Below, in pieces: positions 1-64,000 of a DNA stretch of 64,000 bases (positions are counted from its first letter, which is position 1; the number at the start of each line of letters is the position of its first letter). The DNA is taken from NCBI GenBank assembly GCA_950295325.1, contig OX485806.1, positions 21,826,001 to 21,890,000 of the forward strand. The letters are read 5' to 3'. This stretch comes from Polytrichum commune. Its lineage: Eukaryota > Streptophyta > Polytrichopsida > Polytrichales > Polytrichaceae. The notes beneath the pieces are model-generated. The model made no database searches. It was not told where the DNA came from and was given only the letters and a program-made list of their open reading frames with translations. A program made the position numbers and the translations under genes.

Positions 1-824
1 GGTCACTATGACCCCTTTCATTTCATGACAGTTTGGATAGTTGACCCCTATGTGCAAATGATTCCCAGTTGATTTGAAAAATTCGCATGACACTCAAACG
101 CGGCATATCCTAAGCATCCTACCGTTGCAGTTTTTAGTTGGACATGTGTTGGTGGGTGTAAATCCGTGTGGGAGGTGTGAAGTTGTGGCACCGCTACCTC
201 AAATTGCAAAGTTTCCCAAAAAAAATCAGTAGATAATGGTTTCAAGATTCATGAATTGATTTGAATAGGTATATTTGACGCTCTTTGGAATGAGGGCAAC
301 ATTTTGTCATTTGGAGATGATTTGGGTGGAGGTTCGATCAATAACTAACCCTAATTTAATTTCTAATCAACCAATGCCCCTCAAGACCACTATGGACATT
401 CTTATTTTAATCTCCTACATAATATATAGAACGTCAACATTTAAAGTTTGGACTGTGAGTAGTCACCTATAACTTGCAAACATCTATACAATTAGATTTG
501 TCAAAAAATAAAATAAAATATATATATATATATAATAAATAAAAACCTTTAGATCTTCAACTACAATTATTGAAATTAAGGTCACATAATCTGGGTAGTT
601 TTGAGGGAAATTGGGCGTGGGAACTTAGGGGTTAACCTCTATGATGACTAATAGCCCACCCACACTCACTAATGCCGGCCACCAGTAAACGATTCTTACT
701 ACCATTGGTTACATCCAGTGGCTCTCACTGGCCAAACCAACTCTACAACTAGCCCTTGGTAGTAGAAGCCATTCGCTAGTCGCCCACACCAGGAAGTGTG
801 GGCATGCTATAAGTATCAAAGGGT

Positions 825-1665
825 TAAGTTAGGTGTCGTCTTTTTAAGCAATTGAGCACATTGCCTTATATTAGATAGATTGCTTTGATAAGTTGTGTTG
901 GGTCTTGCTTGTAATTGACAAAGAATTTCATCAAATCTTAGTGTGTAGTTTTTGGACATTTTATGAATAACATATGATTTTGTTTTTTAAGTGTTGAAGA
1001 TACATGTCCCAAGTTCTAACCATGTTCATTTTAGACAAAAATCTATATGGGTGACTCTTGACGAATTCATGGCAACTCCTCTCACTATCATAAAAGAGTT
1101 GGTGGGTAGCTCAATGGTCACTTCCCCCATAACTCTTAACCTTGACGTTGGTTAACGTCCATGATGACTACAATGGTATTAAGTTAGGTGTTGTCATTTT
1201 GAGCACTTGAGCACATCATCTTATATTAGGTAGATTGCTTTCATTGGCGTGGGTATATTGCTTGTAATTGTGAGAGGGTTTCATCAAATCTTAGTGTGTA
1301 GTTTTTCGAAATTGTATGAATAACATATGATTTTTTAAAGTATCGAGTGTAGTGGCCATTAAGATACGTGTCCCAAATTCCAACAATGTCCATTTTACAC
1401 AACAATGTATATGGGTGACTATTGATGGGCTCTTTACAATTCATGGCAACTCCTCTCATTGTTACAAAAGAGTTGGTGGGTAGGTCAAAGGTCACTTCCC
1501 TTGTAACCCTTAACCTTAATGGTTAACCTCTATATGACTACATTGGTTTTAAGTTAGGTGTTGTCCTTTTAAGCACTTGAGCACATCATCTTATATTACG
1601 TAGACTGCTTTGATTTAGGTTGGGTCTTGCTTGTAGTTGGAAGAGGATTTCATGAAATCTTAGTG
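825..1665. repeat. Three diverged tandem copies of a ~355-bp repeat
   Basis: The phrase beginning AAGTTAGGTGTCGTC followed by TTTTAAGCA...TTGAGCACAT, and later AAATCTTAGTGTGTAG, recurs near 828, 1178 and 1550, so the period is about 350-370 bp. Parts of the same unit appear again near 43060-43210. This is non-coding repeated spacer with no domain-bearing frame. Confidence 0.7.
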
Positions 1666-2266
1666 TCTTGGGGGGGGTAGTCATTGGTTGGGGTAGCAAT
1701 ATACGTGCGAACAAATGATAGGGTATTTTAAAAACATGAGGGCTAAAAATTATAAATGGACTTAAGAGTAATATAGGGTATCAAAAATGGCATTGGACAT
1801 CTTTAAAGTACTATAGGGTATGGAATAATAGGTCATTTGGAATTATAAGTAATGCAAGCCATTTTTCTATTAACCCAAAGTAGAAATTTACATAATGATA
1901 GCATGTGAAAAAAAAAATTTTTGAAAGTAATACCCCCCTATAAAATAGTGGTTGTTCGCACCTATATCCTTAACTTTTTAACACACTGGCCCCCCCGAGC
2001 TTAGTGTGTAATATTTTGGACAAATTGTCTAATAATTTCTCCTCTTATTTCCAAAATAATGCTTCTCCCTTATGTCCAAAGATATTGTTTTTCCCTTGTG
2101 TTCCTTTGTACACATAAGGGAGAAACATTATTTTTCTCTCTACTGTATATTTGAAAAGGCTATTAAGAACTTTAAATTAAAGGTAGATGTGCAAAAGGAG
2201 TTAAAGAAAAACTTGACAACAAATGTATTAGTTTCATCCAATATTCATGTCTATATCCATTGTTAT

Positions 2267-2274
2267 CATACATG
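2267..2274. repeat. Candidate TSD, left copy (CATACATG)
   Basis: The octamer is repeated at 42615-42622 at the other edge of the nest. The right-hand copy lies in a context that aligns to the related empty locus near 44380. Its shortness makes coincidence possible. Confidence 0.45.
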
Positions 2275-2276
2275 AA

Positions 2277-2317
<41 letters not shown>

Positions 2318-2326
2318 AACCCTACT
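2277..2326 (+). other. 25S/28S rRNA-like segment at the 5' end of the R-type element
   Basis: About 50 bases match the conserved large-subunit rRNA stretch that contains GGGTTTAGACCGTCGTGAG and continues through GACAGGTTAGTTT to CCCTACT, with about one difference. The match stops abruptly after 2326, where genuine 25S would continue GATGA. It is not an rRNA gene; it is a fragment fused to a retrotransposon UTR. It was recognised from memory of plant 25S rRNA, without alignment. Confidence 0.8.
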
Positions 2327-2388
2327 CATTGATCCGCTGGTGGTCGTAGCACCCCCTCCCCTGTCTCCGCGGTCTAAACGTAACTCAC
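2280..2388 (+). ncRNA. Long imperfect hairpin pairing the rRNA-like leader with element sequence
   Basis: Three nested perfect stems can be drawn. GTGAG (2280-2284) pairs with CTCAC (2384-2388). GTTTAGACCG (2289-2298) pairs with CGGTCTAAAC (2370-2379). GAGACAGG (2303-2310) pairs with CCTGTCTC (2360-2367). The right arm reads as a degenerate antisense copy of the same 25S segment. Two smaller hairpins fit inside. A further stem, GGCCCC-TCCG-GGGGCC, follows at 2421-2436. The fold is nested, not the double pseudoknot of HDV-like R2 ribozymes, so ribozyme activity is only a hypothesis. Confidence 0.6.
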
Positions 2389-2436
2389 GCCTCAGAGTAC
2401 CCGAACCAATCCAAGTTCGAGGCCCCTCCGGGGGCC

Positions 2437-2967
2437 GATGAAATAAACAAAACACTTAGACCCCAAAGGAAGCAGAGACAGCCCCGCAGATCTCGCCGAA
2501 CCTAGACCCCAAGGGGAAAGGTCTTAACATGCTAGCATGGCCAAGGGAGGTGGAAGATTCAACCTCGAAACGAACAAGGATTATAGGCACCAAACCCACG
2601 CCATAGTTGAAGTTCGAAGGGAAAAGACCGGAAAAACAAGTCCCTATGGGACCCACATGCGGACCCCACCAAGAAGAGACCCACAAGTGGGACCCGCCGA
2701 AATGGACCCACCATGTGGACTCCATTTGAAAGGGACCCACCAAAAGACTCTATGCAGGTCCCACCGGAAGGGCCCACATGATGGACCCCACCACTTGCAG
2801 GCCCCACCGGGGGCCAATTAAGATTCGGTATAATGATAGTAGAAGACTGAATCATATGCTTGGGAAGCTTGAAATCAGATGGGGACAATTTTTCCACAAA
2901 GAGAAAAACCAAACAAGCTTGAATATAAATTCGGTATATAGGCTCGGTTCACAAATTTCACCGCTGG
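2437..2967 (+). other. 5' leader of the R-type element, GGACCC-rich
   Basis: This stretch lies between the structured 5' end and the RT frame. From about 2640 to 2815 it is rich in GGACCC/GGGACCC motifs. Open frames on both strands here are low-complexity products of that composition (Pro, Gly, His-rich) and have no recognisable domain, so they are not called as genes. Confidence 0.5.
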
Positions 2968-4535
2968 ATGTACGGAGGGGGAGCGAGCCGAGCCAACGTT
3001 GAAGCCACAACGGCGGAGTTGTACGAGTTCGCCCGCCCTAGCTTTACCGGCGAGGTAGTTGAGGCAAACCAGGTCTCACTGTTCCCGCGAGGGGATGAAT
3101 ACCTAAAGGCGTTATGGCAAAATGAGGAGGCGTCGGGGACCCCATTATATATCGAACCGGAGGAAAATGATGAACGGGATCCCGTCATAAAAAAATTATG
3201 GCACATCCTCCGCAAAGGGGACGGCAACAGAGGGCCCGGATATGATCAATTCACCTACCGCACCCTAAAGCAGTGCGACAAAATGCCACTAATAACGTGG
3301 CTCATTCACACATTCAAGGTGCAAACTAAGCTGGGCATCATCTACCCAACTTACAAACTTGGGTTCGTATCATATATACCCAAGCCGGGGCCCCCAACAC
3401 ACAAATCCCGAACTTGAGACCGGTAACCCTGTTACCGGTCTTTTTCAAGATCTTAAGTAAATACATCACCTTTGTAACTTACAACATGATGCGAGAAACG
3501 ATAAGGGGAGCATACTATCACACGCCGTTCACCTTTCAAATGGGGGTGAACCCGGGGGTGGCGGGCTGCCAATATGCAAATCTCAAACTAATGGTAGTCT
3601 TAGAAGATAGTCGGCACAAGAAGAAGCCTCTATACTGCCTATTTACCGACTTCAAGGGGGCCTTCACGTCCCTTCCACTCGGCTTGATAGTATAGACCAT
3701 AGACCTATTGCCGATATGCCCAACACTACGCAGAATGTGGAAGGAAATGACTCTCGGCAACCAGGTGAGACTTATAGTCAACGGGGAAGCATCGGAATTG
3801 ATTACGATAACCCGGGGTGTGGCCCAAAGTAACACGATAAGTCCGTTCACCTTCGCGGTCGTGAAGGAAACGGTGACGAAATGGATTGCGCAGGAGTGCC
3901 ATGGATACTCTATTGCAGGAATCGAAATCAATGGCATAGATTATATGGACGATGAGGTACGCATCGCCGATACCGAAGAGGACATTCGCAAAATAGCCAC
4001 GATTCAGAGTAAATTCACCGAATAGGCCGGCATGCGGTTCGGGATATACAAATGCGCCTATTGGGGTAGGGAATTTATACGCGGAAAAGGGGACGACGTC
4101 GAGCTCGAGGATTTCACCCTATGCGGCGAGGTAATCCCGCAACTAGAAGGTTACGAAGCCTTCAAATACCTAGGAGAGCACAAAGCCCCCGCATCGGCAA
4201 AAACGAACCAAAAGCCCTTGCTACCTCGCGGTCCGAATGAAGAAAAGTGCGAGACGCACGAAGGCAAACGCACTCTCGCTAAGTTCAAAACGCAAGTAGC
4301 CCAGTTAGATACCCCCCAGATCCAAAAGCTACACTACGCGGGGAAACTTGATTTCTTATTACAGGCGGTGCGACCTTTGATAGAAATATTGTGTCTAATG
4401 AATCCGTCACCGAATTACATCTTGGATGAGGTCACGAGGATACAATACGGTGCAGCAAGAAGTATACTAGGGTGGCCGGCACGTAGAGGCGGCAAGAGGC
4501 AACTCGAAATGAGCACCGATTTAGAGCTCTTATGA
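2968..4535 (+). pseudogene. Reverse transcriptase of the R-type non-LTR element (lightly damaged)
   Basis: RT motifs appear in order: GPGYDQFTY, then IPKPG, LRPVTLLPVFFKILSK, FTDFKGAFTSLP, TRGVAQSNTISPF, the catalytic IDYMDDEV (about 3938-3960), FGIYKCAYWG and AFKYLG, then a thumb-like segment ending near 4530. There is one frameshift in the G/C run near 3390-3405 and two in-frame TAG codons (3693-3695 and 4023-4025); otherwise the frame is open. The catalytic box reads YMDD, where most non-LTR elements have FADD or YADD. No N-terminal zinc fingers are visible. The CAYW box and the RLE-type fragment at 41.5 kb favour an R2/NeSL/Utopia-like affiliation over L1. The few lesions suggest fairly recent loss of function. 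Confidence 0.75.
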
Positions 4536-5778
4536 GTGTTCTACTCTCTTCCTTCTCATTTGGCAAGAATGCTTCATTTATCTATTTTGTTCTTTTTTCT
4601 TGTTGATTCTTGACATTTAACGCGCAAGGAAGGGCGTGAGGACAAGGAGTGATGAAGTTGTGAAGTTCCGGAGAGAGAACACCACGGAGTTGCGGCGCAA
4701 CAAGATGAAGAATGTTTGTTTTGAAGGCACATCAAGGTGAATTGTGGTGATGAATTATTGAATTGTCTACGACATTCCTTGTTGTTTTTTCCGCTTGCAA
4801 GCTTGGATTTGTATCATTGAGCTTATGAAGAGCATTTTTTATTCCATTTCAAGTTCGCTTTCATTCAAAATTAAAAATAAAAATAAAAAAGAGGAGAAGG
4901 AGAGGCTCCGACTCTGAAAGTCGGAGCTTCTAGCTGGTTCCGGAGCTCTCAGCTTCTGGCTTTGGGGGCACGCGTCGGCCGTTCGCGGCACACGGCGGCG
5001 GCGGCGGCCGGGCCCGCAGCTCCCTTCCCTCCTCCATTTTTCCCCCTTCTCGGGCTCTTTCCCCGCTCCTTCCCCCACTGACCTTCTTCTCCCTACCTTT
5101 CCCTACTACCTACCTCCCCCTAACTTCCCCCCTTACTGCCTAACCCCTACCCCTACCCCAGCTACCTCCTACCCGGCTACCTACCCCCCCCCTTACTACC
5201 TACCTGCCCCTACCTTCTCCTACTGCCTACCCTACCCGGTTCCCTAACCGGCTTCATAAATTTGTGAAGATACATTTGAGGGGTCCTTATTTTTTTATTT
5301 TTTTTATTTGTGTTTTTAGTTATATTTTTAAATACAACAAAAATGAAATAAAATAAGATAAAAATAAGTGGCTTTATGAAGACAACTTTGGCATAATTTT
5401 TGCCAAACGAGGGAGTTTGGGGCTTTAGGACAACAAAACAACGTCCTAATCTCAAGAACAAGTCGACTAGTTTTTGGGATCAAAAACATTAGCTTGTTGG
5501 AAAGGGTGGAACATTGCGGGAGAGGTTCGCAGGAGCATCCGGCAACACGCGAAGGACGTGGGATCTCGGCGAATTTGCGGTTAGCTTCTTTTTCTTCCGC
5601 AACGACTTGATAGAGGTGCTTGGCATAAGTGGGGATTTTCCATTTTCTTATGTTTATAAGGAAAATAAGGACGTTGTGATTTATTTGGGGATAGGTGTAG
5701 GATATACTTTGGGTTAGGTTTATTAGTTTGTTGAGGAATTGTTGTTGGAATTATTTGGGGATAGGTTTATTAGATTGT

Positions 5779-7462
5779 TGTGAGCCCAAAATGGTGCCCA
5801 TATGTGGTGATTAACTCTTGAAAACCAATTTTAGTTTGACTTTGAGGTGTTATGATTATTCACAAAACATAAAAAGAGTGAAGTGTGGTTTGGATTTAAG
5901 TTTAGGCTTTAGAATGTGTTGTGTGATTATTTCAAGGTTGAATTCAATAAGAGTATGCCTTGATATTGTGAGTAGGGGGTAAGGTGAAGCAAGGTGAGCT
6001 CCGCGGGTTAAATGCCCACTTTTGGATCCACCTTGATAGTTTAGGAAGAAGGAAGCTTGGTGGAAGGGGATTAGTCCCTACTTTGGAGGAGAGGGTTAAA
6101 GGATTGTGATTGGAGGTGCTAATCCTCTCACCCTATCCTCACCTCTCTCTCCCTCTCTCCCTCTCTCCCTCTTTGCTACTTAAGGTGTTTTTTCTCTCAT
6201 TTGCCTCTCTCTCCATCAAGCGCTCTCAAGGGAGCAAGCTCTAAAGAGCTTGAGCCACGTGTGTGTGACATTAGTTTTTAGTGAAGTCAATTAGTTGAGC
6301 TCTCTCTCTCAAGGCCTCCCAAGTGAGGGAGCTCTAGAGCTTAAGTTTGCATGTAGTGATTAGGTGGTAGTTAGTTAAAGTGGTGTGTTAGATTAGCTCA
6401 TAACTTAGAAGCAAAAGAAAGAAAAGAAAAGAAGAATTTAGAAGACCTTGTTTAGTGGATGAGAGGGGTTGTATTAAGGGCAGCCAAGACTATAAGGTTA
6501 AGGAGTTGACTGCTGGAAGGTACTTCGGCTGGGGCCTAAAGCTAAGCAGCTGACTGCTGGAAGGTACTTCGGCTGGGGCCTAAAGCTAAGCAGCTGACTG
6601 CTGGAATGTAATTCGGCTGGGCTTAAAGCTAAGCAGCTGACTGCTGGAAGGTACTTCGGCTGGGCTTAAAGCTAAGCAGCTGACTGCTGGAATGTAATTT
6701 GGCTGGGGCCTAAGGTTAAGGAGCGACTGCTGGAAGGTACTTCGGCTGGGCCTAAGGTTAAGAAGCTGACTGCTGGAAGGGACTTTGGCTGGGCTTAAAG
6801 CTAAGCAGCTGACTGCTGGAATGTAATTCGGCTGGGGCCTAAGGTTAAAGAGCGGACTGCTGGAAGGTACTTCGGCTGGGCTTGAAGCTAAGCAGCTCAG
6901 CTGCTGGAATGTAATTCGGCTGGGCTTAAGTTAGTTCGTTAGATCTAATAAGTTAGGCTACTAGGGGGGTTGTAGTTAGGATAATCCCTTTTGGGATTGC
7001 TAGACCATACTAGATTCTTGCATGCCATCTTGGTTTTTAGGTAGAGTTGGATTTATTAGGAAAGTAGAAGTGTGTGGGACTTTTAAAATGTGTTGAGGGT
7101 TACCCATTGAGGCAAATGTTTTTAAACACTCGTACTTTTTGGTTGGAATATATTACATGCACAATTAATGGAGACTGTGGAGGATCCTAGCAAGGACAAG
7201 ATAAAGGAAGTAAAAATCAAGAAGTCTAGAGGGATCTCTTTAAGGGCATGTGTGGCCAAGGCCGCGGGTTGGACCCTTGAGAAATCGAATTCCACTACGA
7301 GCAACGATGCTCACAATAATAAAGCAAGTGAGTTAAAATGAAGTTAGTGCCTTGGACATGAGAGCCATATAGCAATTCACGTTAGGGTATTAGGAATTGA
7401 GTGTGATTTTCAAAGCCATCACCCGGACTAGGACGCCTAAGGGTGGTGGGTTTGGCCTCACA
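5779..7462 (+). mobile_element. Solo LTR, family A copy 1 (1684 bp)
   Basis: It begins TGTGAGCCCAAAATGG and ends GGTTTGGCCTCACA, giving TG...CA ends, and is flanked by a perfect 5-bp TSD, ATTGT (5774-5778 and 7463-7467). Two further copies (31262-33072, 33859-39958) and the LTR of the gag element (37128-38603) are the same family. No internal region or second LTR is attached, so it is a recombination-derived solo LTR. It contains a CT-rich tract (about 6140-6200) and a minisatellite (about 6498-6930). Confidence 0.88.
6498..6930 (+). repeat. Minisatellite within LTR family A copy 1 (~43-bp unit)
   Basis: About ten copies of a unit reading GCAGCTGACTGCTGGAA, then GGTACTTCGGCTGGG, then CCTAAAGCTAA, with point and length variants. 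The other LTRs of the family have arrays at the equivalent place with different units, so the expansion is specific to each copy. Confidence 0.85.
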
Positions 7463-8177
7463 ATTGTTGTTGGAATTATATGGGAATAGGTTTATTAGAT
7501 TGTTGTTGGAATTTATTTGGGGATAGGTTTATTAAATTGTTGTTGGAATTTATTTGGGGATAGGTTTAATAGATTGTTGAGGAATTGCTTAGAGGTAAAG
7601 CAAATTGGCATATAGAATCCACATTCGACTTAACAAGATAATTGTTAAGAGCGAATTGTGTTGAGAAACACAGATTCCAGGGACTTAAGGGAGGAGAGGA
7701 TTTTATATTGTAGACTAGATGAGCGATGTGCTTATCCAATTTCTTTTCTTAAGCAACAGGGGCTCTTCATTTTGACCACCAATTGCAGGCGGGTGCCGGT
7801 TGGTCGCGGTCGCTTTCAATTTTTGTTTAAGTGTTGTTTTGGGAAAGAGGATCCAGTGCGGTTATTGCATTGTTTCTTGTATTTTGTTGTGGTACCTTCC
7901 CCCGTGGCGTGCTGTTGTGTTGGAGTCTTCCAACATTAACCTATTTTGTGTTGTTCTAGTTTGTGATAGGGTATTGTGGGGGTGAGGTCGGAGTAATGAC
8001 CGACGAGACCCTTGTGTGTGTACCAAGTGGGCGGTGCTTATATTACTTTATGGTGAGGCTGGATTGATGACCAGCAGACCATAAGATTTGGTGGTGGTTG
8101 CAGATGCAGGTTGCCTTTACCTTAATACCACATTAGTTTAGGTTGTTGGCTCCAGTGACCAAATCCATTGCGGGTTT

Positions 8178-10200
8178 ATGGTTACAACTTGGAGCCAACA
8201 TTATCGTTCTCCGTCTTCGGCATCATCGCAAGGTCGATCTTCGGACCTTTTGGATAGTGAACCTGTGGTAGCACCCGACGAGGCTTTTCAGCCTACTTCG
8301 GCGTGGGGGACTGCCACTCGGTCTCACCTCCTTTGGATGAGATCCTTTGACGATATGGAGGAGGAGACGCGAGGCGACATCTGAGACCGATGTCTGGTCA
8401 AGCGGGGACCATTTCCCTGCAAGATTGGAAAATTCGGTTCAGAACATGGATGAGGGAGAAGCGTCAACGCAACACCAATTTCAACGATTGATATGCGTTC
8501 GAGTTTCTGCCACAGCATTTGGAGCACGAAGCTCTTCAGACCTATGAGCAATGGACAGATGCTCATTGGATGGAGCTGCGCCAGGTGGAGCGGTACTGGG
8601 GGACTCGGGTTGAGTTGGTGTCCGCATTGAAAGAAGGCGCAACTTCCAGTTTGATGGCCGTTCCAGAGGTTAAATCAGAGGTACCGGAAGGAGGTTATGT
8701 GGTGGATGTGGAGGGAGCTCCTCATGGTGAGCCGAGGGCTACGGGTCCTACTCCCGTCGCGGCCAGTACTTCGAGCCTCATTCTTCCGCTGTCACGTTAT
8801 GCCCAGGCTACCCAGGCGGCATTAGCTTCTTTAGGAGCTCCGCCAAATTTTGATCCTCTGCATGAATTCCAATTCCATTTGGAGGAGGAATATGAAGGCT
8901 TCCGCCGCGATAAAATGCAGCGTATCCAGGACTTTCGACGGGAGAAAGATGACACACCTCGTACCATATACACGAGGTTGGCGAGATTTGCTAGGGAATC
9001 TGGAGGTGTTTTCGCCAAGAGCCAGTTGGTAAAGGTGCTTTTGTCAAAGATTGACAAACGCCTCATTGACTTAGCTTTGCCCAGGATCATCATGGATCAT
9101 GGTGGCCGAGCGATACTTGCGAAAGCTTTCGCAATTGTTGAGCAGTGTGATCGTGCCTTGTGTCAGCACAACGCCACTGACATGGTGTCCATGCTAGTGG
9201 ATTCTAGCAAATCCCGGAAGGTTCCGGTTGCGGCTGCGGGATTGGCGGAGGCAGAGGTGGACAAGACCATGTATTGTTGGTCTTGTGGGCAGGCCGGCCA
9301 CGCTAAGAAGGACTGTCCTTCGAAGCAAAAGCCAGCCCAGACCGTAGGTAATCTGAAGTGGAAACCATTTGTTCCTGCTAAAGATTCGACGAAGGGCACG
9401 GGTAAACAATTACCCAAGCAGTTGAAGTGTTTGCATTGTGGGCAGAACAATCACGCGGTGGAGAACTGCTTTGCTCTCCATCCTGAGAAACGTCCTTCTT
9501 CCGATCAGGAGAAGACGTTGGAGGTGAAGATTGGAGCCATGGAGGAGAGGTTCAAAAGCTTGGCGTCATCCGGCCAAATTTTGGCCTCACCGTCTTCCTC
9601 TGGAGCTCAGGCTAGTTCTTCTACTCCGGATTATTATATGTTCGGAGCCTCGGGCGAGGTGGTGAGTTCCGCGGCGGTGACACATGCTCAAACTGTATCA
9701 CGAGGCACGCCTCCGACCACAGGGGAGTCTGTGGACAACTTACGCGCTCGAAACAATGGTCATGCGGATCTGATTGGCCAGGCACGTCTTCCATTGTCTT
9801 TTGGATTGGATGACGCTGTCCAATCTATCAGTGATTGTAATCCGACCTTGGAGGCTTCGAATCCGGAGACCGACGTGGTCCACACTTTGGCATCCAAAGT
9901 GTTGCACACCCCTTTGTTCACAGCGATGGAGTGGTCTTCATCGGAAGTTCAACCTGCTAAGGTTTTTCACCTAGCAGGTAGGATTTTGGAGGGAAAGGCA
10001 TCCCCATCTTCTTTGACTGTGGCTCAAGCCACCGCGGACCTTCCTACCACGGAGGATCCGGAGGAAGCGGCCAAACGGCGAGCGAGGCTTGCGACTGAGG
10101 CCATTGCGTCTTTTGACACACACACCTCAGATGGCCAAGAGCCCACCTCATCTTATGATTCACCAGCCTCCGCAAGTGCAGCTTATCTTTCAGATGTAGC
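8178..10200 (+). pseudogene. Gag of the gypsy-DNMT element (two CCHC knuckles, damaged N-terminus)
   Basis: Gag packages element RNA. The likely start is ATG at 8178. The frame shifts near 8360 and meets a TGA near 8489 (a Trp position by context), after which an unbroken frame runs on from about 8519. The capsid-like region is followed by two zinc knuckles of form C-x2-C-x4-H-x4-C at about 9275-9316 (CWSCGQAGHAKKDC) and 9428-9469 (CLHCGQNNHAVENC). Having two knuckles is unusual for plant gypsy elements. A Ser/Ala-rich linker follows and leads in the same frame into the protease. Confidence 0.8.
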
Positions 10201-10760
10201 TGTTCGACCTGCTCGCGAGCGTCAAGGCATTCGACTTGGCGTTGTACGGATGGTGAATGATTCCGGCATTTTGATGGTCGGTCGGACTGGGGGCAACCCT
10301 ATTCGCGTTGCTCCCCAGTGTATGATGATGGATTCTGGAGCACAACCTGTTATGATCGGCAAAAAGCTTGCGCAGGAATTGCGATTGACGGCCGACGACT
10401 TGGCTCCTTGCCCATTTACCATCGTCACCTCTATTGGCCACGTGGAGCGGGCCACCGGTTATACTCGGGAGCCATTACAGCTTAGTTTCCGAGTGAAGCC
10501 TGGAGATTCACCCGCACCTCTTCTTCTTAGGTGTGCGGTGACGGATGCAACCAACTATGACATTTTAGTTGGTCAACAAGCACTTTACCCCCTTGGTTTT
10601 GGGTTGGACAATTGGACTGAGGAGGCTTGGATCCGCCCGGGTTGGTCGGCTGGAGACGGCCGTAGGGAACTCATTCCTGTGGCATTCGCAGCGGCCGCCA
10701 CCATCGCACCATTATCCATGGTTTTTGGATGCAATGCTATGGTGGATACATTTCGTCATG
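10200..10760 (+). CDS. Retroviral-type aspartic protease domain of the gypsy-DNMT polyprotein
   Basis: The catalytic signature DSGA lies at 10331-10342 within MMMDSGAQPVMIG. About 80 residues on, a hydrophobic stretch ending DILVGQQALYPLGF resembles the end of a retropepsin fold. The domain is in the same open frame as gag and the start of the methyltransferase (one frame from about 8519 to 11470). It would process the polyprotein. The frame here is intact, although the element as a whole is not. Confidence 0.75.
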
Positions 10761-10984
10761 GATCCGCATTATTGGAGGAGTCATTGGCATTCATGGAGAG
10801 TGTTGAAGACCCACGAGAGATGACACCTAGACATACCTTGGTACGCCATCCTAAGGACCCTCTACCTCCGTGGCGTGATTCCTCCGGCTTGTTCCAACGG
10901 TGTGAAAACATTGTCATCTCTCTCAATTCTACCACACCAGTCATATCGGATAGTCTATCCACATTGGCACGTCCCATTTTGTGG

Positions 10985-12087
10985 TGCCCTCCAGACACTG
11001 GGATTACTTTGGTGGAGTTGTTTGGGGGCATTGGCACAGGATTAGTAGCCGTACTGGAGGTTGGCCTTACGGTCAAGCGGTATGTCTATGTGGACAACTC
11101 TCAAGTGTCCACCCGTGTGGCTCGTCATCATCTTCACCAGTTGATGGTGTTGTACCCACAGCTGTTACACCCGAATGCCATTCGTGGGTGTTTTTCACGT
11201 CTCCCTCGTGATGTCACACTCATCAGTGAGGCCGACTTACGACACTTAGGTCTGGTGGATATGGTGATTGCGGGATGGCCATGCCAGGGCCATTCACATG
11301 CTGGAGCAGGCGGAGGACTAGAGGATCCTAGGTCTACTCTATTTTGGAACCTCATCCGCCTCATGCAGTGGTGGTATTCTCACCAACCTTTCCCTCCAGG
11401 GTATATTTTCGATAATGTACCTTTGTTGGGAGACTCTTGGGACAAGGTGTTGGAGCAGGCGGAGGACTAGAGGATCCTAGGTCTACTCTATTTTGGAACC
11501 TCATCCGCCTCATGCAGTGGTGGTATTCTCACCAACCTTTCCCTCCAGGGTATATTTTCGATAATGTACCTTTGTTGGGAGACTCTTGGGACAAGGTGTT
11601 GGAAGGCGATTATTATGTTCGTCAATACCTTGGAGATCCCATTTTTGTGGATGCCGCGAGCATTGATTCTTATGCCCACCGGCCTCGGTGGATCTGGACC
11701 AACCTCGTACCATCATTTACTTTAGCTGCAGCATTTTTTGCGGTGCCTCCATCTTTTGATCAAAAGATAGATGACATCGTGGATCCAAACCGGACTTTTT
11801 TGCCGGTTGTTCGAGATGATTTACCCCCATTGGCATTGGTCAACAAAATGGGGGCACCACGGCGGGCCTTTCCCACATTTATGACGTTTCCACAGTCATT
11901 CGCTTTCCGCGATAGGGGGCCGGGTATGGTGTGGGATGTTTACACCAAAACCCACACCGAACCATTGGTTGACGAACGGGAGCGTGCCATGGGATTCCGC
12001 ACTGGCACCACCGCAGCTCCTGGCCTTTCTGAGGGCCAACGACGCTTCGTGTTGGGCCAAGCTATGGATCTTCATACCATGGTGTAG
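10985..12087 (+). pseudogene. Cytosine-C5 DNA methyltransferase domain in the gypsy pol, broken by a 149-bp duplication
   Basis: C5 methyltransferases methylate cytosine using S-adenosylmethionine. Motifs run in canonical order. Motif I, LVELFGGIGTG (Phe at 11021), binds cofactor. Motif IV is GWPCQGHS (catalytic Cys at 11282-11284). Motif VI reads DNV (11411-11419) where the family has ENV. Motif VIII is HRPRWIW (about 11677-11697). PRRAFPTFMTF and a motif X-like GQAMDL (about 12055-12072) follow. A 149-bp direct duplication (11302-11450 and 11451-11599) shifts the frame and ends the first frame at 11470; the second copy stays open to 12087. The domain lies between protease and RT. Its order is unlike plant DRM enzymes, whose motifs are rearranged. 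No target-recognition or chromatin-reader domain is evident. Confidence 0.85.
11302..11599 (+). repeat. 149-bp tandem duplication inside the methyltransferase
   Basis: Sequence starting TGGAGCAGGCGGAGGACTAG at 11302 is repeated exactly, as far as can be read, from 11451. The period of 149 is not a multiple of three, so the reading frame changes. Removing one copy reconnects the frames on either side. The near-identity of the copies marks it as recent. Confidence 0.93.
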
Positions 12088-12420
12088 ACTGTTGCTTTAT
12101 GTCTTTCATTGCAAAGACATCGTGATGACCAGTGGTTGCCTCTAGGGGCAAAGGACTCTAGTCAGGGGGCACAGCGGTCCACACCCATGGAGGAGGGAAT
12201 TCACGCCATGGTTGGAGAAGTCGAACGAATTTTTCAATTCAAGCAGCATGTGATGGAGGAGCTTCGAGCTCAATATTTTTACACAACTTCGGTTTCATCG
12301 CCTCCGGTGGTAGCTTCATCATCACATATTGGTGGTGATGAAGAAATATCAGACTCTAGTGCTAGCACCGAGACTAGGGGCATGGTTAATGCCCCCTCCT
12401 CTCATTAGCAATTAGAGTTT
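12088..12420 (+). other. Linker between methyltransferase and RT of the gypsy element
   Basis: A Ser/Glu-rich open stretch (best frame 12109-12408) separates the methyltransferase end from the RT. It probably belongs to the polyprotein but has no recognisable domain. Stops at 12085-12087 and 12406-12408 interrupt the joined frame. Confidence 0.5.
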
Positions 12421-13423
12421 GTGCCAGCATCAGGTGGTTCTCCTTTGGTGGAGAGGGAGACTACAGAGTTTGATGATTGGCCATTGGAATTAGGCCCTCA
12501 TCTCACTGGTGCTGAGGCACGGAAGGTACGAGCATTCATTCGCTCGTACCGTAGGTGTTTTGCTTTTAGCCTTCAGGATCTTGAAGGTTATAAAGGAAAA
12601 CCTATCCACATTCAGTTGGAGGACGACCATCCCATTTTTCGGAGACCTTACAGGCTCAGTGTTTCCGAGCGGATTGGTGTTCAGGCTCGTTGCCGAGAGC
12701 TCTTGGCAGCAAGGCTAATCAAACTTTCCAACGGGGAGTATGATTGTGCTACGGTTATGCCATCAAAGAAGGATATCTTTGGCAATTGGACGGAGAAACG
12801 GATATGTGGGGATTACCGTCCAGTTAATCGGAAGACCAAGTCGGATCGATATCCCATGCCAATCCCATAGGAGTTGTTCGATGCCATCGGATTTTCTCGG
12901 GTCTTTAGCACCTTGGACTTGAGATCCGGATATCACCAACTTCCATTACTTACGGGAGATTGGATGAAGACCGCATTTTGGGGAGTTGATCATGATGGGA
13001 AGGATCAACTATACCATTGGAAGTTTCTTCCATTTGGCCTCAAGAATGCACCTGCTGAGTTTCAGAGAGTGATGGACCAAGTCCTCTCTGGCTTGCCTTT
13101 TGCTCGGTGTTATATTGATGACGTGATCATCTTTAGCAAAACACCTCAGGAGCATGTAAGGCATCTTCAAGCCGTTTTTGAGCGATTACGGCGGTGGGGA
13201 TTGCGCTTGCACCATGGCAAGTGCAAGTTTTTCCATGACCGGCTGGCATATCTGGGACATGTGATTGTTCCAAGAGGTCTTGGTGTACAACAAGCTAAGG
13301 TGGACGCCTTGCAGAAGATCCCGGCACCGTTCGATGTGCCGAGACTTCGTGCTTTCTTGGGTTTGACGAATTATTATCGTCGATTTGTCAAGAACTTTAG
13401 CTTGATCGCCAAGCCTCTTACCA
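12421..13423 (+). pseudogene. Ty3/gypsy reverse transcriptase, 5' part (interrupted by LINE)
   Basis: RT copies element RNA into DNA. Visible motifs are HPIFRRPYRLS, KRICGDYRPVN, FSTLDLRSGYHQ, FLPFGLKNAPAEFQRVM, the catalytic YIDDVIIFS (about 13110-13138), HGKCKFF, YLGHVI and FLGLTNYYRRFV. One TAG (12868-12870) stands just before ELFDAIG. The frame is cut after AKPLT at 13423 by the LINE, and the missing continuation is found exactly at 40331. The motif set is typical Ty3/gypsy. Confidence 0.93.
13407..13423. repeat. 17-bp TSD of the LINE, left copy
   Basis: CGCCAAGCCTCTTACCA occurs here and at 40314-40330. Deleting the intervening DNA plus one copy restores the gypsy RT reading across the junction (SLIAKPLT then ILTSKDQ). 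This is direct proof of one insertion event. Confidence 0.97.
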
Positions 13424-14321
13424 GAAAGACCTCACCGAGGTTAAATCATGAGAAAACTTACAAGCCCCCGAGGGGGAAGAACCCGAGCCCAGTCGGGTTT
13501 GGGCGGGAAGGGCCAGAACAAAGGCCGAACGCCGACAGCCTAGGAGCCTAAACGGTGGCGGGAAGGGGGAACGGCCCCGGGGCGCGGGGGCCAGCCAGCA
13601 GGGAGAGCCGAAGAGGAAGCGCAGCTGGCGACCGCCACGGTCGCCACCTGTCAGAGGTCCAGCAAAGCAGGGGAGGAGGTCTCAGGGCCTCCGGGAAGGG
13701 GGAGCCAGGTTGCACGCGCGTAGGCGAGTAACGAGGTTAGTCGTAGACATCGAGGAAGGAGTAGTCCTAGATGTCAGGCGGCAATTCGAAGTTGAATCGC
13801 GGGATGCCAAGGTCTGCCGCCCATCGGTACACACCGACGAGTGAACCAGAGGTAGGAACTCCCGTTGTTCGAAAGAGTTGAAGGCAGTCCTCTTTCGTGA
13901 GGATGCGCGGAGTTGACGACGAGGCAAGCTCCGGGGGGAAGAGTCGCGCAAGGCGTCTCTCAGCGAGGGACTCGCTGAGGAGTTCGTCCACCTCGCCGGT
14001 GACTTGTGCATCCAGGTCGGCCTCGGAGATGCCGAGTCTTCTAAGCGTGAATCGGTTCGGATTCGGCCTTGGGCAATTGGCCGCAGTTGGGTAGTAGGAG
14101 CCAAAGGGGGGCCGCTTGAGAACTCAATGTGGGTAAAAAGTGACCCTATCGGCACTCTTGTGAGGGGACGTCCCTATGTCCCTCAACGCTTCATCATTAT
14201 GTAATCCTGGTGGTGGGTACTCCTGATGTGATTGAGATGGCGGCCCGGTACCCTCCCTCTCCTCACGAAACGTGGTGGGGTGGGTCTTGGTGGCGTTAGC
14301 CTCCGCACGTGGCTGCTGTTG
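13424..14321 (-). other. 3' region of the LINE, possible extra ORF
   Basis: Downstream of ORF2 the GC-rich 3' segment contains an open frame on the minus strand from about 14100 to 13767. It includes SEADLDAQVTGEVDELLSES and a C-terminal stretch ending ELPPDI. It reads like real protein but has no good start codon and no family I recognise. It may be part of the 3' UTR or a decayed small ORF. Confidence 0.35.
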
Positions 14322-16541
14322 CTACGGTGTGGGGGTCCCTCGACATTTGGAGAGTGATCCAAAAGGGCATTTCACCTTCTTCCTGCTGGTCGGGTTAGGG
14401 CGAGGTGGTGAGGGCGGGGCGTCATTCTCATTCCTGGTTCGGTCGATTTCTCTAAGGAGCTCTTCAAGTTCCTGTGGAGAGTCGTCTTTAGGTAGCTCCC
14501 GTGGCTCTCCCTGGTCCCCGTGGCGTGCTTGAGTCGTTGTTGTATGCTTCTGATGCGTCGGGTGGCTCTTACGGGGACCAAAGGTGCATTTGGTTTTGCT
14601 TCGACTTGACGGCCGTTGTGGATTGGCTTTTGGGTATCGGGTGCCCTGGATGTCTCCAGGGTATTGCCGGTTGGGGTGTATGTCCCCAAGGGGAGATCGT
14701 TGTGTGTGGTGCGTCGTCGTACCTGTCTGTGTCTCTTGTGCCGGTGTCCAGATGGTAAGTGTAAGAGATGGCCCTCCTGGGCCATGTTCTTCTTGTCTGT
14801 GGACGTCCAGTCGAGGTTGTGCTTCTGGATCAACTCCTGGCTCCCTGTTCTCCTCGGCTAAGTCGTGTATCTCTGTCTGAGTGGGTCTGTCCGGAGGAAT
14901 GTGTGAAGCATCCTGGGGTTGCCAGTTATTGGCAATGTCTTGGACGAAATCGTTTACTCTCTCTTCGAAGTCTGCTTGTGCTACAAACTTTGCCTCAGGG
15001 TCCGGGGATGGCGATGTTATGTGGATACGGATCGGTGGCGTAATCCATGCTCCTAATTCGCGAGGGAGGAACTCCTGGTGAGGTGTGGTGTTCCATTTGA
15101 TGCTTGTGTTACTTGCTCTCCCGAAAATGCTATGTGCTGTCCATATTTGTTCAAAACATGAAATCATTTCGTGTCTTTTTTCCTCGTTACGCTTGTGTCG
15201 GAATAGCTCCTTGTAAGCTTCCATGGCACAGTAGATCGTATTTCGCCATGCCCTCCATAAGACTGCTCCGAGGTGGACTTGGTCGTCGCTGAAATTGTGT
15301 GCCACCTTGCAACACCATATGGCCCAAAGCAATTGCGCACGCAGGATATCCCACGGCGTTTCAGCGTTGATGGTGACGGCAGCCGCAATATCCCATCTCA
15401 GTTCTTCCTCCACACTTGGACCAGGGGGGTCCATCATGAGGCCGCGGCTAATCTCAGGCCACGACGTGTATCCGTTGGTAAGTCCGGCCACTCTTCTGGT
15501 GTTGCGGAACAGTGTCCAAGCTCGACTAACTTCATAGCAGTCTCGAAATGCATGTTGGAGTGTTTCTCGCTCCTGCTCTGGGCAAATTTGGCAGGCACTC
15601 GGGAGACCGATGCGCTCCCTCCAAGCACCGACCGGAAGACCCTCAGTCAATATTAGCCACTGCATGGCGGACACCTTCCGTGGGAGGTGAGGATGCCATA
15701 TTCGATTGAAGAATTTGGCGCGTGCTTTGCTGTCGAGTCCAGCTGCTTCGAGCTCAGCGTCCACTGGCATCTGATGGTGTTCCTGTTTTAAGGCCACTCT
15801 GTATCCTCGCTTCGTAGTGTAATTCAGTATTGTTGTGTCAGGGAGTATACCAATTCTTCGCCAGAGCCACTCCTTCGGGTCCCATTCTAATTGACTAACC
15901 CAAGTGTTGCCCCATAACCATAGCAGCTGTTCGTCTTCGGGGGCCTCGTCTGGGTTGTAGTCTATGATTGTGTGTCTGGGTCCTATTGTTCTAACTACTC
16001 TCACCTCTCTTGTTCCAGCAGGGAGTCGTTGGGAGTGACTGATGAGGTGAAGTTGTTCAGTAGCATCTTTCCTGTATAAGGTGGCCTCTGTCGGGTCTAT
16101 GTGACTAATGTGGTATACTTGTTGGATGCTGCCGTCAGCTTCTCTCAAGGCTACCCACTGTCCTACTTGCTCTATTGGCATCGGTGTGGACGCCCAAGGG
16201 ATACTATGGAGGACTTTGGCATACAATGGAGGAGCTACCCTGGTGCGTCGCAGCCTGTCGAGCTCGGGGAAGGTACGCCATCCTCGTCCATCCTGTCGAG
16301 CAAAGTCCTGGAGTTGACGGTATCCTCTTTCTGCCCACCACAACATGTTTGATCGCGGTGTTGTTCCCCATTGGATTCCTTCCTCGCTGGTAAGTAGTCT
16401 ATTGCCGAAGATTGGTTGCCTAACAATTTCGGACCAGCTTGTGGGGGCTTGTTGTTCGAGGCCTGTCTGGAGTGTACGCCATGCTTTCATCACGCCCTGC
16501 CACATCGTTGATCCTTGCTTAACCAGGTTTGATGAGTTCAT
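14322..16541 (-). CDS. LINE ORF2, C-terminal part with zf-RVT-like domain
   Basis: This is the distal part of ORF2, split from the RT by the solo LTR at 16542-18482. The segment with KFFNRIWHPHLPRKVSAMQW, then ACQICPEQERET and LQHAFRDC, resembles the zinc-binding zf-RVT domain found after RT in plant L1 proteins. A long Gln/Pro/Thr-rich tail of some 250 residues follows, with two similar Cys-Phe-Gly boxes (KCTFGP near 14600 and KCPFGS near 14350). No RNase H motif is evident. The frame is open throughout; the apparent start Met lies at the insertion junction and is not a true start. Confidence 0.8.
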   Translation of the reverse strand: MNSSNLVKQGSTMWQGVMKAWRTLQTGLEQQAPTSWSEIVRQPIFGNRLLTSEEGIQWGTTPRSNMLWWAERGYRQLQDFARQDGRGWRTFPELDRLRRTRVAPPLYAKVLHSIPWASTPMPIEQVGQWVALREADGSIQQVYHISHIDPTEATLYRKDATEQLHLISHSQRLPAGTREVRVVRTIGPRHTIIDYNPDEAPEDEQLLWLWGNTWVSQLEWDPKEWLWRRIGILPDTTILNYTTKRGYRVALKQEHHQMPVDAELEAAGLDSKARAKFFNRIWHPHLPRKVSAMQWLILTEGLPVGAWRERIGLPSACQICPEQERETLQHAFRDCYEVSRAWTLFRNTRRVAGLTNGYTSWPEISRGLMMDPPGPSVEEELRWDIAAAVTINAETPWDILRAQLLWAIWCCKVAHNFSDDQVHLGAVLWRAWRNTIYCAMEAYKELFRHKRNEEKRHEMISCFEQIWTAHSIFGRASNTSIKWNTTPHQEFLPRELGAWITPPIRIHITSPSPDPEAKFVAQADFEERVNDFVQDIANNWQPQDASHIPPDRPTQTEIHDLAEENREPGVDPEAQPRLDVHRQEEHGPGGPSLTLTIWTPAQETQTGTTTHHTQRSPLGDIHPNRQYPGDIQGTRYPKANPQRPSSRSKTKCTFGPRKSHPTHQKHTTTTQARHGDQGEPRELPKDDSPQELEELLREIDRTRNENDAPPSPPRPNPTSRKKVKCPFGSLSKCRGTPTP

Positions 16542-18482
16542 TGTAGGAGTCCAAATTCGACGGAAGTACGGAAATACGGAAATACGGATTCAATTTCCGT
16601 ATTTTACCTTGCTTATCTGAAGATAATAGGGTCTCTTAGGACAAAATTAATTGTACCAGGAAATAGAGTATTCTAACCCCGCCTCGTGCGATAAAACCAC
16701 TCTAAATAAGTACTATGACCGGTCCGTCAAATAGGATGGGCGGACCATGTAATCATGGTCCAAACCATTGGTCCGGACCAAGTAACGGACGCGCCAAGAT
16801 TACCCAACGGCCCGGAAGTGGCGGTTATAACGGGCCTTATGACGGTTGGGGGAAAAGAAAGCCGTTGGTAACAATGTTAGTAAAACCGTTGGGGAGAACC
16901 GCCGGAAAACGGTTGGTAACCATTTTCCGTTAAACCAAACGGTAACAGGGGAAGGAAGAGGGAGGAAGGATATTTAAGGGTCCCTTCCTTCTCCCTCCCA
17001 CTTTTTTCTGAAAAGGGCAACATGTTGAGAGAACGAGTGGTGAGGTGTTAATTCTTTCGAGCCGCCAGCAGTGGGATTTCTGGGACTCTGCACTTTTCAG
17101 TCACCGGCAGTGGGCTTGCCGGGACTCTGTGGCAATTAGACGGAAGGGAAGGAATCCGGAAGAGAGGGAGTTTCCGTGGTTGAGCCGGAAACTGAGAGAA
17201 GAGGAAAATGCCGGAAGCACGGGAAGAGGATCAGAGGGAACCTATCCCGGTTCCGCTCAAAGCCCTCATCCCTGCAATTCCGAGGGAAGATAGGGAGCTA
17301 CAGGAGCTCGCGGAGGATCTCCGGGTTATGGGCTGCGCGGGGTTCCTTCTCAATTGTTGTATTGCGATTACTCCTATTCTGAATAAATGTCTTTACCTCT
17401 CACTCCTTGACTTCTCTTGATTGATGTTTGCGTGAATGATCTGGAGATTGCTAGTGGAAGAAAGAGAGAGAGCATGAGGGATAGGAGTTCCGGATAGGAC
17501 ATGAGAGAGGAGACCCGGATCAGATCCGGTTATCGCCTTGTAGATCCTCTCTGAGTGTAGTGGGAGGGAAACCTCATTAATCCGGTGGGTTGGGTAACGT
17601 CTAGGTGGGATAGCCGCTGGGAAGATTGGGTGAGATCCGGAAGGGATCCGGACTTACGCCAATTTTATCTTCTGAAGAGGTCCCACCGTCCTTAGACGGA
17701 CCTATCCGGATTGGTGGTACGGATCGCCCAGTTAGCTCAGATTGAGTAGAATCCAAGGTAGAGGTAGCCGGACAGATCCGTCGGACGGAGAAGGAGAGGT
17801 CCGGATCAGTAAGGATTCCGGATTGGAGGCCACCTCCGGAGTGTAGTAGGAAGAGATCCTCATGGTTCCGGATGTCTAGGTAACTTCCCGGTGAGATAGC
17901 CGTGGGGAGGATTAGGCAAAGGTCCGGAAGGGTTCCGGACTGATCTGATCTTCTGAAGGGGTCTCCTCACCGGTGGACGGGACAATCCGGAAAGTGGTAC
18001 GGGTCACCAACTCATCCCATCGAGTAAGATCTCCGGTCGGAATCCGGACTCTTCTGGTCACTGTGGTCTCAAGAAACAATCCGGATCTCTCTGCGTGACC
18101 TGCCAGGACGGACCTGATCAATCCGGATTGGTTGTAAGGGAGTTTCTGGATTCTAATCTTATCAAGGACGTCTTCACCGGAAGAAACCACCTATTCTAGA
18201 GGGTAGACGTAAAGGGGTGGGTAAGTATTATAAAGAGGACCTAGAAATAACATCCGGAGAGGCACACTCCGGAAAAAGGTTAGGAATGTCCCCAAAGACC
18301 AAATATCCGGAAATTAGGATTTCCGGAAATTTGGCTAAGGAAGAGGAAATAAGCAGGTACGGAGAGTTTTAGACCTCCTACACTTCACAGAATCCCTGGA
18401 CGATACTAGGGTCATCCGGACAACCCGGATTTGGCACTTAAAACCGCCAATCCGGATCTTTTGGTGTTCGCGTGTTCCCACA
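16542..18482 (+). mobile_element. Solo LTR, family B (1941 bp) in LINE ORF2
   Basis: It starts TGTAGGAGTCC and ends GTTCCCACA (TG...CA), with a perfect 5-bp TSD, TTCAT (16537-16541 and 18483-18487). Removing it rejoins LINE ORF2 between WIMN and SSNLVKQG. It has a TATA-like TATTTAAG (16971-16978) and a polyadenylation signal AATAAA (17382-17387), which sets plus-strand orientation. The long downstream part is full of TCCGGA/GGATCCGG words and holds two related ~130-bp blocks (about 17620-17760 and 17905-18035). Its starting sequence does not recur inside, so it is one LTR and not a short two-LTR element. Confidence 0.88.
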
Positions 18483-18487
18483 TTCAT

Positions 18488-20160
18488 TATCCAATTTGCA
18501 CTTGAGGGCCATCGGCCTCTCCTTGATTGTCTCGTTTGTGCCACTCTGTGTCGTACCAAGACCTTCCATGGTTCGTACCTTGCTGTCAGTCCCCTAATTA
18601 GCAGTTTTACAAGTAATGCTGATGCTTGCCATTGGGGGTCGAGGTTTTTACTCCGCCCCAAACGATTGGAAGTACGGCTGTGGCCCACTTGACCCTGGCT
18701 CGGGTGCAGGATACTTCCTTCCCCGACCAGATGTAGTTGCGCATTGTTGTCCGGGCAAGCTTGAGGGCGTGGCCCGACAAGTCCATGCAGGAAGCCAAGT
18801 ACCAGATTGAGGAGAGTATCACTTGATTAGAGACCATGATGCGGCCTACAAGTGAGAGTTTATTGCTAGCCCATTTGTGTAGGTGCTTCCTGATTTGGCC
18901 TAACATTTTGCTGTCTTTCTCCTTCTGTGGGATCCGCAGGCCGAAGGGGTAGCCCAAGTATCGTGTGACTTCCCCTTGCTGGAGCCATTTGAGGCCCGCT
19001 TCCTCGCCCCATTGCCATGTTCTTTCGGTATGAGAGACCCACACTCCCACTGATTTATGGAGGTTGAGTTTTGCGCCTGATGCAGCTCCAAATCTGGTTA
19101 TGACGTTGATGGCCATGTCCATATTCTCCGGGGTACCGTCTAAGAGCAAAAGGGTGTCATCAGCAAACATCTGGTTGGTAATTGTTGAGTTGTCAAGGAG
19201 TTTGAGGCCTTGCACCTGGCAGTCGGGATGCTGTAACATTTGTCCTAAAACATCTACAGTCAGGAGGAATAAGTATGGAGTTAGGGGGCAGCCTTGCCTC
19301 ACCGACCGCTGGAGTTTAAAAGGTTTGGAGAGCTCTCCGTTGATGATGATTGTTGCAGATGCGCTCGTGTTTAGTGACATCACCTGGTCTATCCATTCGT
19401 TGCTGAAACCCATCTTTGTCATTGCTTGCCTTAAGAACTTCCAGCTTACTCTATCATAGGCCTTCTCGAAGTCCAAGAGCAACATGTTGAGGTCTTGCTT
19501 GTTGTCTAGTGCCCATTCAATGGCTTCGAATGCCAGGAAAACATTGTCTAGTATGCAGCGGTTAGGTACAAATCCCGTTTGGGATGGCAGTATCCAGTGG
19601 TGTAGAAGGGGTTTCATTATGTTAGCGTAGACTTTGGCCACCACTTTGTACAGAGTGTTGAGCAATGAAATAGGTCTATAGTTCTGAATACGGATTCTAT
19701 CTTCGGATTTCGGTAGGAGAGCTATCTTACTGACGTTTAATTCTGCCGTGATGCAGGCCTGGCTGATGGTTTCTGAGACGAATTCAAAGATATCCGACGA
19801 GATGTCTTCCCACAGCTCCTGGTAGAATTCCACGGGAATAGAGTCAGCCCCCGGTGCTTTCCCTGTGGGGAGCTGTTTCATCGCATTGTTCACTTCTTCT
19901 GGCGTAAGCGGTTGTAGTAGCTCAGCATTGTGGGCCTCCGTTACCGTTTGTTTCAGGTATGTGAAACAATCCTCTCGTGCCTCCTCGTTGGCTTCGACTG
20001 CCTCGTCCCATGTGTATAGATTTTCGTAGAATTTAAGGATGTGCTCCTCCAATTCAGTCTGTTGTGTGATGAGTCTCTCCCCCTCTCGCAATTGGGTGAT
20101 GGGTGCAGGTTTCTTGTGCCCCGAGTGGTGTTCGAAGAATTCCTTCGTGCATCGGTTGCC
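18488..20160 (-). pseudogene. LINE ORF2 reverse transcriptase
   Basis: RT motifs are GKAPGADSIPVEFYQ, NYRPISLLNTLYKVVAK, LDFEKAYDRVSW, RSVRQGCPLTPYLF, the catalytic MFADDTLLLLDG (about 19139-19174) and RYLGYPFG. These are diagnostic of L1-type LINEs. The main frame is 18607-20091. Continuation past 18650 needs a one-base shift in a run of A residues, after which LDPQWQASALLVKLL reads on to the solo LTR at 18487. Upstream, the frame passes through RVGNRCTKEFFEHH, split by the TIR element at 20171. Apart from that frameshift and the insertions the domain looks intact. Confidence 0.92.
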
Positions 20161-20170
20161 GACTCGCGCC
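20161..20170. repeat. 10-bp TSD of the TIR element, left copy
   Basis: GACTCGCGCC occurs here and at 29029-29038, immediately outside the two terminal inverted repeats. Joining across it restores the LINE coding sequence (WARVGNRCTKEF). Because of chance matches the shared sequence can be read as up to 12 bp. Confidence 0.93.
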
Positions 20171-20225
20171 GGACGAAGCTATTTTGCGAGCGTTGAGCGG
20201 TGAGCGGTGAGCGGTGAGCGGTAAC
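20171..20225 (+). repeat. Left TIR with GAGCGGT heptamer repeats
   Basis: AGCTATTTTGCGAGCG is followed by four GAGCGGT-type heptamers. The right end (28990-29028) has the inverted form with about two to three heptamers, so repeat number differs between ends. Confidence 0.85.
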
Positions 20226-22800
20226 TTCCGAGATATTTTGATTTAAATGTTATTTTAAACAGTAAGTTTATGGTATTTTTGGACTAAAATTATTTTTAGG
20301 ATTTTTTTTCTAAACTTAGTGAACAGTGGGACCTATGACCGTGGACAATTAAGGGCTCTGATACAGGAAAAAATGTTATTGTATCAGTGAAAAATATGGT
20401 TTAGGGTGTTTAATTGAACATTTGGAAGTAATATCAGTAATAAATATGGGTTTGTCTCAAGTCAAACACATATTGTTTTAGTATAATGAGAATTAGTGGT
20501 ACTCTAAAAGGGTCACGCAACTTTGGGAAAGAGAAATACATGTGGTGCGTCAAATGTCTTGTAGTGGCCCTTTTAGTCTCACTACATCATCATTATAACA
20601 TATCTTGCATACATATGTTTCTTTAAAGAAACAGAAAACTCTAAGAATCAAGGTACTTCAACAAACCACCCTCCAAAACTCGCTTTACTTTGTTGAAGCT
20701 AAAACTAGCTGCATGAATGAACGTGTCTGAATCCGAGTCCAAATCACACACTATAGTAAACAAATAATACAAATGCTTACAGTTGGCCCATTGACCCCGT
20801 TTTCCAATTGCTTTAGTCGCCATCTCCTTGAAGTTAGGACAAATGCATGCTGGCAGCTACGAAATCGTCAAGTAGTATTGCTGAACCTTTGGGGGCGTGC
20901 CGGAATCCAATGAGACGATGCATCCTAAGGCAGGGGCTGGAAGCATGCACAATTTGTGCACTTTGGCTTTCAGTGATAGGGTTGAGGCACAATTATTGGC
21001 GTGTTTTGTTGACGGGGCCTTCTTGTTGCGCCGAATCAATTTCCTTGAATGCCGGGTGGGAAACTCATCCGGATAATGGCGGAATCAATGTAGTTGAACT
21101 ATAAAAAATGAACTATACATGAAATATAGAGGCAAGTATAGACTTACCAACTTGAGTTTCGAGTTTCCTGTTTTTGGTATGTTTCTCCAAGGATTGCATC
21201 CAATGCGTGTGGAGAGGTTGACACAGGTCATCAGATAGGAACATGGAACTACAACCAATAGAGGAAGAACAGGAGCACAGAGGATCACGCGAACCATCAA
21301 TGACAGAGAGTGAGCATCGCAACAATCCCAATAAGAGCGGATCAGACGAGGAGACAAAAGAATACTCAATTTGCACAGTTTGTTTGGGTCACAGATAATA
21401 TGCAATAAGGGCAGATACACGTTTAGATTTTTGCAAAAATGGCATGTGAAATTGAGTTCTCTGAATATGGATGAAAATAAGTCACACTATAGATTGAATG
21501 GTAGGTTGAAAGGATTTCAGGTTAGGGGGAGTTGCTTTGATGAATGTTTTGTTATGTCACATTATGGGGTTCTCGGTTCCAAGAGGCGGTAGGGGGTGGA
21601 TGTCGTGCACCTCTCCATAAGGAGTGCCCGCAACACTATGGGCACAGAGGGGACCCCGGAGTGACACCCAGGACTTGTGACGCCATTGGTGAGAGGGACC
21701 AAGTGATCCTAATGTGGGTGAGGGCCCCGGGCGTTTAGAACACCTCCCACCCACGAAGACTAGGAGTCATGAGGGTAAAGCCATAAGCTATGAGTAGCTT
21801 ATGGCGTCCCAATTCTAGAACGCTCAAGAACACCTCAATCTGAGGTGTGAGCTAGGAGATATAGCACTTTGAGTGGGATGATGTCCCGGGACAGCGCCCT
21901 GGAACAGCAGTGGCCTGGGAGTGGCTCCCGGGACTGCAAAGGTTTAAACAGGCATAACTTCCTTGGTACTTGTCCGAATGGGGCAAGTGAGGTGTCCATC
22001 GGCATCAACGTGAAACGTAGATGACGATAGAGTGGTTGGTTGTTAGATTCAAAGACTGCACGTGGAAGTTATGAAGGTCTGAAGCTGCAGGGAGGCTTCT
22101 AGACCCAGCGGCTAAGGGAAAATGTCTACTTGGCCCCAACTCTTGGTAGAGAGACAAAAGGGATGTTGACGGTGGGGGAGGGGCCCCGCCAAAAGTCCTA
22201 GAGGCTTATATGGGTGAGGCGGCTTTGCCGACCGACCCCCCCGGAGCATACTTGGCAATGTGCTCCGGGTGGTTGTAGTGTTGTCCTACCAACACTATGA
22301 CCAACTAAGGAGTGGACTTCCATGGATGGAAGTCCACCTTAGCCATGGGTTACCTACTAAGGGGAAGAGTCCCGAATGCATGTGTAGGAGGGTTTGGTGA
22401 CCAAATATGAGATTGAAGGTCCGCGGTTTTGAAAGCTAACCATGCATGTGCGTGGGATGTGCAGGTTAGCGCTCGGGACATTTGCTAGGGTTGGAAAGTG
22501 ATTGAGCTAAGTGAAGAAAAGCTAGCAAGGGTCGCGACAGTGGAGGTGTGAGGTAGGAGATATGCCAATTTCAGTGGGGTGCTCGCGCAGGACCAAGCCC
22601 TAGACATCATTATCCCGGGAATGGCTCCAAGTGGAGGATGTTTAGGTTGTGCTTGAGAGAAGGTAAGGTATTTAGTGATTTTGATTAGAGGCTGAAAATA
22701 TTTGGTTGAAATTGAGTGTGAAATTTGGAATGTGGGGGGAGGTCTTGGAACCAACAGGGTGGAGGACGTCAATACTAATCAGGTCCCGTTCAACACATAC
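20226..22800. other. Non-coding part of the TIR element
   Basis: No domain-bearing frame is seen on either strand. It is AT-rich to about 20640, then mixed, with a copy of a ~150-bp pivot module at about 21940-22085 (TTTAAACAGGCATAACTTCC through GTGGAAGTTATGAAGGTC) that recurs at 23300-23510 and 24320-24655. The origin of the remainder is unknown. Confidence 0.5.
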
Positions 22801-22803
22801 CTT

Positions 22804-25800
22804 ACCCTCTCGGAGCCGAGAGGGTCCCCGAAACAAAGATTGAACCCAACCCCCTACCCCTTCTCGGGGCCGAGAGCGTCATTACATGACACAACTTAGC
22901 CCCTAATATCTTCGGACCTTCATAACTTCCACTTGCAAAAAAACCCAACCCACCCACTAATCTACCACCTATTCCCCCTCAAAATCAGACTTAGCAAAAA
23001 TCAACCCATATACATGAGCATCCTCACCCCCTCTCCTATAGTGTTTCGGTGCCGAAACACCCTCAAATGAGAAAAAATAAACCCAACCCACCCACTAATC
23101 TACCACCTGTTCCCCCTCAAAATGAGACTTAGCAAAAATCAACCCATATACATGAGCATCCTCACCCCCTCTCCTATGATGTATCGGTGCCGATACACCC
23201 TCAAATGAGAAAAAAAAAACCCCAACCCACCCACTAATCTACCACCAATCCCCCCTCAAAATGAGACTTAGATGTCAATGCACACCTCACTTGCCCCATT
23301 CAAGCAAGTACTGAGAAAGTTATGCCCCTTCAAACCTTAGCAGTCTTGGGAGCCACTCCCCGGCCACTGCTAAGGTTTGAAGAGGCATAACTTTCTGAGT
23401 ACTTGCTTGAATGGAACAACTAAGGTGTGCATTGCCATCTACGTTGAATGTAAATAACAATAGAGCGGTTGTTTGTTAGATTTGGACAACGCAAGTGGAA
23501 GTTATGAAGGTCCAAAGATATTAGGGGGTTTGTTTTTTTTCATTTGAGGGGGTGAGGATGCTCATGTAGATGGGTTGATTTTTGCTAAGTCTCATTTTGA
23601 GGGGGAATTGGTGGTAGATTAGTGGGTGGGTTGGGGTTTTTCTTTTTTCTTTTTTCTGATTTGAGGGTGTATTGGCAAATCAACACATATACATGAGCAT
23701 CCTCACCCCCTCTCAAATGGTGTATCGGTGCCGATACCCCCTCAAATGAAAAAAAAAAAAAACCCAAACCCACCCACTAATGTACCATCAATTCCCCTTC
23801 AAAATGATACTTAGCACAAATCAACCCATATACATGAGCATCCTCACCCCCTCTCAAATGGTGTATTGGTGCCGATACCCCCTCAAATGAAAAAAAAAAA
23901 ACCCAAACCCACCCACTAATGTACCATCAAATCCCTTTCAAAATGAGACTTAGCAAAAATCAACCCATCTACATGAGCATCCTCACCCCCTCTCCTATGG
24001 TGTCTTGGTACCGAGACACCCTCAAATGAGAAAAAAAAACCCAAACCCACTCACTAATGTACCATCAATTCCCCCTCAAAATGAGACTTAGCAAAAATCA
24101 ACCCATATACATGAGCATCCTCACCCCCTCTCAAATGGTGTCTCGGTACCGAGACACCCTCAAATGAGAAAAAAAAAACCCCAACCCACCCACTAATGTA
24201 CCATCAATTCCCTTTCAAAATGAGACTTAGCAAAAATCAACCCATCTACATGAGCATCCTCACCCCCTCTCCTATGGTGTCTAGGTACCGAGACACCCTC
24301 AAATGAGGAAAAAAAAAACCCCTAATATCTTCAGACCTTCATAACTTCCACTTAAAATGTCCAAATCTAACAAAACACCACTCTATTGTTATCTAAATTC
24401 AACGGAGATGGCAATGCACACCATAATTGTCACATTCAAGCAAGTACTCAGAAACTTATGCCTCTTCAAACCTTAGCAGTGGCCCGGGAGTGGCTCCCAA
24501 GACTTCTAAGGTTTGAAGGGGCATAAATTTTTTAATACTTGCTTGAATGGGGCAAGTGAGGTGTGCATTGCCATCTACGTTGAATTTAAATAACAATAGA
24601 GTGGTATTTTGTTAGATTTGGACATTTTAAGTGGAAGTTATGAAGGTCTGAAGATATTAGGGGTTTTTTTTTTTCTCATTTGAGGGTGTCTCGGTACCGA
24701 GACACCATTTGAGAGGGGGTGAGGATGCTCATGTATATGGGTTGGTTTTTGCTAAGTCTCATTTTGAGGGGGAATTGATGGTACATTAGTGGGTGGGTTG
24801 GGGTTTTTTTTTTCTCATTTGAGGGTGTCTCGGTACCGAGACACCATAGGAGAGGGGGTGAGGATGCTCATGTAGATGGGTTGATTTTTGCTAAGTCTCA
24901 TTTTGAAAGGGAATTGATGGTACATTAGTGGGTGGGTTTGGGTTTTTTTTTTCTCATTTGAGGGTGTCTCGGTACCGAGACACCATAGGAGAGGGGGTGA
25001 GGATGCTCATGTAGATGGGTTGATTTTTGCTAAGTCTCGTTTTGAAAGGGAATTGATGGTACATTAGTGGGTGGGTTGGGGTTTTTTTTTTCTCATTTGA
25101 GGGTGTCTCGGTACCGAGACACCATTTGAGAGGGGGTGAGGATGCTCATGTATATGGGATGGTTTTTGCTAAGTCTCATTTTGAGGGGGAATTGATGGTA
25201 CATTAGTGGGTGGGTTGGGGTTTTTTTTTCTCATTTGAGGGTGTCTCGGTACCGAGACACCATTTGAGAGGGGGTGAGGATGCTCATGTATATGGGTTGA
25301 TTTTTGCTAAGTCTCATTTTGAGGGGGAATTGGTGGTAGATTAGTGGGTGGGTTGGGGTTTTTTTTTTCTCATTTGAGGGTGTCTCGGTACCGAGACACC
25401 ATAGGAGAGGGGGTGAGGATGCTCATGTATAATGGCTTGATTTTTGCTAAGTCTCATTTGGAAGAGGAATTGGTGGTGCATTAGTGGGTGGGTTGGGGTT
25501 TTTTTTTTCTCATTTGAGGGTGTCTCGATACCGAGACACCATAGGAGAGGGGGTGAGGATGCTCATGTATATGAGTTGATTTTTGCTAAGTATCATTTTA
25601 AAGGGGAATTGGTGGTACATTAGTGGGTGGGTTGGGGTTTGTTTTTTCTCATTTGAGGGTGTCTCGGTACCGAGAGACCATATGGGATGGGGTGAGGATG
25701 CTCATGTATATGGGTTGAATGTTTTGTAAGTCTGATTTTGAGGGGGAACTGGTGGTAGATTAGTGGGTGGGGTTGGGGTTTTTTTTTTCATTTGAGTGTG

Positions 25801-25810
25801 TTTCTAGTAC
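22804..25810. repeat. Inverted satellite array (139-bp unit) with palindromic cores
   Basis: At least fifteen units carry a central palindrome, most often GTGTCTCGGTACCGAGACAC. On the right side its starts are 24686, 24824, 24963, 25102, 25240, 25379, 25519 and 25658, a period of 138-140 bp. On the left side the units run in reverse orientation (for example 23999, 24137, 24276). A large inverted repeat with its pivot near 24485 joins them. Between cores are a poly-A or poly-T run and a conserved ~90-bp segment ending near CTCATTTGAGG. Left-most units (22804, 22862, 23041, 23180) have different but still palindromic cores. No coding potential. Confidence 0.92.
24316..24660. repeat. Central pivot of the inverted satellite array
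   Basis: The arms CCTAATATCTTCAGACCTTC...AACCTTAGCAGT and their reverse complement ACT(T)CTAAGGTT...GAAGGTCTGAAGATATTAGG meet around 24485. Related, less symmetrical modules occur at about 23270-23520 and 21940-22090, suggesting repeated inverted duplication. Confidence 0.85.
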
Positions 25811-26042
25811 TAGGCAATGTATAAAGCGAGGATTCTTTTAATCCTGTTGATAAGGGTCCTCAAATTTGTTATTGTCCGATAGTCACTGCTTACAAAAAAT
25901 TTATGAAGTCACACATCATCAGGGAGATTCATGTCTTGTGGTTGTTGTAGAGGTAGGTAAACTTCAAAATGATTTAAACTCCTCGTTGAATGGAACTAGT
26001 TGAATGCTTGTTCTATTCACCCTTAACCTAGTTTTATTGAAG

Positions 26043-27532
26043 TCATTTGTCATGTACAAATTGTGACAATCTCCTTTGATTGTGCATCACTCAAAAGACA
26101 AAACCCGGCACTACAAGGGTTCTCCGGAGGACCATCCCTGTTTGGACTTGATTCTTGCAGATATACCGGAAAGTCTTCCTGTTCCTGGCATATCAAACCC
26201 ACCATCATCCATTCCCGCTTGGAATCAAGAATCGAAAGAGTCGTTATAACCACTAATTGACTTTGCCGACAAACATTTGCACGACGATGGGGCAATTATT
26301 TTGTTTCACCCTTTTCGCATGAGTACGAAGTCCAATATTCTTGGATATTGCAAATCGTATGGTTTTGCAATTCGGAAAGAGTGGTGGGAAATGAACCGCC
26401 TTCATCTTACATCCCCAATAAATCCAGCATCAACTGTAAGATAAAGCTTCAACCTTCTTTCTCATCACCGCATTCAGTTTCAATTTCATCCTTAAGTTAG
26501 TTGTGTTGTTTACTTTGTAAAGTAATATTGATTTTTATGTCGGGTACATTGTAGACCATAAGGTTCGTTATTTCATTGGCGGTCAGGAGCGTGCCGGGGT
26601 CACCTGCATCGAAGTTTTCATTTCGCCATGTCCCTGAATTGGATCCTTATGGGGTGGATGTTGCACGGGATGATATTCTCCAGAACTTGGTCTCTCGTGA
26701 GGACTAGCTAACTAATGGATCCACACCATGGCGAGGGCCTCGTGAAAAGTCCGTGTTTCTAATGCAAATGCTAATTGAAGCATGTAGCTCCCCATGGGAT
26801 ATTATTCTAGATTGCACGGCATCGACCGGTATGTCTTTGTAATCTTCCATTTCAGTTGGTTAATGGTTAATATTTTTTTGCTCTGAAAATTTATTGTGGT
26901 TTTTGCACTAAGTTTTTCCAACTTCTTTATTTGTAGGATCTTCCATTCATGCATGCCGCAATGTGCACCGTCACATTGCGGCATTAGAGGCTGATGTTGA
27001 TATTTTTGAGGCCTTACTTGCTCCATTGATTTATCTCTAGAGCAGCCTCTGCAGTCACTATTGAAGACCGTGTCACTAGTTTAGAGGATCATGAGGGTGA
27101 AGATATCCCCGTTGAGAGGATTGTGAAAAGATCTCGCTTTACTAAGTGAGTATGGTCCATAAAAATTCTCTTACTAGTGTTATGTTTTTTGCTGTCATTT
27201 CTTCTAAAGTTGAGTTATGAACATGGTACCATTGGCATTTGCAAATGCGATAAATTGAGCTATCCTACTCACCGGCCTTTTTTTTGTGACCTTAAATTCA
27301 ATCCCAGCCCTCCAAAGTCTTGGCAACTTCTTACATATGCAAATGATATTGCTAATCAACTAGCTGGAGGTTTTTATCAGACTTTTACATCTAAATATCG
27401 TCCGGGAAGAGTTTTAGAGTTTTGGATATAGAAGCTTTAGAATCTGATGGTCATGCCTCCTCTGATTCAAATATTAGTGATTCTAGAATGTCTTCATCAT
27501 CAGGTGATCATAGTGATTCGGATTTGATGTAA
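26043..27532 (+). pseudogene. Decayed gene resembling a beta-class DNA N6/N4 methyltransferase, inside the TIR element
   Basis: Motifs appear in the order typical of beta-class enzymes: first a motif IV-like DLILADIPE (about 26144-26170) and HDDGAIILFH, then PWRGPREKSVFLMQ, then a motif I-like DIILDCTASTG (about 26798-26830) continuing after an intron as GSSIHACRN, RHIAALEADVDIFEALLAPL. Proposed introns are 26436-26554 and 26829-26936 (GT...AG; the latter splits the motif I glycine) and one near 27146-27206. The end is an acidic Ser/Asp-rich tail stopping at 27530-27532. Lesions include a frameshift near 26140, in-frame stops near 26246 and 26707, and a break near 27041. Normal activity and substrate are unknown. 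It could instead belong to another SAM-dependent fold. Confidence 0.55.
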
Positions 27533-28319
27533 TAGCTTCATGTGTATGTCTGTGTACTATCTAATATACCGTTTTTTCTTCCGTTGGTTTTTCATTTTAT
27601 GCACTCATTCCGCATGGAATTCATTGTATGTGTATTACTTTCGGAGTTTATGGAATATTGTTTAAAATATTTTCGAACACCACTTGGTTTCTTGTTAACG
27701 TTTGAGTTAACGAATAATTTTATTGTTCATCACTTACTTCCATAATCGGCGTATTAGTTCATACCATTCTCATGTTTCTTTAAGGGTTTTCACTATTCTT
27801 CTATTATGGTTTTCATACACTTTTTCAATGATTTCTTGCGATTTTAGGCGAATGCTGGTTTGAATAAATGACCTTAAACCATTACTGTCACCTCATGAAA
27901 TGTGGCATTCAAGTGTCTTTACTAATATCTCTGCATGAGTATGTTCAACAATGATATGAGGTGCACACCTATATTACACAATGGTCTACAAGTTCACTAA
28001 AGTGTACACCAACGACACTAAATTCTAAACATAAAACCCCTAGGCCTTGTCCAAAGCGGCCATGCCGAGACCGAACATGAAATCTAAGCCATTGGGCATG
28101 TCGAGACCCAAATTGAAACCAATGATTCGATTTCAAATTTATGGAGTCAAGTTGAATGTAGCTAAACATGAAACCCAAACATGGCATGCCTACATTCAAC
28201 CTGAAACCATAAACTTCACCTCAAATCAGACAGCAAACCCCAAGGCCAACAAACCTCGGATCCGAGGCCTCCTGCAAAGTAGCCCATCCACTTGAAATGA
28301 CGAGACCCACCCAGAAACC

Positions 28320-28850
28320 ACACCCTTTAAACACAATCAGAATGTAGGGGCTCAAGCCATGAGGCCTCAGGTCCGAGGCCTTCTCCCAGTGGGACTTCAT
28401 CCACCTCAAATAACAACCTGTAACCATCCGAGACCCATTCCCAACCTACAAACCTTATACCCAATCTGAAATGATACCGCAGCCACGAGGCCTTGGATCC
28501 CAGGCCTTCTCCAAGTGGGACTTAGTCCACCTCAAATGACAAGTTGTAACCATCCGAGACCCATTCCCAACCTACAAATTAAACCTTATACCCAATCTGA
28601 AATGATACCACAGCCACGAGGCCTCGGATCCCAGGCCTTCTCCAAGTGGGACTTAGTCCACCTCAAATGACAAGTTGTAACCATCCGAGACCCATTCCCA
28701 ACCTACAAATTAAACCTTATACCCAATTTGAAATGATACCACAGCCACGAGGCCTCGGATCCCAGGCCTTCTCCAAGTGGGACTTAGTCCACCTCAAATG
28801 ACAACCTGTAACCATCCGAGACCCATTCCCAACCTACAAACCTTATAAGA
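28320..28850. repeat. Tandem repeat of ~126-131 bp near the right end of the TIR element
   Basis: The phrase TAACCATCCGAGACCCATTC recurs at 28421, 28547, 28678 and 28809. Units contain GAGGCCTC-type palindromes next to GGATCC. Subterminal tandem repeats are common in DNA transposons. No gene. Confidence 0.88.
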
Positions 28851-28989
28851 GAATGTGCAAGCAAATATAGTATAGGTTCCTCAACCACGGTTATAGGTTA
28901 TTTTTGTCAATAAATATTTCAATATTTAGCTTTACACCGCGGTCATAGGGCATGTTTCACCACACAAAATTTCAATATTCTACAAAACT

Positions 28990-29028
28990 TACCGCTCACC
29001 GCTCACCGCTCGCAAAATAGCTTTTCCC
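28990..29028 (-). repeat. Right TIR of the 8.86-kb element
   Basis: CCGCTCACCGCTCACCGCTC followed by GCAAAATAGCTTTTCCC is the inverse of the left terminus and is followed by the TSD GACTCGCGCC at 29029-29038. Confidence 0.9.
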
Positions 29029-30201
29029 GACTCGCGCCCATTTCGAGAGGATAGCGCTTTCCTGGAATTGGAATTTTTGTTGACGGACCTCGTGCAATAC
29101 TGCTTGGGCATCACTCAATTTATCACGTGCTTCGCGGGAGCCCCAGTTCCTTTGCAATTCCGCTTCCGCCGTCGTGATCTCCTCGAATTGTGACATGTAT
29201 GCTGCTTTCCAATGTTGTTTCTGATCTTTTGTTAATTCTTCGGATCGCTGTTTAATAGTCGTGTTTGCTGCGACCATTCGCTGATTCCAGTTGATGAGAT
29301 TAGGGTCCGCTAAAGTTGTCCTCCAAGTTGTAAGTAATGTTGCCTTACTTTCTGGATTGGCCAACAGGCCTTTATTGAAGGTGGGTGGGTGGGGTGTCCG
29401 TCGCCCCTCGTCGCTGAAGTGCGTTACAACACCCGCGTGGTCGGAGACATCTGGTAATGTTGGCAGGATTTCAAAAGTTCCCCCTATACGTTCAATTCTA
29501 TTAGGTACATACATCCTATCTATGCGTGATTGGACCATTGTATCGTCGTTGCGGGCATTAGACCAGGTGAACGCCTTGTCTGATCTTTTATGGAAGGCTC
29601 GCAGGTGAAAGGTGTCTCTCACTCCGAGTCGCATTAGCAATCGATTCCAGGCGTCCAGTTCCCGTCTGTTGATGCTCGTCTTGTTGGACCCACCTTGCTT
29701 ATCACTAGCTAGTTCGATGTTATTGAAGTCGCCAGCCAAAATCCACTCCGCTTCTGGTAATTCGACCTGGGAGAGGTGATTCCACAACATAGCTCTAGGG
29801 CATGTATGGCTGTAACCATATACATTGAGAATGCCCAGCTTGAATTGTGCACTGAGTTGATGGACGACAAATTGTGCCCTTCCTGGGTACAGCACGGAGT
29901 GCTGTACCACGATTGAGCTAAGCCGCTCTGAAAGGATGATTCTTGTTCCCCCTGTAAACCTAGTTGTGTGTGCAGAGAACGCTGCTTCGTTCCAGAGGCT
30001 TGATCCTCCCTTGAATTCGATTAGTCTGGCTTGTTTGAGGCAAGCAGACTCAGGAAGTTTTGTGTCTTGGAGGAGGAGAATATCTGTGGGGGGAGTAGTT
30101 TGTTTGAAGATGCCTTTGATCCTTTTTTTTCTGCTGCCTGAGAAGCCCTGTCCCAAACATCTTGTATTATGGGAGGAGATGGTTATTCTGTCACCCTTCA
30201 T
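29029..30201 (-). CDS. LINE ORF2 N-terminus: AP-type endonuclease
   Basis: This domain nicks the target to prime reverse transcription. It starts at ATG 30199-30201, 15 bases after the ORF1 stop. Endonuclease signatures are SSHNTRCLGQG, DILLLQDTK, WILAGDFNN, RIDRMYVPN and LPDVSDHAGVV (the SDH catalytic box). The frame is open to the TIR element at 29028 and continues into the RT on its other side. The TA-rich tails usual at L1 targets are not seen at this element's own insertion site. Confidence 0.9.
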
Positions 30202-30216
30202 ACTATCTGATGTTGG

Positions 30217-31261
30217 CTAGGAGGCAGGTGTATCCTCCTCATTGAGGACCGCATAACGGTTGGGGGAGACTGTTGGTGTCTGTAAGTTTGTTTTGGTCGT
30301 CCAAACTTCCAGGGGTCCCGCCATGTCCTGCCACTGAATGCTGGACGGTGAAACCTCTTGAATCCGGGTTCTTGCGGGAGTGGCGAGCGCTTCTCTGACA
30401 TTGTCGGGTATTCTTCTCCACCCAAATTCTCTGCCTTTTCGTATTTTAACCTTGGCTTCCGGAACAGCAATGCACACATATAATGTACAAGTGTGTTCTC
30501 CATCGAGGCTTAGGGACCAATGGGCAAACCATTTGCCTTGGGTCCATTTCAGGAAAGGCGAGCTGAGGTTGTTATTGAACATCAGTATCTTGTGTAATGC
30601 TTGCGCAGTTTCATTTACGACGTGCTGTTGTGCTCTGTTGGTGGACCAGGGGATACCCGCTAGCACTTCGGCGACATTGACTTCTGTGATGCTCATAGGG
30701 AGGTTCTGAGCCTTGTTCACTAGGTATTCTATTTGGTCGTCATTCTTGGTGATAAACGGCACTACTTTGAGTCTCTTGCGAGAGGAGGTTGGGATTTGTG
30801 GTGTGTCCAGCGTTGTCCAGAAGTCCTCCGCAAGTCGTCCCGAGCGGTAGCCTTGTCTGGTGAGAGGTGCAGACTCTGACCCTTGATTTTGTATCTTCGC
30901 CTTACCCTTGTCTTGGATTGGTGTTTCGGGGGTTACCTTTGGGCGCCAGACGAATGTCGGGGTCTGCTCATTGGATTCCTGCGCTGTGCTTGATGTTTTT
31001 GGTGTCGGGGAGGCTAATTGTGGAAAGTTGATGTCGTTGGGCTGTAGTGTAGGGTCTGGCTGTGCCGAGGCTTCCGATTCGGGCTGTTGTGGTTGGATGG
31101 GACTGTCTGGTGGGGTTGGTGTAAGAGTGGTTATCTGTTGCGCCTCCTGCTCTTGCGGTTTGGTGTGGGATATCGCCTGGTGTGTCGAGGGGTCCGATTC
31201 GGGTTGGGTGGGTGGGGCGGGGATGTCTGCTGGAGTTGGCACAATGGTATTTGTCTGTTGC
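30217..31261 (-). CDS. LINE ORF1, C-terminal Pro/Gln-rich part
   Basis: This is the distal half of ORF1, cut off from the N-terminus by the family A LTR at 31262-33072. The proximal part is rich in Pro, Thr, Gln and Ser. The C-terminal half (from about VNEAQNLPMSITEVNV) is more globular but matches no family I recognise. It stops at 30217-30219, just before ORF2. ORF1 proteins bind element RNA. The frame is open. Confidence 0.75.
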
Positions 31262-33072
31262 TGTGAGGCCAAACCCACCACCCTTAAGCGTCCTAGTCCG
31301 GGTGATGGCTTTGAGAATCACATTCAATTCCTAATACCACAATGTGGATTGCTATATGGCTCTTATGTCCTAGGTATTAACTTCATCTCAACTCAACTTG
31401 CTTTGTTATTGTGAGCATCGTTGCTCGTAGTGGAATTTGATTTCTCAAGTGTCCAACCTGCGGCCTTGGCCACACATGCCCTTAAAGAGATCCCTCTAGA
31501 CTTCTTGATTTTTACTTCCTTCATCTTGTCCTTGCTAGGATCCTCCATATTCTCCATTAATCATGCACGTGATTTATTCCAACCAAAGAGTACGAGTGTT
31601 TAAAAACACTTACCTCAATGGGTAACCACCAACACATTCAAGAGTCACACACACTTCTACTTTCCTAATGAATCCAACTTTACCTAAGAACCAAGATGGC
31701 ATGAAAGAATCTAGTATGGTCTAGCAATCCCGCAAGGGATTAGCCTAACTGCCTCCCCCCCATAGTAGCCTAACTTATTAAAGCTAACGAACTAACTTAA
31801 GCCCAGCCGAAGTACGGTCCCGCAGCCTAGCTCCTTGGCCTTGGCCTAGCAGAAATATGGTCCAGCAGCTCCGCTCCTTGGCGTAGGCCCAGCAGAAATA
31901 CAATCCAGCAGCCTTGGCTGCCCTTAGCCTTAGGCTCAGCAAAAATACAATCCAACAGCCCAGCTGCCTTGGCCGTAGGCCCAGCAGAAATACAATCCAG
32001 CAGCCTTGGCTGCCCTTAGCCTTAGGCCCAACAGAAATACAATCCAGCAGCCTTGGCTGCCCTTAGCCTTAGGCCCAGCAGAAATACAGTCCAGCAACCT
32101 TGGCTGTAGGCCCAGCAGAAATACAATCCAGCAGCCTTGGCTGCCCTTAGCCTTAGGCCCAGCAGAAATACAGTCCAGCAGCTAAGCTGCCTTGGCATTA
32201 GGCCCAACAGAAATACGGTCCAGCAGCTCCGCTCCTTGGCTTAGGCCCCGCAGAAATACAGTCCAACAACCTTGGTTGCCTTGGCCGTAGGCCCAGCAGA
32301 AATACAATCCAGCAGCCTTGGCTGCCCTTAGCCTTAGGCCCAGCAGAAATACAATCCAACAACCTTGGTTGCCTTTACTACAACCCCCCTCATCCCCTAA
32401 TCAAGGTTTTCTAAATTCTTCTTTTCTTTTCTTCCCTTTGCTTCTAAGTCATGAACTAATCTAACACATTACTTTCATTAACTACCACCTAATCACTACA
32501 TGCAATCTTAAGCTCTAAGAGCTCACTCACTTGGTAGGCCTTGAGAGAGAGAGCTTAACTAATTAACTTCACTAAAACTAATAACCCACACACGTGGCTC
32601 AAGCTCTTAAGAGCTTGCTCCCTTGAGAGCGCTTGATGGAGAGAGAGAAAAATGAGAGAGAAAACACCTTAAGTAGCAAAGAGGGAGAGAGGGAGAGGGA
32701 GAGAGAGGTGAGGATAGGGTGAGAGGATTAGCACCCCCAATCACAATCCTTTAACCCTCTCCTCCAAAGTAGGGACTAATCCCCTTCCACCAAGCTTCCT
32801 TCTTCCTAAACTATCAAGGTGGATCCAAAAGTGGGCATTTAACCCGCGGAGCTCACCTTGCTTCACCTTACCCCCTACTCACATTATCAAGGCATACTCC
32901 TATTGAAATCAAGCCTTGAAATAACCACACAACACATTCTAAAGCCTAAACTTAAATCCAAACCACACTTCACTCTTTTTATGTTTTATGAATAATCATA
33001 ACACCTCAAAGTCAAACTAAAATTGGTTTCGAAGAGTTAATCACCACATGTGGGCACCATTTTGGGCTCACA
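31262..33072 (-). mobile_element. Solo LTR, family A copy 2 (1811 bp, minus orientation)
   Basis: On the plus strand it begins TGTGAGGCCAAACCC and ends TTTTGGGCTCACA. The flanking pentamers are GTTGC (31257-31261) and GCTGC (33073-33077), a 4 of 5 match. It interrupts LINE ORF1. It contains the CT-rich tract near 32640-32710 and its own minisatellite (about 31800-32375). Confidence 0.85.
31800..32375 (-). repeat. Minisatellite within LTR family A copy 2 (~47-bp unit)
   Basis: Units read CAGCAGAAATACAATCCAGC then AGCCTTGGCTGCC then CTTAGCCTTAGGCC, about twelve copies with variants. The unit differs from those in the other LTRs, although all share CAGC/CTGCTGG-type cores. Confidence 0.88.
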
Positions 33073-33858
33073 GCTGCACCTCCTGCTCTTGCGGTGTGTT
33101 GTTGGACAGCGTTGGTTGCTGGATGGTTGCTTCCATGCCGTCTCTCTCTACTGGTGGTGTCTCTTGAGGTACCCTGGAGCGCTTCTGGACCCTGTTATCT
33201 TTTTTGGGGCAATGACGTACTTGGTGTTCCCTAGACCTACATCTTCCACATTGGTTCGGTAGGCCACTATATTCTAATTTGTACTCAACAGTGCCGTTGC
33301 GGTCTAATCGTGGTAGAACTATGGTGGGAAGTTGTTCAGACTTCGAACTAGAACTCTAATCCGAGGGCCAAACAGTTTCGCTCTATATGCTTCCGAGTTG
33401 TCGATAGTGATAACCTGCCCCATTCGTTCCCCTATGGTTCGGAAAAAAGCTTCCTCTCTTAGAATTTGACACAAATCCACAATTTGCACCCACACCGGAT
33501 AGTCGAGTTGATCCTCCGCTTGTGTTGTCTTTGGGTCAAAGTGTGGTCTCCAACTGGAGAATGAAATGGCCGTCGAGTCGCATGCTAGCTCAGTCTGAGT
33601 TAGCACGTGAATCCTGCCCTCTGGATTTGTAAACGTTACCTCAAACAAGTTGTTAGTTTTGAGGGATAGGAATGCAAAGGATGGGTGCAGAGTATCCCGG
33701 GCCCAACCTGTGAGAGCTTTAAGCCCGGGATGCTTACCTTGTATTCTTCCGAGGAGAAATACCTCTGCTTTGGCTGCACATGTGTTGCGAAGCGTCGATA
33801 GTAGTGCCTCCGGAACGGTGATCACTAACTTTCGTGGGATTGTGTCTGGTTGTGTGTC
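33073..33858 (-). pseudogene. LINE ORF1, N-terminal part: DUF4283-like domain and CCHC knuckle
   Basis: The main open stretch is 33825-33319 and resembles the DUF4283 domain of plant L1 ORF1 proteins (WVQIVDLCQILREEAFF and the ITIDNSEAYRAKLFG stretch). A frameshift near 33320 leads to a knuckle, CGRCRSREHQVRHC (about 33206-33247), in the next frame, followed by a basic and Gln-rich linker up to the family A LTR. The true start codon lies beyond the next insertion at 39979-39981. Confidence 0.78.
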
Positions 33859-34599
33859 TGTGAGCCCAAAATCGTGCCCACATGTGGTGATTAACTCTTC
33901 GAACCCAATTTGTGTTTGACTTTGATGTGTTATGTTTATTCACAAAACATAAAAAGAGTGAAGTGTGGTGTGAATTTAAGTTTAGGCTTTAGAATGTGTT
34001 GTGTGATTATTTCAAGGATGAACTCAATAAGTGTATGCCTTGATAATGTGAGTAGGAGGTAAGGTGAAGCAAGGTAAGCTCCGCGGGTTAAATGCCCACT
34101 TTTGGATCCACCTTGGTAGTTTAGGAAGAAGGAAGCTTGGTGGATGGGGTTTAGTCCCTACTTTGGAGGAGAATGTTAAAGGATTGTGATTGGGGGTGCT
34201 AATCCTCTCACCCTATCCTCAGCTCTTTGTGAGGCCAAATCCACCACCCTTAAGCGTCCTAGTCCGGGTGATGGCTTTGAGAATCACATGTATCTCTTAC
34301 AACCTTGAACCATGTGCAAAGTAATTTTTATGTCCAAAAGAACACATATTATTTCCACTCATTGTGCTTTATTAATGTTAGCCTCTTGGCTTGTGCTAGA
34401 GTTGGCCTTCTCAAGAGTCCACCCCGCGGCTTTAGCCACACATGCCCTTGCTTACCTTGAATGGGGATGTACCCATTCGTCGTTTGCAATCCCGCCGGTG
34501 GGTTAAAAGTTTGTCTCGCGTTACCATGGTCGTAATACAAATTTGGTGGTCTAAGTTCATTAGATGGTCCACCTTGAGGTCTAGCTCCTCTCATATTAT

Positions 34600-36250
34600 C
34601 CCTCGCTTATTGTTGTGGATTGACTACTGGATATGGCGTGCTAATGACTTTATCCGGTTGACGACATTCATCCGAAGGGTGGTTCCCCTCACAATTACTA
34701 CAACCGTAACCTTGTCCATCGGACCAACATTGACCTTGGGCGTGCCATTTCCCACAAACCGAATGAAATTCTTTCTTCTCATTGTCTTGACCACCTTGAC
34801 CTCTAGGATGGTAATTTCTATTGTTCCCTTGACCATAGTGAGGTGGTGCTTGACCTCGATGATTTTGTAGCGGTGGACCATTGTATCTCCGTTGATCACG
34901 GTTTTGTCCAACTCTACAATATTGACGAGTATGGCCCGGTTGGCCACATTGAACACACCATAAACCCGACGAATGTCTACCCGACTCAATAGGTGGTGGA
35001 AGTCCCGGTTGTTGGCTTTTGATCATTAATGACGTTTAGTCGGTAAGGCTTTGCATTTGTTTGATCATGGCCTCTTGGAATCCTAATTGACTAGCACCTA
35101 ATCGTTGCTCTACTTCCTCAAGGTGTAGATCAACTCTAGGGGCCGGTAGTGCTAGTAATGACACCGGTTCTCTAACCGCCAAAGGACATGGACCACCATC
35201 GGCTATAGCATAAGGAGCTTGATTCTCATACTTGACCGGATCGATCGTGACCACTCTAGGTCGAATGGGGATGAATTGAGGTATCAATTCATCTTCCCTC
35301 CTCCACAAACGCTCATGATCTTTGTCCAAACTTTCTATCTCCCTAGCCGCTCGTTTGGCATCCGCTAATGTGTGAGGACTTTTCTCAAGGACACTCCTAA
35401 TAGTTCCCGACTTAAAAAATCCTTGGATAAAAAATTGTTTTAGTGTGTCGTCATTGAGCATGGTGCCCACGAACCGCGTACACACTAAATCAAATCTTCT
35501 AATATATGCCGAGATCTCTTCCTTCCTACCTTGCTTCAATGAAGCTAACGCTCTCAAGGCCGTGCTTTGACCAACTTCCGGACGGAACTCGTTTAAGAAT
35601 TCTCTTTGTAATTGATCCCAACCTCTAAAATGACCTTCGGCATGGTCCCTATACCACTCATAGGCCTCGCCCTCTAAAGTGGTGGGAAACCGAACTAACC
35701 AATAACCCGGGTTACTCACGAGGGAGCTAGCCAACCTCTCCATATACCTCTCCATATGCCTTGAAGGATCCTCATCCTTAGTTCCATAAAACTTAGGAAG
35801 GTGGGACGGTATGTCCAACGCTTGTAAGTTTTATGGAACTACAATGGGTAAGCCTCTCGGCCTAACCAATGGATCAATCGGCGGTATAGGAGGTATGGGT
35901 GGCGGATTCATTTCTCGATCCTCATCCATCATGATCGATGAACTATCTAATAATCCACTAACAACTTCTATCGGAAACTCCTCACTAGGTGTATAATTTT
36001 CCGAAGAAGTTTCACCACTCAACTTGGAGGGAGTGGCCTCCCCTTCAAGTTGAGCTCCTAATTCTAATGTATCTAAAAATGATCTAGTCTTAGGTTCAAC
36101 ATTTAAGCAACTTTCTATCCTAACATCATCTTGTTCTACTCTATGACTACTTCTAGAAGATCGCCTCCTTCGCGTAGATTTTTCCAATCCTACTATCAAG
36201 CTTGGTCTTTGAGAACGAGTCTTACCTTGCATTCCATAAGAATCGATCAA
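34600..36250 (-). pseudogene. Gag protein of the gag-only element
   Basis: The N-terminal part (36250-35831) is acidic and Pro-rich. After one in-frame TAA at about 35829 the retrotransposon-gag core follows (35818-35036), with LPKFYGTKDEDPSRHMERYM, EGEAYEWYRDHAEG, QLQREFLNEFRPE and the coiled helix before RREDELIPQF. A further segment (35026-34607) has the knuckle CVQCGQPGHTRQYC and a second Cys cluster, CSNCEGNHPSDEC. It would form capsids using enzymes supplied by another element. Damage is slight: one stop and one break near 35030. Confidence 0.82.
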
Positions 36251-37127
36251 CCATCATTTGACCAAAATACAATTTTCACATTTCCCCTCTTAGTATTATC
36301 ACTTTTCTTGGTGTAAATTAAAACTTATGGAGGTGAGGAAAGAGAACCTGCAAGCCCACTTAAGTGAAAAAAATCCCCAACAAGAGATAGACATGTTCAT
36401 GCCAATTCTTAGTCAAGTCGGAGCATCATCTCCGCACTTTTCTTCGAATAGGCACTCACCACAATACCGATAGTGAGGGGGTGACCGTTGCCATACACTA
36501 CATTGAAAATCAAGGCATCACCCTCAAGTTTCCAACATAATGTGATGGCTAGGGAATTACCTTCTACAACGGGTAACGACAATAACGAATACTAAAATTG
36601 TTCCTTAATTATTTAGAAGTTTTAATTGGAAGAAAATGACATACCTCAAGCTATCGCTTCCCCCTGCAAGTTAGCACTTCCCTCGGTCGTGATTCAACGT
36701 GATATCACAATCACTAAATTTAACTAATAACTCTAACCTATAGATTCCAAGCCCAAAACTTGGAGACTCACCCCGGGGTGAATGTCGAAGTCGAATTCCT
36801 AAATTAATTATCCCTCTAAAGATTTAATGAGCTACCGATCTTAGGTTCCTTTTGATGTTCTTAGCAAAACCCCAAGAAGGTGGCGATCGTACCTTCGCCG
36901 CGCTCCTTCCTCAAAAATGAAATTGCATAATTGACAATGCAATTCATTCCAAGGAATTAATTGAAATACAACTACTCTAATAAATTCAAATATAAAACCC
37001 AAAAGAGGATACTTACCGAACCTCGAGTGCTCCTTCCTCCTTCTCAAGTTTGTATCTCCACATTCTCCTAGTTGCCTCCAAGTCTTCTATCTACTCCCCG
37101 CTTCACTCCCGGCGGACGCACCATTTA

Positions 37128-38603
37128 TGTGAGGCCAAATCCATCACCCTTAAGCGTCCTAGTCCGGGTGATGGCTTTAAGAATCACATGTATCTCTTAC
37201 AACCTTGAACCATGTGCAAAGTAAATTTTATGTCCAAAAGAACACATATTGTTTCTACTCATTGTGCTTTATTAATGTTAGCCTCTTGGCTTGTGCTAGA
37301 GTTGGCCTTCTCAAGAGTCCACCCCGCGGCTTTAGCCACACATGCCCTTAAGGACATTCCCCTCGCTCGTTTAACCTTCACTCCTTTTTTCTTGTCATTG
37401 CAAGAGTCTTCCACATTCTCCATTAATAATGCAAGTGAGTTATTTTGACCGGGAGGTTCAAGTGTTGAAAAACACTTTACTCAACGGCTAAATACACTCA
37501 TACAAACCCACACGTAGCACAAACTAGCCTAATGGGTCTAACTACTTAGCCACCCCTAAAATGTCTAATGCAATCTAGTTTTTTATGTGCTAACACCCAC
37601 TAATTGGGCGTAGCCTTGCTAACCCCTAGATATCATAATGGTGGTTTGTTGCTAAGCCTCGCAGCTGCAATCTAGCCACGGCCTCGGTCTGCCTAAGTAA
37701 ACCAACAGCCCAACTGCAGTTAGCCACGGCCTCGGGCTACCTAAATAAACCAGCAACCCAGCTGTAGTTGGCCACGGCCTCCAGCTGCCTAAGTAAACCA
37801 GCAGCCTAGCTGCAGTTGGCCACGGCCTCGGGCTGTCTAAGTAACCAGCAGCCCAGCTGCAATCTGGCCACGGCCTCCAATACCCGAATGGATAACCCAC
37901 CTACTAGTTGCTCCTTAATACAAACCCCTTCATTCACTAACAAATGTTTTCTAAGTTTTTCTTACTATTTCCTTTTCTTTGCTCCTAATGAACTAATCTA
38001 ACACACTAATTTCACTAACTACTAACTAATCAACACGTGCAATCTTAAACTCTAAGAGCTCACTCACTTGGGAGGCATTGAGAGAGAGAGCTTAACTAAT
38101 TAACCTCACTAAAAACTAATAACCCACACACGTGGCTCAAGCTCTTAAGAGCTTGCTCCCTTGAGAGCGCTTGATGGAGAGAGAGGAAAATGAGAGAGAA
38201 ACCACCTTAAGTAGCAAAGAGGGAGAAAGGGAGAGAGAGGTGAGGATAGGGTGAGAGGATTAGCACCTCCAATCACAATCCCTTAACCTTCACCTTCAAA
38301 GTAGGGACTAATCCCCTTCCACCAAGCTTCCTTCTTCCTAAACTACCAAGGTGGATCCAAAAGTGGGCATTTAACCCGCGGAGCTCACCTTGCTTCACCT
38401 TACCCCCTACTCACAATATCAAGGCATACTCTTATTGAATTCAACCTTGAAATAATCACGCAACACATTCTAAAGCCTAAACTTAAATCCAAACCACACT
38501 TCACTCTTTTAATGTTTTGTGAATAATCATAACACATCAAAGTCAAACTAAAATTGGTTTCGAAGAGTTAATCACCACATGTGGGCACCATTTTGGGCTC
38601 ACA
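37128..38603 (-). repeat. 5' LTR of the gag-only element
   Basis: It is the same family as the solo LTRs. On the plus strand its ends are TGTGAGGCCAAATCC and TTGGGCTCACA. It has its own minisatellite at about 37660-37885, with units reading GCCACGGCCTCGGGCTGCCT then AAGTAAACCAGCAGCCCAGC. Confidence 0.85.
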
Positions 38604-38994
38604 CTCTCTCTCCCTCTCTCCCTCTCTCCCTCTTTGCTACTTAAGGTGTTTTCTCTCTCATTTTTCTCTCTCTCCATCAAGTGCTCTCAAGGGAGCAAGC
38701 TCTTAAGAGCTTGAGCCACGTGGGTGGGTTATTAGTTTTTAGTGAAGATAGTTAGTTAAGCTCTCTCTCTCAATGCCTTCCAAGTGGGGGAGCTCTTAGA
38801 ATTTAAGATTGGATGTGTTGATTAGTTAGTAGTTAGTGAAAATAGCGTATTAGATTAGTTCATTACTTAAGAGCAAGGAAAAGGAAAGAAGGATAAAGAC
38901 TTAGAAAGCATGTAATTAGGGAATGAGAGGGTTTCTATTAAGGTGCAACTAGTAGCTGGGTTACCCACTCGGGTATGGTAACCCCTTGGATTTA

Positions 38995-39418
38995 GACTGC
39001 AGCTGGCTGGTGGTGGGTTAGACCACACCGAGACTGTGGGACTGCAGCTGGGCTGGTGGTGGGTTAGACCACACCGAGACTGTGTGACTACAGCTGGGCT
39101 GCTGGTGGGTTAGACCACACCGAGACTGTGTGACTGCAGCTGGGCTGCTGGTGGGTTAGACCACACCGAGACTGTGTGACTGCAGCTGGGCTGCTGGTGG
39201 GTTAGACCACACCGAGACTGGGGGACTGCAGCTGGGCTGCTGGTGGGTTAGACCACACCGAGACCGTGTGACTGCATCTGGGCTGCTGGTGGGTTAGACC
39301 ACACCGAGACTGGGGGACTGCAGCTGGGCTGCTGGTGGGTTAGACCACACCGAGACCGTGTGACTGCAGCTGGGCTGCTGGTGGGTTAGACCACACCGAG
39401 ACTGTGGGACTGCAGCTG
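38995..39418 (+). repeat. Minisatellite within LTR family A copy 3 (46-bp unit)
   Basis: About ten near-identical units reading GACTGCAGCTGGGCTGCTGG then TGGGTTAGACCACACC then GAGACTGTGT. It is the most homogeneous of the four arrays, so probably the most recent expansion. Confidence 0.92.
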
Positions 39419-39963
39419 CAAGGCTTAGCAACAAATCATTTTAGACCATCTAGGGGTTAGCAAGGCTAGTTCAATTAGTAAGTGTTAGCACATAAAACAA
39501 AAAAGAAAACTAAACCACATTAGGCACTTAGGGGTGGCTAAATAGTTAGATTCATTGGGCTAGTTGGTACCACGTGTGGGTTGTATGAGTGTGTTTAACC
39601 ATTGATAAAAGTATTTTTCAACACTTGCACCGATCGGTCAAAAATAACTCACTTGCGTTATTAATGGAGAATGTGAAGGACTCTTGCAATGGCAAGAGAA
39701 ATGATGTGAAAATCAAGAGAGTGAGGGGAATGTCCGTAAGGGCATGTGCGGCTAAAGCCGCGGGTTGGACTCTTGAGAAAGCCAACTCTAGCACTAGCCA
39801 AGAGGCCAACATTAATAAAGCACAATGAGTGAGACAATATGTGTTCATTTGAACATGACAATTACCTTGCACATGGTTCAATATTGTAATAGATAAATGT
39901 GATTCTCAAAGTCATCACCTGGACTAGGACGCTAAAGGGTGGTGGATTTGGCCTCACAGTGTC

Positions 39964-40313
39964 GTTGGTGACTTCTGCCATGTTGGGGTGCTGTTTGGGC
40001 GGGGATGGAGATGAATTCGATGCCGGGTGTGTGCGATCCAGCTGCTGGCGTGGGAGGCGACGGCTCTCCTACCTGCGCGGTGATCTGCCACAAGAGAGAA
40101 GGTTGCGCAGCTTGCGATTGCTCCAGATAGTGTTTGGGGCGTCTCCTTGGCTGCAGGTTAGGCTTATCCGAAGCGTAATCTCTTTAGGAATCTCTGTGTG
40201 GTTACCTCGAAGCATGATTTCTTCTCTACCTACAAGAAATCTTCACATCTTGCACTCTTCCTAAAAAACCGGATCTCACCCGGTTTTTGCGGAGCTCCGC
40301 CCCCAAGCCGCCA
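39964..40313 (-). promoter_or_regulatory. LINE 5' UTR and ORF1 start
   Basis: On the minus strand the element begins TGGCGGCTTGGGGGCGGAG and runs to the ORF1 ATG at 39979-39981, whose first residues (MAEVTND) are cut by the family A LTR and continue at 33853. It is GC-rich, as expected for an internal LINE promoter. A short upstream ATG frame begins at about 40213-40215. Confidence 0.6.
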
Positions 40314-40330
40314 CGCCAAGCCTCTTACCA
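40314..40330. repeat. 17-bp TSD of the LINE, right copy
   Basis: It is identical to 13407-13423 and marks the 5' boundary of the LINE. Confidence 0.97.
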
Positions 40331-41025
40331 TTCTCACGAGCAAGGACCAACCTTGGACTTGGGGTCGTGAGCAACGGCAGGCATTTGAGACATTGAAGCA
40401 GAAATTGGGTGCGGCTCCAGTGCTTCGACGTCCGGATGTCTCCAAATCCTTCCAGTTGCATACGGATTGGAGTTCATTGGGTTTGGGAGCAGTTCTTACT
40501 CAGAAGGATGATTTCGGCCGGGAGTATGTTGTTGTTTACGCTTCGCAAAGCAATAACACGGCGGAGGCTAATTATTCGTCCTACGAAGGAGAAGCATTGG
40601 CGGCGGTATGGGCTATTGCCCATTTTCGGCCGTATCTTTATGGTCAGCACTTTACTTTAGTGATTGATCATCAGCCGTTACGGTGGCTCATGGAGTCAGA
40701 TAAGCTTACTGGCAAGCTTGCCAGGTGGGCTTTGTTGCTCCAGGAGTATGACTTTGAGGTGGTACACCGTGCTGGGATTACCAACATGGATGCGGATGGA
40801 CTCTCACGCAATCCAAGTCCTTCGGATGAGGACTTAACCGGGGCCAGGTGGCATGGAGATTGTGATCGAGAGGCGGTTCCAGGTTGGCACGCGGCTACTT
40901 ACCTCACTTTATTTTTTGGTGCATCTGTTGAGATTCCGATACAGGGCTCAAATGATGAGACTGATCGGCCTCAAGCTATTGCGGATATATGGGAGGATCT
41001 TCCTGTATTGCATAAGCTTCAATAG
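40331..41025 (+). CDS. Gypsy RT connection and RNase H, continuation after the LINE
   Basis: It resumes exactly where 13423 stopped (LTILTSKDQPWTWG). RNase H hallmarks are FQLHTDWSSLGLGAVL, YASQSNNTAEANYSSYEGEA (conserved E), VIDHQPLRWLM and AGITNMDADGLSRNP. The domain degrades the RNA template during replication. The frame is open to TAG at 41023-41025, which then separates it from integrase. Confidence 0.92.
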
Positions 41026-41118
41026 GGTATCTTTCCTTTGTCTATTTTGGCAATGGAAAGGGATAGGATTGGACATCGAATAACAAGGTTCCGTTGGGAG
41101 AACGGTTTGTAATTTCGA

Positions 41119-41531
41119 TTGTGGCCGGATGGGACAAGGCGTATTGTTCCTAGGCCGGATCAGAGGGCCTCCTTGGTGCGACAAGTGCACGAGGAACTTG
41201 GCCATTTTGGCATACACAGGGTACATTCGATGTTGCGTGGCCAATATTGGTGGACTGGCATGTATCAGCAGGTGGCTACCTATGTCGGGAGGTGTAAAGT
41301 TTGTGACCGGGTTAGGTCTAGCTTTAACACCTTATCACCTCAGTTACAGCCCTTACCTATCATGGGATTGGGCTACCGTTGGTCGCTGGACTTTGCAGGG
41401 CCGTTGGTGGTTACACCATGTGAAGCAAAGTACGTTTTGGTGATGGTGGAGCATTTTAGCACGTGGATTGAGCTTGTTGCTCTACCCCAAAACTCTGTAG
41501 AGTTGGCCGCGGCCGCCTTTTTGGATCGAAT
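41119..41531 (+). pseudogene. Gypsy integrase, N-terminal part (truncated)
   Basis: The zinc-binding HHCC module is visible (VHEELGHFGIHRVHSML...CKVCDRV), followed by the start of the catalytic core, YRWSLDFAGPL (first Asp) and YVLVMVEHFSTWIELVAL. Homology ends after AAAFLDR at about 41531, where the usual FGAP...DQG region is replaced by R-element sequence. The second Asp, the Glu and the C-terminal domain are missing, so it cannot function. Confidence 0.9.
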
Positions 41532-41773
41532 CGAGGTATGGCGCAATCACCAAATCGAGATATGGGAGGCATCAGTGGTGATGAATAACGCGATTGTAGC
41601 GGCGAAACGCCAAAAGACGGATAAATATAACGACTTGGTTGATGAGATATGCCGCCGGTTTCCGAACAACGACGTACGATTCTGCGCAATGGTAGTGGGC
41701 GTAATGAGAACAGTCCCGGCGACGATCAAACAAACATTCCGCGACAATCAGCCCAAGGCGCAGACGTCCTAGG
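41532..41773 (+). pseudogene. C-terminal fragment of the R-type element: restriction-like-endonuclease-type domain
   Basis: VAAKRQKTDKYNDLVDEICR followed by FPNNDVRFCAMVVGVMRTVP matches the shape of the end of RLE domains: a K/R-rich helix with KY..L..EI, then a hydrophobic strand ending VVGxxGxVP. The central PD/D part is missing. The frame ends at TAG 41770-41772; coding-like sequence continues in a second frame to about 41915 with damage. Taken with the RT at 2968-4535, it is read as the other half of the same element. Confidence 0.55.
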
Positions 41774-42069
41774 TGATCCATGAGATCATTCAGGCGATCG
41801 GCAACCACAATCACAAATTGTGGCTCGCTCGGGACCAGATGCACAATCGACGGATAAACTTCCCAAACGAGGTGGCAGGGGCGTGGGTTTCGAAATGCAG
41901 GTGGCTACATCGCGAATAAGTATTGCGAGGACCTCGAACAACGTGAGGAATGGGAGGTACAACCGCGCGAAGCGACGGCGGAGTGGCCCCAGCTGTCAAA
42001 TCGAACGCAGATAGATAGGTTCTACTATAGGGTACTTAACAATGCAGCAAGATGGGCACGAAACGCCAT

Positions 42070-42479
42070 GCCGTGAATCCAAATATCTTAGAATAAAAAG
42101 TAGCCATAAAAGGCATGTCTTTCACGGCTTAGGATAGCGCCTATTCTAAGAGTTTGGGGGGTTGGGCGGATAGACAATGGCCATCCGATCAACCACCTGT
42201 GCAACTAGGCCTAAAACAGCTCAAACGTTTTCAAATCCGCCTCCGGACCTAGGTTATTCATAGAATTTACTAGGTTGGGGTCCAAGACTCGTCTCCGCGG
42301 AAGGTGAGGACCGTCACGAACCAAAGACGGTATTAACCACCTACCGAGAGATGTATGAACTTTATAATTTCTACATAAATAAAGGACAACCGAATTATGC
42401 CCATAGGACTATACGTGGGTGCTAAAACCTAACGAAGAAATGACGTTAGGACCAACTCGCCGGGAAATAACCCGGCGAG
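42070..42479 (+). ncRNA. Structured 3' UTR of the R-type element
   Basis: Four perfect or near-perfect stems can be drawn. GCCGTGAA (42070-42077) pairs with TTCACGGC (42121-42128). CTTAGGATAG (42128-42137) pairs with CTATTCTAAG (42141-42150), with one wobble. CCTAACG (42428-42434) pairs with CGTTAGG (42444-42450). CTCGCCGGG (42456-42464) pairs with CCCGGCGAG (42471-42479). R2-type RTs recognise a folded 3' UTR, so this is a plausible binding element, but no specific structure is recognised. Confidence 0.6.
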
Positions 42480-42614
42480 GCCTCGGTAAGCCGTCTAAGG
42501 GGGCCCCCCCCGCACTAAGGGACAGTAGCGCAAGTTCTGGAATGGAAACGGCAAAAGGGATTAACTACTAAAGATACCTACCCCCCGTACGACCACCCCC
42601 CGAACCCCGTGTGA

Positions 42615-44840
42615 CATACATGTTCACTCTTGTTAGGGTTTACATTTGGGTTTTATGATTTTGCAAATTGAATGCTCTTAGAACTCTTATGGCTCCCTTG
42701 AGTTTTGCTCTTCGGATTGTGGATAATTTAATTCTCATGTCTGTGTTTGTTTGATGTAATCGTTGAGTTACATGGTATGGATGAAAGAACGCTCAATGCC
42801 TTGCTCTTTGGAACGTGAAAGTGAATGGCATATGTAACAAAGGTTCATAGATTTCATGATTTATATTTTGTATATATAGTGGAGGCATTTATCACATTAA
42901 ATTATAAAGATCAATTTAAATACATGAATCCATTTTCTAGCATGCCTTTCGTACGTATACATTTTTTTCTTCTTTATAAATCTCTCGTATATAGGGGGTT
43001 TCATTTGATAGTGACCCATGCACGATATTTAGGATCCATTCAAGAGTGCACCCCCCAGGTCTCCTTTTAAGCATTTGATCACATTCTCTATCATATATAG
43101 GTGAGCATGCCTTAATATTTGTTGGGTCATGTTGGTAAGTGAAAGAAATGAAAGAGTACATTTCAACACACCTTAGCATCTAGTTTTTTGGCATTGTATG
43201 AAAATTCTATGGATTTTCAAAGTGTTTATTATAGGTATGTCCAAATCCAACCCTAGTACGGTTCAAACGGTGTTTATTGCCAAGAATTTATTCATGTCGC
43301 TTTTGGGTGATGGTCACAATTACACATAAGCTTGGTTATCATAGGGGTAAAGACTTGTTCATCCGTAGGATGTAACTCATAATAATTTGACCTCACAACA
43401 ATGCCATTGAAGTTAGGACAATGATGGCTGATAAATCGGATGTGACTAGCACATCTACAATCAATTTTCGATAAATCTTAGGATCCTCTTTTGTACATCT
43501 ACCTCTAGTGTAAATCATGAATACCTCCCCCGATGAAAAGTATGTGCCCTACATCATTTATGGTATTTAGTGTGACGTACACTATTTGCAAATGGCCTAA
43601 ATTAGATGCTTAGAGGTCTCAAAATGTCATGCCTGCTAATTGTCAATATGATTTCATTTGTCAACATAATCAACTTCTTTAAGTGAAAAAATATCTATGT
43701 TATGACATTTAGAGTAGCACATAGGGATACTTTAGATAACAGTCCCGCGTTTTAGTATGCAAGGGGAAGATATTTTTGAGTACTAAAGGCAAGTGTCATG
43801 TGTTTACATTTTCGTATGCAAGAGGAAGATATTTTTGAGTATACTAATGCCAAGTGTCATTTGTGTAAACTTTAGTCAACTTGTAGACAATTGTGTAACA
43901 TAGGCATGCACCTCCTTTACATTATTGAACATACTCTTGTCAAGTTATTACTAAGTGCACTTGAACGCCAAGTGTCATGAGGTGGCACTTATGATGAAGT
44001 TTTAATCATTAGTGTAACCTACGGTAAGTGACACTAGTACACATGTGACACTAAATACCATAAACAATGTAGTGCCCCAAATGATTTCCGTATCTACTCT
44101 TACGTGGCTTTATACTTCGTATGAAGAGTGTGCACGTGGAGGGTGGACTCTCCATGCCACATACGAGCTAACGTGAGTGTAAGAAGGGGTATTATGTGAG
44201 GCATTAGAATACACAATATACATAAGGGAGAGGTATTGATTTTCTTACACTTCCAAAAAAGCTATTAATTTTTTAGAAGTATTTAAGGTAGTTGTACATA
44301 AGGGGGCCTTGAAGTTTGGAGAAAAACTTGACAATAGATGTGTTAGTTTCATCCACTATTGTCATATGGTAACAATCCTCAATGACTACCATGTCCATTC
44401 TTATTAGGGTTTGCACTTTTGATTCTAGGTGTTTGAAAACTAGAGGGTCTTGGAGTGCTCATGGGCTCCCTTTACTTTTGCACTCCATGTTGTGCCTAAG
44501 TTACTATGCTTTTGTCTTTGTTTGTTTGATGCAATTGTTGGATTCCATGCCATGAACGAAAAAATGATCAATGATTTTCTCATTGGAAAGTGAAAGTGGA
44601 TTTCATAAGTAATAAAGGTGTATCTAAATCATAATTTATATCTTGTAGATGTAGTGGAGCATTACCACATTAAATCAAAAAGCTCAGTATAATTACATGA
44701 GTCCATTTTTCTAGGATGCAATTAGTATATAAATGTTTTTCTATATAAACTTCTCATATATATGGGGTTTGATCTCAAAGTGACCCATTCACGTCATTTA
44801 GGTTTCCAATGAAGAGTCTCACCCCCAGGGAGTATGTCCC
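42615..44840. repeat. Duplicated spacer: the nest's right flank and an empty related copy
   Basis: 42630-43080 resembles 44385-44840 (for example TTAGGGTTT...TGTTTGTTTGATG...ATTGTTGGA/ATCGTTGAG, then the phrase ending GGGTTTGATCTCAAAGTGACCCA). The left flank 2060-2270 resembles 44220-44360. The second copy therefore spans the insertion point of the nest without the nest. No gene is seen. Confidence 0.75.
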
Positions 44841-44854
44841 CCCCCCCCCCCCCC
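44838..44854 (+). repeat. Poly-C tract (17 C)
   Basis: Homopolymer at the end of the duplicated spacer. Its length is assembly-sensitive. Confidence 0.9.
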
Positions 44855-45156
44855 TTCCTCTTGGATTTGAGTCTTCTTTCCAATGAGCTTTGACTTATTT
44901 TCCTAATAACTTAAGTAAATCTAGACTTATGCATGGATTGTAGACATTATGAAATTCTAGATGTGCACTTCTATCATCATACCCTATGATAGAAAGGACA
45001 GCTATTATTTCTAGATGTGGACTACATCACTAGTTGTAGCATATGTTAGTTGCATGCACAATGTGTTATTTGTGTAAGAAATAAAATGCATGTCTAGAGG
45101 AAATATTTGATAATATTGCTTCTCATAATATGTATATTTAAGGTTGTCATCTTTTC

Positions 45157-45190
<34 letters not shown>

Positions 45191-48008
45191 GTGCATGTGC
45201 CAATGTGCAAAAAATACTCTAAGATACATTATTAGAGGAGTGGACATATATAATTAAATCCTAGTTATTCAGTTATCATATCTGAATGCTCGGAGACGGA
45301 GGCTAAGAATGTAAACTCTCACAATGAAACACGGAAGCAGTAAATGCTCTTTACTATGAGGTATGGTAACAAGGAACCCGTGTTAAACACCATTTCAAAT
45401 GCTCTTTACTTGGAGCGGTACACAAAACATGTCGATCAAACATTTGCTTAAACAACGACAAACTAAGACCCTAGCAAGGTACAAATGCACTTCATCATAT
45501 CTTGAAGGCGTGAGAGAGTTATTGTTGGAATGAAAGACTCGAAGTGTAACTCTCATCCATCAAACATAAGTACTTGACTCCCCTACATATTTGTGGTTAT
45601 ATCTCAAGTAACATTTACCAACTAATTTGGGGACTTTGAAACTAAAAATCATGATGTCAAATCAATTCAGAATAGCAACCTCCGGACTAAATTCTATTGA
45701 ATGGCTTTTATATTGGATGAATAATGAGGTATACTTGTGTGCAATAATTCCCTCTCACCCATCTTGAATACCATAATTACCAATGTACTAAATGAACTCT
45801 TGGTAATTAATGTAAATGGTGAGAGCACTTGTACCTTTTCACCTGGTGGTATATTGATAAAAGATCGTCCCAACAAAAAGCACAATCCCCATCTTGTTTA
45901 AACACATATTGATGAGTTTCATCCATGCTCCGTTTGTTAAGGTGCACTCATGTTGACTTTTATTCTATGCCAAAATATATAATGCACATAAGATTTGAGG
46001 GGTCTTAAGCAATATACGACTGCCATGTGTCAGTTTTACAAGAACAATAAATGTTTAGCAGCTGACACAGGAAGAAATTTACAGTAACTAAGAAAAATCA
46101 AGTTGGATTTGCAATAGATTTTATGTTGGTGACTTTCACCTCGATGTGGCTCAATGAATGGGGAAGACCGACCACTAGTGACAGATGAACCAGTTGAGAT
46201 TGAGAAATACCAAGTTGAAGTTCAAGACTTCAGGAAAATTACCGATCAATTTTGAGGAATGTATAGGATATTCTTCTAATTAATAAAGAAAAACCAAATG
46301 ATTGGAACATGTAACCGGTTGGAAGTGGAAACAATCAATTGACCGATCATGTCCAAAAATCTATGTGGACACTGATGTGGCTTTGACTTGAGGAGCCAAA
46401 AGAGCACGGCAACTTGCATCAGAATATCTTTTCTTACTGACGTCTGTTGGTGGTTTGCGAACTGACCAACTCTTGAATCATACTCTTGAATCACTCTGGT
46501 AAGTATGAACGTTCTTGAAATATGGTTCCTCTTATGAACACAATTCACAATTTCAAGTTTCTTGGCAGTTATTACAGCATTTGTATCCTATCTCCTGCTC
46601 AACGTAGTTCAGTTCACAACATTTCTTCAATGCCAAGAAAAAAAATTCTCTTTTGTCTTCCTGTTTGTTGATGCTATTATAATTCTTGGGATTACCTTTG
46701 CACATCTGGGATAGATCTTTGAGTCTCATTAGAGTTATGCGTAAAGTCTTAAGATCGAACTCCCATTGAATTGGCTAAAATGTGAGTATGAGAGCCTATC
46801 CATAAAGTCATGGCAAGTTTTCTTAAGGCTTAAATTAACATGCTCAAAGAGTGGTGTCGGACTATTAAAAATTGAATTTCTAGCTTGTCATACTAGGATG
46901 TAAATGACTCAACAAAACAACATAATTTGGGGTGGGGGACCTATATGACCATTCAATGAGCACAAGAATCTTCACTTTGATAATGAATAAGATATTCCTA
47001 CAAGCTCCAGAATTTATGAGAAAACTGGCTACGACCTCAATTTGGATTTGCTAACCATCTTCTACTAATTGCATGTTTCATATCCTAGGAGAAGTGGGCT
47101 AGTCGGAAAAAGTAACCATTCCAGACCCACCTACCTTAGTTTAGGGTTCACATCTGTCGTCTTAGGTTCACTCTAACCTACCTACATTATGACTGTCCAG
47201 AAATCACAACCACTGTTGGAAAGACCATATTCATTCAGACTTAAATATGTCGAAGACAACAAAGGCACAGGCACAACTCCCAATGGCCATTCAAGGAAAA
47301 GAGATTGACTCTGTGTCTCTAGATCATGACCAAACCAGGATGATCCCATCAAAGTTGACCGGTTGCAACTGCTGTGAGACCTGTGGCAATGTATACGACC
47401 TTTACATGTACTCAGAATAATTATTATAATTAGGGCAATCAACCCTTTAGAAAGATGGCCCATCCCCAAACACAATTTTCTATTTTTCATTCACTTAGTG
47501 AAGGAACACCTCAATCTGAAGTGAGTAGCTAACTCATTAAACCTCAAGATAAATTTTGACGAACCGTGGAACTCCCACTTTAACTTCACTAAACATAGTA
47601 ACAAGCCTCAGCTCTAGATCAGGTGGCACCTTCTAGGACAAGTACTACATCAAATGAATAACTCGCATATGATGGATCAAAACTTCTGCATATTGATATC
47701 CTAATACAGAGCTATTATGGTAGTTTGAACACTTAATTAAACTTACCCATCTGACATAATAAAATTTACTCTAACTTACTGTGAGGTCCACCTACTAACC
47801 ACTTACTGTAGGCACTAGACCTATCCATGCACCCCTGCCTTAAAACAGGGCCAGGTATAGGCAAATGGGCTTCTATTTAACATCGCTTAGAAAAGCAACA
47901 TCACCTCTTCTTTTCTTTTCTTTGATAATTTGAACACTTGTGACCACCTTGTTTTCACCCACGCAACACCACAAGGAACCGCAGCTTGGTTTCCAGTCAG
48001 CAACACTA
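44855..48008. other. Spacer between the repeats and FKBP42
   Basis: It contains a TA microsatellite (45161-45187) and no supportable gene. Short frames here have no domain continuity. The last 200-300 bases adjoining 48009 will include the 3' UTR of the FKBP42 gene on the minus strand. Confidence 0.6.
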
Positions 48009-51000
48009 TTAGTCCTTCTTAGACCTCTGAAACCTATTGAAAATTCTGAAGAGTGGCACAACCCACTGCCAAACCTTGGAATACCAATGTAAAGGATTGT
48101 GTTTTTGCACCGGGGGTGGAGTTGGTGAGGGTTTGAAAAGGCCCTTGTACATTTCCCGTTGCTTCTCATAGAGCTCCTTCTCTTGCTGCGCAATCGACCG
48201 CAACTCAAGCTTCACTGCCTTGTTATCTGGTTCCAGCTTCTGCGCCTTTTCGAGATCCTCCTTGGCAGCATCCGTTTGCCCTAACTCAGCTCGTGCTTTG
48301 CCTCGACGGAAAAGGGCCTTGGTGTTGTTCTTGTCTTCTGCCAGCACCTACACCCATATCCATATTGACTTCAGATTTCAGAAGACGAAAACAAGAGATG
48401 ATGACTCCAATGTTGCCACCAGCATGAAAACTGGTATTGCTTCACCTTCGAGTTGGTCTAAGTATATATGTAATCCCAAAACAGGCATCAGGGGAATTAG
48501 AGGGCCTCTGGATACTACTGCCTCCTTTCAAGGTAAAACACCTTGAATGCGCGCAGACAAGCCAGCCATCCACAATTGACTTCAGATTTTATATGAAGAG
48601 AAGAAGAAATGACTTAGATGTTGCCAACAGCATGAACTATGGTCTTGCTTCATCTTTGAGTTGGTCTAACTCTATATGTAATTGCAAAATGAGCATCACA
48701 AGATTTAGAGGGCCCTTGGAGACATTGACTCTTTTCAAAGGTGAACACCTTCAGCGGGCTTGCTCCAATCTCCCACATGGTTGGTTTAAAATATCCATTC
48801 ACCTGGATACCCATACTATGATTGGGTGGGCCAAAGTGGTAGGGTGCACCGGAAAACCAAGTGTTAGGAACGTCACCCACCCTAGCACTTTCAGCCTTAG
48901 GCAGCTTAACCTCAGAGTTCCCATGGGATCCAGGTTAAGGCCATGGGTATAAGCCAGCTTTTTCAAACTTTTATATAATACATTGCTTTCATGAGGCACC
49001 CAGCTGAGCTTCAGAGAAAATTGTATATGTCCCGGTTGGAACATATACAGTTTTCTCTACGGAACCACGGAACATCAACAGCACCACCATGCAGAGTGCA
49101 AATAGAATGATCATTTTCACCTCCTTTCTGAGTGTAAGCATAGCTTCCAGTATCGATTGACAACACGGATTTGCAGGTTAAAAAGATGTTTTGTAAACAG
49201 AATGACAAAATTACAATATCTCAGTGAGGGTCATCAACTACACCGTTGTATAGATATGAGATAGCTGAAGAATACCCTGATACACAGGCAAGAGCAGATC
49301 AAGAAAAGCACCTGCTGAAAAAACTTCGGTAGGATCATAAATGTCAGACATGAAAAGCTTACATACCACTGAACAGTGACCAATGGCTTCCTCAAAGCGG
49401 TGTATTTTCAGCATGCAGGCGGCAAGGTTCAGATGGCATGGATTCTTTACTGCATTTGCCATGTCCAGATACTTGCCAAAGAGTTGGAACATAAAGTCAT
49501 CTCCCATGTAAGCAAGAGCCTGCCAAAACCCACCATTAAGCACAGATGATTAGGATTTCTTTGACCTTAGGAGTTTCAGTGATCTAACAAGGGTCCATAT
49601 TAGCTGTGACTATGTTCTTCAGTGCAGGTAATAGTGACAAACGTTGCCAGTATATATATATATATATATTCTTTCTTTCTTTCTTTCTTTCTTTTTTTAA
49701 TTTTTTCTCCATGATATAGAAATTTTAAATTGAGACATTTAAAAACAATCATGGTATTTTCAGCTGCAAATGTTGTGAAAGGTGGATAGCGAGTCACCAT
49801 TTCATACTGTTGCATTGCTTCTGCTATCTTTCCCTCCTTGAAGAGCTCGTTACCGTCAACTTTCCGACGATCTGCAGCCTCAATTCGCTCCTCAACTGTC
49901 ATCTCCCCTTGTGGCCTTCCCTGTATGAATAACCAAGATCACAAATACAACAATCTTTTCATTAAATTTTCAAACACGCTTTTGGATGCACTCTTGTCAA
50001 TTGTATTACATCAGTTGTTCACTTCCAAACATGTAAAGCTTGTCGATACAAGTAAGTTGGCAGTATATTTGCAAGGTAGGTTAATAATAAAGTAGGTGTA
50101 GGAGCTTAAAATGAGATTATTAGCGATGTTATAGATTTCATAACTGCCATTGATACATTGCTTTTGAAAACCATCAAGAAAGGGAGGAACCTGTGGAAAC
50201 ACATACCTCTTGTGGCTCTTCAAAGCCAACGAGTTCAACTTCAAACATGACGTCTGCCATGGGAGGCACATTGGGGAAAGAAAAGCTGCCCTCTTTCCCA
50301 TATGCAAGCTTGTAGCTGACATGAAGGAGAGCCCGTTCACCTACTTTCATGCTTGCCACTCCAATTGCAAGCCCCTTGAGCACTCTCTTCTCTGAAAAAT
50401 AAGACACACCATTAGATTGCACTGATTCAAATCGAGACACTGTTTCCAAAGAGCTAGAGATAGACCAGAAAGCAGCTTCATGAATTCACAAGAAACCTAC
50501 ACCAAACATACCAGAAGCAAAACCTCGTGCATGTCCTGTACTCAACCACCGCAAGAACATCACAAATGGTAGTCACAAAATCTACTAAGTAAACCCTCTA
50601 TAGATTTCATCACCTCCCACTGACTGTTTAGGGAAATTCAAAACCTGTGATGTATTCTTACACAGCCAACAAACTTCCCAATCCAATTCTTAAACCTCAC
50701 ATCCAAAGATTCTACAGACTTGACAGATGGCTCAAGCCATTTGTCATTTCATGAAATTGGATGTCCATTTGTCAATCGCATGCAGACTTTCACATTCCGT
50801 ACTGTTCACACAATGGCTCAAGACCCGCACGCTGCAAATCAATAACTCCAATTGCCCAGCTATGTCACAGGACTGTGGAGTTGATGCAAATGCATTGAAT
50901 GTAATCTCACCATGGCCAAGACGAAGCTCCACGGGTTGTTGCTCACGCCATGTATCCTCAAATTTGTGGTTGGTGCTGCATGTCCATGCTCGATAGTGCA

Positions 51001-51986
51001 CTGCAAAGAAAAACAAAACAAGTTGTACACGCATGAAATTCAGACAAATGTCAATAAACAAATCCTTCAATGTGCAATGATGTGTGTTATATGTGGTGCC
51101 AAACAGCAATGAAGGTTGGCAATATGAGTTGAGTTAGGTTAGGTTACACACCGAAGCAGGTGGAATGCCTCGGAGGAGGACCAAGCTCCTGCCCTTCTTT
51201 CATAACTTGCTTACTCACACCCTCTTGCAACGTTTCCTTCTCCGATTCCACACTCGGAGGCATCGTTCCACCATCACTGTCTCCCATGGTGTTTCCATCC
51301 AGTACTTCTTCTTCATCGCCTGACCCCACACATCAACAAATTAACATCGTTGGGTAAGGGTTCAAATTCTACTAGAGTTGTCGAAAGTGCTCGACCATCA
51401 TAGCAAAGTAAACAAAAAGGTTCTGCAAATCAAACATCAACGATCAACTAACTTCTTCACCAACAGGGTGAGGAAATCTGCATGTCACCCCTGCTTCGCA
51501 CACACAAAACCCTATTTCCTCAACTTCCAATAATCAGTCGGACAATTTGACATCGATGTCACCGTGGCTAACATTAATTCTTCAAACAACGAGAACGTTT
51601 GTCTTCACAAGGACGATTATCTCACCATCAACAAACTTCTTCACCTACAGGGTGAAGAAATCTACGTGACACTCTGCTTCACAGACACAAAACCCTAATA
51701 ATCGGTACAGAAGTCTGAGAATTTGACATCGATGTTACCGCGGGCTTCCATAATTCTTCAAAAGACGATCTCTCTCTCGCTCTCTCTTCATAAGGATGAT
51801 CCTCTCACCATATGCGGTAGGCTTCTCGGCAGCATCTGCATTAATTTCCTGATCCTCCTCCTTCCCTATCTCGCTGAGCTTTTGGGTTTTCAACTCTGGT
51901 TCGGAGCCTGGATTGTAAATCTCGACAAGAGGAACCTCGGCCTCTAACTCCGATGATGCGGCTTGCGCTTCATCTTCGAGCCCCAT
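48009..51986 (-). CDS. TWD1: FKBP42 / TWISTED DWARF 1 orthologue, seven exons, 411 aa
   Basis: Exons, 5' to 3' on the minus strand: 51986-51809, 51319-51152, 51000-50911, 50391-50207, 49920-49798, 49519-49367, 48347-48009. All have GT/AG borders, and the phases add up to 1236 nt. An acidic N-terminus is followed by the FKBP domain (STCFVHYRAWT, EDTWREQQP, LAIGVASMKVGERALLH, YGKEGSFSFPNVPPMADVMF), TPR repeats (about residues 210-330; KVDGNELFKEGK, NLAACMLK, KALFRRGKARAELGQ), a basic/coiled stretch and a C-terminal hydrophobic anchor (WYSKVWQWVVPLFRIF). In Arabidopsis this membrane-anchored immunophilin binds HSP90 and ABCB auxin transporters and guides their trafficking; its FKBP domain is regarded as lacking normal isomerase activity. 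The protein is somewhat longer than the 365-aa Arabidopsis one, mainly at the N-terminus. No lesion is seen. Confidence 0.95.
48357..48770. repeat. Tandem duplication (~210 bp) in the last FKBP42 intron
   Basis: TTGACTTCAGATTT...GAGTTGGTCTAA...TATATGTAAT...TTAGAGGGCC recurs at about 48366-48545 and 48579-48750, diverged. It is intronic (48348-49366) and leaves the splice sites intact. Confidence 0.8.
49650..49693 (+). repeat. TA and TTTC microsatellites in an FKBP42 intron
   Basis: A TA run (49650-49669) is followed by TTTC repeats (to about 49693), within the intron 49520-49797. Confidence 0.9.
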
Positions 51987-53294
51987 CTCTCACTCAGGTT
52001 CTCTATTTACACGTAACCCTGCAATCGAATCCTACAATGAATGCATCAAAAACCCACATGTGAAATAGGGTCAAACTACCATGTTAGGCAGAGTCCCCCC
52101 AATGCACAATCACCGAAAAGCGGATGATGACGACGACGATGTGATGATGATGATGGTGGTGCTATTTTATTGAATCGACAAGAGGACATTCTGTTTTACA
52201 TTACAACTTAACTTACTTGCATCGATCGGAAGCTGCCTGGGAACTCTTCCTCCCTAAATATAATCAATTCCACAGGTGTTGGAACTTGGATCCACCTCCG
52301 CAACAATGTGAACTATGTACTTATAGGAACTTATCTGGCCGCCAGCCTGGTCACGTGCATTTCATTTTGACTTTCCGACAACAAGAACATACCAAACCGT
52401 GCACCAGAACTATCTCCTACTATCGCGCGCTCGTCAGACTTGGACAGATACTGATGAATTATTTGCACCGTGTCTGAAAAGTGGCCAAATTGTTTCTGTC
52501 CATGCAAGTGAGCGCAGTAGCTTAATCCGGTGGCTTTATGATTGCATGGAAACCATGTCAAAGTTGCAATCTGTTGAATTTTTGCAACATGACTGGAAAA
52601 TTGGTTAGTTGATTCTGTCCATGTGAGTGTGCAGTAATCCGGTGGCTTTTGAATGCAAGAAAACAATGTCACGAGCTGCAATACATCTACTGTTCAGTGT
52701 TGATTGCTTCCATTCAAGTTCTTCAGAGGACACTTATTATGGACATATGTAACCATGATCGCATTTTACTGATACTGATACAGATACAAAAAGCTAATTA
52801 TTTGTTTAGGGATGGATGTGTTTTTCGGAGCTGATTATTTTGAAAAATCCTTGTGGAAAATATTAAATACATGCTGATTTGTAGCTGATGAGAGTCACTG
52901 TGGGAGTCGATGGCAGTGATGCTTTTGGTTCACAAAAGAATGAACTCAATGAAGAGGAGGGACACAACATATGGAAAGAACTCAATGCAAATTACGTCTA
53001 CACCGCTTCAACGACTGACCTCAGTTAGGTCTCTTATGTGCTTTCAGAGTTGAGACCCCTGACAGAACAAATAAGGGGTGCAGGATCAAAGCCTTGGTAA
53101 CTTAATTTTTTTTGTACAAATAAGCTGCAGCTGTGTGAGGGCACAACTCATCCCACTATACAATGTTAACCACTCTGGCTTTCCACAATTATGCTGAATC
53201 TTTCTTCTACTGATGATAAAATTATATGTCTCTAAAATATGAGCTCTAATGCCCTGTTTACAGTTGAATGGACCGGAATACCCTCAAAATTATC
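51987..53294. promoter_or_regulatory. Intergenic region: FKBP42 promoter side and PRXL2-like 3' side
   Basis: It contains the upstream region and 5' UTR of FKBP42 (minus) from 51987 rightwards, a GAT/GAC-rich microsatellite at about 52125-52160, and the 3' flank of the PRXL2-like gene. No other gene and no clear TATA box could be assigned. Confidence 0.5.
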
Positions 53295-56080
53295 TTAAGT
53301 CGAGTCGGTGCAAACTGGAGCATCCTTCGAAGCTTCCTTCTTAGCTTGGGTGGAATCCAGTCCAAGAGCCTCGAGAAGGGCAGCGTTTGAAGGCTGGTCA
53401 CCAAAGTCCTTTTGGCGGTAGTCTAAGAGCATCTCTCCCCCTTTTGCCATCACAAATGTGGCTCCAAGCTGCCTGTAATCATAACACGGCCACAACAACA
53501 ACAACGTTGGCATCTAGTAATTGGAAACACATACTCTTTGGGATCCATGAACCAAATTCTAAGTTGTACTTGCTTATGCCACCATCGCCACCATCACCAA
53601 CCATCAGCCTATTAGGCAAGAGCCTTGTGAACTTTTTCAAAATTTTAGTGTCGTATTTTGATTGCAAGTTTAGCCTCTGATCTTAACAGCCATGTTAAGA
53701 TGATCCAATTGCAGCCCAAGTTGCAGTTAATGTTAACTCCTGGCAGTAGCATAAGGTATGTGGGTGTTATTCAGTTCGCTTTTCATGTTCTCTGACTTCT
53801 ACCAATTAGATTTACACAACGAAACTTGTGTTGAATTAGAAAATCTGCAATGAAGCATCAACAAGAATCAGACCTCCCCTGATTCAGTTATGGTTATCAG
53901 AAGTGTGTGTTAGTTGATTCTTTCACTAAATACATAGGTCCTCCCAATTGTGGTCACTATTTAGTGTGGAATAGTTATTGAAATTTGAAAGCACTGTCCA
54001 ATCTCTTTCAAACATGTGTCCTTATGGTGTTTGTTCTTTGATCCTCACTGAACCACACACCAGTCAAATATAGGTGTCCAATTACGAAAAGTAACCAAAT
54101 AAGGCCTGGATACCTTGAAGCAGCTCCTATGGTCACAGTAATGATTCTCAGTAATATTCTTTCAAAGGTTTTTGGGCCAATGCCACATGCTCATCTCACA
54201 CATGTAGTCCATAGATACCATAAATCTTCATTGCCCACCGATTATTGAGAGAGACAACCCCTAAAGTCCTTTGACTCTCAATTCTTGAGAGTAAGAAGGA
54301 AGTTGCCTTACTATCAATAATCAATGGGCAGCTATAAGGATTAGGAAAACATATGGGCTTTGTGGATGGAATGAGCGCGTGGTCTTGCCTTTTCTGTTTT
54401 TTAAACCTAGAAAGCTGATTATGGAGAGAATCATTTTCTAGTGACCATAAGAGTTGAGCTTAGAGAGGCATCAACTATGCGAAGTGCTAATAGAACCTAC
54501 TGCAATGTATGTAAAAGTTGAACAAAGAGAAACTGTGGTGAGAATAGAAGAGGGGGAAAACGAAAATAACCATACCTGCCATCTCCTTGAAGGTTGCCAG
54601 GAGTGTCTCTTGTTTTCTTTTCAGCTTCCTTGACATTTTTGTTGGCAAAGAGCATCATGAATGTCCCCATCCAGCCCACCTTTGTCAGCGCCAAGGCATT
54701 GTGGATCTTCTTCCCATTGTCAATATACAGCTCGCTCTTCCAGAATTTTTTCTCCTCAAATTCCTCCAAACCAAATTTCTCAAGTCCTGCTCATCCTCGG
54801 CAGTAAAAGCTCATAAAGTTATATTGGTACAACTCTCTCTCCCTCTCTCTCTGGGTCTCATACTCGTACCCAGGGAGGTCAGCCTGTGTATGAACCACGT
54901 GCAAAATATAGGGTGGACTAGAATCCAAAGGAGGAAAATTTATAAAACAATCAACATACATATTGGGTACTAGAAATTCATTTGAGAAAATATTTGGTAT
55001 ATTCCCAAGAATATCCATCAAATTTATGGAATATCCCATGAATATGAGCATTACTTAATAGCCCCTTGGACAATACCCCTTCATCGCACGTGGTTCATAT
55101 CCCTACAAGGGAGTGACCCCCCCACGCTCGCTACAAGAAAGCCGCAAGGCATGGTAGGAATTTTCAGTGAGTTGGAAACCGAAGAACAGCACCATCTTCC
55201 AAGACAAACCATGGAAAATCTGCCTAAAAAGTGCCTAGAAAATATGCCTAGCAAAGGCATTTCTGTGCAGAAACTCTTGATAGGATCTGAATAGTTTGTA
55301 CCATATAACCGAAGGTGCTTACATACTAAGGCTTTGACTGAATCTTCTTGTACACTAAATGAATTTATGGTAACTACTCAAGAACAACAATTTGCTTGAT
55401 AGGCGGACTAACCTCTTCTATATGTCTTCCTTTTGATCTAGAAGTCAGTCATGATTAGGATTGGTGACTTAGGTAATAAAAACATGACATGATTGCGAGC
55501 AGAATTTCAATGGCAATCTGATATCATGGTAGTCAAAATGTTACCTATCCCCACAACCCGGACGTTGTTGGCTTCCAGTTGAGGCAGAATTTTGGCCATC
55601 TCTACAGCATGTCCCCGGCAAAGCTGGCATCCAAACCGTCGGAGCAAGTGGATCACCACTGGCTGAGAGCAGACAGAAAGAAAAGTTTAAGAAAAACAAC
55701 AAAAAAAACATGGTAATATTCTTATCCCAACAAACTCACTCACAAAAGACTTGCAAATAAAGACAGTTAAGTTTTGTGAGTAGTTATGCCCTACATACAA
55801 AATCTAAATATGGGTGTCTTTACAAAGAATGTCACCGTCTTTCTTCTTTACATGAACAACTTCGGTGTTTGAGTAAAGAAAGGTAGTATGGGCATTGCAT
55901 GTCCAGGAGTTTTCAGAGCCTCAGAAAGAAAGAGTCACAGAAAGATTCAGAATATGCCACCTGCTTCTCCCAGAAGGTGCCTAATTTTGCACTTGAAGCA
56001 TCTCCAGGGCCTCGAATTTTCTCCACCTCGATGTCTTTAATGGCTTCTGCCACTACTCGTGACCCTTTCTCTGTTCCCAT
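53295..56080 (-). CDS. PRXL2-like (FAM213/AhpC-TSA-like) thioredoxin-fold protein, four coding exons, 208 aa
   Basis: Exons: 56080-55961, 55662-55545, 54786-54576, 53472-53295, with GT/AG borders and consistent phases (627 nt). The second exon encodes the thioredoxin-like core VVIHLLRRFGCQLCRGHAVE, whose C-x-x-C (Cys52 and Cys55) is the likely redox centre. The third has FWKSELYIDNGKKIHNALAL, close to the ELYLD..K..Y box of the PRXL2/FAM213 family. The last has LGATFVMAKGGEMLLDYRQK, like the family's C-terminal GG..V...G..L..HR block. The presumed role is a redox or peroxiredoxin-like activity; the substrate is not inferable. An acceptor directly upstream (TTGCAG at about 56083-56088) implies a non-coding first exon, probably near 57040-57190. 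The Mutator-like element lies immediately upstream. Confidence 0.85.
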
Positions 56081-56082
56081 AG

Positions 56083-57192
56083 CTGCAACCAACAAAAGAA
56101 AAAATTGGATGTCTTAATATGAGGACCTCAAACTTCAGCACCAAGGAACACAATCATAGTTACCAATTTTCTCCATGTCGTCATAGCAAAATTCAAACAT
56201 ACTCACAGACACTCACAATTTTTTCCCTCTCATTAACCCCCAGCACCTCAGCTCCAAAACACATAGGAGAACCTCCCAAGAAGTAAGATGCACTCGCTTC
56301 CAAGAACAACATAACCTCCAAAACCAAAACTGCCAGCAGATACTCGCAATCACAGACACTCCTCACAAATGTTTCCCTCTCACGGACCCCCAGCAGCTAA
56401 GTTACAAAACACACAGGAGAACCTCCCAAGAACCAAGATGCACTTGCTCCCAACAAAAATGCAAGCAGATGCTGCAAATTTTGATTCCACTGGCTCCAAC
56501 TTTTCTATGTATTGCAAAACCAAAAGACCGGCCATGTCGTCACAGAAATTCAAACATGCCCACAAATCTTTTCCTCTCAAACCAAGCGGAGCTCAACCAT
56601 CCAGGAGTACCTCACAAGCACCATGTAATTTGATTGCATCCAAGAACAGCATAATCTCCGAAACTGAAATGTAGGCACGTTCTACCAGTCTTTTTTATTT
56701 CCATTGCCTCGAACTTTTCCCTTACGTTGCAAAAGCAAGAGACTGCCTACAAAAGTGGCCACCACCCACAGGCAGTCTCTGCGAGGTAGCCGTCACCCGC
56801 CTCACCGCAGTCCCCACCCAGCTCACCATCCTCACAAAAAACTCACAAAAACTCACAAAGAATCACAAAAAGAATTGAAAAACCAATGTCACGTGTCTTG
56901 TTCTTGTTCTTGCTCTTGTTCTTGAAAATGGCAGGCTATCTGAAACAGCCAAAGGTCGTGCTAACGGCTTCACCATCTGAAGTGCGAACTGGATCAAATA
57001 GCATTGAGAAAGTATTGAGAAAACATAGACCTTTGCAGCGCAGTGGATAAAGAGAGAGCTGATTCAGAAGCGCAGAGTTGAAAAGATGGAGTTGTGGTGG
57101 TGGAATGTGGCAATTTGGAGGTGCAAGCTTGAGGATTTTATACGAGAGAGAAGAGAGAGGGAGAGAGCACTAAGCTTATGCGCATCCACACC
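56083..57192 (-). promoter_or_regulatory. 5' intron and probable 5' UTR exon/promoter of the PRXL2-like gene
   Basis: On the minus strand a pyrimidine-rich tract and CAG precede the coding exon. A candidate donor, CAAAG then GTCTATG, lies near 57035. The stretch 57040-57190 would hold the leader. The exact transcript start is not visible. Repeated phrases (for example CTCCAAAAC...AACCTCCCAAGAA near 56255 and 56400) occur in the intron. Confidence 0.5.
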
Positions 57193-57201
57193 AGTGAGTG
57201 G
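57193..57201. repeat. 9-bp TSD of the MULE, left copy (AGTGAGTGG)
   Basis: It matches AGTGAGCGG at 63013-63021 in 8 of 9 positions and abuts the TIR ends. Confidence 0.85.
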
Positions 57202-57445
57202 CCCTGTCACTAGGGCGCTCCATAGAACCAAGGGCAGAGTGCACCCGGGCCATGGATGCGCCCCGGGACGGTGGACGGCCGGGATTCGGGCGGGCAGCGG
57301 GCCCTGCCAGGGCTGCGGGCAGGTTGCGGGCCCCGGGCACAGAGGGAGGGAGACGGGGGAAGGGGGGGCTGACGCCCCCCACTTGGGCACCAATGACAGG
57401 GGAGCGCCGGCAGTTAATTACAGATTTCCCCTGTTTCAGGGGTTT
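57202..57445 (+). repeat. Left TIR of the MULE
   Basis: Strongly GC-rich (CCCGGGCC, GGGCGGGCAGCGGG). It ends at about CAGGGGTTT. Frames read across it on either strand are composition artefacts. Confidence 0.92.
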
Positions 57446-57938
57446 CGCCAGTGGGATCTCAACCGGTTATGCCCAAAAATCTCCCCCATCACTGCTTCAC
57501 ACATGAGATTGCGAGCCGGGAGTACTTGGACACTTGGACTACCGTTCTCCTCTTCAATATGACGCGTTTGGGAAACACAAAAGAAGGCACACGATCAAGA
57601 TGTCGTTCTTTCATTAATATGACATTTGGCGTAAATTTGTTGTATTATTGAGGGAATACAAAAACATAAGTAATATAAGCTTCAAAATAGATACAACGTT
57701 TTAAGCAATATAGATGGTATGAAACAATATCTCATAACTCCACACAAATATAAATATTCCCAATAATTCTTGAAATAAGAGTTCAAATTTATTTGGTGTT
57801 GCCTACCCAAGTTGGCAAGGATTATCTAGATTTCTACTAACTTTTGAAAACTACCAATTTCATCAAAACCAAAATATCAAGAGTTTTTCAAAAAATGACT
57901 AGACAACAATGGTACATGATATTTACCAACCGACAAGG

Positions 57939-60900
57939 TTAAGCAAAACGAATATATTCATCCGGTAAGGTTATTCCAGATATGGATTTCCCACTGTGCT
58001 CAATAAGAAGGGTGTAAGATTGTGCATCTTTCCCTTCATTCGAGAAATTGTAGGTGACTAATTTTCCTAATTCCCATACATTGGCATTCTCGTTGTAAAG
58101 CTCGACCATTTGCCCAACATAAGAACCGTCCATTCCAATGGAACCGGTGTGAGATTCGCCCCGTATAATTGTATTTCCACAATTATGGCAATCCTTACAC
58201 TGCTCCCCATCGCACAACAAATTGTGATCTCCACAAACCCGACATTTTTGTTTGTACAATTTAGGGAGTTGCATCCGCTTTCGCTTTCGAGCCATAGATT
58301 GTCGTCGCCGAGCCTCCATTGTTGTTTCAGGTCGTGCCAATGCAGTGCTTCTAATTATTGGTGGTCCTACATAAGATAAGATTGGAATCAATAAAAATAT
58401 ATTATTATTATTAATTTATTTAATATAAATCTTCACTTATTTCATAACAACATTATTTTATTTGATAATAATTTTAAACTTATAACTAAAAAAATTATTC
58501 ATAATATAGAAAAATTATAATTATTTGAATATACCTTCAATTTATTTTAAAAAATATATAATTAGTTTGATTGGATTTATATAAAATTGACATTGATTTT
58601 ATTCATTTAATTACAATATTAATTTATTTCATTTGATTAAAAATACAGTTAATCTGATAAAATATCTAATTTATTTCATAAAATATTAAATTTATATGAT
58701 AAGATATTTTATTAAATTTAATTGATAAAATATGTAATTTATTTTATAAAATTTATAACTTATCTGATTAAAAACCATTTTATTTGATAAAATATCTAAC
58801 TTATTTGATACAATATCCGATTTATTTGATTTTAAATCTATATTATTATGTAAAATATATAATTTATTTGATAAACTATCTAGTTATTCTAATAATATAT
58901 ATTTATTTGATAAAATATATATTTTTTATTAAAAACAACCTTAATTATGTTCACATTCATTTTAAAATAATATGAAGATATTATTATTTATTTAATAACA
59001 ATATTAATTTGTTTAATAACAATATTAATCTATTTCATAACCATTTAAAACAATTCCATAACAATTTTAATGGAGCATATTAAATTAGAAGTACCTGATG
59101 CTTGTGAGGGGTTTATGTTTCCACTTGAACCAGCTACATCCTTGTTTTTGGGATTCCATGGCCTCCCATGCCCAAACCTGGTCCTTGATACATTCGCTTG
59201 AACTGAAGCGATACTACTACCAGCGCGAGGCAAAGAAATACGTCTAGGAATTAATTGAGGGTTGAAGGCAAATTGAAGATCTCTTTTTAGGTCATTCAAC
59301 CTTCTAATTGCGTTTTCTACATGTTCTAGTCCTATGTTTTTCATCTTATCAGTTGTGAAATAATCTCGACCCAACTCATTATATAAATCATTTAGCTTCT
59401 CCAAACGAACTTGGGTATGAGGATGAGCCTCCACTTCGGTTGTTTCTACTTGTATCACACTAAGGCTATCGTCTCGTTCACCAATATCATCAATTGCTGG
59501 AGGTAGAGGGTTAATTTCAGGGCTAGGTGGAGGAGAAACCACGTCATCTTCTTCCACATCGTCTAAATTGTTTACAAATCCACCTTCTTCAACAAACAAT
59601 ATGCGCTTCAAATATGTGAATTCCTCATCCACCAACTTCCTCACAGCAAGAAGATGTTTGCAAATAGAGACTCTATCTTCACACTCACAACACTCAGTGC
59701 CCAAATTCACTGCATACCATCGCTCATGTATTGTTTGGCTACGAATAAGAAATTCCATACCAACATCATCGATAACTTCAAGGTTTCTTGAAGGATCAGC
59801 CTTAATCCTTTCTACCATGGCGTTAGCATTCTGCATGCGGGCTGTAAATTGTCTATCTTTTCCCCTTGTTGAATACTTTCGTGAATCACTTAGTGCATTG
59901 ACATGCATGTAGTGCTCTATCAGTGTCCCACCACCAACTCTAAGGCCCGTTCCAGGTTGTCCTACACATCAAAGACAATAAAAGTTTATAATAATTAGAA
60001 TATTATGAAAATCAATATTACATATGTATGTTATTAATTAATTGATAATTCATATATTATTCAAATATTCAAATCAATCACATACCTATAAGTGCCCAAA
60101 TTAGTTGATCCAATCGTCGATTGACTTTCTTATCGAGCAAAGTATATTTTATGAAATGCCATAATCTTTCCACAAGATTTGTTGTATTCACAAATCCATG
60201 CTCGTATAGACGGTTGAATCGTGGCCACATACCACGCCACTTGCAGTTTCCCGCCCATCCAGTCGCAACATTGTTCAAAACAAGTTTTTCGCTTGCCCAT
60301 GTGATTTTGAATTCAGCGTATTTTGTATTGAACTGGGTCTCGGTGAGGCATTCCAAAAGGCCGCACATATCACGATAAAGTTGAGTTCTCTTATCAACAG
60401 TCACATGAGACACAAGATGTTCCATCCACGCCTTTTTAACATGAAACCAACACAACAATAATTTGCATTTGATTTGCTCACCACCTGTGATATTGTTCAC
60501 CCAACACCATGGATCCTCGTTGATCACTGTTGTGAAAGCGTTAAACTCTGTTGTGCTTTTGTCAATAACTATTGCATTGGGTCTAACAGGTCCCATTCTC
60601 TCAAAGACTGCTCGCAAAGTAATCCTCAATGCTGTTGCCTCATGACCTGCTTGATAATCATTAGAACAAAGCATCAAGAAAATGGGCATACCGTATCCGC
60701 GATTATTGGGACACATTGCAGCATACAACGGCAACCCATATTGGTTGGTCTTGAACGTACTGTCAATTGCCCAAGCCGAGTTTGGAGTAATTTGAATAGC
60801 CAGCTCCCGCATCCAATCGTTTTGTATGACTAAAACAAAAGGACGTTTCTCTGGGTCTTCATTGTCTGGATCGTAAGCTTGAAAATAAATGACTACGCCG

Positions 60901-62468
60901 TTTTCCTTCCAACTATCTAATTGGCTGTGTATGTTGGCCCAATCATCGTCCTTTACTTGTCCACCTTTTTGCATAGAGTATGCCAAATTAGAAACCTCTT
61001 TTGGTGTAGGAAAAAACCTATAAGAAACTCTTTCATGAGGCTCAACTTGTTCTTGTAAAATAGGCGCCCTACTTCGAGCTGCAACAACTGCTGAATTCAC
61101 CTTATTCATGTTTTGCAAGTTTTCTTGGAGATGATGAATGGCCAGAGGGTGGAGAGGCAAGAAGAACACGTCCTCAATTGAACCAGGAACATGTCCAGAG
61201 TGTCCTTTGTGAAGATGGATCTGTAATATATCTCAACATCAAAATATGCAATAAAAATTATTCAAATTAAAAAGAAATATATAAATTTAGTTATACAAAT
61301 ATGCTTAAAAAATAAAGAATTCAAATGAGGTTAGCAATATTACCTCTACATCTCTGTCGTTATTTGTTGGATGCACAATCTTGATGAGGAACTCACATCC
61401 AGCATATCTTGTTGTACTATATTGTCGAATTTTTGAGGTGGGTAAAACAAGTGAAGTTTCATTTGTCCTTCTTTTTTTTCCATCCCGAAAATAGCCGCCC
61501 CGACTACACCGATATACAGTAACTCTTGCGGGAAAAGGGGTGGCAGTAACGATATACTCATGATTAAGTTTCAAGTGGACCTAATATTCATAACAATGCC
61601 AACATATAAGATTATCAATATATTTAAATAAAATACTAATATACTAGAATCAAATACATAAAGAATCTAACAATGTATTGAATTATGATGAAAAGAATAA
61701 ATATAATATTACCTTATGCTCAAAAATGAGCTCTTTCAATCTTTCGTCTAGATAATTGGTTGGCACACGAATGACCTCATCGTAGTGATATTTTTTTCGC
61801 TTTATTGGGCTGGGACGTTTCTTTGCAGAGCACATAGAACATTGAAGGCAAATTTCTCTAATGTATTTGTGCGGGATTCCATAGTGAGAAGATCCTACGA
61901 GCCACCCTTTTGAATTGATAATATTTTGGGTAGCATTCATTCCATGATGTGGAATTTTACTTGTATGGGCTTCAAACACAATATTCTCACACTCTTCAAG
62001 AAAAGGAATAACAAGGTGAGAAATGTTAACATTCTTATGAAACAGTCTCAAGTGGTTATTGTGTTGTGCTACACGTAGGCTATTCTCTAGTTTCCTCCAT
62101 TTTTTCAATGCCTCTCGATGGGTAACAACTAATGACAAATTGGGTTTGGCAAATGATGGTTCTACACTCAATACCCCCTCACCAGTGGCCTCAATTTCAT
62201 GTTGAAGACATGAAATCATGTAGCTATATGATCGCTCTGAAAAAATATGAAAAGTTCGTGAAACAAATTGTGAAATTTGTAGATGAGTATCACCTTCTGG
62301 ACTACTGACATCTCCAAGCTCTTGCACATTACCGTCAACTACGTCTTCATCAATGAAGACATCGTAGTCTATGTCAATATCCTCGTTATCAAGGATATTG
62401 TCTTCAATTACCTCGTTCATTTCTACTTCTACGTCTTCAACAACATCGTAACCTTTCGTACCCTCCAT
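57939..62468 (-). CDS. MULE transposase with SWIM zinc finger, five exons, ~1140 aa
   Basis: Exons: 62468-61713, 61580-61344, 61220-60086, 59961-59095, 58366-57939, with GT/AG borders and phases 0, 0, 1, 1. There is no stop or frameshift. An in-frame ATG at 62481-62483 would add five residues. The N-terminal region is acidic. The MULE/DDE core is in exon 3: WAIDSTFKTNQYGLPL (first Asp), NAIVIDKSTTEFNAF (second Asp) and the CWFHVKKAW box. Exon 4 has the SWIM finger CCECEDRVSICKHLLA (C-x-C...C-x-H). Exon 5 encodes a basic segment and a Cys cluster, CRVCGDHNLLC...CKDCHNCG, a possible zinc-binding tail. It catalyses cut-and-paste transposition of this element and perhaps of non-autonomous relatives. 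Confidence 0.88.
58367..59094 (-). repeat. Extremely AT-rich intron with degenerate ATTTGATAAAATAT repeats
   Basis: The fourth transposase intron is almost wholly A and T, with many variants of TTATTTGATAAAATAT. Splice sites GTAC (59091-59094 side) and TAG (58367-58369 side) frame it. AT-richness aids plant intron splicing. Confidence 0.75.
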
Positions 62469-62769
62469 TGCAAGAAAAAACAATAATTGGACACAAAAAA
62501 ATCAAATAGTTGGACACAAAACAACGAGAATTAAAAAATAATGATGGAAGTTTGGAATTCTTGCAAGAACTTAAAGCTTAAGCGGTTATGTAATCAAAAT
62601 TATTTTTAACATAGCTTTTATTTTTTGTCTTTTATATTTGTATTTTTGAGTTTGCCTATCCTAAAAGTAAAAGCTACTTAAGTTAACGGTCTAACGGTAG
62701 ACTCGATAATTTCCTCTTAAACTGATCGGTCATTTTCCTGCAGTCTTGAACTTCAACTGGTTATTTCTG

Positions 62770-63012
62770 AAACCCCTGAAACAGGGGAAATCTGTAATTA
62801 ACTGCCGGCGCTCCCCTGTCATTGGTGCCCAAGTGGGGGTGTCAGCCCCCCCTTCCCCTGTCTCCCTCCCCCTGTGCCCGGGGCCCGCAGCCTGCCCGCA
62901 GCCCTGGCAGGGCCCGCTGCCCGCCCGAATCCCGGCCGTCCACCGTCCCGGGGCGCATCCATGGCCAGGGTGCACTCTGCCCTTGGTTCTATGGAGCGCC
63001 CTAGTGACAGGG
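62770..63012 (-). repeat. Right TIR of the MULE
   Basis: Inverse of 57202-57445 with a handful of substitutions, for example in a G run and CCCTGG versus CCCGGG. Confidence 0.92.
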
Positions 63013-63021
63013 AGTGAGCGG

Positions 63022-64000
63022 CTTCTCCGAAGATGTCTGCTAAAGTTAGTGGGCCGCCACTACCTTAGTTATGGTAGTTAGTGGGGGTGTCTTTAGGCTC
63101 CTTACTACTAGTGTGTCTCCAACAATCACGGTTAAGTTATTCTTCCAATCGGACTTCGGCCTCTCATAACATTCATTAGTATGATATACCCCGGATGTGT
63201 TCTCCATACTAAAGAATGTTATGAGACCTAAAAATGAACAATTAATGTTCATAGAATCAATGTCATTGGACTTTCCCTCCCTCATGATCGAAATAGTGAA
63301 ACTGTGCCACCGGTTTTGAAACTGAGCCTTAGTCACTCAAACTTAAACGCAAATAACATGTTTTCATGAATTATTGCTATTGAATCCATGAAAACTTGAG
63401 TTAGAACTCGGAGCCCAGCATACAGGTTCAAGTTGCTGAGGGATGTTTTTTGGGGAAGAGTTGCATCAGCGTGTCCTTACCCTCAAAGTTCAGATATCTT
63501 TCAGTTTTTTAATGTTCACCTAATATGAAAGATAGGCAACTTTTAAAGTTCTTAAATGTTGTATTTGAAAATCAAGTGGCCAAAGAATTTAAAGAATATA
63601 CTCATTCTTCTCCTCAAATGGTGATCAATAAGAATTCGTGATATACGAATGTATGGATTTTATGGGTGGAATGAGAGCTTCTAGGATTGGCATCAAACAC
63701 TTTGAAAGACAATACCGTTGATAATCATTTTACGGTGATTGTTGGGCATGTTCTTATTATGTTTTATTAGCATGAGCCTAACAAATAACTTTGCCTTTGA
63801 AAATGGTCCATTAGCAAGTTATGGATATCGGTTCACCACATTAATAATAAGCTCACATGCAACATATCTTGAAAGAGTGAATTGAGAATCTACAACATGC
63901 AATGATTTGTGACTAAAATTGACTTCATCCACTTTAATGTAGGTCATTGTTCAAATTGGTTTGGGTTGTGCAACACTTGGTACGTTACTACCATAGAGGA
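63022..64000. other. AT-rich spacer right of the MULE
   Basis: No gene, RNA or repeat family is recognised. It is the continuation of the pre-insertion locus, upstream of the PRXL2-like gene. Confidence 0.5.

Follow-up and report, generated by a model that had tools for sequence, protein, structure and literature searches.

The genome of Polytrichum commune carries a Ty3/gypsy-type retrotransposon that, to judge from the sequences of its copies, almost certainly codes for a DNMT3-class C5 DNA methyltransferase, is present in high copy number and was recently mobile. The element is laid out as A - ORF1 (gag, protease, methyltransferase) - UAG - ORF2 (reverse transcriptase, RNase H, integrase, PHD finger) - B-A-B, A and B being terminal repeats. 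A parasite usually silenced by host DNA methylation here brings the mark-making enzyme itself. The reason why a target of methylation would encode a methylating enzyme thereby becomes open to test.

A dead copy in the window

The window, the whole 64-kb stretch of P. commune DNA analysed here, holds one copy of the element on its plus strand. Its parts are given below with reference to L064, a copy from the same genome that was read whole; P numbers denote protein relatives.

4518-4750, plus strand: remnant of the A1 end and leader, 82% to L064:355-579
7648-8177, plus strand: remaining leader, opening the 7648-11461 match to L064:1416-5244 (87%)
8178-10300, plus strand: gag region of ORF1, from ORFs; its frame breaks somewhere from about 8384 to 8492
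about 9272-9322, plus strand: CCHC knuckle in the gag region (zf-CCHC 0.0024, below the curated cut-off)
10313-10700, plus strand: aspartyl protease (MMDSGAQPVMIG; Asp_protease_2 0.0062 and gag-asp_proteas 0.0085, both below cut-off)
10973-12110, plus strand: C5 methyltransferase of the DNMT3 class, disrupted in the window copy (Pfam, protein matches, alignment)
about 11015, plus strand: methyltransferase motif I
11279-11287, plus strand: methyltransferase PCQ (motif IV)
11299-11447, plus strand: first copy of a 149-bp tandem duplication in the methyltransferase
11448-11596, plus strand: second copy of the duplication, 99% identical, shifting the frame
about 11410 and 11559, plus strand: motif VI as DNV, one per duplication half
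11677, plus strand: methyltransferase HRPR
12055, plus strand: methyltransferase GQAMDL
12111-12405, plus strand: variable C-terminal tail of ORF1 (ORF 12088-12408, after the TAG at 12085; tail common to P0001-P0013)
12406-12414, plus strand: ORF1 stop TAG CAATTA, in a readthrough context of the tobacco mosaic virus type
12409-13423, plus strand: ORF2 start and reverse transcriptase, 92% to L064 (RVT_1 at 3e-28 in ORF 12871-13551, Pfam; TAG at 12868)
13407-13423, plus strand: left 17-bp duplication flanking the nested insertion (same as 40314-40330)
13424-40313, no single strand: nested insertion of 26.9 kb, mainly a minus-strand LINE-like element (read by eye) with further repeats
40314-41528, plus strand: right 17-bp duplication, followed by RNase H and the beginning of the integrase, 95% to L064:7044-8257

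The ORF at 8492-11470 matches PF00145 (DNA_methylase, Pfam) at 2e-9, with 37.8 bits against a curated cut-off of 22, and a profile search thus bears out the C5 methyltransferase domain proposed in the preliminary description. The C-terminal half of the domain alone (from 11449; ORF 11416-12087) gave no Pfam match; as a query it retrieved 102 proteins at E <= 0.01, the best being 85% identical over its full length. For the protease region, the Pfam match in relatives reaches 3.6e-5, above the cut-off for P0013.

The window copy is dead and cannot make the methyltransferase, because the duplication shifts its frame, motif VI reads DNV, the TAG at 12085 replaces what is a Trp in relatives, the gag start (about 8178) and the ORF at 8492-11470 lie in different frames, and another TAG interrupts ORF2 at 12868. 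The insertion at 13423 separates the reverse transcriptase from RNase H, and the integrase end, PHD finger and 3' repeats are missing from this copy. The stretch at 40162-41772 was considered as an unrelated second element and rejected as such: it is the rest of the same copy beyond the nested insertion.

Several other repeats were seen in the window. LINE-like pieces, read by eye on the minus strand and full of later insertions, lie at 14322-16589, 18607-20178, 28996-31317 and 33319-33939, and a satellite array of 138-140-bp units occupies 22937-25862 within the nested insertion. An array of 43-44-bp tandem repeats (6493-6924) lies in or beside the leader of the window copy. The frames at 59045-62501 on the minus strand resemble a transposase of the MULE/FAR1 type whose end is SWIM-like.

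A high-copy, recently mobile family

Across the genome (64 contigs totalling 407.8 Mb, of which the seven contigs C1-C7 account for 406.1 Mb), a search with PF00145 gave at least 123 scored places, all above cut-off, among 353 candidates. Nearly all belong to the element family; at least one (C2:4703606, in L076) is a host exon, which we read as DRM-type. With the ORF1 protein P0005 as query, at least 35 places were scored among 987 candidates, each spanning 1309-1310 of 1334 residues, and 15 of these 35 are without an internal stop. The copies form two families, A (window-like) and B (L009-L038), with 64% identity between their methyltransferase domains.

Repeat A (334 bp) was scored at 40 places; at least 13 pairs among them lie on one strand at a spacing of 8-14 kb. 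Ten of these pairs, all of family A, were fetched for the analysis of ends; a methyltransferase place lies between the repeats in every one, with an open frame of at least 1360 aa in seven. K2P distances between A1 and A2 run from 0 to 0.025 in these 10 copies, two pairs being identical. Related copies appear to be intact and to have moved recently. The three copies read whole (L063-L065) have an ORF1 of 1366, 1366 and 1360 aa and an ORF2 of 1048 aa, L065 being frame-shifted right before the ORF1 stop. In L064, Pfam recognizes DNA_methylase in ORF1 at 5.7e-12, with the CCHC knuckle and protease below threshold, and in ORF2 RVT_1, RT_RNaseH, H2C2, rve and a C-terminal PHD finger; the domain order is that of Ty3/gypsy elements (PR-RT-RNase H-INT), with a DDE integrase. 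No relative of the element was found in a collection of viral contigs.

A DNMT3-class enzyme under selection

Methyltransferase motifs I - IV - VI - VIII - X are arranged linearly, and the catalytic residues are present in family copies. Among 29 family-B copies (L029, one codon longer, is omitted here and from the C-to-T counts and within-family selection below) PCQG is found in 28, ENV in 28 (27 as FENVP) and HRPR in all 29, and the family-A copy L064 has ENV. The canonical motif order first read from the window copy is therefore right as to its linearity, but that copy itself has DNV for motif VI and a broken frame.

A profile of 14 domains was compared with solved structures. The first 29 of 57 rows were DNMT3A/B/C (1e-16 to 8e-14); DRM scored 5e-8, then M.HaeIII 1.6e-7. 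By this comparison the methyltransferase is closest to DNMT3 among solved structures. An AlphaFold2 model from 39 sequences has a mean pLDDT of 78.8 and a pTM of 0.84, an earlier and weaker model having reached a pLDDT of 60.4.

The host has DRM exons of its own, a point in favour of the domain being a captured host DRM gene, or a chimera of host gene and element in the window copy only. Both exon-length host matches that we read are DRM-type, with no non-element DNMT3 gene among them. The profile of the host exon, however, is the opposite of that of the element domain (DRM2 9e-34, DNMT3 8e-10), and the order of motifs is linear, without the rearrangement typical of DRM (VI-X before I-V). A chimera of one copy is contradicted by the occurrence of the domain at more than 100 places in the genome, in copies flanked by repeat A, and in other lineages. 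We reject both origins, whose chance is close to nil; the preliminary description had likewise argued against DRM capture.

Between families A and B, we obtained dN/dS values of 0.122 for gag, 0.110 for the protease, 0.115 (0.073-0.192) for the methyltransferase, 0.27 for the linker, 0.47 for the tail, 0.033 for the reverse transcriptase, 0.023 for RNase H, 0.022 for the integrase and 0.094 for the PHD finger, ratios that are rough given saturated dS, so that only their order is trustworthy. Within the 29 family-B copies the values, which include mutations after insertion, are 0.347 for gag, 0.337 for the protease, 0.525 for the methyltransferase, 0.70 for the tail and 1.13 for the linker. By these estimates the methyltransferase domain is under selection, weaker than that on reverse transcriptase, RNase H and integrase, and between families it is constrained like gag and protease.

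Split terminal repeats and a putative self-priming site

Copies with paired terminal repeats do exist, but the repeats are split (A ... B-A-B). Plain LTRs were rejected: the stretch after the 3' 334-bp repeat repeats the stretch before it. The 5' end consists of A1 alone, and ORF2 is followed by a purine tract (GAGGGGGGGCA), B1 (106 bp), A2 (334 bp) and B2, with B1 and B2 identical in the one copy compared. All 10 family-A copies have the ends TGTCACGG...CACGACA, of the TG...CA type, and a 4-bp target duplication. For family-B copy L009, no paired repeat was found in the sequence stretches examined. The B1/A2 junction reads GACA-GC-TGTC in nine of the 10 copies and GACA-GT-TGTC in the other, and the two junction bases (GC or GT) are absent from the integrated ends.

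Directly 3' of A1 the leader starts with ACTTGGCAAG..., and over its first 12-15 bases it is complementary, in reverse orientation, to A1 124-139 in 10 of 10 copies. The rule described for self-priming elements is a complementarity of at least 10 bp located 0-5 bp from the LTR end (PMC6317226). The leader/A1 complementarity is as in such elements and suggests that this one primes itself. If the purine tract and the priming site are used as usual, the repeat unit of the cDNA would be B-A, and the integrated A...B-A-B would be the outcome of opening a two-unit circle at B/A.

A conserved leaky-type stop between methyltransferase and reverse transcriptase

The methyltransferase had been placed in the same pol as protease and reverse transcriptase. 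The three do belong to one Ty3/gypsy-type element, but the methyltransferase ends ORF1, and a conserved stop precedes the reverse transcriptase, which lies downstream in the same frame. In all 42 copies that hold the stop (L001-L038, L063-L065 and the window copy) it is followed by CARYYA, the codon being TAG in 41 and TAA in one. Among the 1703 TAGs of the window, both strands included, CARYYA follows only one, namely the ORF1 stop. The residues after the stop diverge between families (QLESVPASG versus QSQVVLAPS) while its context is kept. In tobacco mosaic virus UAG-CARYYA is a readthrough context, and we infer that the ORF1 UAG is read through as well. Since the conserved stop ends ORF1 after the methyltransferase, the enzyme would be part of the Gag-level product, before the reverse transcriptase. 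The stop is not universal, because the Closterium relatives P0015, P0143 and P0157 hold methyltransferase domain and reverse transcriptase in one open frame.

A PHD finger at the end of ORF2

Residues 990-1034 of L064 ORF2 match the PHD finger PF00628 at 1.4e-10 (Pfam), and the family-B copy L040, read by eye, ends in the same finger. Pfam gave no chromodomain match at the integrase C terminus of L064 up to E 0.1, and no phage-integrase (tyrosine recombinase) match in L064 of the kind that would mark a DIRS element. The nearest PDB entries are CHD4, PHF12, KMT2D, DPF3, ATXR5, KDM5 and UHRF1. As a rule, PHD fingers that read H3K4me3 have a cage Trp, and at this position the element has Gly. Given the specificities known for CHD4, ATXR5, KDM5 and UHRF1, fingers that read unmodified H3K4 are among its nearest solved relatives, and the finger may accordingly be a reader of H3K4me0.

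Relatives in liverworts and in Closterium

Metagenome proteins of 1228-1376 aa make up 10 of 15 relatives in one set of matches; five of these ten (P0001, P0002, P0005, P0007, P0011), and also P0013, comprise gag, protease and methyltransferase domain and end after the ORF1 tail. Liverwort relatives are found in Calypogeia fissa (P0071, P0122), Marchantia paleacea (P0076) and M. polymorpha (P0128, P0149), and at least 19 relatives from Closterium are among the matches listed (120 of 244). By Pfam, Closterium P0141 and P0157 have the order CCHC-protease-domain(-RT), and the Marchantia proteins the domain only, their knuckle and protease motifs being recognized by eye. Named relatives are thus liverworts and a zygnematophyte alga. 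The host had been described as vascular-plant-like; a plant with DRM exons it is, but "vascular" is unsupported.

None of motifs I, IV, VI, VIII and X has been lost in the branch of land-plant type, Marchantia P0128 and Calypogeia included. In all five Closterium rows compared (P0014, P0015, P0141, P0143, P0157), ECQ stands for PCQ at motif IV, with the catalytic Cys kept. A tree of 46 domains, confined to the element family and rooted at its midpoint (P0162, with a very long branch and no recognizable motifs, was dropped), separates seven Closterium rows (100/100), a branch of 13 that includes the liverworts (97/90) and a branch of 26 with the Polytrichum families (98/95). This topology fits an old streptophyte lineage; horizontal spread could also have produced it.

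Comparison with known elements

Methyltransferase-carrying retrotransposons are on record from one charophyte alga and one dinoflagellate, where they were presented as isolated cases that arose independently (PMC5890265); according to a later paper, methylase-bearing transposons do not occur in land-plant genomes (PMC6338049). The high-copy plant family and its relatives in three liverworts and Closterium indicate that such a combination goes back further, or reaches more lineages, than those accounts state. By description, the closest counterpart is KnitGypsy-Dnmt3 of Klebsormidium nitens, which shares a gypsy Pol, an unrearranged DNMT3-related domain in the polyprotein and the repeat order A-coding-B-A-B (stated there to be the same as in DIRS), and which is likewise intronless, multicopy and under purifying selection (PMC5890265). 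Its host is an alga and not a plant as here, and the PHD finger, leaky stop, self-priming site and 4-bp duplications go unmentioned for it in the main text of that paper, which has no word beginning with PHD and nothing on liverworts (PMC5890265). Among the matches listed, including the 120 of 244, no Klebsormidium protein is named. The SymbioDIRS-Dnmt3 element of Symbiodinium also has a DNMT3-class domain and A-coding-B-A-B repeats, but it integrates by a tyrosine recombinase, whereas our element has a DDE integrase and 4-bp duplications (PMC5890265).

Plant chromoviruses (Tcn1, Chlamyvir and Galadriel among others) are Ty3/gypsy elements whose integrase ends in a module that reads chromatin, and Tcn1 is predicted to self-prime (PMC6317226). 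The present element differs from them, as there described, in having a PHD finger and no chromodomain match, a methyltransferase and split repeats (PMC6317226). True plant DNMT3 shares class and linear motif order with the element domain; it is, as described, a multi-domain host gene, whereas here the domain lies between protease and reverse transcriptase (PMC6453930). Among the matches listed from the open-licence literature searched, we found no later report of such land-plant elements. Apparently new are thus the land-plant hosts, the PHD reader, the leaky stop, self-priming and the target duplications. The host lineages can be grown, and Marchantia is genetically workable.

A possible role for the methyltransferase

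We propose the following cycle. Ribosomes would mostly stop after the methyltransferase, so that the enzyme is made at Gag level and the reverse transcriptase as a rarer readthrough product. The protease would release or keep the methyltransferase, which would be packed into the particle. To prime reverse transcription, the RNA would fold its own 5' part back onto the site immediately following A1. The packed enzyme would methylate the double-stranded cDNA before integration, and the new copy would enter the nucleus with host-like marks; the PHD finger would guide integration into chromatin in which DNA methylation is the usual state. To this explanation as a whole (identity, Gag-level enzyme, cDNA methylation, PHD targeting) we give a probability of about 0.5. 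It is supported by the kept catalytic motifs, by purifying selection between families, by a stop context kept despite divergent residues after it, by the self-priming complementarity, by the PHD finger, and by the de novo CG methylation shown for the DNMT3 domain of the retrotransposon SymbioDIRS-Dnmt3 (PMC5890265). It is weakened by the yeast result for KnitGypsy (below), the weaker constraint on the methyltransferase, ECQ in Closterium and C-to-T changes in all contexts. Methylation of the element's own cDNA by a packed enzyme is a tentative step, for which we would put the odds a little under even.

Those changes amount to 12.1 per 1000 at CG, 15.7 at CHG and 10.4 at CHH, against 2.6 for A/T transitions, and are 4-6 times as frequent as the latter in every context. 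Such an excess, the mark of ordinary host methylation, implies that the enzyme does not keep settled copies unmethylated. It would also fit an enzyme that leaves the particle and modifies, inside the nucleus, the host genome or the insertions of the element itself, with slower spread or a host chromatin change useful to the element as the outcome. Kept catalytic motifs and purifying selection agree with any catalytic role, this one included, and the PHD finger provides a link to chromatin. Two points speak against such self-restraint or manipulation of the host: the fusion of the enzyme to gag and protease, upstream of the reverse transcriptase, makes a role within the particle more likely, and the host already has DRM exons of its own. 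We consider this reading unlikely.

Less probable still is that the domain is kept for a job other than DNA methylation, be it binding RNA or cDNA, shaping the particle, or methylating RNA. The Gag-level position, ECQ in the Closterium relatives and a constraint weaker than on reverse transcriptase and integrase would all suit it. So would the behaviour of the KnitGypsy domain in yeast, where no methylation was seen, a result its authors call inconclusive (PMC5890265). Against it stands the conservation of all five motifs, both across the land-plant-type branch and in 28-29 of the 29 copies of family B.

A broader and frankly speculative extension of the proposed cycle, which we think improbable as it stands, is that split-repeat (A-coding-B-A-B) retroelements, which would pass through a two-unit circular double-stranded DNA, repeatedly carry a DNA methyltransferase whether they use a tyrosine recombinase or a DDE integrase. 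Here, the Gag-borne methyltransferase would methylate the circle, the integrase would then open it at the near-palindromic B/A junction, the GC being lost on insertion, and the PHD finger would direct its insertion into chromatin whose H3K4 is unmodified; the system would have been inherited in streptophytes at least since the split of Closterium and land plants. If this were true, a DNA methyltransferase would mark a replication mode, and the parasite would be equipped to write host chromatin marks as well as to read them.

Transposon pieces among annotated methyltransferases

Methyltransferase genes annotated in bryophytes, and even in bacterial metagenome-assembled genomes, can be pieces of transposons. 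The M. polymorpha genes MARPO_0008s0049 and Mp_8g15430 (P0128, P0149) are gag-protease-methyltransferase pieces of the element family and may have been miscounted as host methyltransferases. P0118, a protein assigned to a Candidatus Obscuribacterales MAG, shares 70% identity with the element domain and groups inside the family tree; it is probably contamination of a bacterial bin by a plant transposon. In the metagenome protein P0114, the first half of the methyltransferase is joined directly to the integrase, apparently in an internally deleted copy.
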